A DNA stretch of 64,000 nucleotides. Origin: Pseudomonadota bacterium. Its GTDB lineage: Bacteria > Desulfobacterota > Syntrophobacteria > Syntrophobacterales > Syntrophobacteraceae. Shown here one piece after another: positions 1-64,000 of this stretch; within the stretch, counting starts at the first letter, position 1, and the number at the start of each line of letters is the position of its first letter. A model generated the notes under the pieces. The model was not told the origin of the DNA and made no database searches. It saw only the letters and a list, made by a program, of their open reading frames with translations. The DNA is taken from positions 1-64,000 of the forward strand of contig JAEZHY010000293.1 in assembly GCA_023416335.1 (NCBI GenBank), read 5' to 3'. The position numbers were made by a program, and so were the translations under genes.

Positions 1-288
1 GACACAGTCTCTCCGCTTCACCCATCCTACGGCTTTATCCTTATCTCGTTGTTTTCTTTCGTGATTTTCGTGCCTTTCGTGGTTGCAAGCTTTTGCCTTT
101 CGTGTTTTGGTTGCGGCTCTGCTGCCCCAAGACTGTTCACTGTTCACTCAATCATTTACCGCCTGTCGTCCCCCAATCTACAGCCATCACCCACTTTGCA
201 CCCGGCAGACACCGGTTTATGGTGAGTCGGTTAATCGTCGCTAACAGTGAAATGCCGCTGTTCAATAATGCTTATAGCGGAGTGCCGG
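1..288. other. Non-coding leader with short repeats
   Basis: No convincing gene is seen here. The stretch holds the end of a dispersed repeat (ACCCATCCTACGGC at about 20-33), several spaced copies of TTTCGTG between about 57 and 106, and a TTCACTG tandem motif at 132-149. The same kinds of motif recur in other gaps of the window. A 69-residue open frame at 93-302 has no recognisable features and is not called. Confidence 0.5.
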
Positions 289-2523
289 ATGCGTGTCTGT
301 GATGGGGCTTCAAGTCAGTCTTCATCTTCCGTCGAACCGAAGCCCCTGCATTGGCTGGACAGGCTCTTTATGCTGACGGGCGCGGGAGGCCATGCTTTCG
401 AAATTCTGCTGCTCCTGGCAGGGTTTCTTCTTGTTGTTCTCTTTGTTTCTTTCCTGATCAGGGCACTTCTCCATGCCGTCTCACCGGGAACCATTCTCTG
501 GGCCCTGCACGAGGAAATAGCGGCAGTTCTTTCGTGTCTCTTTGCCACACTCATGATGCACTTCGCCCTGCGCAGGATGCGGAGCCTGTTCGTTCAGGTA
601 CAGGCGGAAAAGGGAGAGCGCAGACTGGCGGAAAAGGAACTGCAGGTCGAACGGGACCGTCTCATGGGAATACTCGAAACCATGGAAGACGGGATCTACA
701 TCGTAAATTCCGGGCATGATGTCGAATACACGAACCCGGCTCTCGAAAAGGAATTCGGAGGCGTCGGGGGACGAAAGTGCTTCGAGTACTTCCACGATCG
801 GACGGAAAAGTGTCCCTGGTGCAGAAACAGCGACGTATTTGCAGGGAAGACGGTTCGCTGGATGTGGACCTCTCCCCGGAACGGAAAGACTTACGACCTT
901 TTCGACACCCCCTTCAGAAAACCGGACGGGTCCGTATCGAAGCTGGAGATCTTCAGGGATATTACGGACCTCGTGCGTGCGCAGGATGCTGTGCGTGAGA
1001 GTGAACAGCGCTACCGGATGCTCTTTGACGAGGCGCGGGACGCTGCTTTCCTGATAAGCCTGACTCCGGAAGGCAAATTCGAAAAATTCCTCGAAGTCAA
1101 CAAGGCAGCCTGCGAGAAGCTTGGATATACTCATGAAGAACTGTTGCACCTGTCTCCTTACGATTTCAATCCCCCGGAAGATCATGAAGCAATCTCTCAG
1201 ACATTGGTCAGGTTCTTCACCGAGCACAATTTGCTTTTTGAGCGCACTTTGGTGAGAAAAGACGGAAAGCGGATTCCGGTCGAGTTCAACGGGCACCTTT
1301 TCTTCCACAAAGGCCGGCCAACTCTGCTAAGCGTTGCGAGAGACATATCGGAAAGAAAGCTTGTAGAAGGGAACCTTCGAGAGAGTGAGCGAAAATACAG
1401 GGAACTCTCGACCGAATTCGATGCTCTCCTGAAAGCCATTCCGGACCCGCTTGTGCTCCTCTCTCCAGACCTGCGCATTCTTTGGGCTAACAGGGAAGGC
1501 GGCTGTGAACCCGGTGGAGCCGGGACCGGAAACGTCGGGACTCATTGCTACGATCTCGTTCACAACAAATCCATCTGTGGGAGCTGTCCGGTTCGCCGAT
1601 GTTTCGAGACGGGCATAGAGGAAAGCTGCATGGTTTTCCAGCAGGGCAGGTACCTCAATATGAGGGCGTTCCCTGTGCTGGAAGGGGACAACGTGAGCCG
1701 CGTCCTGGTAGTGATGTGCGATATGACGGAGAAAATGGTTCTCCAGACCGAGACGATGCAGGCCCGTCACTTGGCGTCCCTGGGAGAACTGGCAGCCAGT
1801 GTGGCGCATGAGGTCAATAATCCCGCAAACGGCATAATCAATTACGCCCAGTTGCTCATAAACCGGAACCCGGCGGGAACTGAAGCAAGCGAACTCGGCA
1901 ATCGCATACTCAAGGAGAGCGAACGGATTGCGTCGATCGTGAAAAGCCTGCTCTCTTTCGCACGCCGGGAAAGCAACGGGAAATCTCTTATTCGCATTCC
2001 GGATGTTCTCTCGGAATCGCTCGTACTGACGCAGGCGCAGCTTCGAAAAGACAGTATCGGGCTCAAATTGGAAATCCCCGAAGACCTCCCTGAAATTCTC
2101 GCCGATTTTCAGCAGATACAGCAGGTGATTCTGAACCTGGTCAGCAATTCCCGATATGCTCTCAACCAGAAATTCCCGGAAAAGAGCGAGGAGAAGCTGA
2201 TGGAAATATCCGCGGAAGACGTTCAGACCGGAGAGGAACGTTGCGTCAGGCTCACTTTTCTCGACCATGGAACGGGGATTCCCACCGGCGATCTCGGTTC
2301 CGTAACCGAACCGTTTTTCTCGACGAAACCCAGCACGAAAGGTACGGGGCTCGGGCTCAGCATTACCCGCGGGATTGTCGAGAACCACGGAGGGCGCATG
2401 ACGGTTGAAAGTGCCGAAGGCTCCTACACCAGGGTCACCGTGGATTTCCCGGTACAAAGGAATACGAATGTCGCAGATCCTGATAGTGGACGACGAGGAG
2501 AGCATCCGGTTCACGCTCGCTAG
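289..2523 (+). CDS. PAS-domain sensor histidine kinase
   Basis: This is a membrane-bound sensor kinase of about 744 residues. Two hydrophobic segments lie at roughly residues 33-60 and 70-95, followed by three PAS-like domains (about 125-240, 255-370 and 380-495) and a kinase core. The phospho-acceptor motif is AHEVNNPANG, and the ATP-binding part contains DHGTGIP and GTGLGLSI. PAS1 carries CPWC and PAS3 carries CGSCPVRRC, each preceded by another Cys, so these domains may sense redox state or bind a cofactor (inference). The ATG at 289 was chosen because GGAG lies six bases upstream; a GTG at 247 and an ATG at 268 are alternatives. The 3' end overlaps the response regulator gene by 56 bases, so the two form a translationally linked pair. 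Confidence 0.88.
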   Translation: MRVCDGASSQSSSSVEPKPLHWLDRLFMLTGAGGHAFEILLLLAGFLLVVLFVSFLIRALLHAVSPGTILWALHEEIAAVLSCLFATLMMHFALRRMRSLFVQVQAEKGERRLAEKELQVERDRLMGILETMEDGIYIVNSGHDVEYTNPALEKEFGGVGGRKCFEYFHDRTEKCPWCRNSDVFAGKTVRWMWTSPRNGKTYDLFDTPFRKPDGSVSKLEIFRDITDLVRAQDAVRESEQRYRMLFDEARDAAFLISLTPEGKFEKFLEVNKAACEKLGYTHEELLHLSPYDFNPPEDHEAISQTLVRFFTEHNLLFERTLVRKDGKRIPVEFNGHLFFHKGRPTLLSVARDISERKLVEGNLRESERKYRELSTEFDALLKAIPDPLVLLSPDLRILWANREGGCEPGGAGTGNVGTHCYDLVHNKSICGSCPVRRCFETGIEESCMVFQQGRYLNMRAFPVLEGDNVSRVLVVMCDMTEKMVLQTETMQARHLASLGELAASVAHEVNNPANGIINYAQLLINRNPAGTEASELGNRILKESERIASIVKSLLSFARRESNGKSLIRIPDVLSESLVLTQAQLRKDSIGLKLEIPEDLPEILADFQQIQQVILNLVSNSRYALNQKFPEKSEEKLMEISAEDVQTGEERCVRLTFLDHGTGIPTGDLGSVTEPFFSTKPSTKGTGLGLSITRGIVENHGGRMTVESAEGSYTRVTVDFPVQRNTNVADPDSGRRGEHPVHAR

Positions 2524-4168
2524 TTTCCTGAACGATGCCGGCCACCAGGCGAGGGCGGCTTCGACGGTGGCGGAGGCCTTCGAAGCCCTCCGTCCCGGCT
2601 CGTTTGACATGATATTTGCGGATATCGCTCTCCCCGACGGATCCGGAATTGAGATCCTCAGGAAATTAAGAGACGAGGGAAGCCGGACCCAGGTCGTCAT
2701 CATAACCGGCTACCCTGAAGTCGAGACCGCAGCGCAGGCCGTGCGCCTCGGCGCCTTCGACTACCTGGTAAAACCGGTGACGGCGCAGTCGGTGCTTCGT
2801 ACCGCGCAGATGGCAATCCGCCATAAAGAGCTGGAGGATGAGAAGGAAAAATATCGGTCCAATCTCGATGCCATTTTTCGCAGCATCAAGGATGCAATCA
2901 TTTCGGTGGATGCCGAGATGCGCATTACCGAGATCAACGGGGCCGCGATGAGAATGTGCGGATTCACCCGGGAAGTCGCCGGCACCGACCTGAGAGTTGC
3001 CGCGAAAGGGTGCAGCGGCCATTGCATCGAGGCGCTCGAAACTGCCCTGCGGACGCGGGAATCCGTCGAAATCGACAGGATAGAATGTCATCTGACGGGC
3101 AGGCCGAGATATGTCGTAAATCTTACCGCCTGCCCGCTGCTCGACCGCAATTCCCGCTTCAGGGGCGCCGTGCTGGTGTTCAGGGACGAAACGCGTCTCG
3201 CGGACATGGAATGCGAACTCAGGGAACTGAAGCACTTCCACAGAATTATGGGGCAGAGCCGCAAGATGCAGGTGATCTACGCGCAGATTGGTGCCGTGGC
3301 CCAGACTCCGGCAACCGTCCTCATTACAGGTGAGAGCGGGACGGGCAAGGAACTCATCGCCGAAGCTCTGCACTTCAAAAGCGCAAGGAACCAGAAGCCG
3401 TTTGTGAAGGTGAACTGCTCGGCCCTGCCGGAGAGCTTACTTGAGAGCGAACTTTTCGGTCACGTAAAAGGTGCGTTCACAGGAGCCTATGAATCCAGGA
3501 CCGGCCGATTTCAGCGTGCGGACGGCGGGACTATCCTGCTGGACGAGATTGGGGATATTTCACCGAGGATTCAGCTCGGACTCCTGCGGGTCCTGCAGGA
3601 GAGGGAAATCGAGCGTGTCGGCGACCCAAGGCCGATAAAGCTGGATGTCTGGATACTCGCGGCCACAAATCGAAACCTTCAGGAAAAGGTGAGAAGAGGG
3701 GAGTTCCGGGAAGATCTCTATTACAGGCTGAAGGTGGTAGAAATCACCCCGCCCCCGCTGCGGGAACGCAAAGACGATATCCCGATCCTGACGGCACATT
3801 TCCTCGAGAAATTCAATAAGCGTTACGAGAAGAATATATCCGGCGTTTCGGCACAGGCAAAAGCCGGCCTTCAGGAATATTCCTGGCCGGGAAACGTCCG
3901 CGAACTCGAACATGCGATCGAGCACGCTTTCGTATTCTGCCGGCATAATACGATCGGCCTGGATCACCTTCCTGCCGACCTGTCCGCCTTCATCGACGGC
4001 CTGCTTGCCACCCCGGAATCTCCGGAGGAAAAAATCCGCGCCATTATGACGACTCTCCAGAAAACGGGCGGCAACAAGGCCAAAGCCGCCCGCATCCTCG
4101 GAATCGACAGAAAAACACTGTACCGAAAAATGAAGACCTTCAGGGAAATGCCTGCCCGCCGGGGGTGA
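2468..4168 (+). CDS. Sigma-54-dependent response regulator with PAS domain (NtrC family)
   Basis: This regulator of about 566 residues has a receiver domain at 1-120 (acidic pocket VDDEES, phospho-acceptor in MIFADIALP, Lys in LVKPV), a PAS domain at about 140-255, an AAA+ domain and a Fis-type HTH. The AAA+ domain shows GESGTGKE (Walker A), the sigma-54 contact loop GAFTGA and LDEIGD (Walker B). The C-terminal helix-turn-helix contains KAARILGIDRKTLYRK. Members of this family bind upstream sites and drive open-complex formation at -24/-12 promoters. The ATG at 2468 begins MSQILIVDDEES and is preferred over an upstream in-frame ATG at 2405 that would add non-homologous residues. The partner is the overlapping kinase. 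The nearby nitrite genes are possible targets, but this is only suggested by position. Confidence 0.9.
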   Translation: MSQILIVDDEESIRFTLASFLNDAGHQARAASTVAEAFEALRPGSFDMIFADIALPDGSGIEILRKLRDEGSRTQVVIITGYPEVETAAQAVRLGAFDYLVKPVTAQSVLRTAQMAIRHKELEDEKEKYRSNLDAIFRSIKDAIISVDAEMRITEINGAAMRMCGFTREVAGTDLRVAAKGCSGHCIEALETALRTRESVEIDRIECHLTGRPRYVVNLTACPLLDRNSRFRGAVLVFRDETRLADMECELRELKHFHRIMGQSRKMQVIYAQIGAVAQTPATVLITGESGTGKELIAEALHFKSARNQKPFVKVNCSALPESLLESELFGHVKGAFTGAYESRTGRFQRADGGTILLDEIGDISPRIQLGLLRVLQEREIERVGDPRPIKLDVWILAATNRNLQEKVRRGEFREDLYYRLKVVEITPPPLRERKDDIPILTAHFLEKFNKRYEKNISGVSAQAKAGLQEYSWPGNVRELEHAIEHAFVFCRHNTIGLDHLPADLSAFIDGLLATPESPEEKIRAIMTTLQKTGGNKAKAARILGIDRKTLYRKMKTFREMPARRG

Positions 4169-4292
4169 ATCGGGACTTTCGATCCGCTCTTTTCGGCACG
4201 TATCTTGATACGGGTATTCAAAGTTCCCATGACCGCGGGGTCCAAATCCGGTTTACCCGCAGGGGCAAAATCCTTACGCCGGGGGCAGGAAG

Positions 4293-4700
4293 ATGAGCGT
4301 TCGAGTCCTGGTAATAGATGATGAGGAAAGTATTCGCTTCACTTTCAATGCATTTTTGACCGATGCGGGTTACCGGGTTTCGCTTGCCGGGACCTTTTCC
4401 GAAGGAATGGATGAGCTGGTTCGGAACCCGTTCGACGTGGTTTTGCTCGATGTCATCCTGGAGGGGGGATCCGGACTCGACCTGCTGAGGCAAATGAAGC
4501 CTGCCGAGACTTCCCCCATTTTTATAGTAATATCCGGCTATCCTAATCCCGATGCGGCTGCGGATGCAAAACGGCTCGGAGCTTTTGAATTCATCCCCAA
4601 GCCCGTTACGCAGGACCGGCTGTTAGCCGCGGTAAAAGAAGCGCTTGATTCAAAAAAGACGGCCCGCGGCGAAGAGAATACGACACCAAAGCCCGCCTGA
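4293..4700 (+). CDS. Single-domain response regulator receiver
   Basis: This 135-residue protein consists of one receiver domain. It shows VIDDEES near the N terminus, the phospho-acceptor in LLDVILEGG at about residue 52, the conserved Ser in VISGYP and Lys in PKPVTQ. There is no output domain, so it probably acts as a phosphate shuttle or through protein contacts. Its receiver resembles that of the sigma-54 regulator just upstream (both have DDEESIRFT), which suggests duplication. The 20-residue tail is polar. It lies 124 bases downstream of the NtrC-type gene on the same strand and probably belongs to the same phosphorelay. Confidence 0.85.
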   Translation: MSVRVLVIDDEESIRFTFNAFLTDAGYRVSLAGTFSEGMDELVRNPFDVVLLDVILEGGSGLDLLRQMKPAETSPIFIVISGYPNPDAAADAKRLGAFEFIPKPVTQDRLLAAVKEALDSKKTARGEENTTPKPA

Positions 4701-5355
4701 TATTGTTTCTGAAAAATCTCTTAAAAATCAATAGCTTAAAACGAGAACAGCAGCGGCGTAGGGTGGGAGCGAAGCGCGTTCCGGTATTGTCGAGTGCCCA
4801 CCGTCCATTGAGATTGGCACCAACCAGAAGAGGGCCGTAGGATGGGTGGGAGCGGAGCGGGAACCCATCGGTTTTTAGGCTCTTTCCCCTCTCAGCCGTC
4901 GGAAGCTCAAGGACTGCCGAATACGACTTCTTTTTCCGTATGCCGACTTTCCCGTGTTTCAAAGCACTGACTTATGCCCCTCCGGCCAAACTTACGTAAT
5001 TGCCCATAAAAACGATGGGTTGTCACCCATCCTACGGCCCTGCTGGATATGGTATCACCATATCAGCGTACGGTTCACTGTTCACTGCTGACCCACTGCC
5101 TCTCCCTGTGGCATTCCCCACAATTGTAGACCGCAACAGTGGGGCATGCCCCATTGTCGATTCCCCGGCTCGACCGGAACAGGCTGCGGGATTCAGTCTT
5201 CCCTCTACTTCCCTGTCTTTGTCACCCGCCGGCACGGATCTTGGTTAATAGCTGCCCAGATTCCGACCGGCTTTCCCGCAAGAGCCGTCTTGCGGTCCGA
5301 CGCTTACCTGCTGCAAAGCCTCGCAATAATTCATGAGATTAGAAGGAGGAATAAG
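4701..5355. repeat. Long intergenic region with repeat family A and TTCACTG motif
   Basis: This 650-base gap holds no convincing gene. GTAGGGTGGGAGC starts near 4757, GTAGGATGGGTGGGAGC near 4843 and an inverted partner ACCCATCCTACGGC ends near 5039, making a composite inverted repeat. A TTCACTGTTCACTG motif lies at about 5072-5089. A perfect 14-base palindrome is described separately. The last 20 bases hold the AGGAGG ribosome binding site of the next gene. Any promoter for the nitrite genes should be in the final 200 bases; no clear -35/-10 or -24/-12 pair was found. Confidence 0.55.
5136..5157. promoter_or_regulatory. Candidate operator palindrome upstream of nirK
   Basis: ACARTGGGGC and GCCCCAYTGT arms surround a perfect core, TGGGGCATGCCCCA (5140-5153). 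It lies about 200 bases before the first copper nitrite reductase start, in otherwise non-coding DNA. It could bind a dimeric regulator. No second copy was found before the other NirK gene, so the role is a guess. Confidence 0.25.
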
Positions 5356-6510
5356 ATGAGAGTTTGTATCAGATACATTTGCCTGGGAATTTTCTTCAGC
5401 CTTTTCGCCTCGCTGCTGATGATCGGCCTGCCGGGAGGGGCTTATGCAACTCTTCCGGTTGCGCCCGATGTCGCCAAAGACCCCAATGAGGTAGGGGCGA
5501 TCTGCTATGGTCGGGTTTCGCCCAAAACAGTAGTGGTGAATCTTGCCGCAGTCGAACTTCTGGCCAACCTGACGCCTGACAAACAATACCTTTTCTGGAC
5601 CTTTGCCCTCGCGGACGACAAAGGAATGCCCATCGGAAAGCCCACAGTGCCCGGGCCGATGATACGATGCATGGAGGGGGATACGGTCGTCATCAACCTC
5701 ACCAGCAACATTCCGAACCTCGAGCCCCACAATATTGACCTTCACGCCGTAATGGGGCCGGGCGGCGGAGCTGCCGTCACCAACGTCATGCCCGATGGAA
5801 AGACAAAGACATTGTCTTTCAAAGCGCTCCGGCATGGCGCCTATATTTACCATTGTGCGGGCGAGGGAATGCCGTGGGAACACATATCGCACGGGATGTT
5901 CGGCTTGATCCTCGTGGAACCTCCCGGAGGGCTTCCTTTGACTGTGAACAACAGGCCGGTGAAGGAGTTCTACGTCGGACAGATGGAGTGGTATCCGACA
6001 GATCTCATGGTGTCCAATCCGATGATAAGCCAGTCCCCGTATTACGACCTGGATATGGGAAAAGCCTCCGCTGAAAAGCCGGATGTTTACTCGTTCAACG
6101 GCTATCAACAGGCGCTGACCGACCCGACCAAATTCGGGCTCAAAATGAAGGCCTCTTTGGGTAGTGTAGTCAGGATTTTCTTCGTAAACGGTGGTCCCAA
6201 TGTGGGCTCCAACTTCCATATCATTGGACAGATTTTCGACAAGGTTACCAAAGGGAGCGTGTTGACCCCTGAATTGAACGAGGAAACAGTCTACGTCGCA
6301 CCGGGTTCGGCAGCCATTTTCGAAATGACGGCGGCAGTCCCCGGGCAGTACCTCGTGGTCGACCATGCCCTTTGGCGAGTCCCCAAAGGAGCGGCGGGGC
6401 ATATGTATGTGCTCCCCTGGTGCGCGGATGCTTCGATGCCGAGTACCTGGACTTGTGCAGGTTGGCCTACGGATATCTTCTCGCCGCCCGCAACGGGAAC
6501 CGGCCACTGA
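5356..6510 (+). CDS. Copper-containing nitrite reductase (NirK, AniA-like)
   Basis: This 384-residue exported enzyme belongs to the family that reduces nitrite to nitric oxide in the periplasm. The N-terminal 33 residues form a signal peptide ending near GGAYA. Copper ligands recognised from known NirK/AniA proteins are all present: EPHNIDLH gives two His and the catalytic Asp, YHCAGEGMPWEHISHGM gives the type 1 Cys, His and Met plus a type 2 His, NFHIIG gives the catalytic His, and VVDHALW gives the last type 2 His. Two cupredoxin domains fit the length. The start at 5356 has AGGAGG seven bases upstream and removes 70 residues of the longer open frame. It lies 109 bases before the octahaem cytochrome gene and probably shares its transcript. 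A close paralogue is encoded convergently at 8815-9969. Confidence 0.85.
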   Translation: MRVCIRYICLGIFFSLFASLLMIGLPGGAYATLPVAPDVAKDPNEVGAICYGRVSPKTVVVNLAAVELLANLTPDKQYLFWTFALADDKGMPIGKPTVPGPMIRCMEGDTVVINLTSNIPNLEPHNIDLHAVMGPGGGAAVTNVMPDGKTKTLSFKALRHGAYIYHCAGEGMPWEHISHGMFGLILVEPPGGLPLTVNNRPVKEFYVGQMEWYPTDLMVSNPMISQSPYYDLDMGKASAEKPDVYSFNGYQQALTDPTKFGLKMKASLGSVVRIFFVNGGPNVGSNFHIIGQIFDKVTKGSVLTPELNEETVYVAPGSAAIFEMTAAVPGQYLVVDHALWRVPKGAAGHMYVLPWCADASMPSTWTCAGWPTDIFSPPATGTGH

Positions 6511-6619
6511 TATGCTCCGGATGACAACAGAGGACCCGATCCGTCCCCTGCTTCGGGCAGTGCCTTGGAGCACGGGACGGATTGCCGTCCGAAGACTCTG
6601 GTCAAAAGGAGAAACTTCC

Positions 6620-8743
6620 ATGCGGAAAACCGTCCTGGCCTGCGCGATCCCATTTCTGGCGTTTCTTTTATTGATAGTCCCTCCTATGACGGGACCGGCA
6701 CGCGGGCAGCAAAACAACTGTGCCCGCTGCCATGCCGAGCAGGTCGCCCGTTGGGTCGGGTCGAGGCACGCCTCGGTCGCATGCGAGAAATGCCATGAAG
6801 GTTCTGCGCAATGCGGGATCGACAGGGAAGTACGTCCGAAAGTGCACTTCGATATGGAATCCTGCGGCTCCTGCCATCCCGATCAATACAATTCCTTTAT
6901 GAAGGACGTTCCCATGAAGACCTTCTATAAAGGAAGCTTAAACCCGATTAACATATGGCAGAAATCGATAGATTTTCCGTTCTGGAACAGCATCATTGCA
7001 GGAAATGAGTTTGTCATCGACACGCATGAAAACCGGGCCATGAAATACAACCAGATAGACGCGCAGGAAACGCTCAGGTCCAAGGGCGAGTCCTGCCTGA
7101 CATGCCACGGCACCAAGGTTGCCTATTACATGGGGATGAACGGTGTTCCCGGGTATCCCGCCCGGTTCCGGACCATCGGCCAGACGCAGCGGATCTCATC
7201 CGGCAATTTTCGGAACTGGCAGAAGCCCCCGGTTGAATTCATTGAAATTCCCGCGGGCACAAAAGTCTCGACGATGGTCGATAATCTCGACAGCCGTCTT
7301 CCCCACCAGGTCAAATCTATCGTCATATTCCCCGACGGAAGGATATACGCGAGCTACGACTGTCCAGGGGCGACCGCAACCGGAAACTCGCCCGATCCGG
7401 CAAAAAGGATCGAAGCAAGGAACCACATCTGGGCCGCGTTCGAGGCCCTCGCTTTCGACGGACTCGACCCGGTCGTGAACAAGCCGTCCATGGATGCCGG
7501 AATGCTCTGCAACATGTGTCACGACCCACATTCGGGCAGTCTTCGCATCATTCAGAAAGCCCTCATCTGGGCGATAAGCCGCAAGGGGATCAATCCTTAT
7601 TCCTATTCGGGTGCTCAAATCCGGGACTTCGCCATGGCGAGTCGCCAGGACAAGATCGTTGCCGTTTGCGGCCAGTGCCACGTCGAATATGTCGGCGGTT
7701 ACAGCGCGATCGACCACATCGACAGGCACTATTTCCCTTGGGGGAAGCCCAACGAGGTCGAAGCAGATTACGCGAGTCAGTTCAATTCGAACCAGGATTT
7801 CCGGCACGGGGAGGGCACCAACCCCTGGCAGACCGAAAACCCGGGCCGGGACGGATTTTACCCCGAAGGGAGCCTGTTCCCGATTCACCAGCCGTTGATC
7901 AAAAGCCAGCATCCGGAAGCGGAGGTTTTCTGGAACAGCAGGATGTATACGAGGGGAGGGGCAACCTGCACAGACTGCCACACGGCCAGGGTCATGGGAA
8001 CGAAGGGGCCCTACACGAGCCACTGGTTTGCATCGCCCATAAAATGGATTCAAAGCGAGGGAATTGCTCCCTGCGCTCAATGCCACTCCGGGCATCACTG
8101 CATGATGAGAGGGGGGTGCCGCATGAGGGGCGGCCACGGAATGCACCATAATTTTGCCCCGCCTATGACCGTTTCGGGACTGCTTTCGAACATAAAAGCG
8201 ATCCAGGACCTTTTCTTCCTGGAACAAGAGAAAGCCCAGGCGGCGCTGGTAAATTCGCTCAAATACATCAACTCGCATCCCGAGTCTTCGGCGGCAATAG
8301 AGAATCACAAGCGGGCACACTTCCGCTGGGAGTATTACGCACAGGCCGAAAACAGCATGGGCTTTCACAACTGGGACGAAACCATCCCCGCGATGCGGGA
8401 TGCGCTAAATCTGGCAGGGGTATCCGTCTCCTGGCCGCTGCCTCCCATCCGCCTGAGCGTTACGGCCGGGAGCGGCTCCTCCATAACACTCTCCTGGTAC
8501 TCTCAGTCGAGCAATGAGCAAGGATATGTAATCGAGCGCAGGGATGCTACGGGAGAGGAATTCAAGGCGGTCGGCCTGGTTGCGGCGAGTTGGACCGGCA
8601 ATGTGAGCCGCGGGAGTCTCGGGATGGTTACCTGGGCGGACACGCATGTCGAGGCGCACAGGACATACAGCTACAGGGTTGCTGCCTTTAACGACAAGGG
8701 GACGTCGTCATATACGCTCTCCGTCACAGCGGAAATTCACTGA
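6620..8743 (+). CDS. Octahaem c cytochrome, NrfA/ONR-like nitrite reductase with fibronectin III tail
   Basis: The 707-residue precursor has a signal peptide (about 1-30) and eight CxxCH motifs at residues 34, 55, 82, 159, 297, 350, 450 and 485. The last five match the pattern of ammonia-forming nitrite reductase NrfA: CNMCHDPHSG resembles its haem 2, CGQCHVEY carries the active-site Tyr, QHPE upstream of CTDCH carries the active-site His, and a long helical region follows the last haem. The fourth motif, equivalent to the catalytic CxxCK haem, is CLTCH, so the lysine ligand is replaced by histidine, as in some Campylobacter-type NrfA. Three extra N-terminal haems make it octahaem, like ONR/HAO proteins. 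After haem 8 there is a Met/His/Cys-rich loop (494-510). Residues 605-707 look like a fibronectin type III domain. The start at 6620 has AAAGGAG upstream. Confidence 0.78.
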   Translation: MRKTVLACAIPFLAFLLLIVPPMTGPARGQQNNCARCHAEQVARWVGSRHASVACEKCHEGSAQCGIDREVRPKVHFDMESCGSCHPDQYNSFMKDVPMKTFYKGSLNPINIWQKSIDFPFWNSIIAGNEFVIDTHENRAMKYNQIDAQETLRSKGESCLTCHGTKVAYYMGMNGVPGYPARFRTIGQTQRISSGNFRNWQKPPVEFIEIPAGTKVSTMVDNLDSRLPHQVKSIVIFPDGRIYASYDCPGATATGNSPDPAKRIEARNHIWAAFEALAFDGLDPVVNKPSMDAGMLCNMCHDPHSGSLRIIQKALIWAISRKGINPYSYSGAQIRDFAMASRQDKIVAVCGQCHVEYVGGYSAIDHIDRHYFPWGKPNEVEADYASQFNSNQDFRHGEGTNPWQTENPGRDGFYPEGSLFPIHQPLIKSQHPEAEVFWNSRMYTRGGATCTDCHTARVMGTKGPYTSHWFASPIKWIQSEGIAPCAQCHSGHHCMMRGGCRMRGGHGMHHNFAPPMTVSGLLSNIKAIQDLFFLEQEKAQAALVNSLKYINSHPESSAAIENHKRAHFRWEYYAQAENSMGFHNWDETIPAMRDALNLAGVSVSWPLPPIRLSVTAGSGSSITLSWYSQSSNEQGYVIERRDATGEEFKAVGLVAASWTGNVSRGSLGMVTWADTHVEAHRTYSYRVAAFNDKGTSSYTLSVTAEIH

Positions 8744-8762
8744 CGGGCGAGTTGGAGTTGAG

Positions 8763-8789
8763 CCGTGAGGCAGGGAGCCTGCCCCACGG
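8763..8789. terminator. Hairpin between convergent genes
   Basis: A 12-base stem with one mismatch (CCGTGAGGCAGG / CCTGCCCCACGG, loop GAG) lies between the stop codons of the cytochrome gene and the oppositely oriented second NirK gene. The following T run is weak, so termination strength is uncertain. Its position suits a bidirectional terminator. Confidence 0.5.
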
Positions 8790-8814
8790 TTGTTCCAGAC
8801 CGGTCGAAGCCGAA

Positions 8815-9969
8815 TCAGTGCCCCGTTCCGGTCGCGGGAGGTGAATAGATGTTGACCGGCCAACCGCCGCAAACCCAGCTTTCCGGGGTCATTATGTCCG
8901 CGCAGGGGGGCAGCACGAACATGTTGCCACCTGCGCCCTTCGGCACTCTCCAGAGGGCATGATCGACGAGCAGGTACTGGCCTGGGACCGCTGCCGTCAT
9001 TTCGAATACCGCCGCCGATCCCGGCGCGATGTATACCGTTTCTTCATTGAGGTCGGGAGTCGCCCGGCTGCCCCTCACGACCCTGTCGAAAATCTGACCA
9101 ATTATGTGGAAATTGGAACCGATATTAGGGCCGCCGTTTACGAAAAAGATCCTCACTACATCCCCGGGCAACACCCTCATGGTGTGACCGAACAGATCCA
9201 TGTCCGTCAGGGCCTTCTGATGCCCGTTGAAGGTGTAGATATCCGGATGCTCCGCTGAAGCCTTGTTTGCGTCCAGATCGTAAAAGGGCCCTGACGATAC
9301 CTCAGGATCGGTCACGACGGCATCGGTCGGGTACCATTCACCCTGGCCGACATAGAATTCCTTGACCTGCTTCCGGTCGACCACCATCGGAAGCCCACCC
9401 CTTGGCTCGATCATGATCAGACCGTACATGCCGTGTGCAACATGTTCCCACGGCATGCCTTCCCCTGCGCAATGGTAAATGTAGGCCCCTTCCCGCATTG
9501 CTTTGAACGTCAGGGTCTTTGTCTGTCCGTCCGGCATCACGGCTGTTACGGCGGCCCCTCCGCCCGGCCCCATTACTGCATGGAGATCGATGTTGTGTGG
9601 TTCGAGATTGGGAATGTTGCTGGTGAGGTTGATGACGACCGTATCCCCTTCCATGCATCGAATCATGGGGCCCGGCACCGACGGTTTTGCAATTGGATTT
9701 CCCTGGGCATCCGCCCTGGCAAAGGTCCAGAACTTGTAAACCCTGTCCGGCGTAAGATTGGCAAGAACCTCCACGGCCGCCAGGTTTACGGTTATTGTGG
9801 TTGGAACATTTCTTCCGTTCACCGGCTTTCCAACCTCGGTGGGATTCTTTGCAACGTCCGGAAGCACGGGGAGTTCCGCACTTGCGATTCCCTGCCAGGC
9901 AAACAAAACGAGGACCACTAATGCGAAAAGTCCTCCTCGAATAAAACGTGATCCGGCAACAGCTCTCAT
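8815..9969 (-). CDS. Second copper-containing nitrite reductase (NirK, AniA-like)
   Basis: This 384-residue protein is a close paralogue of the one at 5356-6510, sharing long identical stretches around the metal sites. All ligands are kept: EPHNIDLH, YHCAGEGMPWEHVAHGM, NFHIIG and LVDHALW. A signal peptide ends near GIASA. The start at 9969 is chosen because GAGGAGG lies just upstream and the signal peptide begins there; the open frame runs on to 10032. The gene faces the nirK-cytochrome pair and has its own upstream region. Two copies of one nitrite reductase on opposite strands may be regulated separately or may have different electron donors (inference). Divergence is mostly in the leader and the first 60 mature residues. 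Confidence 0.85.
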   Translation of the reverse strand: MRAVAGSRFIRGGLFALVVLVLFAWQGIASAELPVLPDVAKNPTEVGKPVNGRNVPTTITVNLAAVEVLANLTPDRVYKFWTFARADAQGNPIAKPSVPGPMIRCMEGDTVVINLTSNIPNLEPHNIDLHAVMGPGGGAAVTAVMPDGQTKTLTFKAMREGAYIYHCAGEGMPWEHVAHGMYGLIMIEPRGGLPMVVDRKQVKEFYVGQGEWYPTDAVVTDPEVSSGPFYDLDANKASAEHPDIYTFNGHQKALTDMDLFGHTMRVLPGDVVRIFFVNGGPNIGSNFHIIGQIFDRVVRGSRATPDLNEETVYIAPGSAAVFEMTAAVPGQYLLVDHALWRVPKGAGGNMFVLPPCADIMTPESWVCGGWPVNIYSPPATGTGH

Positions 9970-10407
9970 CTCTTCCTCCTCGCGTTTATTCTCCTCGTTC
10001 CGGCAAGCGATTGCGTTCAAGCCGAGCGGCATAAGCTCGTCCTCGAACCGTTTCCATTCTTCGCCTAAAGAATCTTACAGGCTCGTGGGCGGGCGCTTAC
10101 GGAACTGTCGGGGTGAAAGGAACAATTTCGTTTGGGAACAGGAATGGATGCTTACATGAAGAGCAACTTCCGTGCCGCACCCATTTTCCGTGAATTGAGC
10201 TGAATTTGACAGGGTGGGGTTAGGACTGATGTGGCGGATTGTGAGACATATTTGTCTTCGGCCCGCAAGGGATGCAGGAACTCAAATGATTTCGAAACAG
10301 CCCTGCCGGGGGAGGACCTTTTTATCTATACGGGTGATGTTTTTTGTCTTAATGAGGGTGAAACGCGGGACGCTATCCGTTCCTGACTGATTTTCTTTTT
10401 GATGGTG
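9970..10407. other. Upstream region of second nirK, no gene seen
   Basis: This gap holds the ribosome binding site and presumably the promoter of the minus-strand NirK gene, and the 3' flank of the minus-strand dehydrogenase. No clear promoter motif, repeat-family copy or open frame with coding character was recognised. A T-rich run occurs near 10337-10345. Confidence 0.4.
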
Positions 10408-11526
10408 TCAAAACCGAATGACCGGCTTGATCGTGGTCCCGGCAAGAGAATCCGCCACCGCCCGGTTGATCTCCGATGCCGGGTATTCCCGGATAAGCCT
10501 GTCCAGCGGGAATTGCCCTTTGCGGAAGAATTCGATCAGGAACGGGATGAACTTCTGGGGAACGCTGTCGCCCGCTATGCTGTAAATGACAGTCTGCCCG
10601 GGGTCGGGTGATTTCGGAGTAATGCGCTCGCTGCCTTCGTCGGCGAAGACCGCAAGCATCGAAAGCTTGCCCTGAGGTGCAAGAGACTGCACAGCCCGGT
10701 CGATTATCCGGGAAACACCCGTTGTCTCCACCGCGTAGTCAATCTTCCCGGCTATTTCCGCAATGCGTTTGCCGACATCTTCCGTCTTGCTGTTTATCCC
10801 GAAATCCGCACCGAGTTCCATTGCCAGTTGCAGCCGGGACGGGACCTTATCGATAGCCAAAATGGGAGAGGCGCCTGCAAGGCGGGCCGCCATGAGCGCG
10901 GCAAGGCCGACCGTCCCCGTTCCGAACACCGCCAGGGACTCGCCTTGCCCGGGCATGAGTTCGTTCAAAACCGTACCGGCCCCCGCCTGGGCCCCGCACC
11001 CAAACGGGGCAAGAAGGGCGAGTTCATCTTCCGAAGCGGTTTCGACGGGAATGACGCTACGCTCGCGGGTCAGCGCGTGGCGGGCAAGCGAGGACTGTCC
11101 GAAAAAACATCCGCCGATCATATTTCCGGCACTGTCCCGGATGGTTGCCGTACCGTCTTGCCTCTTTCCGTCCTCGTCGAAATTCAGTTCGTCGAATGCC
11201 CGGCATTGGCTCGGCCGTCCATGGCGACACTCCGAACATTTTCCACAGGAGCTGAACGAAATCACAACCTTGTCTCCGGGCTTCACCCGGTCGACTCCCT
11301 TGCCGACCCGTTCGACGATGCCAGCGCCTTCGTGGCCGAACACCGCGGGAAAATGCCCGCCGAAGGCGCCGTCCCTCGCCGCGAGGTCCGTGTGGCAAAG
11401 GCCGCAGGCAACGATGCGGACGAGAAGTTCGTCCGGCCGGGGATCGTCGATTTCGACATTTTCAAGCTCAAACGGGCCGCCCGGCCGATGTACCACGGCG
11501 GCCATTGTGCTGGTCGGCATAGGCAT
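10408..11526 (-). CDS. Zinc-dependent alcohol dehydrogenase (NAD, MDR superfamily)
   Basis: This 372-residue enzyme resembles aryl-alcohol and class III-type dehydrogenases that oxidise primary alcohols with NAD. Catalytic zinc residues are seen in CGLCHTD (about 41-47) and FGHEGAG (about 63-69), with a third Cys in FGCGAQ. The structural zinc site is CGKCSECRHGRPSQC. The Rossmann motif is GTGTVGLAAL near residue 200. The start at 11526 has AAAGGA upstream; ATGs a few codons further in cannot be excluded. It stands alone between the nitrite island and dadA with no partner, so the substrate is unknown. Confidence 0.85.
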   Translation of the reverse strand: MPMPTSTMAAVVHRPGGPFELENVEIDDPRPDELLVRIVACGLCHTDLAARDGAFGGHFPAVFGHEGAGIVERVGKGVDRVKPGDKVVISFSSCGKCSECRHGRPSQCRAFDELNFDEDGKRQDGTATIRDSAGNMIGGCFFGQSSLARHALTRERSVIPVETASEDELALLAPFGCGAQAGAGTVLNELMPGQGESLAVFGTGTVGLAALMAARLAGASPILAIDKVPSRLQLAMELGADFGINSKTEDVGKRIAEIAGKIDYAVETTGVSRIIDRAVQSLAPQGKLSMLAVFADEGSERITPKSPDPGQTVIYSIAGDSVPQKFIPFLIEFFRKGQFPLDRLIREYPASEINRAVADSLAGTTIKPVIRF

Positions 11527-11547
11527 GATCCTTTCTGGAAAAAGAAT

Positions 11548-11670
11548 TCACCGCAGAGCACGCCGAGAGCGCGGAGGGAAATAAGACGATACAGCAAAAA
11601 CCGCGGGGTTCCAAGGCGTGAATTCAAGACCTTAAAACCCTGGTTCCCGGCTCAAAAGCGCTGTCGGGAT
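11548..11670. repeat. Intergenic repeats (family C and GCAGAG-type motif)
   Basis: Bases 11548-11580 hold a CACCGCAGAGCACGCCGAG-type motif of a kind common in bacterial gaps. Bases 11620-11670 form a 50-base element beginning GAATTCAAG that returns, inverted and with few changes, at 54741-54792. It lies between dadA and the dehydrogenase. Confidence 0.6.
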
Positions 11671-11680
11671 TGGAGGCTTA

Positions 11681-12946
11681 TCACCTTCCCGTCATCATCT
11701 TCGTCAACCTTTCCGCCGTCCCCATGCCCATGGTCCAGCCCAGGGTGCCGTGGCCGGTATTGAGCCAGAGATTGCGGTATTTCCCGGTGCGGCCTATATA
11801 CGGGACGTTGGACGGGGTTGCCGGGCGCAGGCCCGTCCAGGGATTGAGCCGGCTCATGACCCAGTCCCGGTCGCGATGATTTATGCCGGCAAAGACCGCC
11901 GGAAAAAGTCTTGCGGCACTCTCCACGATCGGCTTTATCCGGTGATAGGGCAGGGATTTATCCCATCCGGTAAGTTCGGCCGTGCCCGCGACCCGGAGAT
12001 GCGTTTCCAGGTTGCTGTACACGATCTTGTTCTCATCGTCCGTGAGCGATACCTTCGGCGCGAAATCGGCGTTCCTTTCATCAAGAGGAATGCTGATGCT
12101 GTACCCCTTTGCCGGGTAGATGTTGAGGAAAATGCCGAGCTTTTGGGCCAGAAGCGGCGAGTAGGATCCCATGCACAAGACGAAGTTCCGGGCCTGGAAC
12201 GTCTCTTTTGTGCCGTCGCCGGCGATCGCCTCGACCGCCGTTATCCTGCCGACCTCTGAATGGAGATCTTCGATGACTGTCCTGTAGAGAAACCGGACGC
12301 CGTATTTTGTCGCGCTCACCCTGGCCAATTCCTGCGTAAAGAGGTGGGCATCGCCGGATTCGTCTTCTTCCGTGTAAGTGCCGCCCACGATTTCAGGATT
12401 TTGGGCCAAAGCCGGTTCGAGCCTGTCTATTTCCTCCTTCGTGACGGGACGGCGCCTGCATCCGCACCTGGTCATCAGTTCCGCCACCCGGCAGGCATCC
12501 TCGAACTCATGCCGGACCCGGTAAAAGTGCAGAATGCCGAGCGATCTCTGGTGATACCGGATCCCTTCCGCCTGCCGCACCTCCCGGTACAATTCCCGAG
12601 AGCGGAGGGCAATATCGACTATCCTGGCGGTATTCCGGTCCGCCGCGGACCTGCGGCACTGCCAAAGCCAGTCCGCGAGCCACACCCACTGCCTCCAGTC
12701 TAGCCGGGGCGAGAAATAGAGAGGGCTTTCCTTCCGGGGCAACCATCGAAGGACCTGGCCGGGAGCGCCGGGATGCGCCCATGGTTCGGCATGCGATACG
12801 GATATCTGCCCGCCGTTGGCAAACGTTGTCTCGAGCGCCGCGTCGGGTTGGCGATCGATCACAACTACCTCCCTGCCTTCCCTCGCCAGCAGGTAGGCTG
12901 TCGTTACGCCGGTTATACCCGCGCCCAACACGATCACATCATACAT
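11681..12946 (-). CDS. D-amino-acid dehydrogenase small subunit (DadA-like)
   Basis: This 421-residue FAD enzyme belongs to the DadA group, which oxidises D-amino acids to 2-oxoacids and passes electrons to the respiratory chain at the inner membrane face. The FAD motif GAGITGVTTAYLLAREG is at residues 8-24. The segment TTFANGGQISVSHAEPWA and the C-terminal NTGHGTLGWTMGMGTAE are typical of DadA. The length equals the family norm. The gene is followed by no alanine racemase in this window. A class IV aminotransferase at 26985 could also handle D-amino acids. The upstream 350 bases carry a long inverted repeat. Confidence 0.88.
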   Translation of the reverse strand: MYDVIVLGAGITGVTTAYLLAREGREVVVIDRQPDAALETTFANGGQISVSHAEPWAHPGAPGQVLRWLPRKESPLYFSPRLDWRQWVWLADWLWQCRRSAADRNTARIVDIALRSRELYREVRQAEGIRYHQRSLGILHFYRVRHEFEDACRVAELMTRCGCRRRPVTKEEIDRLEPALAQNPEIVGGTYTEEDESGDAHLFTQELARVSATKYGVRFLYRTVIEDLHSEVGRITAVEAIAGDGTKETFQARNFVLCMGSYSPLLAQKLGIFLNIYPAKGYSISIPLDERNADFAPKVSLTDDENKIVYSNLETHLRVAGTAELTGWDKSLPYHRIKPIVESAARLFPAVFAGINHRDRDWVMSRLNPWTGLRPATPSNVPYIGRTGKYRNLWLNTGHGTLGWTMGMGTAERLTKMMTGR

Positions 12947-13151
12947 TACGGTCCCTCTCCATCCTCATATCACGCAGGGGCACAATAAACGCCAAGCGCC
13001 GCCGATGTGTTCGAAGCAAATCTATGGCTGTATTTCTTCCATTAGAAATAATAGATATGGATATGAGAGGTGTCGATCAAAGATCCTGTGTTTTATACAG
13101 ATACCGTCCTTGCGGTGTAAGATTAATAAATCCTGAAATTAACAGTTATCC

Positions 13152-13235
13152 GTGCGCGCGAGCGCAAGAGGATTCCGGGGAAGAAACATATGCGTCTTTG
13201 GGAATGCCTCTTCGCGGGCCTCTTGCGCCGCGCAC
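13152..13235. repeat. Long inverted repeat before dadA
   Basis: The outer arms GTGCGCGCGAGCGCAAGAGG (13152) and CCTCTTGCGCCGCGCAC (13219-13235) are near complements. Inside them, GAGGATTCC and GGAATGCCTC also pair. The rest of the 12947-13296 gap shows no gene. The structure may end transcription from the upstream amidohydrolase gene or act in the dadA leader. Confidence 0.5.
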
Positions 13236-13296
13236 CCGGAAAAATTCCGAGCCGTCCTTCGTTGTTGCAGTCTATTCGTTTCAGGTATTTCCCGTT

Positions 13297-14637
13297 TCAA
13301 TTCTTTCGGGAGATTACCTCCTGCTCCTTCACAATCCGGTCATGCATTGCGGCAAAAAATTCCGCTCCGTTTCGAATTACGTTCTCATCCACGTCGAAGG
13401 TCGTACTGTGGTGCCCTCCGTGGATCGGGGTCCCGAGGAGAACGAAAAGCGCCTTGCCTCCCCGGCCTTGCACGCGCTCCATAAAGACGGTCACGTCCTC
13501 GGAGGCGTTGAAGTCGGTTTCCTGTGTGATCGTGTTTACTGACGGGAGCCCCTTCGCGACGGTTGTTCCCAGTTCGATCAGCTCGCGTGAACTCTCCGCG
13601 CTGAGGGCCGTGGCAGCGGGTTTGACTTCCAGGTCCAGGCCGTACATCTTTCCCGCGCCCTCCAGTATCTCCATCGTTTTTTCCACCATGTACGCATTTA
13701 TCTCGTTGGTGACGCCTCGCGTTTCCATCCGGAAACAGGCCTTGTCGGGGATTATATTCCAGGTTGTGCCGGCCTGCATGGTTCCGACATTGACGCGGGA
13801 AGCGCCCATGCCGTGGCGCGCAATGGCATATAGGTTGGTTACGGCTGCGCACGCACCCAGAAGGGCATTTTTCCCTTCATTGGGACGCAGGGCCGCATGT
13901 GTCGATCGACCTCGGTAGGTGACCTCGAAACGGGACAGGGCCATGAAACTTCGAACGTCCATCGCAATCTGACCGACTTCCTTCATGTTAATGCCGATAT
14001 GCGCACCGAGGAGGAAATCGAGATCGTCCACGACACCTTTATCCACCATTGCTACGGCGCCGCCGAGGTTTTCTTCGTTCGGCTGGAAAATGAACTTGAC
14101 CGTTCCCCGGAGGGTCCCGCGGTTTTCGGCAAAGTGCCGGGCCAGGAGCAGCCCTATTGCGATGTGGACGTCATGCCCGCACATGTGCGCGTATCCGTGG
14201 TTCTGCGAGATGAAACCTTCGGCTGCCGGGCGATGAGACGGATCGCCTGATTCCACGACTTCGAGCCCATCGATATCGAACCGAAAACCAACGGTCGGTC
14301 CCGGATGTGCTCCTTTCAGGGTGCCGACTGCACCCGTAAAACCTCCCCGGGCGGGGAAGAGGAACTCCTCTTTCACTCCGGCTGCAAGTGCCCGGTCGTA
14401 CTCGGCCTGTAATACTTCCTGACCCGGCACGAGCACGCGCTTTTCCGCCGTGATGATCTCCCGGCCGAGCTGCAGTTCATAGCCCCAGTCGGCAAGCTTT
14501 TCCGCTGCAAAGCCGGTGGCGAAGAATTCCAGCCAGGCCGGTTGAGGGTTTCGGTGCAATTCGCGCCGCCACTGTACGGCATCCTGGTAGTGGGCGGCGA
14601 TGGTTTCTTCCGGTTTATGCTCTGGACACTGGCACAT
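13297..14637 (-). CDS. M20 family amidohydrolase (AbgA-like)
   Basis: This 446-residue protein resembles p-aminobenzoyl-glutamate hydrolase subunit A and other M20D amidohydrolases, which cleave N-acyl or N-aryl amino acids in the cytoplasm. Metal-binding motifs are HMCGHDVH at residues 151-158, QPNEEN, the second-domain HAA, and HGGHHSTTF near the C terminus. The dimerisation/lid domain lies in the middle. Its start overlaps the 3' end of the sodium symporter gene by 23 bases, so transporter and hydrolase are probably co-translated. This suggests that the imported solute is an N-substituted amino acid (inference). Confidence 0.83.
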   Translation of the reverse strand: MCQCPEHKPEETIAAHYQDAVQWRRELHRNPQPAWLEFFATGFAAEKLADWGYELQLGREIITAEKRVLVPGQEVLQAEYDRALAAGVKEEFLFPARGGFTGAVGTLKGAHPGPTVGFRFDIDGLEVVESGDPSHRPAAEGFISQNHGYAHMCGHDVHIAIGLLLARHFAENRGTLRGTVKFIFQPNEENLGGAVAMVDKGVVDDLDFLLGAHIGINMKEVGQIAMDVRSFMALSRFEVTYRGRSTHAALRPNEGKNALLGACAAVTNLYAIARHGMGASRVNVGTMQAGTTWNIIPDKACFRMETRGVTNEINAYMVEKTMEILEGAGKMYGLDLEVKPAATALSAESSRELIELGTTVAKGLPSVNTITQETDFNASEDVTVFMERVQGRGGKALFVLLGTPIHGGHHSTTFDVDENVIRNGAEFFAAMHDRIVKEQEVISRKN

Positions 14638-16096
14638 GGGTTTCCCTCTCTTCCATCAATTCATCGAAGGGGCTCTTCCGCGCGGGCGTAAGCAGGCTGA
14701 CCACCGTGGTTACAATAAAATTAAGACAAAGGGCAAAGAATCCGGCGTTCAACCCCAGGAACGGGTCCATCTTGTTGAGCATCAGGAAAGCCACCGCGGC
14801 AACACCGGTGATCATTCCGACAAAAACACCGGCCGTGGTTACGCGCTTCCAGTAGAGACCGTAGACGACCCCGGGGAAGAACTGCGTGACGCCGGCATAG
14901 CCCAGGAGAAGCAGGTTCACGAGCGTCGTGGAACTGTACATGGCGAAATAAAGTGTGACCGCGCTGATGACGACGACGAGAATCTTGGCCATCCGTGCGA
15001 CCTGGTCGTCGGTCATGTGTGGCGCGAAAACGGGGCGGAAGAAGTTCTTGGCGAACAGGGTGGCAGCGGTCAGCGTCAGAATGGCGGCCGGCACCATTGC
15101 GGTGATCGCTCCGGCCCCGCCGATGACTCCCAGAAACCACGCGGGATAGGCCTTGCGCACGATTGTCAGGAGGGACATATCCCCGCTGCTGAGTCCGGGA
15201 ATCACGAGGATCGCGGCGAAGCCCACGAAGAAGATCAGGGGCAGGGATATGGTGTAGAGGGGCATTACAACCGCATTGCGCCGAAGGGTGTTGGCGTTTT
15301 TCGCGGTGAAGGTGGCTCCGAACAGCTGCGGCCACATGTAAAAACCGAAAGAAGTCAGCAGGACGGTCGAGATGTACCACGCATGGCCCATGTTCTTAGT
15401 GGCGCCAGGCATGACGAGGTGGCCGGGGTTGGCGTTCGCCAGGGCTTTGAACATCGGACCGATTCCGCCGAAATACATGTAGGGAATGCCGATTCCGATA
15501 AATACGGCGGCAAAAAGCATCAGGAAGTCCTTGAGGATGCTCACCCAGGCAACGGCCCTGACCCCCGAGACAAAGACAAAAGCCGCAACCAGGGCGATGC
15601 CGATGACCATGGCGGTGCCTCTCCCGATGCCCTCGAAGCTTGCCACTTCCACGATTAGCCCGAGGCCGGTCACCTGGAGCTGCAGGTATGGAATCAGGAA
15701 TACGACCCCGATCAGGGCTACGAATGCGGCCATGAACATGCTGCCGTAACGTTTGTGGAAAAAGTCCGGCTCGGTCTGCATCCCATATTTCCGGCCGACT
15801 TCCCAGATGTTTGGAAGCATGTAGAAGGAGACCACGTACGCGAGAATCAGGTAGGCGATAATGTAGAGCGTCGGGCCTCCCCGGGAATATGCCCATCCGC
15901 TTGCGCCGAGAAATGCGAAGGTTGTATAGATTTCACCAGCCATCAGCAGCCAGACGAGTATCAGGCCGAAACCCCGGCCCGCCACGGTCCATTGCTCCAG
16001 GTCCATCTTGTAGCGGCTGCCGGCGTAAAATCCTGCGACCGAACCCACCAGCACGATGCCGAAAATTACCGACAGGGCGATTACACTCGGGCTCAT
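14615..16096 (-). CDS. Sodium:solute symporter (SSS family)
   Basis: This is a 493-residue integral membrane protein with about 13 predicted helices of the SSS (panF/putP-like) family, which import organic solutes with sodium. Features include a Gly-rich first helix, the SRYKMDLEQW loop and a long conserved core with GIGIPYMYFGG. The ATG at 16096 follows AAGGAGGGAAG and gives the expected N-terminal helix; the longer frame to 16477 is rejected. It overlaps the DUF3311 gene by four bases (ATGA) and the amidohydrolase gene by 23 bases, so three genes form one tight unit. Confidence 0.88.
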   Translation of the reverse strand: MSPSVIALSVIFGIVLVGSVAGFYAGSRYKMDLEQWTVAGRGFGLILVWLLMAGEIYTTFAFLGASGWAYSRGGPTLYIIAYLILAYVVSFYMLPNIWEVGRKYGMQTEPDFFHKRYGSMFMAAFVALIGVVFLIPYLQLQVTGLGLIVEVASFEGIGRGTAMVIGIALVAAFVFVSGVRAVAWVSILKDFLMLFAAVFIGIGIPYMYFGGIGPMFKALANANPGHLVMPGATKNMGHAWYISTVLLTSFGFYMWPQLFGATFTAKNANTLRRNAVVMPLYTISLPLIFFVGFAAILVIPGLSSGDMSLLTIVRKAYPAWFLGVIGGAGAITAMVPAAILTLTAATLFAKNFFRPVFAPHMTDDQVARMAKILVVVISAVTLYFAMYSSTTLVNLLLLGYAGVTQFFPGVVYGLYWKRVTTAGVFVGMITGVAAVAFLMLNKMDPFLGLNAGFFALCLNFIVTTVVSLLTPARKSPFDELMEERETHVPVSRA

Positions 16097-16326
16097 ACTC
16101 TTCCCTCCTTTGCTCCGCCGGGGGGCTCCGAGTTCTGCCCGGTCTCCAGGCGATAGGCTGCCCACATGCATAGAGGCGTGAGCACGATCCACGAGATCAG
16201 CCAGAAAAGGTTGAACGGAAGGCCCAGAACCACTGGGTCGATGCGATCCCAAAGCGATACGGAAAAGCATACCGCCGTGAACGGAACCAGCCCGATGAGA
16301 ATTGCCCCCAGACGAGGTTTCTTCAT
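16093..16326 (-). CDS. DUF3311 small membrane protein
   Basis: This 77-residue protein has two hydrophobic segments (about 9-28 and 36-58) and a charged tail. Proteins of this size and pattern (DUF3311) are typically encoded just before SSS-family symporters, as here, with an ATGA overlap. It probably assists or is a subunit of the transporter, but no function is established. AGGAGG lies a few bases before the start. Confidence 0.8.
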   Translation of the reverse strand: MKKPRLGAILIGLVPFTAVCFSVSLWDRIDPVVLGLPFNLFWLISWIVLTPLCMWAAYRLETGQNSEPPGGAKEGRV

Positions 16327-16764
16327 GCCGATACCTCCTGTTCGGATTGTGGTGAAGGTAGGATTTCATGCCGGCCCGGTTATTCCCGGATCCCAAAAAC
16401 TCGGAGGAACCATTTTCACTCGCTCCCCGGTCCTTTGAAATGCGAGGCAGCATAGTGCTGCCAAAAATCCGCCTCATTCAGCCCGATGATGGAGATGCAA
16501 GCTCAGAAGGAACGAAACGCGATAGCAACAGGAATCAGAGCCGTTACACGATGAATGGAGTTGTAGCTGGTGCCAAAGCAAAAGAAAGAATTGAACTGAA
16601 ATTGATCGGTCGAACGCTTCAGCGTCCAATCCGTGTGGATGGATGTTCTCTCGTTACGGAGCACGTCGGGAAACGATGAGGATCGATCCCTGTTAATGCC
16701 CAATGCTTTTGTAAACCGATACTCGATATGCGTCAACAAAGGATTTGACGGGCTGACACAGCGA
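16327..16764. other. Gap of 438 bases, no supported gene
   Basis: A 78-residue open frame on the minus strand (16503-16739) has no domain, no good ribosome binding site and an unusual composition, and is left out. No promoter or repeat family was recognised apart from the DUF3311 ribosome binding site. Confidence 0.4.
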
Positions 16765-17259
16765 TTACCGTTTTCCCAGAGCCTTTCGGATGGTTTCCGC
16801 GAGTTCGTGCCTGTTCACCGGTTTCATGAGGAAGTGAAGGATTCCGGCCTGTTTTGCCTTTTCCTGAATGGAGCCTTCAGCAAATCCCGTGACCAGGATG
16901 ATCGGAATTCCTGGTTTGAGGCGCATAACTTCCTTTGCGAAATCGACTCCCGTCATCTTCGGCATGGAGTAGTCTGTGATCACCAGATCGATTTTTTCGG
17001 CTTCCCGGGCGAAAAACTCCAGGGCTTCCGCGCAGCCCTTTATGCCCACTACCTCATAGCCGATCATCGTGAGCATTCTCGTGCCCACGTCCACCAGCAT
17101 TTCTTCGTCATCCAGGAAGAGAATCGTTTCCCTGTCCGATTTAAGAGGGGCGGGGTGCCGATTCTCAACGGCGGTTCTATCCGGGTTCACCGGAGTACCG
17201 CATCGACCGCTTCGCTCCGGCGAGTCCTCTCCGCTTGTTTGACTGATTTCCCGGCTCAT
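16765..17259 (-). CDS. Single-domain response regulator
   Basis: This 164-residue protein has a polar N-terminal tail of about 40 residues and then a receiver domain. The domain shows LFLDDEE, the phospho-acceptor in LVITDYSMP, VTGF and Lys in LMKPVNRHE. The receiver type is that often fused to hybrid histidine kinases. There is no output domain. The nearest kinases in the window are at 289 and 56218; the true partner is unknown. It lies opposite to the CheW gene with a 366-base divergent gap. Confidence 0.82.
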   Translation of the reverse strand: MSREISQTSGEDSPERSGRCGTPVNPDRTAVENRHPAPLKSDRETILFLDDEEMLVDVGTRMLTMIGYEVVGIKGCAEALEFFAREAEKIDLVITDYSMPKMTGVDFAKEVMRLKPGIPIILVTGFAEGSIQEKAKQAGILHFLMKPVNRHELAETIRKALGKR

Positions 17260-17625
17260 TTGAGTCTTTCTCCTGAATGGCTGGAAAAAATAAATGATCC
17301 TATCGGCATCTTACTTCAGTTCGATAACGATTGCTATCAGAATCGGAATGCCTATTTTGTTTCATTCGTCCGAACCGGCGCACAGGAATTGGCCAAATAC
17401 CCGTTTCACCGTTGGCGATTTGACCAGGCTGGGAGCCCAATTCGACCGATTTTGGACGTCTATTCTCTCTAATAAATTGGAATAACTACTAATAACTAAA
17501 ATGATGCAAAATGGCCCGCTTGATGCATGCGACTCAAAAACGTCAATGCGGCTGATCTCCTGCCAAAGCGGGCTGGAGAGAAACGGCATCGAACAACATG
17601 GAAAATTCAACGGAAGGGGAAAGCA
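17260..17625. other. Divergent promoter region between receiver and cheW
   Basis: This gap of about 365 bases is AT-rich near 17465-17505 (repeated CTAATAA-like words), where promoters for the two divergent genes probably lie. No exact sigma-70 or sigma-28 consensus was found by eye. GGAAGGGGA before 17626 is the CheW ribosome binding site. Confidence 0.35.
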
Positions 17626-18114
17626 ATGGCTCAAACAGAGGGATCTACGGAGCGAGGGATCGAAGGCAAGTATCTCACTTTCTCGTTGGGTGGGGAGGAG
17701 TACGGAATAGAAATCTCCAGAATAAGGGAAATCATTGGGATAATGCCCGTCACGCATGTTCCGCAGACCCCCGGATTCGTCAGGGGAGTGATCAATCTTC
17801 GCGGAAAGGTTATCCCGGTGATAGACCTGCGACTCCGGTTCGACATGAAGGAGCAGGCTTATACCGAGCGGACATGCATCATCGTAGCCGAGTTGCGAAC
17901 GGAGGCCGGGCGGGTCAGCATGGGACTCGTTGTCGATTCCGTTTCGGAGGTGCTCAATATAAAGGCCGATGAGATCGAGGAAGCCCCATCTTTTGGGACG
18001 AAGCTCCACACCGATTACATTCTCGGAATGGCCAAGTTGGAGGGCGGCGTGAAAATCCTGATCGATATAGACATGGTCCTTACCGCCGAGGGGCTGCTCG
18101 GTAAGGCCGTTTAG
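17626..18114 (+). CDS. Chemotaxis coupling protein CheW
   Basis: This 162-residue protein matches CheW, which links chemoreceptors to the kinase CheA. Typical segments are YLTFSLGGEEYGIEI, IIGIMPVTHVP, VRGVINLRGKVIPVIDLR and GLVVDSVSEVL. The ATG at 17626 follows GGAAGGGGA and starts at the expected N-terminal position. A chemoreceptor gene follows 306 bases downstream, and a broken copy of cheW follows that. No cheA, cheR or cheB is present here, so this pair must work with a system elsewhere. Confidence 0.9.
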   Translation: MAQTEGSTERGIEGKYLTFSLGGEEYGIEISRIREIIGIMPVTHVPQTPGFVRGVINLRGKVIPVIDLRLRFDMKEQAYTERTCIIVAELRTEAGRVSMGLVVDSVSEVLNIKADEIEEAPSFGTKLHTDYILGMAKLEGGVKILIDIDMVLTAEGLLGKAV

Positions 18115-18420
18115 TCGAAAAACGGGAGTACCGGACTGACGCCCCGCAATTTCCGGGCACACCCGGGAAGGCTGCAAATTCCCGGCGTTACCGGCAACCG
18201 TTGGAGAGCGTGAGAATGTAACAGCGAGGAAGAGCCCGAAAAAAGCAGGGAGCCCTCACGATTTGCCCGGAGCTTCCTTCCGGACGAGGACGACATGGAG
18301 GAGTCTTTACGTGAATCCGTTCCCGCCGAGTCTCGGCAGGAACGTCCGGCGGTGGTCGATCGAAATCCCACCTGCCGCATCTTCGAGCAACAGCGAATAT
18401 TTTTTTGAACGGGGAATGGA
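18115..18420. other. Gap between cheW and chemoreceptor gene
   Basis: This stretch of 306 bases has no supported gene. A 42-codon frame (18296-18424) ends in an ATGA overlap with the receptor start but has no recognisable ribosome binding site or homology. GC-rich imperfect inverted repeats lie near 18130-18200. Confidence 0.35.
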
Positions 18421-20295
18421 ATGAAACTCAGTCTCAGGAACAGATTTCTTGTACCGACGATGGTATTGACCTTATTGGGCATGGGGGCACTGGCCCTGCT
18501 CTGCGGATTGGTGACCAGGCAGGCCCTGACCGAGAACCTCGATGCTCAACTGAAACAGGCGCGGGACCTTACCGAACACAGAATTACCACCTACATCAAG
18601 GATCGCAAAGCAGAGTTGACGGCCTGGAGCAAGAACTCGTCGCTCCATGCTGTTCTTATTGATGACGCGGAAGAAGGCGTGAATGCCGCTTCATTTTATC
18701 TGTCGGAACTTCAAAAGCAGTCGGCATATTTCGAGATGTTGAACCTGGAAAACACCGGAGGCGACATAATTGCTTCATCAGTCCGGAGTGCTGTCGGAAA
18801 GATCAATGTAAAGGATCGCGACTATTTTAATGAATCGATGAAAGGCAACGCCTTTGTCTCCGGGGCCAATATCAGCAGGACGAACGGGAACCTGGTAATA
18901 ATGGTGTCCGTGCCCGTTAAGGAAGGGGAGAAAATAATCGGGGTGATGCACGGCAACCTGAACCTCGGCGCATTCAATGAGGCTTTCATGGATCCAGTCA
19001 AAGTGGGTAAAGCGGGCTTCACGTTTACGTTCCAGCGGGACGGGGCCGCAATCAACCATCCGGACAAATCCTCCATTCTGAAAATCAATGCAAAAGACCA
19101 GGATTTCACCAGGGAAATGATGGCCAGGGGGGAGGGCCTGATTCGTTACGAATATCAGGGCAGACTGCGGCTTGCCGCATTCAAGACCAATCCCGAAACA
19201 GGTTGGGTATTTGCCATTGGAGCCGATCAGGACGAAATGTTCGAACCGATTCAGCGCCTTTTCTACATAAACGCGGGCGGCGTGGCCGGAGTAACTCTCC
19301 TCATGGGTGTTTTAATTATCCTGATAGCAAATTCGACAATCAGGCCGATCAGGGAGATAGCCAAGTCGCTGGGAAAGGGTGCCGAACAGGTTGCCGCCGC
19401 CTCGGAGCAGATCGCCGAACTCAGCAGTCATCTGGCCGAGGGCGCCTCGCAGCAGGCCGCTTCCATCGAAGAGACCTCTTCCTCGCTCGAGGAAATGTCT
19501 TCCATGACAAAACAGACGACCGACCACGCGGACCAGGCAAACAAGCTCATGGCTGAAACTGCAGGGGTGGTCGAAAAGGCAAATCAGTCGATGAACAGCC
19601 TCACCTCAGCCATGGTGGAGATTTCCGCGGCAAGCGAAGAGACTTCCAAGATCATCAAGACCATCGACGAGATCGCATTCCAGACCAACCTGCTGGCACT
19701 CAATGCGGCGGTCGAAGCGGCGCGGGCCGGAGAAGCGGGAGCCGGATTCGCGGTTGTCGCCGATGAGGTCAGAAACCTGGCAATGAGAGCGGCCGATGCG
19801 GCAAAGAACACTGCCGCCCTGATAGAAGGCACGGTGAGCAAGATCAGGGACGGTTCGGAAATGGTCGAGAAGACGAGTTCCGAATTCTCGCAGGTTGCCG
19901 TAAGTTCCGGAAAAATGAGAGACCTTGTCGCGGAGATTTCAGCCGCTTCAACCGAGCAGTCCCAAGGGATTAGCCAGATCGGCAGAGCTGTAGGCGAGAT
20001 GGACAAGGTCGTTCAGCAGAACGCCGCCCAGGCGGAGGAGTCGGCCGGGGCATCCGAGGAAATGAAAGTCCGGGCAGACGAAATGAAATTATTCGTAGAT
20101 GAGCTTGCTTCCATCATCGGAACCGGTGCGGCGGCAGAATCGGAACGGAAAGAAGGGAAAACTTACAGGGGTAGAACGGAGGGGAAGATTCCCGATCTAC
20201 GAATCAATTCCGAAAAGAGGGGCACGGGCAACGTGCGGCGCCTGCCCGGGAGAAATGCCGCAATTCAGTCGGAAAATAATACCATGGATTTTTGA
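18421..20295 (+). CDS. Methyl-accepting chemotaxis protein
   Basis: This 624-residue receptor has a first membrane helix at about 10-32, a periplasmic Cache-like sensor domain (about 35-280), a second helix (about 282-304) and a long cytoplasmic coiled coil. The signalling tip [21 protein letters not shown] is conserved, as is the flanking [15 protein letters not shown]. Just before it stands the [14 protein letters not shown] segment. The region after the second helix is short, and a HAMP domain is not obvious. The C-terminal tail of about 55 residues is polar and has no CheR-docking pentapeptide. The ligand is unknown. It sits between cheW and a cheW fragment. Confidence 0.9.
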
Positions 20296-20436
20296 ACGGA
20301 CGATCTTCTGACCGGGCCATCTCGATTGCCTGTCTATGAACTGTATCGGGCGGAAACTGTGCAGGCGGCCCGGGCAGTGTTTTTTTGCTGCCCGGATCCG
20401 AAGGAAGAAAGGGTGGACTGGTTCTCTGCAAAAAAG

Positions 20437-20547
20437 GTGGTATTCAACCTGAGGGAAAAAGTTATTCCGGTAATGGATCTTCGACTTAGGTTCGGGATGG
20501 AAACGACCGATTATACGGAACGGACCTGCATTATTGTCTCGAGGTGA
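20437..20547 (+). pseudogene. Truncated CheW remnant
   Basis: Translation gives about 36 residues that follow the middle of the intact CheW at 17626: VINLRGKVIPVIDLRLRF there and VFNLREKVIPVMDLRLRF here, then YTERTCIIV in both. The match begins abruptly after unrelated sequence and ends at a TGA, so N- and C-terminal parts are lost. It looks like the leftover of a cheW duplication around the receptor gene. The rest of the 20296-20784 gap shows no gene. Confidence 0.75.
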
Positions 20548-20784
20548 AAAATTCGACAAGAGACGAGTCTCTTTGTTTGAACCCGGGAAATAAAAATGCC
20601 CTGAACCGGAGCTGTGCGAAGCTTTCTCGAAAACTGGGCCAATTACCGGAACTTAGGGTTGACGGTGGAATTCTTATCAAATATTTTAACCCTTTACCGA
20701 TTCCGAATCCTGGACTCGGTCCTTCGAAGAGACCACGGGATTCCGTCTTGCCGAACTCGACCTGCTGAATTGGAGAAATCAAAG

Positions 20785-21348
20785 ATGAAAAAGAAGGCCA
20801 TGGGGAAATTCTTCTATGCACTTGCATGCATGCTTCTTCTCTTCCAGAGTCAGGCGGCATTTGGGGCCCAGCCCCCTGATGATCTTCCGGCTGCAACGTT
20901 TACCATTCCCGCACCGGAGAATGCGCAGGCACAGAAATACCTCGGCCTGAAATCGATGGATCCGTTTACCGTCTCCAACACCAGCGCCAAGCTCGTAATC
21001 ATCGAATTCTTCAGTGCCCTCTGTCCGCAGTGTCATATCAACGCGCCGATCGTGAACAGGCTCTACAAAACGGTGCTCGATGATCCGAGCCTGGCCGATG
21101 TAAAGGTGATCGGGATAGCCGTAGGCAGCGAAAAAGCCCAGGTGGAAGCCTATAAGAAGAACTTCAAAGTGCCGTTCCCGATCTTCCTGGACGACAAGTT
21201 CGCAATCTCGGCCGCGATGGATGGGGTGGAGACCCCCACCACCATGATCATTTCGGCCAAAGATGGTAAGGTGCTTGCGAGCCATCACGGAGTCATCAAG
21301 GATTTCGACGGCTTCCTGAAGGAACTGAAAACCTTGCACAAAAAATAG
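20785..21348 (+). CDS. Exported thioredoxin-like protein (TlpA family)
   Basis: This 187-residue protein has a signal peptide (about 1-27, ending QAAFG) and a thioredoxin-like fold with the redox motif CPQC in FFSALCPQCHINAPIV. The cis-Pro region is ETPTTMII. It probably acts in the periplasm in disulfide reduction or isomerisation. It is first in an operon with a cNMP/rhodanese membrane protein, a MauE-like membrane protein and a lipoprotein. A thioredoxin-like protein beside a MauE-like protein recalls the MauD/MauE pair needed to mature methylamine dehydrogenase, so a role in cysteine-protein maturation is plausible. The start at 20785 has GGAGA upstream; the longer frame to 20614 is rejected. 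Confidence 0.8.
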   Translation: MKKKAMGKFFYALACMLLLFQSQAAFGAQPPDDLPAATFTIPAPENAQAQKYLGLKSMDPFTVSNTSAKLVIIEFFSALCPQCHINAPIVNRLYKTVLDDPSLADVKVIGIAVGSEKAQVEAYKKNFKVPFPIFLDDKFAISAAMDGVETPTTMIISAKDGKVLASHHGVIKDFDGFLKELKTLHKK

Positions 21349-21351
21349 CAG

Positions 21352-22281
21352 ATGACGATGGCCGCAAATAAAGCAAACGAAGAAGTCCTCAAAAGGTGCG
21401 CGGTTTTTCGGGACCTGCCGGCAGAGAAGGTGGCAGAGTTGGCCGGGGTGGTCGAAAACAGGACGGTGCCGCCGAACGGTATTGTCTTCCGTGAAGGAGA
21501 CGAGGCCGACGGCTTCTATGTCGTTGCCTCGGGTAAGGTCCGAATCTACGCCAGCCACGGCGGTTCGGTCGAGCGGGAGTTGTCCGTACTGGGCCCGGGC
21601 GACAGTTTCGGAGAAGTGGCCCTCCTCACCGGCGAAACCCGTACCGCAACCGTTGAAGCGATGAGCGATCTCGAACTGGTCGTCCTCCGCAAAAAGCATT
21701 TTGACGGTATGCTGCGGGATTTTCCCGACATTTCCAGGATGTTCATGAAGGAAATGCGGAGCTGGCTGGTGAAGGACCAGGCCCTGATAGAGGAAGAAGC
21801 CGGGGTGGCATTGAGGGCTTCGCGGACCTCCTGGATCGACTTTGTCCTTATCATCGGAATAAGCATACTCCTGGCGGTTTCATTCAACCATTCGAATCCC
21901 AACGGGATTCCACTGTTTCCCGATCCGCCGGATACCGCATCGTTTCCTCACATCAGCGCTTCCGCAGCTTACGAGAACCTCAAGCAGGGCAAAACGATCA
22001 TTATCGATTCCATGCCCGCCAACTTCTTTCAAAAACGGCATATCAAGGGAGCCGTCAACATGCCGATGGCCCTCTTCGATATCGTGTTCCTTATGAACTT
22101 TTCCGAAGACGACAAAGAGAAGGAAATCCTGGTGTACGGCAACACGATAAGCAGGCCGTACGATCTGGAAATTGCCGGAAAACTCCAGCTGCGCGGATAC
22201 ACGAACATCCGGATAATCGACGGAGGCCTCTCCGCCTGGGAGGCGCAGGGCTACCCGGTTGAAGACAAGGCTGCCAAATGA
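21352..22281 (+). CDS. Cyclic-nucleotide-binding domain / membrane helix / rhodanese-like protein
   Basis: The 309-residue protein begins with a cNMP-binding domain (about 12-130, with GEVALLTGETRTATVEA matching the phosphate-binding cassette). A hydrophobic helix follows at about 163-180, then a rhodanese-like domain (about 200-305) with HIKGAVNMP and GGLSAWEAQGYPV. The rhodanese active-site loop reads VYGNTISRP and contains no cysteine, so sulfurtransferase activity is unlikely. With one helix, the nucleotide domain and the rhodanese domain should lie on opposite sides of the membrane. It overlaps the next gene by four bases (ATGA) and follows the thioredoxin gene by three bases. Confidence 0.8.
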   Translation: MTMAANKANEEVLKRCAVFRDLPAEKVAELAGVVENRTVPPNGIVFREGDEADGFYVVASGKVRIYASHGGSVERELSVLGPGDSFGEVALLTGETRTATVEAMSDLELVVLRKKHFDGMLRDFPDISRMFMKEMRSWLVKDQALIEEEAGVALRASRTSWIDFVLIIGISILLAVSFNHSNPNGIPLFPDPPDTASFPHISASAAYENLKQGKTIIIDSMPANFFQKRHIKGAVNMPMALFDIVFLMNFSEDDKEKEILVYGNTISRPYDLEIAGKLQLRGYTNIRIIDGGLSAWEAQGYPVEDKAAK

Positions 22282-22778
22282 TCGGATCTTTTGCAAAACG
22301 GATAATCACGAGCCAATACCTGGCGCTTCTGCTCAGGATCTATATCGGCTACTTCTTCGTCTACGCCAGCGTGAGCAAGATACCGTATCCTGCCCAGTTT
22401 GCGGAAGCTATTGCAAATTACCGGCTCCTGCCGTATATGGTCCTCAACCTTGGCGCGGTGATACTGCCCTGGATCGAGTTCGTCGCCGGTCTGTTCCTTA
22501 TCATCGGGTTCAAGTCGCGGGCTTCGGTGGTCATTATCGGGCTCCTGCTGATCATGTTCGATGTCATGATCCTGATAAACATGTACTGGGGAGCACCGAT
22601 CACCTGCGGCTGCTACGATACGGTAGGGGAACCGATCGGCTGGAAAAAGATCAGTGAAAATGCGCTGATGTTGGTCTTCACCGTCCAGATTTACCTCTAT
22701 GACGGGTTGAACCTCTTCAGCAAGTGGGGAATCGTATCCGGTGCGAAAAAACGAACAGCATCCGCAATTGCAGGATAG
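22278..22778 (+). CDS. MauE/DoxX-like membrane protein
   Basis: This 166-residue protein has four hydrophobic helices and the segment PITCGCYDTVGEPIGW, a Cys pair typical of the MauE branch of DoxX-like proteins. Such proteins act with thioredoxin-like partners in electron or disulfide exchange across the membrane. The start overlaps the upstream stop by ATGA. The last residues are polar. Position between a thioredoxin-like gene and a lipoprotein gene suggests a joint redox maturation unit (inference). Confidence 0.75.
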   Translation: MIGSFAKRIITSQYLALLLRIYIGYFFVYASVSKIPYPAQFAEAIANYRLLPYMVLNLGAVILPWIEFVAGLFLIIGFKSRASVVIIGLLLIMFDVMILINMYWGAPITCGCYDTVGEPIGWKKISENALMLVFTVQIYLYDGLNLFSKWGIVSGAKKRTASAIAG

Positions 22779-22788
22779 GTCCATATCG

Positions 22789-23136
22789 ATGCGCGGAAGA
22801 TCCTGGTCCGACAGTCGAATCTGGTTGGTTTCTCTATTCTCTCTGCTTCTTGTTTGCGTGATCTCGTGCGGAAACAGAGAACAGCCAATCGGTACATACG
22901 TTGCCGATGAGAAGGAATCCCCGAAACAGACCGATACCAGCCTCGAATTGAAGGAAAACGGGATGGGGACCTGGAAGGTCGGTGACGACGAGGTTTCCTT
23001 TACGTGGTATGTCAAAGGCGATGAACTGCGAGTTCACACCAAAGGCGGCGGCGTAATCGTGGGGAAACTCGAAAAAGACGCCATCCGCGTGACCCTGCCG
23101 GGCTCAAAGACCGTGGCATTTACGAAGATGAAATAG
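22789..23136 (+). CDS. Small lipoprotein of unknown function
   Basis: This protein of about 115 residues has an N-terminal hydrophobic segment ending in a lipobox, CVISCGN, so it is probably lipid-anchored. The mature part of about 85 residues is rich in beta-forming alternation (GTYVADE, GTWKVGDDEVSFTWYV, GGGVIVGKL) and resembles a small beta barrel. No family was recognised. The ATG at 22789 is chosen because the signal peptide starts there; an upstream start at 22741 would overlap the MauE-like gene. It is the last gene before the terminator at 23189. Confidence 0.65.
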   Translation: MRGRSWSDSRIWLVSLFSLLLVCVISCGNREQPIGTYVADEKESPKQTDTSLELKENGMGTWKVGDDEVSFTWYVKGDELRVHTKGGGVIVGKLEKDAIRVTLPGSKTVAFTKMK

Positions 23137-23188
23137 ATTTGTCCGGTCTTGTGCGGCCGGGCAACCGTGAAACGATTTTCTTCCGAAA

Positions 23189-23227
23189 AGCGAAAGCCCC
23201 CTTGTTTGAAGGGGGCTTTCGCTTTTT
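23189..23227 (+). terminator. Strong Rho-independent terminator
   Basis: A perfect 15-base stem (AGCGAAAGCCCCCTT and its complement, loop GTTTG) is followed at once by TTTT. It closes the operon that starts at 20785. Confidence 0.92.
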
Positions 23228-23317
23228 GTGGGTTCCCGGTTCGATTCTCAAGTCTGATCCCAGGTTCCGTCCCGGTCGCCTATATCCAAGCCTGCACAAA
23301 TGTGAACGGCGAGCCGT

Positions 23318-23457
23318 GTAGGGTGGGCACACTGCCTTATCGTGCCCACCATCCGTCTACTTGGGTCCGGCATGGTGGGAAAAGACGCTCATCGAGATTG
23401 CCGGACGGTGGGCACCCGAAATGAAGGGTGCCCACCCTACGCCCTGCCGTTCTCCTC
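23318..23457. repeat. Dispersed repeat family A, full copy
   Basis: GTAGGGTGGGCAC at the left end is mirrored by GTGCCCACCCTAC near the right end, with a second inner pair (TCGTGCCCACC / GGTGGGCACC). A copy with the same order of parts and the same CCTGCCGTTCTCC flank lies at 54965-55096. Family members have no coding capacity and are confined to gaps in this window. Confidence 0.75.
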
Positions 23458-23495
23458 TTAGGTGGCTTCACTGCGGACCGCCGATAATGGGCAGT

Positions 23496-24047
23496 TTAAC
23501 CCGCGCTGCTGCCGCTCGGCTGTACCCCGCACACCCTTACCTGGTTGTCAACGTTGAGTGCGAGGTCTTCGTGAAACTCACCCGCCCCGGTCTTCAGAGT
23601 GAGTTGGATACCCTGGTCTCCTCCGGTCATCGGCGAAACGGAGCTTGCCTCCTCCGGCCCGGTGCCCTGCTTCAGATTCGATTCCGGCCATATCACGTGC
23701 AATATGATCTGGTTGGGCCGGACCGTCTCTTCCTGCAGCGGCTGTCTGCCGCTTGTCGTAAACTTCCCTTCCTGTGAGCCGTTGTTCAGGTAGTAGGACT
23801 CATCCCAGGCGATGGTAATGGGCTGCTTGCTCCTGTTTCGGAACACGAACTGGAAGGCCACCCAATCTTTTCCCTGCTCGGTTTGAACCGGCCTGAGGTA
23901 GGCTTCGTAATCCCGGGTACTGATTTTCTGTGTCGGGCAGGTCGCGCTTCTCACTTTGCCGCCGGCGGGGTTGTCGGCCAGGGCGTTTCCCCGGTACGGC
24001 GTGAAAATGAAAGAAAAAAACAATAAAGCCAATAGTGACTTGCTCAT
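23496..24047 (-). CDS. Exported protein of unknown function
   Basis: This 183-residue protein has a clear signal peptide (MSKSLLALLFFSFIF, cleavage probably near NALA). The mature part contains one beta-rich domain with FQFVFRNRSKQPITIAWDE, a pattern seen in periplasmic immunoglobulin-like folds, and two Cys (in SATCPTQ and VRVCGV) that could form a disulfide. AAGGAGG lies before the start. No family was recognised, and neighbours give no hint. Downstream lies repeat family A. Confidence 0.65.
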   Translation of the reverse strand: MSKSLLALLFFSFIFTPYRGNALADNPAGGKVRSATCPTQKISTRDYEAYLRPVQTEQGKDWVAFQFVFRNRSKQPITIAWDESYYLNNGSQEGKFTTSGRQPLQEETVRPNQIILHVIWPESNLKQGTGPEEASSVSPMTGGDQGIQLTLKTGAGEFHEDLALNVDNQVRVCGVQPSGSSAG

Positions 24048-24495
24048 TTGAACCTCCTTTTGATTTCTCCTGATAAAAATGTAAGTAAAGGGGGAGCCCG
24101 TTCAACCGACGCGGAGGTTGCCCGAGGACATCCGCCGGCGCCTGCGCGACCCCGGGCGGGCATTCTCGCGATGTCCATATTATCGGGCTGATGTCGCGAA
24201 CGTTTTTGCCATTTCCGAAAAAGATCCTCTATTCCTGCCTTCCCATTTCGGGCGCAATCGTGGTAGTTGCATCCATCGAAACATTACCGCCGGAATCTTT
24301 TCCCCGGCGGAACTTCGGCAAAAAGAGACCTCTGACCGCGTATAGAGCGGGAAGTGACAGGGATTGGGGAGGTCGCAAAAGGCTTTATGAGACATGTAAG
24401 CGGTGAGCCGGGTAGGGTGGGCACAGGCTTTATCGAGCCCACCGTCCGACTTTGCGGAAAGAAGGTGGGCAGATAGGGAGAGGACGTACATATTC
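24048..24495. repeat. Gap with repeat family A copy (24412-24451)
   Basis: Most of this 448-base gap is unremarkable. GGTAGGGTGGGCACAGG and its partner TCGAGCCCACCGTCCG form one arm pair of repeat family A at 24412-24451, directly before the YhcH ribosome binding site AGGGAGAGG. The minus-strand gene's ribosome binding site is at the left end. Confidence 0.6.
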
Positions 24496-24951
24496 ATGAT
24501 TTACGACAAACTTGAACACATCGGAAATTACTTCCCGGCCGGGAGCCCGATTTCCAGGGCTGTGCGCTTTGCCTGTGAGTTCGATACGCAGAAACCGGAC
24601 GGGAGGTACGAGATCGAGGGGGATGAGATCTATGCCCAGGTGTCCTCCTACGAGACCTGTCCGGCCGAGGAGCGCCGGTTCGAGGCACACAGGAAACACA
24701 TCGACGTTCAGATCCTCCTGAAGGGGGAGGAAAAGATCGAGGTCTCGCTTGTAGACGACATGGAGACTATCGAGGAGTATTCCGAGGCGAAGGACATAAC
24801 CTTTCTCAAGGCGCCTCCCGTACCTGCTTCGATTGTCCTGGTCCCCGGATATTTTGCGGTCATCCGGCCGCACGAAATTCACCGCCCGAACTGTCAACTC
24901 GGTGCCAAACGGCAGGTGCGAAAAATCGTCGTGAAAGTCCTCGCCGAGTGA
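24496..24951 (+). CDS. YhcH/YjgK/YiaL family protein
   Basis: This 151-residue cupin-fold protein matches the YhcH/YjgK/YiaL family. Typical parts are YETCPAEERRFEAHRKHIDVQ with the putative metal-binding His residues, and FAVIRPHEIHRPN near the C terminus. Relatives are linked to sugar-acid catabolism, and the biochemical activity is mostly unassigned. The ATG at 24496 follows AGGGAGAGG and starts with the family motif MIYDKL. It stands alone here, with no sugar genes next to it. Confidence 0.83.
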   Translation: MIYDKLEHIGNYFPAGSPISRAVRFACEFDTQKPDGRYEIEGDEIYAQVSSYETCPAEERRFEAHRKHIDVQILLKGEEKIEVSLVDDMETIEEYSEAKDITFLKAPPVPASIVLVPGYFAVIRPHEIHRPNCQLGAKRQVRKIVVKVLAE

Positions 24952-25129
24952 GCAAATGGAATGCGATACCGAAGAAGGTGGTTTGTTTCGGGAAATAATT
25001 ATGAGGCTTTTGCCGGCAGGTGATTCCACTTGCCGGCTGACCGCGCGCGAGCGTCGATCACAAACCGGCCGGCACCGATGATTTCCTCCGCAAAAAGATA
25101 TCGAGCGTGACTCAACTAAGGTGAGATGC

Positions 25130-25294
25130 TCAGCTCTTACGGCTCGTCTTCGAAGTGAATGCGGAAATGAGTTGTTTGATTTCTTCGCTACGGCATTTTG
25201 GGCAGGTCACTCTGGTTTTGTCGCGCTCGGAAAGGCTCATGATGAGCATGAACTCTTCCTTGCAGGCTTCGCACTTATACTCGTAAGTAGGCAT
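25130..25294 (-). CDS. FmdB-type zinc ribbon protein
   Basis: This 54-residue protein starts MPTYEYKCEACKEEF and has a second CPKC pair, making the four-Cys zinc ribbon of the FmdB family. FmdB proteins were named as putative regulators in formamidase operons; their role is not settled. AGGAGA precedes the ATG at 25294; the longer frame to 25312 lacks a ribosome binding site. It lies downstream of the MFS gene on the same strand, about 155 bases away. Confidence 0.8.
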   Translation of the reverse strand: MPTYEYKCEACKEEFMLIMSLSERDKTRVTCPKCRSEEIKQLISAFTSKTSRKS

Positions 25295-25449
25295 GCTCGA
25301 TCTCCTGTCCATGAGGTCTCACGTGGTTTTTGCCAGGCCTTATCGAAGGGAAAGAGAGTTGCTTACCGTTAGTTCTGGCAACCACATTAGGAACGTGCCT
25401 ATCCAAAGTCAATGACGCTTCCAATTCGCGCCTGCAGCCGTCCGTCCCT

Positions 25450-26613
25450 TCAGTGCCGTTTATCGTGGCGCATCTCCAGGAATCCGGCCGCAAACGGCAG
25501 GCACAGCACCAATACCCCCAGTGCGGCAACGCCTATCCAACCCTCATGGATGTAGGCCCATCCGCTCGCAGTAATGCCCGCGAAGCCTCCGAGATAGTAA
25601 AAGAGCACGTACAGCGAATTTGCCTTGCCACGGCTGGACGTGAGCTTCCTGTTGAGCGCCCCCGCCGCGGATGCATGCACGGTGAAAAAACCGGCGCAGA
25701 CAAGAGTCAGGCTGACGGCAATCGCGACTATGGATTTGAGCAGAGTCAGTGCGATGGCCGATGCAAATATAACTGAACCCAACGCCATGGCCGCCCCATT
25801 TCCCAGCCGGTTGCTGAGGCTCCCCGCAATCGGACCCGTTACAATTCCCACGATATAGGAGAGATAAAGCATCGTGATGAGGTGGGTAGGCGCATTGAAC
25901 GGAGGTCCCGAAAGATAGAAGGGCAGGTAATTGAAAATGGAGGAGAAAACGAAATAGGCACCGAACGATACGGAAAAGATGCGCAGAAGTTCCGGCCTGG
26001 AGAGCAGTTTCCCAAAGCCCTGGGTTTCCCCCAAACCCTTTTGGTGTCGTGTCCCTTCGTGCAGCCACTTTGCGGCAACGCAGGTTGCGGCAAAAAGAAA
26101 AATCGAAGCGGAAACGAATGCGTATCGCCAATGAAGAGGCGGATGAATCCAGCCGCCGAGCAGTCTGCCGCTCAAGCCGCCCGCAACAGTGGCCGAGATG
26201 TAGGAGCCCATCACTACGTTCAGGCGTTCTATCGGCAGGGACCGAGCCAGAAAGGCCGCAATGCAGGTCGTCAGGGCCGGGATGAACAGTCCCTGGACAA
26301 ACCTTGCAGCAACGAGCGTGGATAAGCTGCCGGTAATCGCACAGAATGCGCTGCAGGCGGAGATTACGAGTCCGCCGGTAAGGATGATCGGCTTTATGCG
26401 GAAACGGTCTGCGAGTATGCCGAAAGGCAGATTGGCCAGGGCGATGCCGAGAATAACCGCGGAAATCGAATGTGAGGCCTGTGCTTCATCGACGCCGAAT
26501 TCCGCCTGGAGCACCGGAAGGACCGGCTGAGTTATATAGACGGTGGTAAAAGCCGCCCAGACAACAAAAAAGACGACGGCCTGCAGTCCGATTATTTCTC
26601 TTCTTGTCATCAT
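25450..26613 (-). CDS. MFS transporter
   Basis: This 387-residue protein has 12 hydrophobic segments and MFS signatures, including FGILADRFRIKP between helices 2 and 3 and GGWIHPPLHWRYAF after helix 5. It resembles the YnfM-like inner membrane transport proteins. The substrate is unknown. It starts at 26613, with a second ATG one codon later. The upstream gap of about 370 bases holds repeat families A and B, which separate it from the aminotransferase gene. Confidence 0.83.
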   Translation of the reverse strand: MMTRREIIGLQAVVFFVVWAAFTTVYITQPVLPVLQAEFGVDEAQASHSISAVILGIALANLPFGILADRFRIKPIILTGGLVISACSAFCAITGSLSTLVAARFVQGLFIPALTTCIAAFLARSLPIERLNVVMGSYISATVAGGLSGRLLGGWIHPPLHWRYAFVSASIFLFAATCVAAKWLHEGTRHQKGLGETQGFGKLLSRPELLRIFSVSFGAYFVFSSIFNYLPFYLSGPPFNAPTHLITMLYLSYIVGIVTGPIAGSLSNRLGNGAAMALGSVIFASAIALTLLKSIVAIAVSLTLVCAGFFTVHASAAGALNRKLTSSRGKANSLYVLFYYLGGFAGITASGWAYIHEGWIGVAALGVLVLCLPFAAGFLEMRHDKRH

Positions 26614-26657
26614 ATGCTACCTGAATTGTTCGTAAAATCTCCAACTGGACAACTCTG

Positions 26658-26845
26658 GGGCGGGCACGGGTTTATCGTGCCCACCGGTTTTGAGATTCGC
26701 CGAAATTGGTGCAAGAGTGGAGACCGCAATAGAGTTACCCTGAGCCGGCACGGCGCGTCCCGGATACTATCCGGCCTGCCGGGGCGGGGTTCCCAAGGCG
26801 GACCTCGGGAACCAGCGCGTATTCCCTTAAAGCAACAACATTGAC
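26658..26845. repeat. Repeat families A (26658-26686) and B (26771-26845)
   Basis: GGGGCGGGCACGGG and ATCGTGCCCACCGG form a short family A element. Bases 26771-26845 are a 75-base family B element whose reverse complement closely matches 51353-51429, including GTCAATGTTGTTGCTTTAA and a GGTTCCC/GGGAACC hairpin. The remaining bases of the 26614-26984 gap show no gene. Confidence 0.75.
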
Positions 26846-26984
26846 GATAACCCCACCGTGCTGCGCTCCCCCTACGTCGCTCAATGTTCTCATCATGGAA
26901 CAAAAATGCCGGCACGAGGGCCGGCGCTATTGCTCGTTGAATGAGGCCCGGAAGGGCCCCGACGTTTCCCGGACGCTAATTCAT

Positions 26985-27860
26985 TTATCGTATTGTGACT
27001 ATCGGCTGTTTCGGGTTGATTTCCCCCCGGCCGTAGGCGTCCGTGTAATCCCTGAAAAGCTTCATGATCCTGTGTGTGCGCTCGCCGATGCGGCCGTTTC
27101 CGATCCGGAGGTCGTTTACCTTTACTATCGGAACTATTTCCTTGTTCGATGCGGTGATGAAGACTTCATCCATCGCATTCAATTCGGACCTGTCGATGTC
27201 CCGGACCTCGATTTCGCAGAAGTCTTTCGCAAGCTCCATGACGACGCCGCGGGTTATTCCGGGCAAAATGCCGTCACCGGCCGTGACCAGCCTGTTCTTG
27301 ATAATGCCGAAGAAATTGGTCGTGGTTCCTTCCAGGATGCGATTGTGCCGGTCCACATAGACGGACTCCATGGCGCCTTGCTGCTTTGCCTGCCTTACTG
27401 CGTGTATTGCGCAAAGGTAGGAGGTGCTCTTCGATGTCGGTATGAATCTTTCGATATCGACCGTGATGATCTTTGCCCCCTGCGTGTACCACCATTCGGG
27501 CAGTATGGCCTTGGGAGTGACCATCACCATGAGCACGCCTCGTCCTTCGGGGTTGAGACCATCGGAGCTTTCTCCGCCTGTAGCCACGATGCGGATGGCG
27601 CATTCCTCGTGGTGCGGGTTCCGTTTAACCGTATCTTCGACTATTTGGCAGATTTCCGCGTTGGAGTGCTGCAGTTCGAGTCCGATGTCTTTCGCAGAGT
27701 TTTCGAACCTCCGGACGTGGTCCTCCAGGAAGAAGGGCCGCCTGTTGTAAGTGATCAGAAAATCAAATACCCCGAAACCACGTAATACGGCGATGTCCTT
27801 TGCGCTGATGAACGCGTTGTCATCGTCTACGAATTTGCCGTCAATGTAGTAAGTATCCAT
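26985..27860 (-). CDS. Class IV aminotransferase (BCAT / D-amino-acid aminotransferase type)
   Basis: This 291-residue PLP enzyme has the class IV fold. RGFGVFDFLITYNRRPFF is near the N terminus, the PLP lysine is in PTSKSTSYLC, and EGTTTNFFGI and LPGITRGVV form the phosphate-binding loop. Sequence alone cannot decide between branched-chain, D-amino-acid or 4-amino-4-deoxychorismate lyase activity. The start MDTYYIDGKF at 27860 is the family start; an ATG three codons upstream is possible. It follows the TRAP transporter genes on the same strand after a terminator, and may be transcribed separately. Confidence 0.78.
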   Translation of the reverse strand: MDTYYIDGKFVDDDNAFISAKDIAVLRGFGVFDFLITYNRRPFFLEDHVRRFENSAKDIGLELQHSNAEICQIVEDTVKRNPHHEECAIRIVATGGESSDGLNPEGRGVLMVMVTPKAILPEWWYTQGAKIITVDIERFIPTSKSTSYLCAIHAVRQAKQQGAMESVYVDRHNRILEGTTTNFFGIIKNRLVTAGDGILPGITRGVVMELAKDFCEIEVRDIDRSELNAMDEVFITASNKEIVPIVKVNDLRIGNGRIGERTHRIMKLFRDYTDAYGRGEINPKQPIVTIR

Positions 27861-28003
27861 GCTGATAAACATCCATACAGAGTTTTTTGATTGGGCGACA
27901 TCCGGCCCGTCCCGTAAACCCGATTTTCGATTATCGATGGAAGTTGATTTCCATCCCGCTATGATCATACCACTTTGCGCTCAAAGTTTGGTTCAACAAA
28001 TTA

Positions 28004-28030
28004 AAAATGAGCGGGGGAAAATTCCCCCGC
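28004..28030 (-). terminator. Terminator after TRAP permease
   Basis: Read on the minus strand, GCGGGGGAA and TTCCCCCGC form a 9-base stem with a two-base loop, followed by TCATTTTTAATTTG. It lies about 40 bases past the permease stop codon. Confidence 0.82.
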
Positions 28031-28072
28031 CCATCTTATTTGGACCTGATGTGCCTTTGAGCGAAAACCGTA

Positions 28073-30826
28073 TCAGGCAGCCGGCGCGGGGGTCGAGCCC
28101 ATCAGTTTGCGCATTTTTTTGCGGCGCGACTGAATGTAACAGATCACCGCTATTATCCCGGCTCCGACAAGCGAGGAAGGAACGCCGGGGATAAAGAAGA
28201 GCAGCGCTCCGAAAAGTGCTCCGAACTTCTCCGGTATGGTGCACCTGTCCACAAGGTATCCACGCCACGCCCCACCCATTGCTGTAACACCTGCGAAGGT
28301 GAAGACGACGACCTCGATCCAGCTCCACCAGGGAAAGGAAGCATCCGGCGTCAGCAGCCAGGGCATCAGGAGCATGATCGGGCTGTAGATCCAGACGAAG
28401 GGCACGACGAACTTGGCCGAGGAGAGACTGGTCGCGATCACGCCGGTCTTAAATGGTTCGCTCCCGGCGAGTCCGGCCCCCGCAAAGGCTGCCAGGGCCA
28501 CCGGTGGCGTCACGTCAGCCAGGATCGCGTAGAAGAAGACGAACATGTGCGAAAGAAGCGGATGGACCCCGTATTTGAGCAGGGCCGGAGCTGCGATAAC
28601 AGCGGCAACGATGTACTGTGCCGTGGTCGGAAGCCCCATCCCGAGTATGAAACACGCGAACGCGGTGAAGATCAGGATGAAAAAGAGGATGGTCCCGTCC
28701 ACCGGCAGCAGGTGAAAGACATCGAGATTTGCCACGATTCCGGCAGTGAACTGGGCCATCTGGATCGTCAGGCTGCCGAACTTGAGCCCCAGGCCGGTAA
28801 GCATCGTCATGCCGATTATGATGCCGACCGAAGCGACCGCTGCGCCGATGGAAAGCGCATTCAGGGTACCTTTTTCGAGGGCGTCGAGGATCATCGGCAC
28901 CCGCATCTTGCTTTCCTTGTAGGTACAGCCGATGGCTACTATCGCCAGATTGGCGTAGAAGGCCATGAGGAAAGGCCTGATTCCGAGCGCTCCCAGTCCC
29001 ACCAGGATTGCAAGCGGGATCAAACCGAGCATCCAGTCCTTCTGCGGCGAGTGCTTGTAGCTGACCGCCAGGCCGGCAACAAGGAGTGCAAACCAGACTG
29101 CGGAGAAATACCAGTCGCCGGCAAACGGCGTGAAATTCACGCAAATGCAGGGCAGACTGAGGAATATTGTCACCAGGAAGATCCGGGTTTTCGAATGCAT
29201 CTGCCCGAGGCTGGTGGAGAGTATGATCGCCCAGAAGGCGGCCATGAATGGGGTATATCCTGAGATCAACAGGAACATGATCACCAGCAGAGGAAGAACG
29301 AGAATGCCCCGCTCGCGCAAAATATCCTTTACCTTGGGCAGCATCTCTTTGGGCAGACCGGACATGCCATTCTTGACTGCTTCAAAATGCACCATCGTGG
29401 CGACTGCGTAAAAATGGAGTATGGCGGGAACAGCCGCTGCCAGGCAGATTTTCAGATAGGGAATACCAAGCCATTCAGCCATGATGAATGCCGCAGCGCC
29501 CATGACCGGAGGCATGATCTGGCCTCCCGTGGAGGCCGAAGCTTCGACCGCGCCGGCAAATTCCGGCCGGTATCCGATTTTCTTCATCATCGGGATCGTA
29601 AAGGACCCGATCGTTACGCAATTGGCCACCGAACTGCCGCTGATCATTCCGAAGAAACCGCTGGCGATGATCGATACTTTCGCGGGGCCGCCCGGGGAAC
29701 CGCCAGCCACTGCCATGGCCAGATCGATGAAGAACTTGCCGAGGCCCGTGTGGGCGATGAAGAGTCCAAAAAGGACGAAATGGAAGACGAAGGTTGCGCA
29801 CACACCCAGCGGAATTCCGTAGATGCCTTCCGTTCCGGCGTACATGTGTTCGATAACGCGTCCAACGGTATAGCCGCGATGAGCCAGGAACTCCAGTACC
29901 GGAATATCGACCAGGTAGGGACCGACATAGCAGTAGATGAGCGAGACGAAGGCTATCATGGTGAGGGGAACGCCCGCGCTGCGACGGGTCCCTTCGAGGA
30001 CCAGCGCTATTGCGAAGACTCCAACCAGGTAGTCGGGTTCGTTGGCCATACCGCCACGCAGGATGAACTGATCGAAGTCAACGATGATGTAGGACGAAAC
30101 CGCGAATGCAATGAGCGCCATGACGATATCGAAGTAGGGGATCAGGAGTCTGTCCAGCTTAAAGTTGGACGGTCCCCGCAGGCACCACCTGAGGGAGTTG
30201 ACCCCCTGCCAGACAAAAACCAGTGTGACCGTGCCGAATGTTGCAGCGCCCCAGATGATCAGGGGCCATCCGGAGGTTTTCATCACGCGTCCCAGTTCGG
30301 GAATGACCTGCCCCAGCAGGTACCCGACCATGGCGAGTCCAAGCAGACAGATTCCAAGATCGATCGGGGGCATGATTTTCGACGGAAGATAGACTCTCTC
30401 TTTGAAGTAGAAGAGGCAGGACGCGAGGATGATGCTTGTCAGGAAGTATTGCAGACCCGAAAACTCGAGTACGTTTCCGATCATCATCGAAAACAGGCTG
30501 CCGCCCAGGATGCCGTATAAAATGCTGTGGACGATCGACTTCCGCCTCGGCGGTTCCCTCCTTCGTATGCTGTAACAGACGAATATGAGGCAGAGTACGA
30601 ACGTAAGGTGGAATGCTCGATGCTCGTATTCCTGCAGGACCCCAAAGCCTGCCGTATAGATGTGGAACAGTGAGAGAATCGTGCAAAGGGCAATTGCCAC
30701 CTTTTCGGCCAGGGCACTGAGGGGCCGGAACCGCGATTCCGGTTCCAACTCGGCGATGAGTTCTTCCTGACGCTTGGCATCCATTACTTCGTCTTCGTTG
30801 AGGATCTCTTTTTTCTCCATGATCAT
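28073..30826 (-). CDS. TRAP transporter fused permease (TAXI type, DctQ-DctM)
   Basis: This 917-residue membrane protein joins the small four-helix DctQ part (about 40-200) to the large DctM part. Typical segments are ASGFFGMISGSSVANCVTIGSFTIP, MPPVMGAAAFIMAEWLGIPY and GMGLPTTAQYIVAA. TAXI-type TRAP systems use a separate periplasmic binding protein and ion gradients to import organic acids or amino acids. It overlaps the DUF1850 gene by four bases (ATGA). The binding protein expected upstream is only a remnant (31473-31559), while an intact one lies at 37834-38826. The C terminus ends in a short basic stretch and GSTPAPAA. Confidence 0.9.
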   Translation of the reverse strand: MIMEKKEILNEDEVMDAKRQEELIAELEPESRFRPLSALAEKVAIALCTILSLFHIYTAGFGVLQEYEHRAFHLTFVLCLIFVCYSIRRREPPRRKSIVHSILYGILGGSLFSMMIGNVLEFSGLQYFLTSIILASCLFYFKERVYLPSKIMPPIDLGICLLGLAMVGYLLGQVIPELGRVMKTSGWPLIIWGAATFGTVTLVFVWQGVNSLRWCLRGPSNFKLDRLLIPYFDIVMALIAFAVSSYIIVDFDQFILRGGMANEPDYLVGVFAIALVLEGTRRSAGVPLTMIAFVSLIYCYVGPYLVDIPVLEFLAHRGYTVGRVIEHMYAGTEGIYGIPLGVCATFVFHFVLFGLFIAHTGLGKFFIDLAMAVAGGSPGGPAKVSIIASGFFGMISGSSVANCVTIGSFTIPMMKKIGYRPEFAGAVEASASTGGQIMPPVMGAAAFIMAEWLGIPYLKICLAAAVPAILHFYAVATMVHFEAVKNGMSGLPKEMLPKVKDILRERGILVLPLLVIMFLLISGYTPFMAAFWAIILSTSLGQMHSKTRIFLVTIFLSLPCICVNFTPFAGDWYFSAVWFALLVAGLAVSYKHSPQKDWMLGLIPLAILVGLGALGIRPFLMAFYANLAIVAIGCTYKESKMRVPMILDALEKGTLNALSIGAAVASVGIIIGMTMLTGLGLKFGSLTIQMAQFTAGIVANLDVFHLLPVDGTILFFILIFTAFACFILGMGLPTTAQYIVAAVIAAPALLKYGVHPLLSHMFVFFYAILADVTPPVALAAFAGAGLAGSEPFKTGVIATSLSSAKFVVPFVWIYSPIMLLMPWLLTPDASFPWWSWIEVVVFTFAGVTAMGGAWRGYLVDRCTIPEKFGALFGALLFFIPGVPSSLVGAGIIAVICYIQSRRKKMRKLMGSTPAPAA

Positions 30827-31332
30827 TCCCCGTAAAGATTCATAGCCTGAAAAACGCAGAGAAGCGGACTCGTGTTTCTAATGCGCATATCTACAACGCA
30901 GTCGCCGAGCTTCTGCGCCAAATTAAGCGTCAGGGTGTTATTGAATGTTAAAGTATTGTCGTAGGCCCGCTCGATTCTAAGCTGCAGGTACGGGATCGAC
31001 CGGTGCATGCCGGAGATGCTGCCGTAACCGTCGGGCAACAGAGTGTACTTCTCGTTGCCTACTGCATGGGAAGGCAACCCGTAATCCGAATCCGGAAAAA
31101 CGGTCTTGCTTTGAACTATTTCGTAATGATCACCGACAACATAGAAGTCCCATACCGGTTTATGCTTTACCGAATGAGTATAGCAAAGCGTAAACGTATC
31201 ACCGGGGGAGACCGGATGAATGAAAATCTGATGCCCCGATCGTGCATCGCGCAAGGCCAGAACATGAAACGGCCACCCCAATGAAAGCAGCAAAAGGAGC
31301 CCGATTCCTGCAGCTATCCAGACCCTGGGCAT
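30823..31332 (-). CDS. DUF1850 protein associated with TRAP transporter
   Basis: This 169-residue protein has an N-terminal hydrophobic segment (about 4-24), then a domain with DTFTLCYTHSVKHKPVWDFY, typical of DUF1850 proteins found beside TAXI TRAP transporters. It is probably membrane-anchored or exported. Its function is unknown. The ATG at 31332 gives the expected signal anchor; the longer frame to 31908 crosses the SBP remnant and sucD and is rejected. It overlaps the permease start by ATGA. Confidence 0.78.
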   Translation of the reverse strand: MPRVWIAAGIGLLLLLSLGWPFHVLALRDARSGHQIFIHPVSPGDTFTLCYTHSVKHKPVWDFYVVGDHYEIVQSKTVFPDSDYGLPSHAVGNEKYTLLPDGYGSISGMHRSIPYLQLRIERAYDNTLTFNNTLTLNLAQKLGDCVVDMRIRNTSPLLCVFQAMNLYGE

Positions 31333-31472
31333 TGTATGGAATCCGCCTTTTGCCGGACTGCGCCGGACGGGTGGTCCAAAGGCCGAACCCGGCGCGGTCG
31401 TGTTTATGCTGTCGTTTTTTCGTATACCCATTCTCGGATAAAACCAAAGTAAAGGGATATAATGGAAAAAAT

Positions 31473-31559
31473 CTACTCCTTCATAAGACCTTCCTTGTAG
31501 AACTTCTCCGCGCCCGGGTGCAGCGGAATCGTTACCAAAGCAGTTCTCCAAAGAGCCTC
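31473..31559 (-). pseudogene. C-terminal remnant of a TAXI binding protein
   Basis: The minus strand encodes VTIPLHPGAEKFYKEGLMKE followed by TAG. The intact TAXI protein at 37834 ends GVTIPLHPGAEKYYKEVGLIK. The match is lost after about 20-25 residues upstream, where sucD begins at 31578. The fragment sits exactly where the binding protein of this TRAP operon would be expected, just before the DUF1850 gene. It points to deletion of an ancestral gene, perhaps by recombination that brought in the sucCD block. Confidence 0.75.
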
Positions 31560-31577
31560 TCATTACGTACACCGAGT

Positions 31578-32435
31578 CTATACAAGCGCGTAGATCTCTT
31601 CCAAAGTCCGGGCGACCCTGACTCCTGCGCCGGACAGGAATTCGTATTTCGAAGCCGCCGTTCCGAACCCCCCGGATACAATCGCTCCGGCATGTCCCAT
31701 TCGCTTTTCCGCGGGGGCGTTTGCGCCGGCAATGAACGCTATAACCGGCTTCGGATAGCTGGTTTCCTTTATGTACCTGGCAGCGGTTTCCTCGCCCGCG
31801 CCGCCGATCTCCCCGATCATGACGACCTTCTCGGTCATATCGTCCTCGCGGAAGAGTTTGAGCACATCGATAAAATCCAGTCCTTTCACGGCGTCGCCTC
31901 CGATGCACACACAGGTCGACTGGCCCCGGTTTCTGTAGCCCAGGTTCGAGGAGACCTCGTGCGTCAGGGTGCCGCTGCGGGAAATGATTCCGATATTTCC
32001 TTCCTTGTAGAGGAACCCGGGCATAATGCCGACCTTCGTACGCCCGGGGCTGATCACGCCGATCGTATTGGGTCCCACCACACGCACGCCCTGTTCGGCT
32101 GCACGCTTCTGAATTTTGAGCGAATCGTGGAACGGGACGAACTCCGTTATGATTACAACCAGGGGAATGGAATAGTCGATTGCCTCTATTGCGGCATCCA
32201 GGACGCCTGCGGGCGGCACCAGGATCATGCTCGCGTCCACGGGCGTATCCTTGAGCACTTCCGCGACCGTATCGTAGACCGGGACTCCCGCGACAGTCTG
32301 CCCGCCCTTGCCCGGAGTGGTCCCCGCAACCACTTTCGTTCCGTATTCGAGCGCCCTGGCTGCGTGATATGCGCCCTGTTTCCCGGTAATCCCCTGAATT
32401 ATGACCTTCGTCTCTTTATCTATCAAAATGGACAT
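31578..32435 (-). CDS. Succinyl-CoA synthetase alpha subunit
   Basis: This 285-residue subunit matches SucD. The CoA-binding region has GITGKQGAYHAARALEYGTKVVAGTTPGKGG, and the phosphorylated histidine is in MGHAGAIVSGG. Together with SucC it converts succinyl-CoA to succinate with ATP or GTP formation. It is six bases from sucC. The gene is the last of a Kor-Suc block, so it supplies substrate-level phosphorylation from 2-oxoglutarate. Length is normal. Confidence 0.93.
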   Translation of the reverse strand: MSILIDKETKVIIQGITGKQGAYHAARALEYGTKVVAGTTPGKGGQTVAGVPVYDTVAEVLKDTPVDASMILVPPAGVLDAAIEAIDYSIPLVVIITEFVPFHDSLKIQKRAAEQGVRVVGPNTIGVISPGRTKVGIMPGFLYKEGNIGIISRSGTLTHEVSSNLGYRNRGQSTCVCIGGDAVKGLDFIDVLKLFREDDMTEKVVMIGEIGGAGEETAARYIKETSYPKPVIAFIAGANAPAEKRMGHAGAIVSGGFGTAASKYEFLSGAGVRVARTLEEIYALV

Positions 32436-32441
32436 GTCGTA

Positions 32442-33590
32442 TTATCTCCGGCCTACCGCGGCCATCAGCATGGAAACCGCTTCTTCCGTGGTTCCGTATT
32501 TCACGATAGGAATACCGATTTTTTCGAGTATCTCCCAACCCTCGTCCTGGGAGTGGCCGCGCATCTTCACAACGATGGGTATCCGGGGTGAATCGGCGTG
32601 AACCACATCGGCGATCCCGTTCGCCATGACCTCGCAGTTGTTGATGCCTCCGAATACGTTCATCAGCACGCCTTCAACGCCTGGTGTCTTCAGGACCATT
32701 CTCAGCGCCGCCGCAGTCTTTTCCCGCGATACTCCGCCGCCCAGGTCCATGAAATTCGCCGGCTTGCCCCCCGCCGCGGCCACCATATCCATGCTGGCCA
32801 TGCAGAGACCGGCCCCGCCGGCTATCACGCCGATGTTCCCGCTGCCAAGGCGCACGTATGCGAGCCCCTGGCTCATCGCGTCTGCCTCGTAGGGATCGCT
32901 CTTTACCTCTTCGTCTCCCGCCCTCAGGGATGGATCGCGGCGGAAGGCCGCCGAGTCGTCCAGTTCCATCTTGGAGTCCGCGGCATAGACCCTGCCGTTC
33001 CCGTCAATTACCAGCGGGTTTATCTCGGCCGTTAGCGCGTCGTGATGAAAATAGCAGGCTACCAGTTTCCGAATGGTTTCGGCTACGGCCCGAAGGGCAG
33101 GGCCGTCGAGTCCCGCCTGCTTGCAGAGATTCAGAATATGGTGAATTTCCGGAGGATGATACGGGTCGAGCGGGAGTCTCCCCAGAGCGCCGTCCGGATC
33201 TGAGGCACTGCTTTCTATGTCCACGCCTCCGAGGCACGAAAAAAGAAGTACGGGCCCGTTTACGGCGTGATCGAAGGTGATGCCCGCGTACAATTCCCGC
33301 CGGATTTCGAGCTTCTTTTCGACAAGCAACGTGGTTATGGTTTCCTCGCCGACCTTCGCGCCCAGGAGTTCGCGCGCGATAGCTTCCGCTTCTTCAGAGT
33401 TCTGCGCGAAGCGCACGAGCCCGGATTTGCCTCTTCCGCCCCGTTGCAACTGGGCTTTGACAACCACCGGACATCCAATCCTTCCGGCAGCCGCGCCGAT
33501 TTCCGACACATCCCCCACCGGCTCCCCATTGGGAACGGCAATGCCCATACGCCGGAATACATCTTTTCCTTCAAACTCGTAGAGCTTCAT
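32442..33590 (-). CDS. Succinyl-CoA synthetase beta subunit
   Basis: This 382-residue ATP-grasp protein matches SucC. The N terminus is MKLYEFEGKDVFRRMGIAVP, the grasp region has CPVVVKAQLQRGGRGKSG, and the C-terminal part has FMDLGGGVSREKTAAALR and NVFGGINNCE. It forms the nucleotide-binding half of the enzyme with SucD. The gene is followed by sucD and preceded by the Kor gamma subunit with 17 bases between, so one transcript is likely. Confidence 0.93.
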   Translation of the reverse strand: MKLYEFEGKDVFRRMGIAVPNGEPVGDVSEIGAAAGRIGCPVVVKAQLQRGGRGKSGLVRFAQNSEEAEAIARELLGAKVGEETITTLLVEKKLEIRRELYAGITFDHAVNGPVLLFSCLGGVDIESSASDPDGALGRLPLDPYHPPEIHHILNLCKQAGLDGPALRAVAETIRKLVACYFHHDALTAEINPLVIDGNGRVYAADSKMELDDSAAFRRDPSLRAGDEEVKSDPYEADAMSQGLAYVRLGSGNIGVIAGGAGLCMASMDMVAAAGGKPANFMDLGGGVSREKTAAALRMVLKTPGVEGVLMNVFGGINNCEVMANGIADVVHADSPRIPIVVKMRGHSQDEGWEILEKIGIPIVKYGTTEEAVSMLMAAVGRR

Positions 33591-33607
33591 TTCTATATTA
33601 TCCCCTG

Positions 33608-34159
33608 TCAGGCGGATTTCCGGGCCGCTTCGGCCAGTTCGAAGCCGCGTCTCAAAGCTGCCCGGTTCACGTCAAGCGTCTTGGGCGGCACATTGCCGTC
33701 CAGGGCCAGGAGCAGGCTGTCCAGAGCAACCGGGGCAACCGCGCCCGAAAGAGCGCCAAGCATGATGATGTTGGCGAAAAGCGCTCGTCCGAATTCCTCT
33801 TCGGCGATCCGGGTCGCGGGCACCGCCACTTTATGAAGGAATTCCGGAGAAACGCTGCCGATCAGCGTCGGATCGTAGATGACCACGGTCCGGTCCGGCG
33901 TCGCGAGGTCTTTGTACTTGTCCAGGGCCGGCTGGGACATCACCACCAGGGCGTCTATCTTCCTCGTCTTGATGTAGTCGATTTCCGAGTCGCTGATCAC
34001 CACCTCGGATTTGCAGGCGCCGCCGCGAGCCTCGGGACCGTAGCTCTGAGTCTGGGCCACTTCACGGTCCTCGTAAATCCCCGCTGCCTGCGCGAGCAGC
34101 AGCGCCGCCTTTATGATCCCCTGACCGCCAAAGCCGGCAAACATTATCTCACTTCTCAT
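33608..34159 (-). CDS. 2-oxoacid:ferredoxin oxidoreductase gamma subunit
   Basis: This 183-residue protein is the gamma subunit of the POR/KOR family, with the signature MFAGFGGQGIIKAALLLAQAAG and YGPEARGGACKSEVVIS. It overlaps the ferredoxin gene by 11 bases. With the alpha, beta and delta subunits it oxidises a 2-oxoacid, most likely 2-oxoglutarate because sucCD follows, to the acyl-CoA and reduced ferredoxin in the cytoplasm. Confidence 0.88.
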   Translation of the reverse strand: MRSEIMFAGFGGQGIIKAALLLAQAAGIYEDREVAQTQSYGPEARGGACKSEVVISDSEIDYIKTRKIDALVVMSQPALDKYKDLATPDRTVVIYDPTLIGSVSPEFLHKVAVPATRIAEEEFGRALFANIIMLGALSGAVAPVALDSLLLALDGNVPPKTLDVNRAALRRGFELAEAARKSA

Positions 34160-34388
34160 TTTCAGCGACCTCCACGGTAATGGCCATGTCGGGGCAGATC
34201 ATCTCGCACAGGAGGCAGTGACTGCATTTCTCGACGGAGACGGCCTGGGGCAAGAGGCTCCCTTTGGCACTGCGCTCGTGGGAAACTTCGAGCACCTTCT
34301 GCGGGCACTGATCGACGCACAGGAGGCACCCCTTGCATGCCTTCGGGTCGATATCTATCGCCTTTGTTTTCTTAAGAGTATCTTTCAT
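34149..34388 (-). CDS. 2-oxoacid:ferredoxin oxidoreductase delta (ferredoxin) subunit
   Basis: This 79-residue ferredoxin has two clusters: CKGCLLCVDQCP and CSHCLLCEMICP, giving two [4Fe-4S] centres. It passes electrons from the TPP subunit to free ferredoxin. The ATG at 34388 overlaps the beta subunit stop by four bases (ATGA). The longer frame is rejected. In many genomes the delta gene comes first (D-A-B-C); here the order is A-B-D-C. Confidence 0.9.
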   Translation of the reverse strand: MKDTLKKTKAIDIDPKACKGCLLCVDQCPQKVLEVSHERSAKGSLLPQAVSVEKCSHCLLCEMICPDMAITVEVAENEK

Positions 34389-35200
34389 GCTGTCGCAGCC
34401 CTCCTGACGCGCTCCAGGTTTTCCACGAATTCCGGACGCCCTTCGCAGCTGTGAAGAACCCCCGTTACGATTTTGCCCTCCAGTTGCTCGGGCGAGAGTT
34501 TTTCCGAGGCTTTCAAGGTAACCGAGCGGCTCTTGATCATGCGCAGGTATTCGGCCGGCTGAGTCATGGAATAGATGTACCGGCCTGCCTGGGTCGGGCA
34601 TTGGGAAATAACCTGTACGAATGAGAATCCCTTGTGCTGCATTGCTGCTTCGATTCCGGCTATCAATGCCTTCGGCTGGGCGGTGGTGTAGCGGGCAATG
34701 TATGTGGCGCCCGCGCCTCTGACCAGGCCGCATACATCGAACGAAGGTTCGGGATTGCCGTAGGGGGTCGTCTGGGTCCGCGCGTCGCTCGGGGTTGTCG
34801 GGGCCACCTGGCCTCCGGTCATCCCGTAGATAGCGTTGTCCAGCATGATGACGGTCATGTCGATATTGCGCCGCGCCGCATGAATGAGATGATTTCCGCC
34901 GATTCCGACACAGTCGCCGTCACCGGAAAAGACCACCACGGAGAGCTCCGGTTTGGCCATCTTCATGCCCGTTGCAACGGCCAGGGCGCGCCCATGCAGG
35001 GTGTGAATCACGTCGGCGTTGACAAAAACCGGTACCCAGGCGGAGCAGCCGATCCCGGAAACGAGGCCCAGCCGGTCGAGGCAGTCGAGATTGTCGATTA
35101 CCCTCAGGAATGCATTGAGCACTGTTCCGTGCCCGCAGCCGGGACAGAAGATAGTCGGAAGCGCACTTTTGCGCAGGTATTTTTCGCCCAGAGGATGCAT
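34385..35200 (-). CDS. 2-oxoacid:ferredoxin oxidoreductase beta subunit (TPP-binding)
   Basis: This 271-residue subunit binds thiamine diphosphate. It shows FCPGCGHGTVLNAF, VSGIGCSAW, HGRALAVATGMKMA and the TPP/Mg motif FSGDGDCVGIGGNH, followed by DNAIYGMTGGQVAPTTP. These are typical of KorB. It lies 22 bases after the alpha gene. Substrate cannot be fixed by sequence alone; the sucCD neighbours favour 2-oxoglutarate. Confidence 0.92.
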   Translation of the reverse strand: MHPLGEKYLRKSALPTIFCPGCGHGTVLNAFLRVIDNLDCLDRLGLVSGIGCSAWVPVFVNADVIHTLHGRALAVATGMKMAKPELSVVVFSGDGDCVGIGGNHLIHAARRNIDMTVIMLDNAIYGMTGGQVAPTTPSDARTQTTPYGNPEPSFDVCGLVRGAGATYIARYTTAQPKALIAGIEAAMQHKGFSFVQVISQCPTQAGRYIYSMTQPAEYLRMIKSRSVTLKASEKLSPEQLEGKIVTGVLHSCEGRPEFVENLERVRRAATA

Positions 35201-35222
35201 GGCGTATTATCTCCTCAATTGT

Positions 35223-36359
35223 TTAAAGCGCCCGGCGGACGGCTTCGTATATTTCTTCCGGCGTATGCAGGTTGCCTCCCACCTTGGGCAGCGATACCAC
35301 CTCGATATCGCAGTATCTTTCCAGCTCACGATTGAGCTTTCCCATGTTCATTTCCGGCACGACGATCCGGCGAATTCCGGGGAGCAACGCTTGGAAAGCC
35401 TTCACAGGGAAGGGCCACAAAATCCGGGGCTGGAAGAACCCGACCTTGAGCCCGTCGGCATTTGCTTCCCTCACCGCCGAATATGCGGACCTTGCCACCG
35501 AACCGTAAGCGGCGACAAGCACCTCCGCTGAATCCGTGAAAGCGGTCCGGACATCGACGAGGTCGTCTGCGTGGTTCGTGATCTTGTCGCACAGACGTTT
35601 TACGAGCGCTCCGCTGATCCTGGGATCGGCCCCCCTGCGGTTTCCGGCTTCGTCGTGAAGCTGGCCGTCCACCAAAAGCCTGTAGCCCTGGCCGAAGGCG
35701 GGCATCCCGTCGAGCAGGCCGGAGGGCAGAGGCCGATAGGGAAGGTATTCGCCCTTCGGGGTCGCTGGCTGGCGGCGCTCGGTCACTTCGATCTCGGCGG
35801 GGATTCGCAATCTTTCCCTGGTGTGTCCGACGATCTCGTCGGACATCACGAAAACCGGATTACGGAATTTTTCGGCGAGATTGAACGCCTTTACGGTGAG
35901 TTCATAGCATTCCTGTACAGATGAAGGGCACAGGGCGATGACTTCGTAGTCGCCGTGTGATCCGTACCTTGCCTGCATGATATCCTGCTGGGAGGAACCC
36001 GTAGGTTGACCAGTGGATGGCCCGCCCCGCATCACATCGATAATGACGCAGGGGGTTTCGGTTTCGACCGCGTAGCCGATTCCTTCCTGCATGAGCGAAA
36101 ACCCGGGCCCCGATGTTGCGGTGCATGCTTTCACCCCGCCCCAGACCGCGCCTATCACTGCGCCGATCGAGCCGATTTCATCTTCCATCTGTACGAAACC
36201 GCCGTTGCAGCGCGGCATCTCCGCCGCCATGAGTTCGGCGATTTCCGAAGCCGGCGTTATGGGGTAGCCCGCAAAGAACCGGCATCCGGCGCGGATTGCC
36301 CCTCGTACACAGGCCTCGTTGCCCTGTGCTATCAGAACCTGTTCTTTATTCAAATCCAC
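35223..36359 (-). CDS. 2-oxoacid:ferredoxin oxidoreductase alpha subunit
   Basis: This 378-residue subunit matches KorA. It shows GNEACVRGAIRAGCRFFAGYPITPASEIAE, TATSGPGFSLMQEGIGYAVE and MRGGPSTGQPTG. It is the first of the Kor genes. The upstream gap of about 230 bases contains TTCACTG and repeat A fragments, and a promoter could lie there. The gene is co-oriented with an aminotransferase and a TAXI binding protein upstream. Confidence 0.92.
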   Translation of the reverse strand: MDLNKEQVLIAQGNEACVRGAIRAGCRFFAGYPITPASEIAELMAAEMPRCNGGFVQMEDEIGSIGAVIGAVWGGVKACTATSGPGFSLMQEGIGYAVETETPCVIIDVMRGGPSTGQPTGSSQQDIMQARYGSHGDYEVIALCPSSVQECYELTVKAFNLAEKFRNPVFVMSDEIVGHTRERLRIPAEIEVTERRQPATPKGEYLPYRPLPSGLLDGMPAFGQGYRLLVDGQLHDEAGNRRGADPRISGALVKRLCDKITNHADDLVDVRTAFTDSAEVLVAAYGSVARSAYSAVREANADGLKVGFFQPRILWPFPVKAFQALLPGIRRIVVPEMNMGKLNRELERYCDIEVVSLPKVGGNLHTPEEIYEAVRRAL

Positions 36360-36372
36360 TCTCCTTTTGAAA

Positions 36373-36612
36373 ATAGTGAGCCGTGAACACCAGTAAGCAG
36401 TGAAAAGTGAACTGAGAATACATCCTCTGATTTCCTAACTCCAGCTTGGCCCCCCATTTCGGGAATCATTTCCAGGATCGATGATGGGGCACCCATCTGT
36501 CCACCCGGCCCTTATGTTTTATCAGTTCACAGTTTTATCGTGCCCACCGCCCGTCCTTGGGAACCCCGTCCAGCCAGTAAGCCTTGTCAGTTCACTGCTC
36601 ACTGTTCACTGC
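36373..36612. repeat. TTCACTG repeats and family A/B fragments
   Basis: GTGAACACCAGTAAGCAGTG-type words lie at 36373-36413 and TTCACTGCTCACTGTTCACTG at 36589-36612. Between them are family A pieces (TTATCGTGCCCACCG at 36535) and a family B piece (CCTTGGGAACCCCGTC at 36555). The last repeat overlaps the 3' end of the aminotransferase gene and provides its stop codon. Confidence 0.65.
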
Positions 36613-37746
36613 ACTTTGCATTCTCTCCATCGCCGTCCGGAGCTTCTCGAATGAATTCGCATAGGAAATGCGAATATGCTTCTCACCCCACGGCACCACG
36701 GAAATTTTGGCCTCGTCCAGCAGATGAGCGGCCAGGTCCATCGGGCTTTTTTCCATTCGGCTAATGTTTACCAGGACGTAGAACGCTCCGTGCGGTTCAA
36801 CGGCGAAAAAATTTGGCATATGTTCAATCGCTTCGCAAACCAGGCGCCTGCGCCGGGCAAACTCGGCGACCATCATTTCCAGATCGTCCTGCGGCCCTTC
36901 GAGGGCGGCAACCGCTCCCCACTGGGCAAACGAGGTCGGACATACGGTGACGTACTGCCGGATGCGCAGAAGCGCTCCCGTCATCTCTTCGGGTGCGGCT
37001 ATGTACCCGAGGCGCCACCCTGTCATGGAGTAGCTCTTGGAAAAGCCGTTCAAGGTCAGCGTTCGCGGTTTCATCCCGGGCAGTGATGCAATGCTGACGT
37101 GTTCGGCCCCGTCGTAAATCATCTTTTCGTAGACTTCGTCCGAGACCACGATGAGATCGTGTTCCTGCGCCATGCGCGCGATGTTTTCGAGGGCGGCGCG
37201 CGGGTAGACGACTCCCGTTGGATTGCATGGAGTGTTGATTATGATCATGCGGGTACGCGGGGTTATCGCGGACCGGAGTTTTTCGACATTGGGAATGAAC
37301 CCGTCGGATTCGTCCAGGGGTACGTCTACCGGGACTCCTCCGGCCATTCGGATGCACGAATGGTATGCGGGAAAGCACGGTGTGGGCACGAGTACTTCAT
37401 CGCCCGGATTGAGATGGGCGATCATGGACATGAAAATCGCCTCGGTTACGCCGCAGGTGATGATAAGTTCCTTTTCCGGGTCGTATTCCACTCCGTTATC
37501 GGCTGCAAGTTTGCGGGCGACTGCACGCCGAAGTGCCGGCAGCCCGTAGTTCGAGGTGTAATGGACTTCTCCCCGTTCGAGCGCATCCCTTGCTGCGTCT
37601 TTGATGTGCTGCGGAGTATCGAAGTCCGGTCTGCCGACATCCAGGTGGATTATATCTTCCCCGTTTTGCTCCCGGCGGAGGACCTCTTCGAATACTTTGC
37701 GAATTCGGGAAAACGGGATTTGGGTCATTCGATCCGCAATGTACAT
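36592..37746 (-). CDS. Class I/II aminotransferase
   Basis: This 384-residue PLP enzyme belongs to fold type I. It shows NTPCNPTGVVYP, VVSDEVYEKMIYDG, and the PLP lysine in NGFSKSYSMTGWRLGY. It resembles aspartate/aromatic-type aminotransferases that use 2-oxoglutarate, which would release glutamate or regenerate 2-oxoglutarate for the Kor complex. The ATG at 37746 follows AAGGAAC; the longer frame to 37800 is rejected. The last few residues (VNSEQ) are encoded by an intergenic TTCACTG repeat, so the original C terminus may have been altered. Confidence 0.87.
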   Translation of the reverse strand: MYIADRMTQIPFSRIRKVFEEVLRREQNGEDIIHLDVGRPDFDTPQHIKDAARDALERGEVHYTSNYGLPALRRAVARKLAADNGVEYDPEKELIITCGVTEAIFMSMIAHLNPGDEVLVPTPCFPAYHSCIRMAGGVPVDVPLDESDGFIPNVEKLRSAITPRTRMIIINTPCNPTGVVYPRAALENIARMAQEHDLIVVSDEVYEKMIYDGAEHVSIASLPGMKPRTLTLNGFSKSYSMTGWRLGYIAAPEEMTGALLRIRQYVTVCPTSFAQWGAVAALEGPQDDLEMMVAEFARRRRLVCEAIEHMPNFFAVEPHGAFYVLVNISRMEKSPMDLAAHLLDEAKISVVPWGEKHIRISYANSFEKLRTAMERMQSAVNSEQ

Positions 37747-37775
37747 TTTGTTCCTTATAATCAGTTCGAGTCGGG

Positions 37776-37803
37776 TCCATGCGGGCGTTGCCGCCCGCAT
37801 GGA
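37776..37803. other. Hairpin between TAXI gene and aminotransferase
   Basis: A perfect 12-base stem, TCCATGCGGGCG with loop TTGC, lies in the 87-base gap. There is no T run on either side, so it is more likely an mRNA processing or stability element than a terminator. Confidence 0.55.
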
Positions 37804-37833
37804 CAGTGTGCATCATGCAGGAAGTTGCAGAGC

Positions 37834-38826
37834 CTACTTAATAAGGCCGACTTCCTTGTAATATTTCTCCGCGCCGGGATGCAGCGGAATCGTTACTCCG
37901 CTCATGGCCGTCTCGAGCTTGATATTCTTGCCCTGGTCGTGAATTCTTGCCAGAACATCCGCTCCGCATTCCTGATCTTTTTTCGGTCCCTTGTCCCAGA
38001 GAGCTTTGGTGACCTTGTAAACCATTTCGGTATCGAGCTTTGCATTCGTGACCCAAAGGGCCATCATGGCGACCGTATTCACCGGTTCGGTTTGGCCTTT
38101 GTAGGTGTTGGGCGGAATGGTAATGGGAACATAGAACGGGAACTTGGCGCATAATTGTTTGACGGCACCCGCATCGAGGGAAACGAAGTTGCATTCCTTT
38201 CCCGAAAGCAGTTCGATAATTGCCGAGGTGGGATAACCGGCCGTTTTGAACAGCACGTCGCCCTGATCGTCCTGCAGTCTCTGTGCTGCAACGCTGTAAT
38301 CTACATACAAAGGTTTGATGTCGTCATAAGTGAGATTGTGTACCGACAAGATGTTGCGAGTATCGACTTCGGTCCCGCTCCCTTTGTCGCCGACGGCAAT
38401 GATCTTGCCTTTGGCATCTCCCATCGTTTTGATGTTGGTTACTTTTCGCGCAACAATCTGAATGGTTTCAGGGTAGAGTGCGGCGATTACCCGCAGGTTT
38501 TCCAACTTGCGGCCTTCAAATGCGCCCTTTCCGTTGTATGCCTCATCCGCAACGTTGTTCTGCACGAAGGCCGTTTCGACGTCCCCGCGCGCTACCAGGT
38601 TGCAGTTCGACACGGAGGCATTTCCACTCTGGGCCGTGGCGGAAATTCCCTCGGCCTTATCGGATATGGCCTGAGCCAGGGCCCCGCCGAGGGGGTAGTA
38701 GATCCCGCCCGTACCTCCGGTCGCAATCGCAAAAAAAGCCTTACCCGCCGCAAAAGCGGCGCCACCAATAGCAAGGGCCAAAACAACAGCAGATAGTACG
38801 ATCCAGCGCAACTTGAGTTTCCTCAT
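37834..38826 (-). CDS. TAXI family TRAP transporter substrate-binding protein
   Basis: This 330-residue exported protein matches the TAXI family. The signal peptide ends at GGAAFA, the motif ATGGTGGIYYPLGGALAQ is at the mature N terminus, and the C terminus is VTIPLHPGAEKYYKE. It binds the solute in the periplasm and delivers it to the fused permease, encoded 7 kb away at 28073. GAGGAGA precedes the ATG at 38826. TAXI proteins studied so far bind glutamate, glutamine or dicarboxylates; glutamate would fit the neighbouring aminotransferase and Kor/Suc genes (inference). Confidence 0.9.
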   Translation of the reverse strand: MRKLKLRWIVLSAVVLALAIGGAAFAAGKAFFAIATGGTGGIYYPLGGALAQAISDKAEGISATAQSGNASVSNCNLVARGDVETAFVQNNVADEAYNGKGAFEGRKLENLRVIAALYPETIQIVARKVTNIKTMGDAKGKIIAVGDKGSGTEVDTRNILSVHNLTYDDIKPLYVDYSVAAQRLQDDQGDVLFKTAGYPTSAIIELLSGKECNFVSLDAGAVKQLCAKFPFYVPITIPPNTYKGQTEPVNTVAMMALWVTNAKLDTEMVYKVTKALWDKGPKKDQECGADVLARIHDQGKNIKLETAMSGVTIPLHPGAEKYYKEVGLIK

Positions 38827-39004
38827 ATCTTCGGTCTCCTCTTGCTTGTCAGGTGCTGATCCGACTTCCTCCAACGGCAAGTTAGTTGGTGCACGTTCCT
38901 CTCTTTTTCTCTCCTTTCCCGCCCCGCGGGCCGTACGAGCAGGTCCTCTCATCACGTCCGTCGTGGGCATCTTTTGTGGGGGCAAAGCAGTTCGTCCTCC
39001 CGCT

Positions 39005-39775
39005 TTATTTTCCGAGGGTCAGGCTTATTCCCGACACCAGGATGAACAGGAGCACCAATGTTCTAAACAACACGGGATTGACCCTTTTGTTCAGGAAGTT
39101 CCCGAACATTCCGCTCAGAATCACGATCGGCGACATCGCCAGGACTATCAGAGTCGTCTCGGTGGTCAAGATGCCGATTTGCAGGTACGCCGCCATTTTG
39201 AAGATGTTGCTCAAAACGAAGACCAGGATCATCGTGCCGACGAAAAGTCGCTTGTCCATCCCCTTGCGAACTAAGTATGTGGACCATACGGCGCCGCCCG
39301 CATGGGCGAGGACCGTCGCGAGGCCGCCAAGGAAGCCGATGGCGCCGCAGGAAATCTTGCCGGGAAAGGTGTCGCTTTCCGGTGAGCCGTGCCTCGACCG
39401 GAACTTCTTCCAGGCAGATGAATTCTTGATCAGCTGATAAAGGGAAACACAGCTGACGAAGATTCCGATGCCGATCTTGAACAGGTGGTTTGGTACAATA
39501 CTTATCACATAAGACCCGAGGACGATGCCCAGCGTCGCGGCTGCGAGCAGAAGGGAGATATCGCGCCAGTCGTCCCACTCGCGCCAGTAGAGTCTGAGAC
39601 CCACGAGTTCGGCGATGAACATTATCGGAGCGCCCAGTCCAAGGGCCGTTTTGGCTGGAAAAACGAGAGCCAGGACCGGCAGAAGGAAAATTCCCGAGCC
39701 CACGGCTGTGCCGTTGGTGATTATGGAACTTGCCGCGGTCGCGGCACCGAGGATCACCAGCTGAGTCAGGTCCAT
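39005..39775 (-). CDS. TauE/SafE family sulfite exporter-like protein
   Basis: This protein of about 256 residues has seven to eight hydrophobic helices and the TauE/SafE pattern: GSGIFLLPVLALVFPAKTALGLGAPIMF and GFLGGLATVLAHAGGAVWS. Family members export sulfite, sulfoacetate or related anions. The ATG at 39775 is nine bases from AAAGGA; an ATG at 39781 is an alternative. The SuyAB-like lyase at 48.5-50 kb would release sulfite, so this could be its exporter, although nine kilobases separate them. Confidence 0.8.
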   Translation of the reverse strand: MDLTQLVILGAATAASSIITNGTAVGSGIFLLPVLALVFPAKTALGLGAPIMFIAELVGLRLYWREWDDWRDISLLLAAATLGIVLGSYVISIVPNHLFKIGIGIFVSCVSLYQLIKNSSAWKKFRSRHGSPESDTFPGKISCGAIGFLGGLATVLAHAGGAVWSTYLVRKGMDKRLFVGTMILVFVLSNIFKMAAYLQIGILTTETTLIVLAMSPIVILSGMFGNFLNKRVNPVLFRTLVLLFILVSGISLTLGK

Positions 39776-39827
39776 TTTCATCAATCCTTTCGGGGCGCCA
39801 TTCGTTTTGCCGTCTCAAACTCGAAAT

Positions 39828-39866
39828 GCTCCGGGACAAACTCCCCTATGGGAGTTCGTCCGGAGC
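39828..39866. terminator. Hairpin between small membrane protein gene and tauE-like gene
   Basis: GCTCCGGGACAAACTCCC and GGGAGTTCGTCCGGAGC pair with one bulge around a CTAT loop. AGCATTTTT follows on the plus strand, and a second small hairpin (CCTCTGC/GCAGAGG) lies next to it. It separates two minus-strand genes; orientation of termination is unclear. Confidence 0.5.
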
Positions 39867-39903
39867 AGCATTTTTGCCTCTGCGATGCAGAGGGTGTTAG
39901 TTC

Positions 39904-40110
39904 CTAGTGACTCGCCTTGCGGGCGCCTTTGCGCGGCTGCAACGCCAGCAGGTAATAGGCGGCCATCATTACCAGCACGCCGAGCATTACCTCTCCGGGA
40001 AAGGCGTACTTACTCATCCATTTTAGCTGGGCCAGGCCGGTGAGGGCCTGGGGAGAAACAAACATCCAGGTGCCCACGGCAAAAAGCAGCCATCCAATGA
40101 TTTTCAACAT
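39904..40110 (-). CDS. Small membrane protein of unknown function
   Basis: This 68-residue protein has two hydrophobic helices (about 2-20 and 39-58) joined by a short loop, and a basic tail KGARKASH. The ATG at 40110 follows GAGGAGGT, a strong ribosome binding site, with the stop of the dicarboxylate symporter gene one base upstream. The tight link suggests an accessory subunit of that transporter. No family was recognised. Confidence 0.7.
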   Translation of the reverse strand: MLKIIGWLLFAVGTWMFVSPQALTGLAQLKWMSKYAFPGEVMLGVLVMMAAYYLLALQPRKGARKASH

Positions 40111-40111
40111 C

Positions 40112-41377
40112 TCAGACAACCTCCTCTGCGTGAACCCCTGCAGCCTCTGCGGCGGGGTGCGTGCCCATCGACCCGAGGAAGCGGCCGAACCTGTCCTGAA
40201 GGAAAGCCCCGACCACGCCGTCATCCGTTGTGTTTCCCGCGGTGCTGAACATCGGGATCAAGCCGCTGAAAACGGTCACGAAGGTAGTGACGAAAACGCT
40301 TTGATCCGGCACGGACAGCAGCACGGCGATGATCGGCGACATGAAATAACCTGCCCCTCCCGGTATTCCTGGCGACTCCAGGCCCAGGATCATAACGGGC
40401 GGGATCATCATGATGATTTCGGTGAGCGAGATGGGAATGTTCAGCAGACGGCATACGACGATGGTTACGACCAGCACGGACATTGTGCTGCAGTTCTTGT
40501 TGAGAACCGTACCGAAAACGATCGAGACTTCGGCGACCTCCTCATGGAGTCCGAGGTCCTGCTCGGCCGAGATAATGTTGATGGCCAGCGTATCATACGA
40601 ACCGCCCGTGCCGAAGCCCGTCGGCCACACTGTCGCGTAGTACGAGATTATCTGTTTGAAAGTTCTTTTGGTGCATAGCCTGGTCAGGGTGATCATGAGG
40701 AGCACCCAGACGCAGGTGATGATCATTACCCAGAGAACTGCCTGCCCGTAGAGCGCCATGCCCTTGGTGCCGAATTTCATGGGAATGCCGATTGCCAGGC
40801 AGCCGATCATGATGGGGTAGTACCAGAGCAGTTTCTTGAAGAACCAGAGGATGTGGTCACCCATCGCGATGAAGGCGAATGCGATGCGCTGCAAAGGTTT
40901 GAATTTGGCACTTACGCAACCCACGACCATGCCGCCGACAAGAGCCTGGAGAAGCGGCTGCTGCGAAAGTACATTGGCGAAGGTGTGCCCGATTTGCATG
41001 GCCCACGCTGCCGGCCCGGGGATCTCGACTCCCGGGAGCGAAAAGGGGACGCCCGACAGCACGTGCAGCCAGGTGGTTGCATAAACCAGTGATACACCGC
41101 CCATGAACACATACATGCCCAGGATCAGGCCGAACATTTTTCCCGCCTTATCCTTGTGGTAGAGCATGAGCTTGGCCATGGCGGCCGCGAGCAGATTGAA
41201 AATCAGAAATGCCGCAAATGTGACGATTGTTTTGGGAAAATAGGTGCCGCTGAGATACAGATAATTGACGAATGTGTTCTTGGGGAAAGCGAGCCCAAGA
41301 CCAAGGCCGATTATCAGGAAAACGACCACCCTGATCGGCAATGGTATGTTGAATAATGCCCAGCCTTTTTTGCTCAT
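40112..41377 (-). CDS. Dicarboxylate/amino-acid:cation symporter (DAACS family)
   Basis: This 421-residue membrane protein belongs to the family of sodium- or proton-coupled dicarboxylate and glutamate carriers. It shows an FGTGGSYDTLAINI segment in the place of the re-entrant loop, NKNCSTMSVLV, and GIPGGAGYFMSP. The serine-rich motif of GltP is altered here. The ATG at 41377 follows GGAG. It lies after the fumarase genes, so fumarate, malate or succinate are likely substrates (inference). A gap of 510 bases separates it from fumarase beta. Confidence 0.8.
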   Translation of the reverse strand: MSKKGWALFNIPLPIRVVVFLIIGLGLGLAFPKNTFVNYLYLSGTYFPKTIVTFAAFLIFNLLAAAMAKLMLYHKDKAGKMFGLILGMYVFMGGVSLVYATTWLHVLSGVPFSLPGVEIPGPAAWAMQIGHTFANVLSQQPLLQALVGGMVVGCVSAKFKPLQRIAFAFIAMGDHILWFFKKLLWYYPIMIGCLAIGIPMKFGTKGMALYGQAVLWVMIITCVWVLLMITLTRLCTKRTFKQIISYYATVWPTGFGTGGSYDTLAINIISAEQDLGLHEEVAEVSIVFGTVLNKNCSTMSVLVVTIVVCRLLNIPISLTEIIMMIPPVMILGLESPGIPGGAGYFMSPIIAVLLSVPDQSVFVTTFVTVFSGLIPMFSTAGNTTDDGVVGAFLQDRFGRFLGSMGTHPAAEAAGVHAEEVV

Positions 41378-41889
41378 TCTTTTCTCCAGCATAACAGTGG
41401 GACAGATCAACCCTGAGTCTGGGCCAACTTGAGCGAGGCCTGGGCATCGCGTGCCATACCGGAACCTGCCCCTCCCGGAAAATTGTGCGGTTGGGAGGCT
41501 GCAGCGGTGGAACTACGATCTGCTGCTTAAACCTTCACTTCTGTGCCCGTCAGTCAACCTATCTTGAACTTGGATCTGAGCATGCGGCATTCGAGGCGGT
41601 ACTGGAGTCCTCACATTCATGATGCCGCGGCTTAAGTGTCCATGTCTCACCCCCTCACTACCGGATGGTTCCGGAAAATCCTTTCAGTCGAAACCAACGA
41701 TGGGTTTCATCCTGATATTGGCAATTCAAAAGACGGTTCTGGTTCGGAGGGCCGGTCGGTGGGCACGATGAAGCTCTGTGCCCACCCTACCCGTGCTGCC
41801 GCTTTACCCGTCGTTTCTGAATTCCTGCTCTACCCGTGCCGGTTTCCAATCTTCTGCTGGTTCCCAAGGTCCGCCTTGAGAACCCCGTT
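41378..41889. repeat. Gap with repeats A (41758-41791) and B (41856-41890)
   Basis: GGTGGGCACGATGAAGC and TGTGCCCACCCTACC form a family A hairpin. GGTTCCCAAGG with TCCG loop and CCTTGAGAACC forms the family B hairpin, directly beside the fumarase beta stop codon, where it might act as a terminator although no T run follows. The left 350 bases show no gene or clear promoter. Confidence 0.6.
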
Positions 41890-42477
41890 CTACACTCCGA
41901 GCTTTTCGTAAATCTGCGGAAGGCGCAGGATGGCCTCGGCTTTGACCTCCTCGTAGAGATGTCTGCCGTGGCTGTCCATCGCGACCGTGAGCGGCCCGAA
42001 ATCCTTCACGCGAAACTGGTAGAGCGCCTCGGGATGCAGATGCTCCCAGTAGACGGCCTCCACTTCTTCGATCTGCTGCGTTTCGAGCGCCGCTGCTCCC
42101 CCTACGATTGCCAGGTAGACGGCCCCGTACTTCTGCATCGCTTCCAGGCTCCCCTGGTAGAGGCCGCCTTTACCGATGATGGCGCGCACGCCGTACTTGC
42201 CGATGAGAGCGGGAGTGAAGCGGTCCATACGCGTGCTGGTGGTGGTCCCCACGCAGATCTTCTCCCATTTCCCGTCAACCTTGCGGAGGCTTGGGGCGGT
42301 GTGGATGCAGGGAGCGCCCGCCAGGCTGACCGGCGGTTCGTGATCCTGGTCGAACATGTATATCTGGGTCAGGTCGCGGATGCCGAAGAGGAGCCCGTCG
42401 AAATAGACGATGTCGCCGGCCCGCAGATTTCTTATCTCTTCTTCCGAAAAAGGCGATTTGAGATGATATTCCGCCAT
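41890..42477 (-). CDS. Fumarate hydratase class I, beta (C-terminal) subunit
   Basis: This 195-residue protein is the C-terminal part of the two-subunit iron-sulfur fumarase. It shows GDIVYFDGLLFGIRDLT, TTTSTRMDRFTPALI, GKGGLYQ and the substrate-binding HPEALYQFRVKDFGPLTVAMDSHG. AAGGAG precedes the ATG at 42477. Together with the alpha subunit it hydrates fumarate to malate. The longer frame overlapping the alpha gene is rejected. A L(+)-tartrate dehydratase identity is possible but less likely beside succinate dehydrogenase genes. Confidence 0.88.
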   Translation of the reverse strand: MAEYHLKSPFSEEEIRNLRAGDIVYFDGLLFGIRDLTQIYMFDQDHEPPVSLAGAPCIHTAPSLRKVDGKWEKICVGTTTSTRMDRFTPALIGKYGVRAIIGKGGLYQGSLEAMQKYGAVYLAIVGGAAALETQQIEEVEAVYWEHLHPEALYQFRVKDFGPLTVAMDSHGRHLYEEVKAEAILRLPQIYEKLGV

Positions 42478-42499
42478 GATATCTGCACTCCTTTCCTGC

Positions 42500-43381
42500 T
42501 CAGTATCCGTATTCGACCGTGCCGTCGGGTCGGATGACGCCCCTGGCCCGCCTTGCCGGCCAACACTGGGTGTTGACGGCGACCGGGTTCTGAGTGATGT
42601 GGGTGTAGGCCGATTCGATGTGCACCGCGAGTGTGGATACATCGCCGCCGAGCCCCATGGGCCCCCGGCCGGTGGCATTGATTGCTTCCTCCAGTTCCTC
42701 TTCCATTTCGGCGAGCTGAGGATCGGGATTGCGTTGGCCCACCGGGCGCATGATTGCATCTTTGGCCAGTTTCATGACAAGGTCGGCCGTGCCGCCGAGC
42801 CCGACTCCGATTACTCCCGGCGGGCAGGGGTTGGCCCCCGATTCGACCACGGCGTCCAGCACGAACTTCTTGACGGCCTTAATACCGTGCGCCGGATAGA
42901 ACATCTGCATTTTGCTCATGTTTTCCGAACCGGATCCCTTCGGGGCCATGAGGATGTCCAGCGTGTCCGAATCCTCGACGAAATCGAAGTAGATGACCGG
43001 AAGTCCCGGACCTACGGAAGTCTGCGGGTTCACCCTTGTCAGAGGATGGGTGGAACTGCTGCGAAACGGGAACTCCTGTGTCGCCCGCTTTGCACCCTCA
43101 TACAGGCGCGTCTTGATCTGGTACCCGTTCCAGGGAAACCGAGACCCGATCTTCACCTTGTAGATGGGAAGCCCGGTATCCTGGCAGATAAGGGTCTTGT
43201 TCCTGTCCGCGACTTCGATGTTTCTGAAGATTGCTTCGAATACCGCCAGCGCCGCCGGGTTGGTTTCCCGGTCGCGGGCTTTCTTCAGGGCCGTCCTCAC
43301 ATCGGGCGGCAGGTCGCACAGGGCCTTGATATAGAGTTGTTTGGCCGTTTCTTCGACAATGCCGTAGTCAAAGTTGTTCAT
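42500..43381 (-). CDS. Fumarate hydratase class I, alpha (N-terminal) subunit
   Basis: This 293-residue protein binds the [4Fe-4S] cluster used to activate substrate water. Cluster Cys residues are in ICQDTGLPIYKVK, NPCPPGVIGVGLGG and VNTQCWPARRARG. Length and motifs match the fumarase alpha subunit. It is followed after 22 bases by the beta subunit and preceded after 18 bases by the cytochrome b::c gene, so fumarase appears to be part of the respiratory operon. Confidence 0.88.
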   Translation of the reverse strand: MNNFDYGIVEETAKQLYIKALCDLPPDVRTALKKARDRETNPAALAVFEAIFRNIEVADRNKTLICQDTGLPIYKVKIGSRFPWNGYQIKTRLYEGAKRATQEFPFRSSSTHPLTRVNPQTSVGPGLPVIYFDFVEDSDTLDILMAPKGSGSENMSKMQMFYPAHGIKAVKKFVLDAVVESGANPCPPGVIGVGLGGTADLVMKLAKDAIMRPVGQRNPDPQLAEMEEELEEAINATGRGPMGLGGDVSTLAVHIESAYTHITQNPVAVNTQCWPARRARGVIRPDGTVEYGY

Positions 43382-43399
43382 CTCTGTTTCCCTCCTGTT

Positions 43400-44815
43400 T
43401 CACTGTACCGGAGTAGCTGCAGGATTCTTGAGAACTTCGTCCCGATTCAGGATCTTTATGGTCTCCTTGCTGAAATCCAGGGAGAGCACGAAAGAGGCCA
43501 GGGTTCTGAGGTCCTGTTCGGGCAGGTCGTATTTCGGCATGATGTTCGTCGTTCGAACCGCCTGTGGATTTTTGAAATATTTCGTCAGGCCGTCCGCATC
43601 CCGGCCTTTCGCAACCATATTGGACAGGTCGGGACCGGTTCTGTGTCCGCCCTTGCCCTGAATCTGGTGGCAATATGCGCAGTCTCGGTCGGCATAGAGG
43701 TAGAGACCCCGAGCTTCCTGTGCCGTGAGTACCCGCTGGGGAGCAGGGATTATTTCGCCGTAGGGTTTAGCCCCGGCAAAGCCCATGAGGCTCAGGTAAA
43801 GAACGCCTGCTATCGCCGTAACTCCGGCGGCCGTGCAAAGCGGGCGGTTACCGGCTCCCAGGGTTTTGACCCTGTTCAGGAAGGGCAGGGCGAACAGGAT
43901 GATGGTGCCGAGGATGGGGATCGCCAGGCTTCCGACCGTCTCCCATACTCCCGAGAAGTAGGTCAGGAGCTGGAAGAGCCACATGTAGTACCATTCCGGC
44001 CTTGGCAGATAGGATTCGATGAGCGTGCCTGCGATCTCTTCGCGCGGAACGCTGCCGATCACCGAGAGGCCGATCAGCACGATCAGCACGACAGCGAAAA
44101 CAACCGAACTGCGCAACGTGTGCTCAGGGTAAAAGCGGTATGGCAAGGCTTCTTCAGCTTCTCCTGCATCATTTGAGGAGTGCTCCGTCAGGCCGTGAAT
44201 CCGCACGAGGTAGATGTGAAAAGCAACGAAGAAGACGAGCAGGGCCGGCAGGAGCAACGTGTGTATTGCGTAAAACCGCGTCAGGGTAAGTCCCGACATG
44301 GTTGAGCCGCCAAGCACGACTCTCGTAATGAAGTCGCCGACTGCCGGTATATCTCTGGGAATATTCGAACTGACGACGGTAGCCCAGAAGGCCTTCATAT
44401 CCCAGGGAAGCAGGTAGCCGGTGAAACCGAGGCCCAGGGTCACCAGGAGGAGGCAGATGCCGATCGTCCAGGTAAGTTCCCTCGGCGCTTTGTAATTGCC
44501 GCTGAAGAAGTTGGTCAGCAGATGGATGACCACCGCCAGGACCATTGCGCCCGCCCCCCAGTGATGCAGGCCGCGCAGGATGGATCCCATCGGAACGTCG
44601 TTCATGATGAAATCGATCGACTGGTACGCCTTGTCGGACGAGGGGTTGTAGTACATGGCCAGGAAGATTCCGGTCACGGCCATGAGTCCGAACAGGAGTG
44701 CGCAGAGCGTCCCGATCGTGGCGGACCAACCTGTCCCCTGTGGGAGCTTCTTGTAGAGAAAGGGCTTCAGGTACGGATCCCAGCCGATTCTGTGACGGAA
44801 TGTGCTGCAGCTCAT
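43400..44815 (-). CDS. Cytochrome b fused to a C-terminal cytochrome c domain
   Basis: This 471-residue protein has a full cytochrome b core with eight helices. Haem b ligands are seen in GLHHWGAGAMVLAVVIHLL and in FYAIHTLLLPALLVFFVAFH, and the quinone-site motif PEWY is in LPRPEWYYMWLF. After the last helix (about 340-365) comes a cytochrome c domain with CAYCHQ at residue 379 and a probable Met ligand in NIMPKY. It should take electrons from menaquinol and from the Rieske centre and give them to a periplasmic acceptor. Its ATG overlaps the upstream stop by one base (TAATG), linking it tightly to the SdhB::Rieske gene. Confidence 0.87.
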   Translation of the reverse strand: MSCSTFRHRIGWDPYLKPFLYKKLPQGTGWSATIGTLCALLFGLMAVTGIFLAMYYNPSSDKAYQSIDFIMNDVPMGSILRGLHHWGAGAMVLAVVIHLLTNFFSGNYKAPRELTWTIGICLLLVTLGLGFTGYLLPWDMKAFWATVVSSNIPRDIPAVGDFITRVVLGGSTMSGLTLTRFYAIHTLLLPALLVFFVAFHIYLVRIHGLTEHSSNDAGEAEEALPYRFYPEHTLRSSVVFAVVLIVLIGLSVIGSVPREEIAGTLIESYLPRPEWYYMWLFQLLTYFSGVWETVGSLAIPILGTIILFALPFLNRVKTLGAGNRPLCTAAGVTAIAGVLYLSLMGFAGAKPYGEIIPAPQRVLTAQEARGLYLYADRDCAYCHQIQGKGGHRTGPDLSNMVAKGRDADGLTKYFKNPQAVRTTNIMPKYDLPEQDLRTLASFVLSLDFSKETIKILNRDEVLKNPAATPVQ

Positions 44816-46062
44816 TATCCCACCTCCACCAGCAGATGTTCCGAATCCACTTTGAGGGCGTACCTGTCGAGAGGCCGGGGCGGCGGACCGGCGATCACAT
44901 TGCCGTCGCGGTCAAAGGTCCCTCCGTGGCAGGCGCAATGGAAGCGGCCCGCGGAAGCATCCCATTTGACGATGCAGCCCAGGTGCGTACAGCTCGCCTT
45001 GAAACAGACCATTTCGTCTCCCGTCCGGGATACGAGGACGGGAACTTCGTTTGCCTGGGTGTAGAGGCCGTTCTTGACGTCGTAGCGCATGTGGAATGTG
45101 GCAACATGACCCGCCGGAATTTCTCTGACCGGCGCAACCGGCACCCACATTTTGGGAGTCTTCGAAAGGCTCGGCCCCACAACTGCGGTAGCCGCGACGC
45201 CGCCCACGACAATTGCCGCGCACGCACCCAGGACACCGACGCCGATCCGGCGCACGAACGTCCTCCTGTCCATTTCGGTCAGGGGCGGAGGAGACGTCAC
45301 GTCGAGTACCGGGGCAGGGTCCTCCTCCCGTGGTTTGATCTCTTTCAGGTGCTTTAGTGCGAGCCTCTGGATGTATTTGATGGCGCGTGTGCCGCTGATG
45401 TTCTTGGGACAGACTTCGGTGCAGTTGAATTCCGTGCGGCAGTTATAGCAGGATGCCAGGGCGCGGTCGAGACGCTCCGAGAATAGGCCGTCACGGCTGT
45501 CCGCCAGCAGGGTGAAGGCCCTGTTGAGTGCCGCCGGGCCGGCGTAGCCGTCGTGGTAGTGGCACATCGTGCAGCTCGAAACACAGCACCCGCAGGCGAT
45601 GCACTCGGTGGCCTGGCCTATGTCCAGCCTCTCCTGCGAATCGGGACGAATCTTGAGCGGTTCGTCGAACTCTTCCCTCGGTTCGTAAAAGGGCAGGGCC
45701 TCCTCGTATTTCTTGAAGAAGGGCTCCATGTCCACAACCAGGTCTTTTATGACCGGGAAATGGTTGAGAGGCCTGATCGTGATCTCCTGACCCTGTGGAA
45801 TATGGGAAACATTGGTTTTACAGGCCAGTCCCTCTTTACCGTTTATGACCATGCCGCACGAGCCGCACATGTTCACACGGCAGGCATAGCGGAAGGCCAG
45901 GGAATTGTCCTGTTCCCGCTGGATGCGCAGCAGCACGTCCAGGATCGTTGTCTTGCTCTCGTTCGGAATGTTGAGCAGGTAGCTTTCAAAGCTGCCGGGG
46001 CCGCCTTTGTGCGGGTCGTATCGGAATATCCTGATTTCGCGCACGTTTTCTGCCTGAGCCAT
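44815..46062 (-). CDS. Succinate dehydrogenase iron-sulfur subunit fused to a Rieske protein
   Basis: The 415-residue frame holds two complete proteins. Residues 1-245 match SdhB/FrdB: CRVNMCGSCG and a later Cys for [2Fe-2S], CIACGCCVSSC for [4Fe-4S], and CYNCRTEFNCTEVCP for the third cluster region. A proline-rich linker (245-263) follows. Residues 264-415 match a QcrA-type Rieske protein: a twin-arginine-like RRTFVRRIG, a helix at about 273-295, then CTHLGC and CACHGG. The order puts SdhB in the cytoplasm and the Rieske domain outside, which is topologically sensible. No stop codon or ribosome binding site lies at the internal ATG (45273), so a true fusion is favoured. A separate internal start or an assembly error remains possible. 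Confidence 0.85.
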   Translation of the reverse strand: MAQAENVREIRIFRYDPHKGGPGSFESYLLNIPNESKTTILDVLLRIQREQDNSLAFRYACRVNMCGSCGMVINGKEGLACKTNVSHIPQGQEITIRPLNHFPVIKDLVVDMEPFFKKYEEALPFYEPREEFDEPLKIRPDSQERLDIGQATECIACGCCVSSCTMCHYHDGYAGPAALNRAFTLLADSRDGLFSERLDRALASCYNCRTEFNCTEVCPKNISGTRAIKYIQRLALKHLKEIKPREEDPAPVLDVTSPPPLTEMDRRTFVRRIGVGVLGACAAIVVGGVAATAVVGPSLSKTPKMWVPVAPVREIPAGHVATFHMRYDVKNGLYTQANEVPVLVSRTGDEMVCFKASCTHLGCIVKWDASAGRFHCACHGGTFDRDGNVIAGPPPRPLDRYALKVDSEHLLVEVG

Positions 46063-46156
46063 AGCTTGTTCTCCTCCGGTCTTGCCCTTGACTCCGCATC
46101 ATCCGCCGTAAGCCTTTCCGTTTTCCCGTTTCCGGAAAGGAACAGGGACGCTGCCT

Positions 46157-46498
46157 CTAGTAGGTGGCGTACCAGACGATGATCATGACGAGCAGGCCGA
46201 GGCCCGTCAGACCCCAGATGAGCGCCCGCTGGTACTTGATGCCCACGAGATTGAAGTCGAGAAGAATGACCCGCAGACCCAGTGACGCGTGGAAAGTCAC
46301 GGAAAGCAGGAGCAGAAACTGGATAATCGGTTTGTAAGTCAAGGTTACGTGGAGACAGAGGAACACGACAATGGCGAGCGCGGAGATCCGCTGCCACATC
46401 CATGCCCACATGCCCATCTGGGTGCTTTCCCTGCGGCGTGGGTCGTATTCGCCCCAGCGTAGAGGTTTTCGATATTCGATGGAAATATTCTGATCCAT
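46157..46498 (-). CDS. Succinate dehydrogenase membrane anchor (SdhC-like)
   Basis: This 113-residue protein has three hydrophobic helices. WQRISALAIVVFLCLH and VTFHASLGLRVILLDF match the SdhC family, including the likely haem b His in the second. It would bind quinone and hold the flavoprotein and iron-sulfur subunits on the membrane. Usually two three-helix anchors (SdhC and SdhD) or one five-helix anchor are present; only one three-helix anchor is seen here. AAAGGAG precedes the ATG at 46498. It lies between sdhA and the SdhB::Rieske gene. Confidence 0.82.
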   Translation of the reverse strand: MDQNISIEYRKPLRWGEYDPRRRESTQMGMWAWMWQRISALAIVVFLCLHVTLTYKPIIQFLLLLSVTFHASLGLRVILLDFNLVGIKYQRALIWGLTGLGLLVMIIVWYATY

Positions 46499-46545
46499 GG
46501 ACTGCTCCTTTGGTCGTTTCCTGAATACCGCAGTGGTGGAAACCC

Positions 46546-48270
46546 TTATTTCTTGTATTTCTGACATTCCTCAACCGACTTGTGTTTGAAGACGACCGGC
46601 TTCTTTTCCGCTACCGGTTTCCCGTCCTCGCCCCGTTTGAGGAAAATGTTGAACAGGCCGTAGTCGTCGCGCTGTTCGGGAAAATCCTGCCTGAAGTGCG
46701 CACCGCGGGTTTCTTCCCGAAGCATGGCCGATGAAGCGATCATCCTGGTGGCATCCAGCATGCTCAGCAAATTGAGCCATGTGGTGTACATCATGTTGTA
46801 GGCAGGCCCTCCGGTGACCTTCGCCTTGTAGACCTCCAGGGCGATTTCCTCGATTCCGGTCAGAGCTTCGGTGAGTTCTCCCGCTGTCCGGGCAACGCCG
46901 ACCTTGTTCCAGTTGAGTTCCTGGATTTCCTTCTGGAGTTCGAACGGATTTGGTCCCTGAGCGCGTTGGAGCGGGGCGCTGAGCCTTGCGATGATTTCCT
47001 CCGCCATGCCCTGCCTGGATTCCTTGATGGTGAGATTTCCGTTGGTAAGATACTTTCCGATGTTTTTCCCGGTCAGCCGCCCGTAGACGCACGAGTCGCA
47101 TATGCCGTTTCCGCCGAGGCGGTTTGCGCCGTGTACGCCTCCGGAGTCCTCACCGGCCACGAAGAGCTTTTCCAGTGTGGCCTTGCCGCCGGTATCGATC
47201 ACCGCGCCGCCCATGAAGAAGTGCGCCGAGGGACCGACCGGTACGCGGCCTCTTGCCAGGTCGTAGTTGAACTGGGCACAGCGCTCAGCCATGCCGGGGA
47301 AGTTCTTCAGAACGTATTCGGCTCCGAGGTGGGACGCATCGATATGGACTCCGCCCTCCGGACAGGCCCTGCCGGCCATCATCTCAAGGTAGGAGGACCT
47401 GCTCACGACGTCGCGTGTCGCTCGCTCTCCGACGTCGGGCGAATACTTGAGCATGTACCGCTCGCCTTCACCGTTATAGAGGTGGGCACCCGAACCCCGC
47501 AACCCTTCCTCCAGAAGAGCGCCGGCGACGACGCTGCCCTGGACGATCAGCCCGGTCGGGTGGAACTGGAGCATCTCCATGTCCTTCATTATGGCGCCTG
47601 CCCGGTAGAGCATGCCTATACCATCGACGGACTTTTCCGGGCCCGGGGCGTGGAAGCGATAATGCGTGGGGCCCCCGCCTGTTGCAACCATGGTGGCGGC
47701 AGCTTCTGCGACGAGGAATTCCCCCCGCCTCATGTCGAAAAGCACCGCGCCGGTGACTGTCTGCCCGGTTTCATCGAGCAGAAGTTCCACGGCCCTGGTT
47801 TCTTCGAGGACCTTGATGCGCCGTTTGATGATCTGTTCCGTCAGGCGGCTGATGATTTCGATTCCGGTGAGGTCCCCTTTGTGGACCGTCCTGTCGAAGG
47901 ACTGTCCCGCAAAGGCTTTCTGATGGATCGTGCCGTCGGGATTGCGATCGAAAAAGCAGCCGAACTTTGTTTCCAGCTCTTTTATCGTCGGCGTGGCCTG
48001 TTGAACGAGCGTCAGGGCCATGTCCTGGTCGTTGACGTACTGGCCGCCCTTGAGCGTGTCCATGAGGTGTTTTTCATGGGAATCTTCGCGATTCAGGACG
48101 ACGTTGAAACCGCCCTGAACCATGCGGCTGCATCCTCCCTTGCCCTTGAGGGCCTTGGTTGCCATGAGGATGTTCAGATTGGGATTGATATCGTGAGCAT
48201 AGAGCGCGGCCAGCTGCGCCGCGGCTCCCATTCCGATGATGAGCAGATCGGCCTTGATTTTTGCAACCAT
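46546..48270 (-). CDS. Succinate dehydrogenase/fumarate reductase flavoprotein subunit
   Basis: This 574-residue FAD protein has the usual order: ADLLIIGMGAAAQLAALYA, DMEMLQFHPTG, the catalytic-region GERYMLKYSP, GPSAHFFMGG and HGANRLGGNGICDSCVYG. It oxidises succinate or reduces fumarate. The position of the histidine that links FAD covalently in most SdhA/FrdA proteins reads GGCSRMVQGG, so that His seems to be missing, as in L-aspartate oxidase, which binds FAD non-covalently. The TGH seen later in typical SdhA is TGI here. L-aspartate oxidase is unlikely because sdhC and sdhB follow. It is the first gene of the operon that runs to fumarase. Confidence 0.87.
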   Translation of the reverse strand: MVAKIKADLLIIGMGAAAQLAALYAHDINPNLNILMATKALKGKGGCSRMVQGGFNVVLNREDSHEKHLMDTLKGGQYVNDQDMALTLVQQATPTIKELETKFGCFFDRNPDGTIHQKAFAGQSFDRTVHKGDLTGIEIISRLTEQIIKRRIKVLEETRAVELLLDETGQTVTGAVLFDMRRGEFLVAEAAATMVATGGGPTHYRFHAPGPEKSVDGIGMLYRAGAIMKDMEMLQFHPTGLIVQGSVVAGALLEEGLRGSGAHLYNGEGERYMLKYSPDVGERATRDVVSRSSYLEMMAGRACPEGGVHIDASHLGAEYVLKNFPGMAERCAQFNYDLARGRVPVGPSAHFFMGGAVIDTGGKATLEKLFVAGEDSGGVHGANRLGGNGICDSCVYGRLTGKNIGKYLTNGNLTIKESRQGMAEEIIARLSAPLQRAQGPNPFELQKEIQELNWNKVGVARTAGELTEALTGIEEIALEVYKAKVTGGPAYNMMYTTWLNLLSMLDATRMIASSAMLREETRGAHFRQDFPEQRDDYGLFNIFLKRGEDGKPVAEKKPVVFKHKSVEECQKYKK

Positions 48271-48400
48271 GCTGTTTCCTTGCCTCTCTGAAGTTCAAGG
48301 TGCAGCGGTAGTATCGACCACGCCGTTGGAAGGGCGCGATCCTGTTTTGCCGAAAGTCTTCGGTAGCGACTTCTGTAAAAGAACCTGAATGATGGAAGAC

Positions 48401-48472
48401 AAAAGGCCGGGGATCGAGGTATCCGAAAGGTGCCCCCCATGCTCCAAACGGGCTGATGCACCCGGCCTTTTT
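48401..48472 (-). terminator. Large stem-loop between suyB-like and sdhA genes
   Basis: AAAAGGCCGGG and CCCGGCCTTTT form an 11-base closing stem around about 50 bases. Inside, read on the minus strand, GGTGC pairs with GCACC and GGAT pairs with ATCC, giving a branched fold. It ends close to TTTTGTC. It may terminate the suyAB transcript or control read-through into sdhA. Confidence 0.55.
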
Positions 48473-48532
48473 GGGCCGTATCCCGCCCAGGAGGTCAGGG
48501 CGGGGGCGGCAGTGAGATACGTTGTTGAAGAG

Positions 48533-49696
48533 TTACGCGCTCCTGTAAAGCTTCGTCATGATGAACTCTCTGTGGCCGAGTGATTCAGCCGCGGTGTGTC
48601 TGCCGTTCGCGGTCCGGCGGATCATGTCGAGCAATTGGTCGCCAGCCTGGTCCAGGGTCAGTTCGCCCCTGAGGATGCCGGAGCAGTCGTAGTCGATGTG
48701 TTCGGACATGGTGCTTACGGTGATCGGGTTGGCCGACAGCTTGATTACGGGCTCGATCGGGTTGCCGATGACGTTGCCCTGGCCGGTCGGGAAGAGGTGG
48801 ACGACGAAGCCCGCCGCTGCCCAGAGGGTTACGGCTTCAGCGGCAGCCGAAGAGGTGTCCATGTACCAGAGGCCCGGGCCTGTCGGGGCTTCGGCCGGTT
48901 CCAGAACGCCTACATACATCGACTTCTTGCCGATCTTCTGGAGGTTTCCGAATGCCTTTTCCTCGATCGTGGTCAGGCCGCCCTTGATATTTCCCTTTGT
49001 GGGCTGGGATCCGGACAGGTCGTCGGTCTTGTTCTCATTGATGAAGTCGTTGTAATCAGTCCACATTTTGTAGAATTTATCGCCGATTTCCGGGGTTGCG
49101 CCGCGTGATTGACAAACCAGTTCCGCACCCGTGATTTCCGAGGTTTCACCGAAGGATGTCGTTGCGCCTACAGCATTCAGCTTGTCGATTGCGTTGCCGA
49201 CGGTGGGGCACGAAGCCAGGCCCGATGTCGTGTCGGACTCGCCGCATTTTACCGAGACCCAGATTTCGGAGAGGTCTACTTCTTCCTTTTGCAGTTCAGT
49301 TGCCCATTGCAGGAACTCTTTGGCCTTCCGGCTGGCGTCCGCAACGGTCTGGATCTGGCCGTGCCGCTCGATTGCGAATCCGGCTGCAGGCTTTCCAGTC
49401 TTCTTTATGCCTTCAACGATGATGTTGGTCCATTCGGGTTCGATGCCTATTACGACGGCCGCCGCAACGTTGGGATTGCAGCCGGTGCCGATGATCGTTC
49501 GGAAAAAGAGCTTCAGATCTTCGCCGAACTGCAGGCGTCCGTAGGCGTGTGGCAGGGCAAGAGTCCCCGGGATATTGTTTGCGACTGCTTCGCAAGCTGC
49601 GTTCGAAAGGTCGTCCAGAGCGAGGATGACGACATGATTGCGTACGCCTACTCGGCCATTTTCACGACGATAGCCCCATACTTTTCCCAGACTCAT
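48533..49696 (-). CDS. UxaA-family lyase, probable (2R)-sulfolactate sulfo-lyase beta subunit
   Basis: This 387-residue protein has the UxaA C-terminal fold. It shows REDGR-like [28 protein letters not shown], the Cys-bearing [19 protein letters not shown] and a [14 protein letters not shown] segment, and ends [12 protein letters not shown]. From memory these resemble SuyB more than altronate dehydratase. SuyAB splits sulfolactate into pyruvate and sulfite. GAGGTGG precedes the ATG at 49696; a GTG three codons upstream lacks a proper site. The gene starts two bases after the small subunit stop. Confidence 0.75.
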
Positions 49697-49698
49697 GG

Positions 49699-49977
49699 TT
49701 ACCACCTCTTCGTTTTCAGATTGTGAACATGGACATGAGCGCCCTTTTCGAATCCGGCGACCACTCTGCCGATATCGTGCCCGTACTTGAGGACCGTGTC
49801 CCCATCCTTCATCGGGGCCAACGCGATCTTATGACCGAGAGGGATGTCCTCCAGGGCCTTGATCTGGATCGGGGCCTGCGAGTCCATATAGATCCCGCTG
49901 ACCGTCTCGTTCGCTTTGATATCGACCGTGGCTACGCCGACCGTGTCGGCTTTCTCATGAACCAAAAACTGAATCAT
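49699..49977 (-). CDS. UxaA-family lyase small subunit, probable SuyA
   Basis: This 92-residue SAF-domain protein matches the small subunit of sulfolactate sulfo-lyase and the N-terminal domain of altronate/galactarate dehydratases. It shows [26 protein letters not shown] and the conserved end [20 protein letters not shown] precedes the start. It is always encoded next to the large subunit. The upstream 360 bases carry a candidate sigma-54 promoter and palindromes. Confidence 0.8.
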
Positions 49978-50140
49978 AGGTGTACTCCTTGGTCTCTTGC
50001 CGGCTGCTCTTTCCGCCGGCTGGAATCAATTCACAAATCCCGGCCGGGTGCCTTGCCGGGACCACCCACATTCTCTCCAGACGCTAACGCGGGTTCCCTC
50101 ATAAAGATTTGAAAATCAATCAGGTTCGTCCTTGTATTAA

Positions 50141-50155
50141 GCAATGGGCATGCCG
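50141..50155 (-). promoter_or_regulatory. Candidate sigma-54 promoter for suyAB
   Basis: On the minus strand the sequence CGGCATGCCCATTGC matches the -24/-12 pattern: GG and GC are spaced exactly as in TGGCACG-N4-TTGC, with two deviations (C for the first T, T for C in CACG). It lies about 165 bases before the SuyA start. A sigma-54 activator gene is two genes upstream. Confidence 0.5.
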
Positions 50156-50227
50156 GCGTGAACTGTTTTGAAATTGGCCGTACGTAAAGGTTTGAGCGGG
50201 CATCGGTCCTTATCCTGCAATTTTGCC

Positions 50228-50264
50228 GGGCCGAAAATTCGGCCCCGGGCCAAATTTTCGGCCC
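50228..50264. promoter_or_regulatory. Double palindrome, candidate activator binding site
   Basis: GGGCCGAAAATTCGGCCC (50228-50245) and GGGCCAAATTTTCGGCCC (50247-50264) are adjacent near-palindromes, one base apart and complementary to each other at 17 of 18 positions. They lie 73-109 bases upstream of the -24 element, the normal distance for sigma-54 activator sites. A further GGAGGGG/CCCCTCC hairpin lies at 50294-50319. Confidence 0.5.
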
Positions 50265-50340
50265 GAATTGGTTTGCGGCTTCCTGCGTTGCGGGGAGGGG
50301 CCTGATGGGCATCCCCTCCTGCAGCATTGCAGGACAAAGA

Positions 50341-51249
50341 TCAAACGTTTCGGTTGTAGGTGCTTGTAATTACGTTGGGTTTTGGTTCGGGCCGAATATT
50401 GGGCTCATCGGATGATATCGACTGAAAATCCACCCTCTCTTCTCCACTGGAAGACGTTCCCGCAGGTACGGCAAGACCGGCCGAACCGAGTAGCCTCAGC
50501 TTCTGCCTCACCGATTTCTCGAGTGAGGCATGCTCGGCGGAAATATCCGAACTGCCTGCCTGGGGCCCGTTTGCGCAGAGGGTGAAATAGAACCTGGTCA
50601 CTCCGGCCGCGACTGCCGTGATTATTTCCTGAGGGAAAAGCCCCGTGGCTTCGTCAAGAGAGATTCCGCCCGATATGGATTTCCCGATACTCTCCAGCAT
50701 TTCTATTTCCGAGTTATGCCTGCGACCCATGCTTTGAGGGATGGAGATGACAAGCGAATCGACGTCGGTGTCCCGAACGAATCTTTCTGCGAGTCGGTAT
50801 ATGAAGCAACGGCCGGAAGTATCTTTCCCGAAATCGCCGAAAGCCCCGATTTTTCCTTCAATCGAGACTGAGTGGCGGTGGGCCGTCTCCGCCGCCTGGG
50901 CGGTCAGTGCAAGATTCACCGGAAACGGCTGGAAGGAGCCGTCGAAGACAATGGTGCGGAATCCGAGATCGACAGCGAGTCGGACGGAGTCGATGCTTCG
51001 CAGGTTGTGGAAGACCACCTCCACCGGAATTGGTGACTGCTCGGCAATGCTGAGCACCGATGAAGCGAGACCCGGGAGGGCATCGTGTCCGACGAGGTCG
51101 GGATCGACGCAGAGCCCGATGGGAGATGCTTCCTTTTCGGCGGTATCGATCAGGAGTTGGGCATATTGAGGGGCGGTCACGCTGAAAGTCCCGATGGACC
51201 ACCTGGTATCGGGATGAACCAAGATCTGCTGCTTGCCGCTATACTGCAT
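50341..51249 (-). CDS. Class II aldolase-fold protein, possibly inactive
   Basis: This 302-residue protein resembles class II fructose-bisphosphate/ketose aldolases over a TIM barrel: IPVEVVFHNLRSID matches the PVALHLDHG strand, FRTIVFDGSFQPFPVNLALTAQAAETAH matches the SVMIDGSH strand, and SIEGKIGAFGD matches the VEAELG strand. The usual zinc ligands in LDHG and LHGGS are not at their places (FHNL and SISGG here), so aldolase activity is doubtful. The C-terminal 50 residues are polar and unlike the family. AGGAGGAAA precedes the ATG at 51249. It lies between the activator gene and suyA, so it may act in sulfonate catabolism or regulation (inference). Confidence 0.65.
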   Translation of the reverse strand: MQYSGKQQILVHPDTRWSIGTFSVTAPQYAQLLIDTAEKEASPIGLCVDPDLVGHDALPGLASSVLSIAEQSPIPVEVVFHNLRSIDSVRLAVDLGFRTIVFDGSFQPFPVNLALTAQAAETAHRHSVSIEGKIGAFGDFGKDTSGRCFIYRLAERFVRDTDVDSLVISIPQSMGRRHNSEIEMLESIGKSISGGISLDEATGLFPQEIITAVAAGVTRFYFTLCANGPQAGSSDISAEHASLEKSVRQKLRLLGSAGLAVPAGTSSSGEERVDFQSISSDEPNIRPEPKPNVITSTYNRNV

Positions 51250-51352
51250 CACGATTTCCTCCTGCCGTTTTGCCGAGGTCCGAACGTGAACAAGAATGAA
51301 TTTATTATGATCAAGATTCGTGCCGGCGGGGAGGAGGAGGGGAGAGGTGAAG

Positions 51353-51429
51353 GTCAATGTTGTTGCTTTAAGGAAATACGCCGCTGGTTCCCAAGGTCCG
51401 CCCTGGGAACCCCGTCCCGGGAGGCAGGA
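51353..51429. repeat. Repeat family B, full copy
   Basis: GTCAATGTTGTTGCTTTAAG is followed by the hairpin GGTTCCCAAGG/CCCTGGGAACC and a GC-rich end. The reverse complement of 26771-26845 matches nearly throughout. Here it lies in the gap between the aldolase-like gene and the activator gene. Confidence 0.8.
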
Positions 51430-51465
51430 TTGGTGCATTTGCTTTACCGCATGCGTTATCGAGGA

Positions 51466-53064
51466 TCAGCTGTTTGCGCTGTCGCCATTCTGGAAATCCT
51501 GCGGATTCAGGCCGTGGATGCGCAGTTTGTATTGCAGGGTCGATTTCGGCATCTTCAGCATTGTGGCAGCGCCCTTCTTTCCGCCCACGACGCCTTTGGT
51601 GATGGAGAGCACCTTGGCCAGATGCTCCCGTTCCACTTCGTCGAGCGTCATGGGGGTGAACGCCGCGTCGGTGCGGCGGATATTGAGAAGTGGCTCGATG
51701 TCCGCCGTCGTAACCGTTTTACCGCTGAATACGATTATCATGCGCTTTACGATATTTCTCAGTTCCCGTACGTTCCCCGGCCAGGAATGCCGCCTCAGAA
51801 GATCTTTTGCTTCCTCCGAATAGATGGGGGGGGCGCGGTGCATGTTCTCGGATTCGCTCTGGGTCAACTGATGCACCAGGGGCTCGATTTCTTCGGTGCG
51901 CTCCCTGAGCGGCAGAAGGTGAAGCGAGATCGTATTGAGCCTGTAAAACAGATCCGAACGGAAAGTCCTGTTTATGATAGCGGACTGAAGATCGTTGTTT
52001 GTGGCCGCGATAACCCTGAAATTCATCTCGACGGAACGGCTGTCCCCGACCCGTTCGAAGCGCCCGTCCTGAAGGACGTGCAGTAGTTTTGCCTGGAGCG
52101 GCAGCGGCAGTTCGCCGATTTCGTCCAGGAAAACCGTGCCGCCGTTTGCCATCTCGAAGCGGCCGATCCGCTTGGAATTCGCGCCGGTAAACGCTCCTTT
52201 TACATGGCCGAAAAGTTCGCTTTCAAACAGGCTGGGAGAGAGCGCGGGGCAGTTTACCTTCACAAAAAGGGCGTCCCTGCGGCTGCTCAAGTAGTGGATA
52301 TAACGTGCTATACAGTCCTTGCCGGTCCCGGTTTCGCCGGTGATGAGCACGCCCGCGTCGCTGTCGGCGACGATCTCGACTTGCCGCATGATCTCGGTCA
52401 TCGCCGAACTGGAGTAGTAGAACTTGTCGGGGTGATACAGTCTGTCCACCTGTTTCAACAGATAGCTTTTCTGTTCTTCCAGGCGCGTATTAAGCGCTAT
52501 CAGGCGGGTATGCGAGAGCATGTTGTCGACGGCCAGGGCAACCTGGCTGGAAATCTCGGCGAGGAATCCGGCCATTTCGTCGATGTTTTCGGGCGGCTGT
52601 TTGAAGGAGAAATGAAGCGAGCCGACAACGTTATCACGCACAATGAGGGGGAAAGCCATGGTCGCCCGCAGCCCGGCGTCCATCATCAGCCTGATGGTCT
52701 GCCAATGGGTGTACCGGGACATGTCGGGTATTATGAGAGGCTGCCTGGAGGTGACCACCGCCCGTGCCACGGGGCCCTTTTCAAGTGAGCGCTCGCCATC
52801 GTCCATGCTTCTCACCTTAATGCCGTCCGCCATCGCAAACCAGCTCAGTGATTTGGAATCGGATTCGTAAACGGAGATGCTGAAGCGGTCGTAGCGGGCG
52901 ATTTTTCGGATCTCCGCGGCCATGCTCCGGAAAAGGTCGTCGCTTGATGTCTGATTGACGATCGCATTTGTGAATTCGAGCAGGGCTTTATAACGTGTGG
53001 CGGGATCAAAGCCGATGTGCGCCGAATTACCCACAGCCTCCAAACGATTGTCGCCGGCCATCAT
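51466..53064 (-). CDS. GAF-domain sigma-54-dependent activator (FhlA/NorR type)
   Basis: The 532-residue protein has a GAF sensor domain (about 30-195), a short coiled linker, an AAA+ domain (about 225-455) and a Fis-type HTH (about 490-520). The AAA+ part has [15 protein letters not shown] and FLDEIGE; the HTH has [17 protein letters not shown]. Such activators bind a small molecule or a gas at the GAF domain and drive sigma-54 promoters. Neighbouring suyAB has a candidate -24/-12 site and palindromes, making it the most likely target (inference). Two consecutive ATGs lie at the start after GAGGTC. Confidence 0.9.
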
Positions 53065-53299
53065 GACCTCATTTTCATATTCCAGGGCGGGTGTATGTAA
53101 TAAATAGAAGTCGCTGAATTTTAGATTAGTGCCGAAGGCAAATCAAGCGTTTGTAGCTTCGATTCAGATACGGTTCGGACAGCGGCTTTTGTTTGAACAC
53201 TGTGGGGGTATTCCGTTTCAAACCGCGGGCAGAGTATTTACCTTGGATATAGCAGGGTTGCGTGCCTGCAGAAGATAGTGATTCGGAAAGGTCCCCGCT

Positions 53300-54064
53300 G
53301 TGACTAGATCGGGCATATTCGTTTATGCAATCGCGGCTTATATTCTGTTCCTCGCTTCTTTCCTCTATTTCCTAGGCTTTCTGGCCTGCTTGCCCGTTCC
53401 GCAAGCTGCGGACGCGGCACCTGTTGCCGGTCCATTGCGAGGCACCCTGATCAACACCGGGTTGGTTGCCCTTTTCGCCCTGCAGCACCTCATAATGGCA
53501 AGGCCCTGGTTCAAAAGACAACTGGTCCGCCTGGTACCCGCCCCTGCCGAACGCAGCACGTTCGTCCTGTCTGCGAGTATTCTTCTCGCTCTGCTCTGTT
53601 TTTTCCGGCAGCCCGTCCCGCCGGTCATCTGGCAGTTCGACAGTCCTTTGTTCCGACTGGTTCCCCGGTTCGCATTCCTCATTGGGTGCGGCCTGGTGGT
53701 CTACACGAGCTTTCTCATCGACCACTGGGACCTTTTCGGGCTGAGGCAGGCTTACCTCCACTATCGCAATGTCCCGTATACGCCCGTGCCCTTCAAGGTG
53801 AACTCACTCTACAGGCATATCCGCCATCCCATGATGCTGGGGTTCCTCATGATCCTGTGGTTTACTCCCGTCATGACGGTCGACCGCCTGACGCTCGCGG
53901 TCGAGTTCACCGCGTTCATCTTCGCCGGGATCTGGTTCGAGGAGCGCGAACTTGCCGGGAGTTTTGGCCAGGCCTATCTCGACTATAAGAAAAAGACCTC
54001 GATGGTGATCCCGAAGGAAAAAACGAGGGCCGAAAAGGTCGATCGCCAACCCGGGAGAATATGA
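53300..54064 (+). CDS. NnrU/MddA-like membrane methyltransferase
   Basis: This 254-residue protein has five to six hydrophobic helices and a C-terminal SAM-binding pattern typical of isoprenylcysteine-type and methanethiol S-methyltransferases: LYRHIRHPMMLGFLMILWFTP and WFEERELAGSFGQAYLDYKK. MddA proteins methylate methanethiol to dimethyl sulfide. The match is good in these motifs, but substrates cannot be decided by eye; NnrU proteins share the fold and are linked to nitric oxide metabolism. It stands alone on the plus strand; its start has no strong ribosome binding site. Confidence 0.72.
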   Translation: MTRSGIFVYAIAAYILFLASFLYFLGFLACLPVPQAADAAPVAGPLRGTLINTGLVALFALQHLIMARPWFKRQLVRLVPAPAERSTFVLSASILLALLCFFRQPVPPVIWQFDSPLFRLVPRFAFLIGCGLVVYTSFLIDHWDLFGLRQAYLHYRNVPYTPVPFKVNSLYRHIRHPMMLGFLMILWFTPVMTVDRLTLAVEFTAFIFAGIWFEERELAGSFGQAYLDYKKKTSMVIPKEKTRAEKVDRQPGRI

Positions 54065-54077
54065 TCGTTGGTGTGGA

Positions 54078-54398
54078 TTATGTGCCGGATTCGATCACCC
54101 GCCTCAGTTCGCGGCCCGGGGAGAGAATGGCGGCAAGAGGAATGTCGCCGGCCCATTTGTCGTGCCAGACGAATATATTGAGAAATTCGATTGCATCGGA
54201 AAGGTTTTCAAGAATCTCTTCATCCGCCCAACCGAGGCTTCTGTATTCTTCCAGAATTGCTGCCGGTAAATCAGAAACGTCCGAAAATCCGCTGATCATG
54301 CCGAAGGAATATCCTTTCTGATCGGGAGTAAGCGCAACAGAGCTGAAAGCGACTTCCTGCAAAACGGAATACCATATCGTCTCTATGGTGATAAGCAT
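54078..54398 (-). CDS. Hypothetical protein
   Basis: This 106-residue acidic protein is mostly helical by composition (ILEEYRSLGWADEEILENLSDAIEFLN), without signal peptide or membrane segment. It ends 13 bases from the convergent methyltransferase gene. No family was recognised and the ribosome binding site is weak, so the start is uncertain. Codon use is AT-richer than in most neighbours. Confidence 0.5.
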   Translation of the reverse strand: MLITIETIWYSVLQEVAFSSVALTPDQKGYSFGMISGFSDVSDLPAAILEEYRSLGWADEEILENLSDAIEFLNIFVWHDKWAGDIPLAAILSPGRELRRVIESGT

Positions 54399-55112
54399 CA
54401 GAGGGATGCAACATACATTCCAGGGAGATTATCGGTCTTTAACTTTAATATATTCAACCTGTTCTCATGTCAGAATCTATCCTGAGCGGGTTCAATATAT
54501 TCCGGTCTGAACCTTACAGTTGACATACATGTAACCGAGGAGTTTCACCTGTATCCTACAGGTGAACAGGTTGGGAGGTACAAATATAAGACTATAAATT
54601 GGGGGCGGGAAACCGAGCCTGACGGGAGGGTGGGAAGCAGGAGTTTCCAAAACCGGGGTTCTCAAGCCGGAGGGGCTGTTGCCCAAATGGAGAAATAGCT
54701 TCTTTGGCAGGCATTTTGCGACCAAGTCTCCCAACCCGTCATCCCGGCAGTGCTTTTAAGCCGGGAACCAGGGTTTTTAAGGACTTGAATTCGCTATTAA
54801 TCCGCCCCAAAGCCTGGATTCCGGTTTCCACCGGAATGACGAAATCGTACCCGGTACGCTATCTGAAGCTACCGCAGGGATTTGGGCAACAGCCCCCGGA
54901 GCTTGGGAACCAGCGAGTGTGCGGTTTGGGCTGGACGTCTTTTTGTTGTCCGTGCCGGAGCCTGGTAGGGTGGGGGAGCGGAGCGCGGTGGTATCATCGT
55001 GCCCACCGTCCATCACCTTGGAACAAACCTCATCGGGACGGCCGAGCGGTGGGCACCCGAAAAACTGGTGCCCACCCTACGCCACCTGCCGTTCTCCTTT
55101 GAATTTGATCGG
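54399..55112. repeat. 714-base gap built of repeats C and A
   Basis: Bases 54741-54792 are a family C element, the inverted counterpart of 11620-11670. Bases 54965-55096 are a full family A element with the same arrangement as 23318-23457. Between them GTGCCCACC and GGTTCCC-type words recur. The left third (54399-54600) is AT-rich with a CACCTGTA/TACAGGTG inverted pair (54547-54565) and no supported gene. Confidence 0.65.
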
Positions 55113-56099
55113 TTAATCTTTGCTGACTATTCTCTGCTTCACATCGATGAGCTTCAATGCCCCGTTAATCCTCTGGACTTTCCAGATGTTTTCGGTCTTT
55201 CCGTTCAGGGCTTTCTTTTCGTTTTTAACCGAGTAGACGGATATGAACTTGGCAATGCGGACCTCGGGCTGGTCCAGAACGATCATAACGACGTCTCCAT
55301 CCAGGGCGGTCGATATCTGATCCCAGTTCCGAAAGTAATACCCCAGGTCCCGCTTGACGTACTCCCTGTCCACGACTCCGCGGTCATAGTAATCGACCCG
55401 GTCGGCATAGAACGGCGTCACGGCAGTGATGTCCTTCTTTCCGTTCAACTCCAGAATGCGGCGCACGAAGACGGTAAGTTCATTCCGGGTAATCGGGGCG
55501 GCCTGCTGTTCGACTTCGGGTGCCGGAGGCTTTTCCCGGACAATCTGTTCGACCGGCGGCTGCGCCTGGGGCTTCTCTCGGGCAATCTGTTCGATCGACG
55601 GCTGCGTAGGGGGCTTCTCGCGAACGGGTTGTCTTGCGGGCTTTTGAGGCTCGGTTGGAGGATGTTCTTCTACAGCCGCTTCCTCGAATGCAGGATCGGG
55701 AATCTTCCGAAATTCCGGGGTCGTTCTTGGTGATGGTTCGCGCGACGGCTTGTCCATGGCGATTTTCCCGGAAGCCGTGGAGATGTCGATGAGGGTCAGG
55801 CGTTTATCGGCAGAGGAGGAATAAGTAATGGTCGCTTTCCTATTCCGCAATTGTTCGGCTGCCTTCATCAGTGACGCTACTTTTTTCTTGTCCTGTGTGT
55901 CGTAGTAGAAGACGAGATTTGGCGCATACACCGCGTACTGATCGACGTGTACGATTGTGGCTTCGATCTGCTGCGAGCCGGTAGCCGGAGCGGATTCCGC
56001 TGCAAAGGCGGCATGAGGCGGCGAACAGGATATCGACAATAGAATCAACACGCCAAAAAGAAGTCTCTTTTGCAGCCGGGAAAATGTCTTTTTCTCCAT
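55113..56099 (-). CDS. Exported protein with Pro-rich repeats and NTF2-like domain
   Basis: This protein of about 328 residues starts with a signal segment (LLFGVLILLSISC); either lipidation at that Cys or cleavage after AAFAA is possible. A first domain (about 40-115) contains HVDQYAVYAPNLVFYY. A Pro/Glu-rich middle has repeats such as IEQIAREKPQAQPP and VEQIVREKPPAPE. The last 120 residues (ILELNGKKDITAVTPFYADRVDYYD onward) look like an NTF2/SnoaL-like domain. The ATG at 56099 follows AGAGGAA. It may be a periplasmic spacer or cell-envelope protein; function is unknown. Confidence 0.65.
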   Translation of the reverse strand: MEKKTFSRLQKRLLFGVLILLSISCSPPHAAFAAESAPATGSQQIEATIVHVDQYAVYAPNLVFYYDTQDKKKVASLMKAAEQLRNRKATITYSSSADKRLTLIDISTASGKIAMDKPSREPSPRTTPEFRKIPDPAFEEAAVEEHPPTEPQKPARQPVREKPPTQPSIEQIAREKPQAQPPVEQIVREKPPAPEVEQQAAPITRNELTVFVRRILELNGKKDITAVTPFYADRVDYYDRGVVDREYVKRDLGYYFRNWDQISTALDGDVVMIVLDQPEVRIAKFISVYSVKNEKKALNGKTENIWKVQRINGALKLIDVKQRIVSKD

Positions 56100-56217
56100 A
56101 TCTTCCTCTTGCTTCATGGCAAGCAATCTATTCCGGACCCAATCCGGAACTCAGAATCGGTAATTGTATTACCGGAAATGTTGACCCTATTTATCTCTCA
56201 GGGCAACCTTTTTCTAT

Positions 56218-59200
56218 TCACTGCTTCACAATTTCGGACAGTATACCCGCTACTTCATGGAGCCGAAAGGGCTTCGGTATGGCAGCCTTGAACCCGTATT
56301 CCGAAAAGTTCGACATAATGGTATCGTCGGAATATCCGCTCGAGACTATTGCCTTCACGGAGCTGTCCAGTTCCAGCAGCTTCTCGATGGCCTCCCTGCC
56401 GCCCATCCCTCCCCGCACTGTCAGGTCGAGTATTACGGCATCAAAAGGTGAACCCCCAAGCATGGCCTTTTCGTATTGTTCGACCGCCTCGGTTCCGTCT
56501 TTCGCGCATACGGCTTCAAAGCCCTGCTGCGCGAGCATTTCCACAACCATTGCCCTGATCGCCTCATCGTCGTCCATGATGAGGATTCGTCCCTTTTGAG
56601 GGCCGGGAGGGGGGCCATGCTTTGCGGCGCTCTCCTTCCTTTCCTGTTCCGAGGCCGGGAGGTAGATATGAATGTTTGTACCAATACCGAGCACGGATTC
56701 GATAGTGATTTGGCCCCCGTGCTGTTTGATCACCGCATAGGCGCTTGTCAGTCCCAGTCCCATTCCTTTCTGGATTCCCCTTTCCTTGGTACTGAAGTAG
56801 GGATCGAAGACTTTTGAGAGGTGCTCCGGCCGAATCCCCACCCCGTGGTCCTTGATGGAAATCCTGACATGGTTGCCTTTTTCGAGTCCGGTGACCTGGT
56901 TGTCGTTGAGGCAAATATTCGAGGCTTCAATATCGATTATTCCGCCGTCCGGCATCGACTCGCGGGCATTGATCACAAGGTTCCCGATTGCCTGATGGAT
57001 TTGCGCGGGATCGCAATTTACTGACCGGAGATCTCCGGCGAGTTTAGTTTGGCAGACGACATTCGATCCAGTGAGGGCAAGGCTGACCGCATCTTCCAGG
57101 ATGCCGGGGAGGGGGTGGGCATCCTTGACCGGCATGCCTCCCCTGGCAAAGGTCACGAACTGCCGCGTTAGATTCCTGGCTTGGATAGACGCCTCTTCGG
57201 CGCTCTTCAGATATTGAAATTCCTTGCTCTCGGGCTGTGTATTCAGTTGTGCCAGGGAAATGTTGCCCAGGATGGTAGTCAGCAGATTGTTGAAATCATG
57301 CGCTATTCCTGCTGCCAGGACGCCAATCGATTCGAGCTTCTGGGTTTTGAGCAGTTCCTCTTCCATTCTTTTGCGGGCGGTGATATCGGTAATGAAACCC
57401 TCGACGGCCAACGTCCGGCCATCCCGGCCAGGTACTCCGGTTCCCTGCTCCCACACCCATTTTTGCTCGCCCCCTCGCGTGTTTATGCGGTAGAGCAATT
57501 GAAATGCCGCGCCCTGTTCCAACGCGGACCGGACTGCTTTCCGAACGTAGTCCCTGTCCTCCGGGTGAATCAACTCGCCAAACGTTACAACGCGGTCCCG
57601 GGTCAACTCGGACGGCAGGTATCCGAAAAGCTCTCGGGACCCTTCGCTCACGAACTCCATCGTCCAGTCATCGTCATCAAGGCACCGATAGGCCATTCCG
57701 GGGAGGTTGCTCATAAGGGTGGACAGGATCCGCTGGTTTTCGCGCAATGCCTCTGTGCGTTCCTGAACCAGGTTTTCCAAATGCTCCTGATGTCTCTTAA
57801 GTTCATCCTGGGCGAGTTTGCGAGCGGTTATGTCCACCAGGGAGCCTTCGAGTCCGATGATTTCGCCGCCCCGGTCACGTATTGCCCTGGCGTGCAGGGC
57901 AACCCAGATTTGGCTCCCATCTTTGCGGGACATCTGTGCTTCGTAATCCAGGACCCGGCCGTCCCGCTCCATCATCCGTATGAAGTTTATGCGCTGCTCG
58001 GGATCGACATAAATCTGGGTCGGAATGTCCGTTATTGCGGCTACCAGTTCTTCCGCGGAATCATAGCCCAGTATCCGGGCCGTCGATGGGTTTGCGCCGA
58101 CGACTCTGCCATCCGGTGTGGACTGAAAGATACCTTCGATTGCGTTCGCGTAGAGTTCGTGAAACTTTTCATACAAATTACGGTATTCCCGTTCCGAATC
58201 GACGAGATCGGAATATAACCGGGCATTTTCGATGGAAATGGCGGCCTGAGAGGTGAGTATGCTCAGTGTATCGACACGCTCGGGCGTGAATGCGCCGACT
58301 GCCAGGTTGTTCTCCATGTAGAGCACCCCGATAAGGGCCGACTGCCTCATGATGGGGGTACAGAGGATCGATTTGGGGTGCTTTGCCTGGACGTAATCGT
58401 CCCCGGTGAACAGCCCCTCATTGCCGGCATCGCTCAGGATAACGTTCTCTTTTGTCCTGGCGACATAGGCTACGACTGCGGCGCACAGATCTCTGCATTC
58501 TCCGAGCGGCAGGGAACCTTTCGGGTCGGCCCCGCCCGTTTCGCCGCCGACCATGGCTTCCACCGTCATCTTGTCCCCTCGCTTCAGGATGAGGAAGCCT
58601 TTCTCCGCTCCGGCATTTTCCACGAGGATTTCAATCAGCCTCGCAAGGAGTCTTTCCAGTTGGATCTCACCTGATATGGCCTGGGCCGCCTTCATGACCG
58701 AGGTCAGGTCCAGAGCGCCGGAATCGGTTTCGGATACCGTCTGGGGGGGGATCGTGTTGAAAGCCTCTGAAAGAGACATGCCGACGGACTGGCGATCCGA
58801 TCCGGCAAAGGCTGTCTCGGGGTGCCTAGTTTCCAGGTCGCGCACCTTTTCGGTCGCTCCCCACTTGAGATAGCAGTTACGGGCTTCAGATAGATAAGCC
58901 CCCGCGATTCTGGCTTTGCCCCTCGAAAGGTAATACCAGGCGGCCAATTCATTCGCGACAGCCTCCTCGTGAAGGAAACCGTTCCTGCCGGCCTGCTCTA
59001 TGGCCCTATCGTAGAGTTCCATTGCCCGGAGGTCCCTGCCCAGAACCCGGGCCGTTTCGGCTTCCATCAGAAGGTACTTGTGCGAGTAGTTCATCGGAGC
59101 GTGATCCGCCCACTTCTTCATCTTCTTCCGGCTTGTTCCGACTCTTTTCAAAATCCTTCTGCGTTCGATAAGACTCTTTCCGGAAATATCGGCAAGTCCG

Positions 59201-62200
59201 GCTAGAGACGAATAAAAATGCCAGGTGGGAATGTAGGTCATCGAGCGCACACCGTTCAGATACTTTTCGGCGCTTTTCGCGGCCTGTCCGGCTCCCTGGA
59301 AATCACGGGCCAGGAAACAGAGAATGGTTTTGTACATGAATGTAGCGAAAACCACGGTTTTGTCGCCCGCCTGCTCAAGAACCGGCAGAGTTTTTTCTTC
59401 ATCGAAGCTCTCTCCTGCGAGACGCCATGGAGCGGCCGACTGTCCCGTGAGATTCATGACAACCTGATGAACGAGCATGATGGAATAAAGCGGTCCGCTG
59501 TGCTTGAAATCTCCAACGATACGCATGTATTTGAGCGTTTCCGCTTTGAGTTCCCCCAGAGGTTTTCCCGCCAGAAAGGCATTGGAGCAATAACTTGCTG
59601 CCGAATAAGCGGCGTAAGCTATATCTCCGGTTTCGAGCCCCGTTTGACAGTTTTTCAGCAGGTCGTTCAGTACCCCCCTCAGGCTCTCTTTCCAATGCCG
59701 TATGAAGCCGTTATAGACGAATGTGGCCATCGCCCTGTAGCCCGGCATTCGGTCCGTGAGTGCCATAGCCATCTTTCCGAAGCGATAGCCGGAATCGATA
59801 TCTCCGAGCACACTGCATAAAATCATGCCATATCCGCAATAGGCTACCGCGGACATGGGCGCGTTGCCGTGTTCGAGCGAAAATTCTGTCAGCTTGAAGG
59901 TGGTCAGGGGAAAGATCTCGGGAAAAGCTTTATGCAATGCCCCGCTGATAATCCCTATTATTCGCATGATCGCCAGCTTTTTGGGGTCCGTCATTTCCGG
60001 CAGGTGGAGAAATCCTTCCACGTTTTTGCCCGCAAGCTTGATCCTGGTCCGCAGCATAGCAAGGAGGATGTTGAATCTGGTCGGTTTTTCAGGGAGGCGC
60101 ATTCCCAGTTCCCTGCAGATTTTCAGCCCCGATGAGGCAGCTTCGAAAAGCTTATTGCGGGCCAGGTAACTCCACAATCTGACTTCCCGGGCATGCATGC
60201 CGTCGAGCAAGTTGGCGGAGTGCAGAAGCACCTGGTCGATGAGCCGTTCCATTTCGCCGAAGCCGGTGTTGAGGAAGGCAGCTTCGGCTGCTTCTGAGTG
60301 CAACTGCAGGGTGAGTTGATATCGATCCGACCATCCATTTTCCCCCAGCAACTCCATGCCCTTGGCGAAGTATTTAAAGGCCGCTCCGTAGGCTGCCGAA
60401 GCTTTGGCTCTCAGTCCCGCTGTGAGATTGAGTTCTGCAAGTTCATCGCGCTCCTGCGCGTCTTCGATCAGTTCGACCGCCTGATTCAGGTGATTGACTA
60501 TGTCGAGAATTCTCTGCGGGCGATTTTCATCGGGGGTATTCCACAAAAGGGCTCTTCCGGCATCGAAGTGAAGCCGTTTGCGCTCGGTTTCCGGTATCAG
60601 GGAGTAAGCGGCCTGTTGGATGCGGTCGTGGGCGAATTTGTATTCCGCGTTCAAAGGAAACGGCCAGAGGTCCGGACCGGCGAACTCGATGAGTTTATGC
60701 GATTTCCCGAGCGGAAAAATGAAACCTTCCGCTATCAGGTCCTTCAGGCAGGACAGGACCTCACGCGGCGGCTTTTTCGAAATGATCGAGATGGTTGTCA
60801 GATCGAACCTGTTGCCCACTCCTGCGGAGAGTTTCAATATACTCTGGGCCTCGGGCCTCAACTTGAGCATCCGGTTGGCCAGGATTTCGATCACGTTTTC
60901 CGTCGCTCCGCGAGATCGAATTTTCCGGAGGTCCCAGTTCCAGTGCCGATCCTGATGATCGAATTCTATCAGGCCTTCCGTGTGGAGCGATTTCAGGAAT
61001 TCTTTTATGAAGAAAGGGTTTCCGTTTGTCCTGGCGAATACCAGTTCCGCCAGAGGTCTCGTATCCTCTTCGGAACCGTTCAGGGTCTCCGAGACGAGTT
61101 GATTGACATCCTCCTGCCGAAGCGGAGACAGGAACAGGTGCGACGGTTCCGCCCCGCTTTTCCGGATTGCTTCCATGGTCAGGGAAAGCGGGTGAGCATC
61201 ATTCAGATTTTCATCCCGGAAAGCGCCGATGAGCAGGAGATTGCGGGTCTGTGAGCCGGACGTGAGAAGCTCTATCAGGCGAAGTGATGCAGCATCGGCC
61301 CAATGAAGGTCGTCGAGGAAGATAACCAGCGGTTGCTCCCCGGAGGCGAATACGCCGATGAAGCTCTGGAGGGTCTGGTCGAACCTGTTCTGAGCCTCCA
61401 TCGGGGGCAGCGGGACCACTTCGGGCCCGGGGCCGGTTATCAGCTCGACTTCCGGAATGAGATCGATAATGAGTCGGGCATTGTTGCCAAGGGCGGTAAG
61501 AAGCTTTTTCCGCCACACGGCCAGTTCCGACTCGCTTTCCGTCAGGAGGTAATGTACCAGGTCCCGGAAGGCCCCGGCGAAAGCCAGGTAGGGGATATCA
61601 CGCTGAAGCTGTTCGAACTTGCCGGAGATGAAATGGCCCCTTTTCCCCGTCAGGGGCTTGTATACTTCCTGTACAAGGGAGGTTTTTCCGATTCCGGCAT
61701 AGCCTGAAACCAGTACGATTTCGCACTTCCCGGCTTTTCGGCCATCTGCGTCGGACGGTGTCGACAGCCGCTCCACGGCGGAAACCAGGATCGAAATCTC
61801 CTCCTGTCTTCCGTAGAGTTTCTGGGGAATCTGAAACCGGTCCGAACTGTCGCCGACCCCGAGCGGGAAAACCTGGATCGATCCCCCAATGCGAAGCTGC
61901 CCCAGGCATTCGTCGAGGTCGGCCTTGATCCCGAGGGCGCTCTGGTAGCGATCTTCGGCCGTTTTGTGCAAGAGCCTCAAAACTATAGCCGACACTGCTT
62001 CGGGAATTTTCGGATCGATCCGGTGAGGAGGTACGGGTTCTTTTGCAATATGGCAGTGTACCATTTCCATTGCATCGCGGGCACTGAACGGGGGACTTCC
62101 CGTGAGCAGTTCGTAAAGGGTTGCTCCGAATGAATAGAAATCCGTCCGGTAATCCAGTGCGCGATTCATTCTGCCGGTCTGTTCGGGCGAAATATAGGCA

Positions 62201-62715
62201 AGCGTCCCTTCCAGCGTCTTTGGATTGTTGATGGTGGTGTTCTCGCGCGAGAGCAGCGAGGCGATGCCGAAGTCGATAACCTTGAGCCGGCCGTTTGCAG
62301 GGTTGAAGACGATGTTGGAGGGGTTGATATCCTTGTGAATGATGTGCTCGGTATGAATCTGGTGCAGGCTTTCGGCTATCCCGGAAGCAATGGAAAGGAC
62401 TTCCTCGAGTGTGAACCTGTGCCTGTACGCCAGATTATGCAGGGAGTCCGCGCCGAAGTCCTCCAGGACGATAACCGGAGTATTGCCGAATTCCTCCAGG
62501 GAGTAGGCCCGGATTACCCCTCCTTTGTTGATCGATCGGGTAATCTCGTATTCTCGCCTGTACCGGGTGTGTTCATCATGTGAAGAAGGACAGTCTTCCT
62601 TGAGTACCTTGAGAATAACCGGCAGGAGGTCTTTTTCTCTAACCGAGCGATAGACGAGAGAGTTGTAGCTGTTGTAGATTTGTGCAATGGTCCGATAGCC
62701 CGGTAGACCGATCAC
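56218..62715 (-). CDS. Giant Ser/Thr kinase - AAA ATPase - GAF/PAS hybrid histidine kinase
   Basis: The 2165-residue protein has, in order: a Ser/Thr kinase domain (about 1-265, HKDINPSNIVF and VIDFGIASLL), an AAA/STAND ATPase (Walker A SGYAGIGKTSLV, Walker B VIFLDDLHWAD), a long TPR-like helical region (about 750-1300), a GAF domain (GVLYMENNLAVGAF), two PAS/PAC domains, a histidine kinase core (AAGIAHDFNNLLTTILGN and GMGLGLTSAYAV) and a C-terminal receiver (LIMDDDEAIRA, VILDLTVRGG). This is the known large architecture of trifunctional kinases. A GTG at 62715 is preferred because AGGAGGTG stands five bases before it and the family start IGLPGY follows; an ATG 39 bases upstream is an alternative. 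It may be co-transcribed with the upstream sppA-like gene. Confidence 0.88.
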   Translation of the reverse strand: MIGLPGYRTIAQIYNSYNSLVYRSVREKDLLPVILKVLKEDCPSSHDEHTRYRREYEITRSINKGGVIRAYSLEEFGNTPVIVLEDFGADSLHNLAYRHRFTLEEVLSIASGIAESLHQIHTEHIIHKDINPSNIVFNPANGRLKVIDFGIASLLSRENTTINNPKTLEGTLAYISPEQTGRMNRALDYRTDFYSFGATLYELLTGSPPFSARDAMEMVHCHIAKEPVPPHRIDPKIPEAVSAIVLRLLHKTAEDRYQSALGIKADLDECLGQLRIGGSIQVFPLGVGDSSDRFQIPQKLYGRQEEISILVSAVERLSTPSDADGRKAGKCEIVLVSGYAGIGKTSLVQEVYKPLTGKRGHFISGKFEQLQRDIPYLAFAGAFRDLVHYLLTESESELAVWRKKLLTALGNNARLIIDLIPEVELITGPGPEVVPLPPMEAQNRFDQTLQSFIGVFASGEQPLVIFLDDLHWADAASLRLIELLTSGSQTRNLLLIGAFRDENLNDAHPLSLTMEAIRKSGAEPSHLFLSPLRQEDVNQLVSETLNGSEEDTRPLAELVFARTNGNPFFIKEFLKSLHTEGLIEFDHQDRHWNWDLRKIRSRGATENVIEILANRMLKLRPEAQSILKLSAGVGNRFDLTTISIISKKPPREVLSCLKDLIAEGFIFPLGKSHKLIEFAGPDLWPFPLNAEYKFAHDRIQQAAYSLIPETERKRLHFDAGRALLWNTPDENRPQRILDIVNHLNQAVELIEDAQERDELAELNLTAGLRAKASAAYGAAFKYFAKGMELLGENGWSDRYQLTLQLHSEAAEAAFLNTGFGEMERLIDQVLLHSANLLDGMHAREVRLWSYLARNKLFEAASSGLKICRELGMRLPEKPTRFNILLAMLRTRIKLAGKNVEGFLHLPEMTDPKKLAIMRIIGIISGALHKAFPEIFPLTTFKLTEFSLEHGNAPMSAVAYCGYGMILCSVLGDIDSGYRFGKMAMALTDRMPGYRAMATFVYNGFIRHWKESLRGVLNDLLKNCQTGLETGDIAYAAYSAASYCSNAFLAGKPLGELKAETLKYMRIVGDFKHSGPLYSIMLVHQVVMNLTGQSAAPWRLAGESFDEEKTLPVLEQAGDKTVVFATFMYKTILCFLARDFQGAGQAAKSAEKYLNGVRSMTYIPTWHFYSSLAGLADISGKSLIERRRILKRVGTSRKKMKKWADHAPMNYSHKYLLMEAETARVLGRDLRAMELYDRAIEQAGRNGFLHEEAVANELAAWYYLSRGKARIAGAYLSEARNCYLKWGATEKVRDLETRHPETAFAGSDRQSVGMSLSEAFNTIPPQTVSETDSGALDLTSVMKAAQAISGEIQLERLLARLIEILVENAGAEKGFLILKRGDKMTVEAMVGGETGGADPKGSLPLGECRDLCAAVVAYVARTKENVILSDAGNEGLFTGDDYVQAKHPKSILCTPIMRQSALIGVLYMENNLAVGAFTPERVDTLSILTSQAAISIENARLYSDLVDSEREYRNLYEKFHELYANAIEGIFQSTPDGRVVGANPSTARILGYDSAEELVAAITDIPTQIYVDPEQRINFIRMMERDGRVLDYEAQMSRKDGSQIWVALHARAIRDRGGEIIGLEGSLVDITARKLAQDELKRHQEHLENLVQERTEALRENQRILSTLMSNLPGMAYRCLDDDDWTMEFVSEGSRELFGYLPSELTRDRVVTFGELIHPEDRDYVRKAVRSALEQGAAFQLLYRINTRGGEQKWVWEQGTGVPGRDGRTLAVEGFITDITARKRMEEELLKTQKLESIGVLAAGIAHDFNNLLTTILGNISLAQLNTQPESKEFQYLKSAEEASIQARNLTRQFVTFARGGMPVKDAHPLPGILEDAVSLALTGSNVVCQTKLAGDLRSVNCDPAQIHQAIGNLVINARESMPDGGIIDIEASNICLNDNQVTGLEKGNHVRISIKDHGVGIRPEHLSKVFDPYFSTKERGIQKGMGLGLTSAYAVIKQHGGQITIESVLGIGTNIHIYLPASEQERKESAAKHGPPPGPQKGRILIMDDDEAIRAMVVEMLAQQGFEAVCAKDGTEAVEQYEKAMLGGSPFDAVILDLTVRGGMGGREAIEKLLELDSSVKAIVSSGYSDDTIMSNFSEYGFKAAIPKPFRLHEVAGILSEIVKQ

Positions 62716-62845
62716 ATCCCACCTCCTGCGGGAGAACGCGTGCCGGAACGGCAAAACAGGCTTTTCGAGCCCGTCTCTGGCTGCAGTGCCGATCCTGAGA
62801 TCTTTTATATTGCGATTCCCCTGTACTCTCCCGCGCTATAACGAC

Positions 62846-63832
62846 TTACTCCGACCTCCCGGGCAGCCAAAGATAATAAAAGCCGCTTTGCATGGGGGGA
62901 ACAAGATCCGCAATGCCGGAATCGATCAGGTTGATCGACGGGGGGGCCGGCTTACTTGTGGAGGTATTGTAAATATTGTCGTCGTGGTATTCGGCCCGGC
63001 GATAGACGATGACTTTCGCGTCTTCCGGCAATCCGGATCTTTGAGCGGTTTCCCGGATCGCATCATCGAGGTAGCCGATCCGATCTATGAGTCCGAGGCG
63101 CAACGCTTCGTCGGCCGAGTAGATCCGGCCCGTTGAAATCTGAGTTTTGACCTCGTCGCTCAGCCGGCGGCGTTCCGCTGCAAGCGCTGTGAACCTGTGG
63201 GCAAGACCGTCGATCATGTCCTGCATGATCCGGCGCTCCTCCTCCGTAGCTTTTCGGAAGGGAGAACCCATGTCCTTGTTAATGCCGGACTTGTTGACCT
63301 CCACGTCTACGCCTAATTTCCCCATGAGACCGGTGACGTTCGGACTAAGGAATATAACTCCAATCGAGCCGGTTATCGTGGTCGGGTGAGCCATTATGAA
63401 ATCGGCAGACAGAGCCGAGTAGTATCCCCCTGAAGCTGCGACGGTCATCATCATTGCCGTGACCTTTGCTTTATTTCGCTCTTTGTACTGCGTAATTTCG
63501 TGATAGATCATATCACTGGCCGTGACGGAACCTCCAGGAGAATCGATTTCCAGGATGATCCCCTTTATCTTCGAGTCCTTCTCGGCTTTCTTCAACTGGG
63601 CCACGACTTCCTTGACCGTCCCCGGCTTGCGGGAAATGAGAAAACCTCTTTCACTCTCGGAAATGAACCCTTTTATGGGAATGACCAGGATCTTTTCATC
63701 TCCCTTCCCCTGGAGAGTATACTCTTCGAGCGGTTCCGTGCGATCGGGAAAAATCGTGATCTTCGGTTTGATACAGCCGATAGATGCAGTAAGGCATGAA
63801 GCAAGAATCACGGCAAAGATCGTCCGTAGCAT
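62846..63832 (-). CDS. Signal peptide peptidase SppA-type serine protease (S49), lipoprotein
   Basis: This 328-residue protein begins with a signal segment ending in the lipobox TASIGC, so Cys20 is probably lipidated. The S49 catalytic domain shows EIDSPGGSV, the nucleophile in MTVAASGGYYSA (about Ser134), and GSIGVIF. SppA digests leftover signal peptides in the membrane. Only one catalytic domain is present, as in the short bacterial SppA form. The ATG at 63832 follows AAGGAC; the longer frame to 63952 is rejected. The C-terminal 40 residues are unusual for the family. Confidence 0.87.
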   Translation of the reverse strand: MLRTIFAVILASCLTASIGCIKPKITIFPDRTEPLEEYTLQGKGDEKILVIPIKGFISESERGFLISRKPGTVKEVVAQLKKAEKDSKIKGIILEIDSPGGSVTASDMIYHEITQYKERNKAKVTAMMMTVAASGGYYSALSADFIMAHPTTITGSIGVIFLSPNVTGLMGKLGVDVEVNKSGINKDMGSPFRKATEEERRIMQDMIDGLAHRFTALAAERRRLSDEVKTQISTGRIYSADEALRLGLIDRIGYLDDAIRETAQRSGLPEDAKVIVYRRAEYHDDNIYNTSTSKPAPPSINLIDSGIADLVPPMQSGFYYLWLPGRSE

Positions 63833-64000
63833 GATTGTCCTTTTTGATACGTGTACGCTGCCAAGCATTGCACAGGCTGCCGAAACGGCTGCTGTGCAAC
63901 GGTATGACCAACGAACCAAGATAGTAGAGAAGGCTTCAATTGGCAAATTCAAAGAAAGAAATTTGCCGGAGAGAATTAGTCCTTCTGTGGTTTTACCGGT

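What the first reader, a model, noticed from the sequence alone, without database searches (positions are those of the whole stretch)
44815..46062. SdhB fused in-frame to a Rieske protein
One open frame contains all SdhB cluster motifs, a Pro-rich linker and a complete Rieske protein with its transmembrane segment. The fusion would tie the cytoplasmic arm of complex II to the periplasmic arm of complex III. I know of no common family with this arrangement. No ribosome binding site stands before the internal ATG at 45273.
Basis: partly seen in the sequence, partly recalled or inferred. Interest (0 to 1): 0.9.

Follow-up and report, generated by a model that had tools for sequence, protein, structure and literature searches.

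The report
Complex II and III fused together
A bacterial gene joins the iron-sulfur subunit of succinate dehydrogenase (respiratory complex II) to the Rieske protein of a cytochrome bc complex (complex III), and the same fusion recurs in other bacteria, so two respiratory enzymes that normally meet only through a mobile quinone probably form one machine.

Summary
One minus-strand frame, 46062-44815, encodes 415 aa: SdhB (all three Fe-S clusters), a short linker, one transmembrane helix and a complete Rieske domain. It is neither a frameshift nor an assembly error. Of the 120 listed protein hits, 119 carry both domains. Of 26 genome-contig loci, 22 carry the fusion in one frame; one more is cut by its contig end. 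The operon is fixed: sdhA, one three-helix sdhC, sdhB-Rieske, cytochrome b fused to cytochrome c. No sdhD stands among them. Carriers include Desulfovibrio cuneatus and Desulfomonile tiedjei. In 8 of 20 carrier genomes searched, this operon holds the only Rieske and the only bc-type cytochrome b found. A second, divergent fusion lineage (two loci read) has another gene order.

Best reading: a covalent complex II-III unit, a succinate (or fumarate):cytochrome c oxidoreductase exchanging menaquinone locally. The architecture is well supported; physical coupling is inferred. Direction is unsettled: the window's flavoprotein lacks the histidine that binds FAD covalently, which argues against easy succinate oxidation; the one second-lineage member readable there keeps it. 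Ten searches of an open-access library showed no description in the rows listed. New variant of a known kind.

The parts
44815..46062 (-). sdhB-Rieske fusion gene, 415 aa
45343..46062 (-). SdhB part (residues 1-240): [2Fe-2S], [4Fe-4S], [3Fe-4S] cysteines
45268..45342 (-). linker (residues 241-265), Pro-rich, poorly conserved
   Evidence: 17-89 residues between residue 238 and the first Arg in 121 rows; 20-30 in 95 of them
45184..45267 (-). twin-Arg motif and transmembrane helix (residues 266-293), N-in/C-out inferred
   Evidence: RR in 103 of 121
44818..45150 (-). Rieske [2Fe-2S] domain (residues 305-415), predicted periplasmic
43400..44815 (-). cytochrome b (PetB/PetD-like, PEWY) fused to a mono-heme cytochrome c; start overlaps the stop of the fusion (TAATG)
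46157..46567 (-). sdhC, single membrane anchor, three predicted helices, two invariant His; start codon uncertain (an in-frame ATG at 46498 is also possible)
46546..48270 (-). sdhA flavoprotein, TfrA-like; catalytic residues kept, no FAD-binding His
42500..43381 (-). fumarase alpha subunit
41890..42477 (-). fumarase beta subunit (the listed ORF begins further upstream, at 42759)
40112..41410 (-). sodium:dicarboxylate symporter family transporter
48533..49977 (-). galactarate/altronate dehydratase-like pair (48533-49705 and 49699-49977), seen near 10 of 22 fused operons
31578..36359 (-). succinyl-CoA synthetase and 2-oxoacid:ferredoxin oxidoreductase genes, 5.5 kb beyond the fumarase genes

Best explanation
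The operon encodes one membrane complex made of complex II and a cytochrome bc complex that share a polypeptide. The SdhB half sits in the cytoplasm with SdhA and on SdhC. Its C-terminus continues through one membrane helix, placed by an internal Tat-type signal, into a periplasmic Rieske domain that serves the Qo site of the neighbouring cytochrome b/c protein. SdhC and cytochrome b are thereby held side by side, with cytochrome b probably covering the face that SdhD covers elsewhere. Menaquinone is exchanged locally, so the uphill succinate/menaquinone step and the downhill menaquinol/cytochrome c step are coupled: net succinate (or, in reverse, fumarate):cytochrome c oxidoreductase with a Q-cycle. 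Shown here: the fusion, its conservation, the operon and the ligands; the domain folds are predicted with good confidence. Inferred: the topology, a stable II-III complex (about 0.8), local quinone exchange (about 0.5), and succinate oxidation as the main direction (about 0.5 for this lineage). That the quinone is menaquinone is also inferred.
For: Fusion in 119 of 120 listed protein hits and 22 of 26 genome loci. sdhA-sdhC-fusion-cytb/c stands in that order in the 22 fused loci wherever the contig reaches. Stop/start overlap TAATG with a ribosome-site match before cytb. SdhB and Rieske ligands kept in at least 119 of 121 rows. Over 18 rows cytochrome b keeps the two His pairs and P-E-WY (E in at least 75%) and cytochrome c keeps CxxCH. 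In 8 of 20 carrier genomes searched (G001, G004, G007, G008, G009, G011, G249, G270) the only PF00355 and the only PF00033 match lie in this operon, so no other Rieske was found there to serve it (completeness not given). Twin-Arg in 103 of 121 and a hydrophobic stretch in 120 of 121. No SdhD among the four genes: gaps are at most 222 bp, apart from L017 where sdhA is split; an unfused relative (L085) has SdhC plus a second anchor. TCA neighbours: fumarase in 15 of 22 loci; kor/suc genes in the window, L021 and L036.
Against: No protein data. SdhA lacks the FAD-His in all 25 fused-operon rows that align at that segment, and a review says the covalent link is required for succinate oxidation (PMC10238741, passages). 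Twin-Arg is RA or RG in 18 of 121. kor/suc adjacency is rare: 2 of 28 loci besides the window, with short flanks. 8 of 20 carrier genomes show no heme-copper oxidase, so the final electron acceptor is not fixed. Clear further SdhB-like genes exist in many of 15 carrier genomes, and 12 of the 20 have another Rieske or bc-type cytochrome b.
Confidence: 0.62

Rival explanations
1. The same fused complex works mainly as a fumarate reductase: menaquinol, or electrons returned from periplasmic cytochrome c through the bc half, reduce fumarate, in an operon for dicarboxylate use.
For: SdhA scores best as TfrA-like, though below that family's cut-off (491.6 against 718 bits), and lacks the FAD-His in all 25 fused-operon rows aligned there; fumarase in 15 of 22 loci, and a dicarboxylate symporter-family gene in the window, L001 and L014.
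Against: A menaquinol-oxidising bc complex competes with, rather than helps, fumarate reduction (inference). L036, of the second fusion lineage, keeps the SH-type FAD motif. The window, L021 and L036 have kor/suc genes, though these also serve a reductive cycle.
Confidence: 0.25
2. The link is only an assembly tether: it fixes 1:1 stoichiometry and shared placement, while the two enzymes use the common quinone pool independently.
For: The linker varies in length (17-89 residues) and sequence, so no tight geometry is enforced by it.
Against: The single SdhC and the absence of a nearby SdhD suggest a changed membrane interface, not just a leash.
Confidence: 0.2
3. Direct wiring: SdhB or the SdhC heme passes electrons straight to the cytoplasmic-side heme of cytochrome b (or back), without free quinone between.
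For: One anchor only, with two invariant His, and SdhB lies on the cytoplasmic side where that heme sits (inference).
Against: No structure of the complex; no measured heme distances or potentials; whether SdhC binds heme at all is untested.
Confidence: 0.1
4. Two proteins are made after all, by cleavage or internal initiation at Met264.
For: Met264 is kept in 38 of 121 rows, and V, I or L stand there in 55 more.
Against: No ribosome-site match; 8 of 20 loci have no ATG/GTG/TTG in the 25 codons before the motif. Cleavage was not tested.
Confidence: 0.06

Closest known systems
Succinate dehydrogenase / quinol:fumarate reductase iron-sulfur subunit (SdhB/FrdB)
   Same: Residues 1-240: predicted fold, three cluster-binding motifs, partner SdhA and SdhC genes
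   Different: C-terminal Rieske domain beyond a membrane helix; one three-helix anchor and no SdhD beside it
Cytochrome bc/b6f complex Rieske subunit with cytochrome b
   Same: CTHLGC...CACHGG box, one helix with a Tat-type motif before it, adjacent cytochrome b with PEWY
   Different: The N-terminus is SdhB instead of a free end; cytochrome c is fused to cytochrome b
Class F complex II (Mycobacterium Sdh1, PDB 7D6V)
   Same: Complex II associated with a Rieske cluster (PMC10238741, passages)
   Different: There the cluster lies in a six-helix membrane subunit; here it is a separate domain of the bc type
TfrB, thiol:fumarate reductase (that its second half is HdrD-like and soluble is recalled)
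   Same: SdhB with a C-terminal redox extension and a TfrA-like partner
   Different: HdrD-like extension in TfrB; here a membrane-anchored Rieske
Complex II-III supercomplexes of Tetrahymena and Perkinsus (8gym, 9fq7)
   Same: Complex II built into one assembly with complex III (entry titles)
   Different: Separate polypeptides there (recalled); here a shared one

Membership tests
Complex II iron-sulfur subunit (SdhB/FrdB) | Fer2_3 plus 4Fe-4S/3Fe-4S dicluster with conserved Cys ligands | tested here: met
   (TIGR00384 200.8 bits over cut-off 88)
Complex II iron-sulfur subunit (SdhB/FrdB) | Next to a flavoprotein with the dicarboxylate catalytic residues (identity of the residues recalled) and a membrane anchor | tested here: met
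Complex II, succinate-oxidising type | Histidine that binds FAD covalently in SdhA (position recalled) | tested here: not met
   absent in the window and in 24 further fused-operon rows aligned at that segment; the divergent fusion L036 has the SH motif
Class B complex II (one large di-heme anchor) | Five-helix SdhC of about 200-250 aa (recalled) | tested here: not met
   136 aa, three predicted helices
Complex II with SdhC and SdhD (classes A, C, D) | Second small anchor subunit | tested here: inconclusive
   none among the four operon genes; Sdh_cyt matches elsewhere in genomes were not assigned
Class F complex II | Rieske cluster inside a six-helix membrane anchor | tested here: not met
   three-helix anchor; Rieske is on SdhB
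Rieske subunit of a bc complex | C-x-H ... C-x-x-H ligand boxes, single helix before the domain | tested here: met
Rieske subunit of a bc complex | Adjacent cytochrome b with two b-heme ligand pairs and a PEWY Qo motif | tested here: met
   over 18 rows; E of PEWY in at least 75%
Rieske subunit of a bc complex | Electron transfer to cytochrome c by a Q-cycle | not testable with these tools
   needs biochemistry

The most novel reading that the evidence does not exclude
A respiratory enzyme in which complex II and complex III are one electron circuit: the complex II anchor has lost SdhD, cytochrome b takes its place, and electrons pass directly between the SdhB/SdhC chain and the b hemes. Menaquinol oxidation at Qo then pulls (or bifurcates with) the succinate/fumarate half-reaction inside one complex. 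Fusion of SdhB and Rieske may have happened, or been reshuffled, more than once.
Probability: 0.12. Interest if true: 0.93.

Novelty: new variant of a known kind. Interest (0 to 1): 0.7.

Why it matters
Complexes II and III are textbook separate enzymes joined by a diffusing quinone, and one review remarks on how rarely complex II appears in respiratory megacomplexes (PMC10238741, passages). A covalent II-III unit, found in records from several phyla and in named cultured species, would show another way to handle the uphill step from succinate to menaquinone, which other bacteria pay for with membrane potential (PMC10308238, passages). It also makes quinone channelling testable with one gene deletion or linker cut. 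If Tat-placed, the protein needs Tat to move only its C-terminal half while a folded Fe-S enzyme domain stays in the cytoplasm, a layout I did not see in the one Tat search and the passages read.

Tried and rejected
Sequencing error or chimera: rejected; a 95% identical homologue stands on two other contigs and named species carry the fusion. Internal start: no ribosome-site match, not conserved. Class F complex II: anchor too small.

Single origin of the fusion: in the SdhB tree, holding all 31 fused rows together costs 62 log units (p-AU 0.013), while the 23 fused rows other than F2 are not rejected as one group (p 0.19), although two unfused rows (L085, L024) sit among them. In the Rieske tree the fused rows stand apart from 25 unfused rows (93/94) and F2 joins F3 (100/99). 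The two halves disagree, so domain reshuffling or two fusions are both open. Unfused Rieskes were drawn as relatives of the window's Rieske only, and the groups were named after a first look, so this is weak. Of the 27 rows labelled unfused there, P0248 is in fact a fragment of a fusion and L038 is unplaced; L041 was dropped for lack of the searched box. The cytochrome b tree was uninformative on this.

Frequency: a sample of 395 genomes of one phylum gave six with window-type fusions (G004, G270, G249, G015, G013, G296; three were already known) and two of the divergent type (G267, G398). Five other long Rieske frames there (L028, L035, L037, L038, L039) had no SdhB match; the match list was cut short, so this is a lower bound. 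Samples of 347 and 295 genomes from two further phyla gave 23 and 33 genomes with a match, but one full-length match each, the seeds themselves; query and cut-off favour one lineage.

Literature: ten searches (one search was about Tat) of an open-access library; the listings, several capped at 15-20 rows, showed no paper on this fusion. PMC12727194 (abstract, one section, passages) and PMC5317091, PMC3578206, PMC13053071, PMC3538594 (passages) did not describe it in what I saw. Most subscription papers were not searchable. Plasmid records: 0 of 179 matching records cover 80% of the query. Rfam on the window: 0 matches. Foldseek on the SdhC model: no match at E 0.001 or better.

Full report

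Not an artefact. Of the 120 hits listed (4035 found), 119 carry both PF13085 and PF00355 (P0117 lacks Rieske). Of 26 genome-contig loci, 22 carry the fusion in one frame of 405-470 residues, L022 is cut by its contig end and L024-L026 are plain SdhB. Record titles name Desulfovibrio, Solidesulfovibrio, Desulfotignum, other Desulfobacterota, Nitrospirae, Acidobacteria and a Sumerlaeota MAG; MAG titles can be wrong, but D. cuneatus DSM 11391 (L006) is a strain genome and D. tiedjei (P0021) lies on a 6.5-Mb contig.

Operon. sdhA, sdhC, fusion, cytochrome b/c stand in this order in the 22 fused loci wherever the contig reaches: L013 lacks sdhA and sdhC and L004 lacks cytochrome b/c because their contigs end, and L017's sdhA is split over two frames. 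Both fumarase genes lie near in 15 of 22 loci and a galactarate/altronate dehydratase-like pair in 10 of 22. In the window the fusion's stop overlaps the cytochrome b start (TAATG) and a ribosome-site match precedes it. Over 18 rows the cytochrome b/c protein keeps the four b-heme His, PEWY (E in at least 75%) and CxxCH.

Sole Rieske. I searched 20 carrier genomes: those of 15 of the 22 fused loci and five from the phylum sample. In 8 of 20 the only PF00355 match and the only PF00033 match are the ones in this operon (G001, G004, G007, G008, G009, G011, G249, G270). Completeness is not given for them, but G004 is D. cuneatus. There the fusion is the only Rieske found that could serve the bc complex. 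The other 12 have at least one further match to one of the two families. A heme-copper oxidase was found in 12 of the 20, so oxygen is not always the acceptor.

Topology. The fusion joins at the point where a free Rieske protein begins: twin-Arg, helix, domain. Twin-Arg is present in 103 of 121 rows; 17 read RA and one RG, 12 of these 18 with Met before the Asp (MDRATFLR). A hydrophobic stretch follows in 120 of 121. Internal Tat signals are known from actinobacterial Rieske proteins, after two Sec helices (PMC5449189, passages). Here about 240 residues of folded Fe-S protein precede the signal. N-in/C-out placement would put SdhB in the cytoplasm and Rieske in the periplasm, as both need.

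Direction. Where that part of SdhA is present the dicarboxylate residues are kept, L017 aside (residue roles recalled). The segment that carries the FAD-binding His in ordinary SdhA (recalled) reads G-C-[ST]-R-M-V-Q-G-G in 28 of 35 rows, without His: 25 fused operons and three unfused relatives (L024, L085, L096). Three rows have the SH motif (L025, L026 unfused; L036 fused) and four are cut there. A review states that the covalent link raises the flavin potential by about 100 mV and that this is required for succinate oxidation (PMC10238741, passages). This speaks for fumarate reduction, or for succinate oxidation that works only because the bc half removes menaquinol at once. Succinyl-CoA synthetase and 2-oxoacid:ferredoxin oxidoreductase genes lie near in the window, L021 and L036, i.e. 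an oxidative or reversible TCA cycle, but only in these 2 of 28 other loci.

Origins. A second lineage (F2: L029, L036 and fusions among P0121-P0151) has the order sdhA, fusion, cytb/c, sdhC in the two loci read and 39-42% SdhB identity to the window. Further fused groups include P0152-P0157 with P0159 and P0160, then P0158, and P0166 (Calderihabitans maritimus). The SdhB tree puts F2 among unfused SdhB (AU p 0.013 against one fused clade), whereas the Rieske tree keeps fused Rieskes apart from the sampled unfused ones. Either the fusion arose twice or the halves were reshuffled; sampling limits this.

Verdict. The gene is real and conserved, and I saw no description of it in ten open-access searches. 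The parts are known; their covalent combination is the new element. Function as one II-III complex is the natural reading but untested.

Noticed in passing
window 46546-48270 and relatives: SdhA of 25 fused operons lacks the FAD-binding histidine (GC[ST]RMVQGG instead), as do unfused relatives L024, L085 and plasmid locus L096.
   Followed up: partly
fusion linkers, e.g. L006, L011, L014, L017, P0059, P0110: Some linkers, several from Desulfovibrio records, are rich in Cys and His (CCCKAGH, CSCKCHE, CSCGGHHH); 14 of 121 rows have two or more Cys. Possibly a metal site.
   Followed up: no
18 proteins between P0076 and P0120: 18 of 121 fusions read RA or RG in place of the twin-Arg, 12 of them with Met two residues before.
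   Followed up: no
L029, L036: Second fusion lineage with a different gene order; in L036 it stands beside sucCD and kor genes.
   Followed up: partly
L085: Unfused operon with the same type of SdhA and SdhB, two anchors and a fumarase beta gene; a possible pre-fusion state.
   Followed up: partly
L035 7611-10088 (-); L028 856-2136 (+): Other Rieske fusions: cytochrome b + cytochrome c + Rieske in one 825-aa frame, and a part that looks multi-helix by eye + Rieske.
   Followed up: no
L039 675-2612 (+): A Rieske box lies inside a 645-aa protein that looks like an FAD amine-oxidase/desaturase type enzyme (by eye).
   Followed up: no
window 48533-49977: Galactarate/altronate dehydratase-like pair next to the operon, seen in 10 of 22 fused loci; substrate unknown.
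   Followed up: partly
window 5146-6510 (+), 8815-10032 (-), 6365-8743 (+): Two multicopper proteins flank a multiheme protein of the cytochrome c552 family with an fn3 domain; the first resembles copper nitrite reductase (229.5 bits, below cut-off 296.3).
   Followed up: partly
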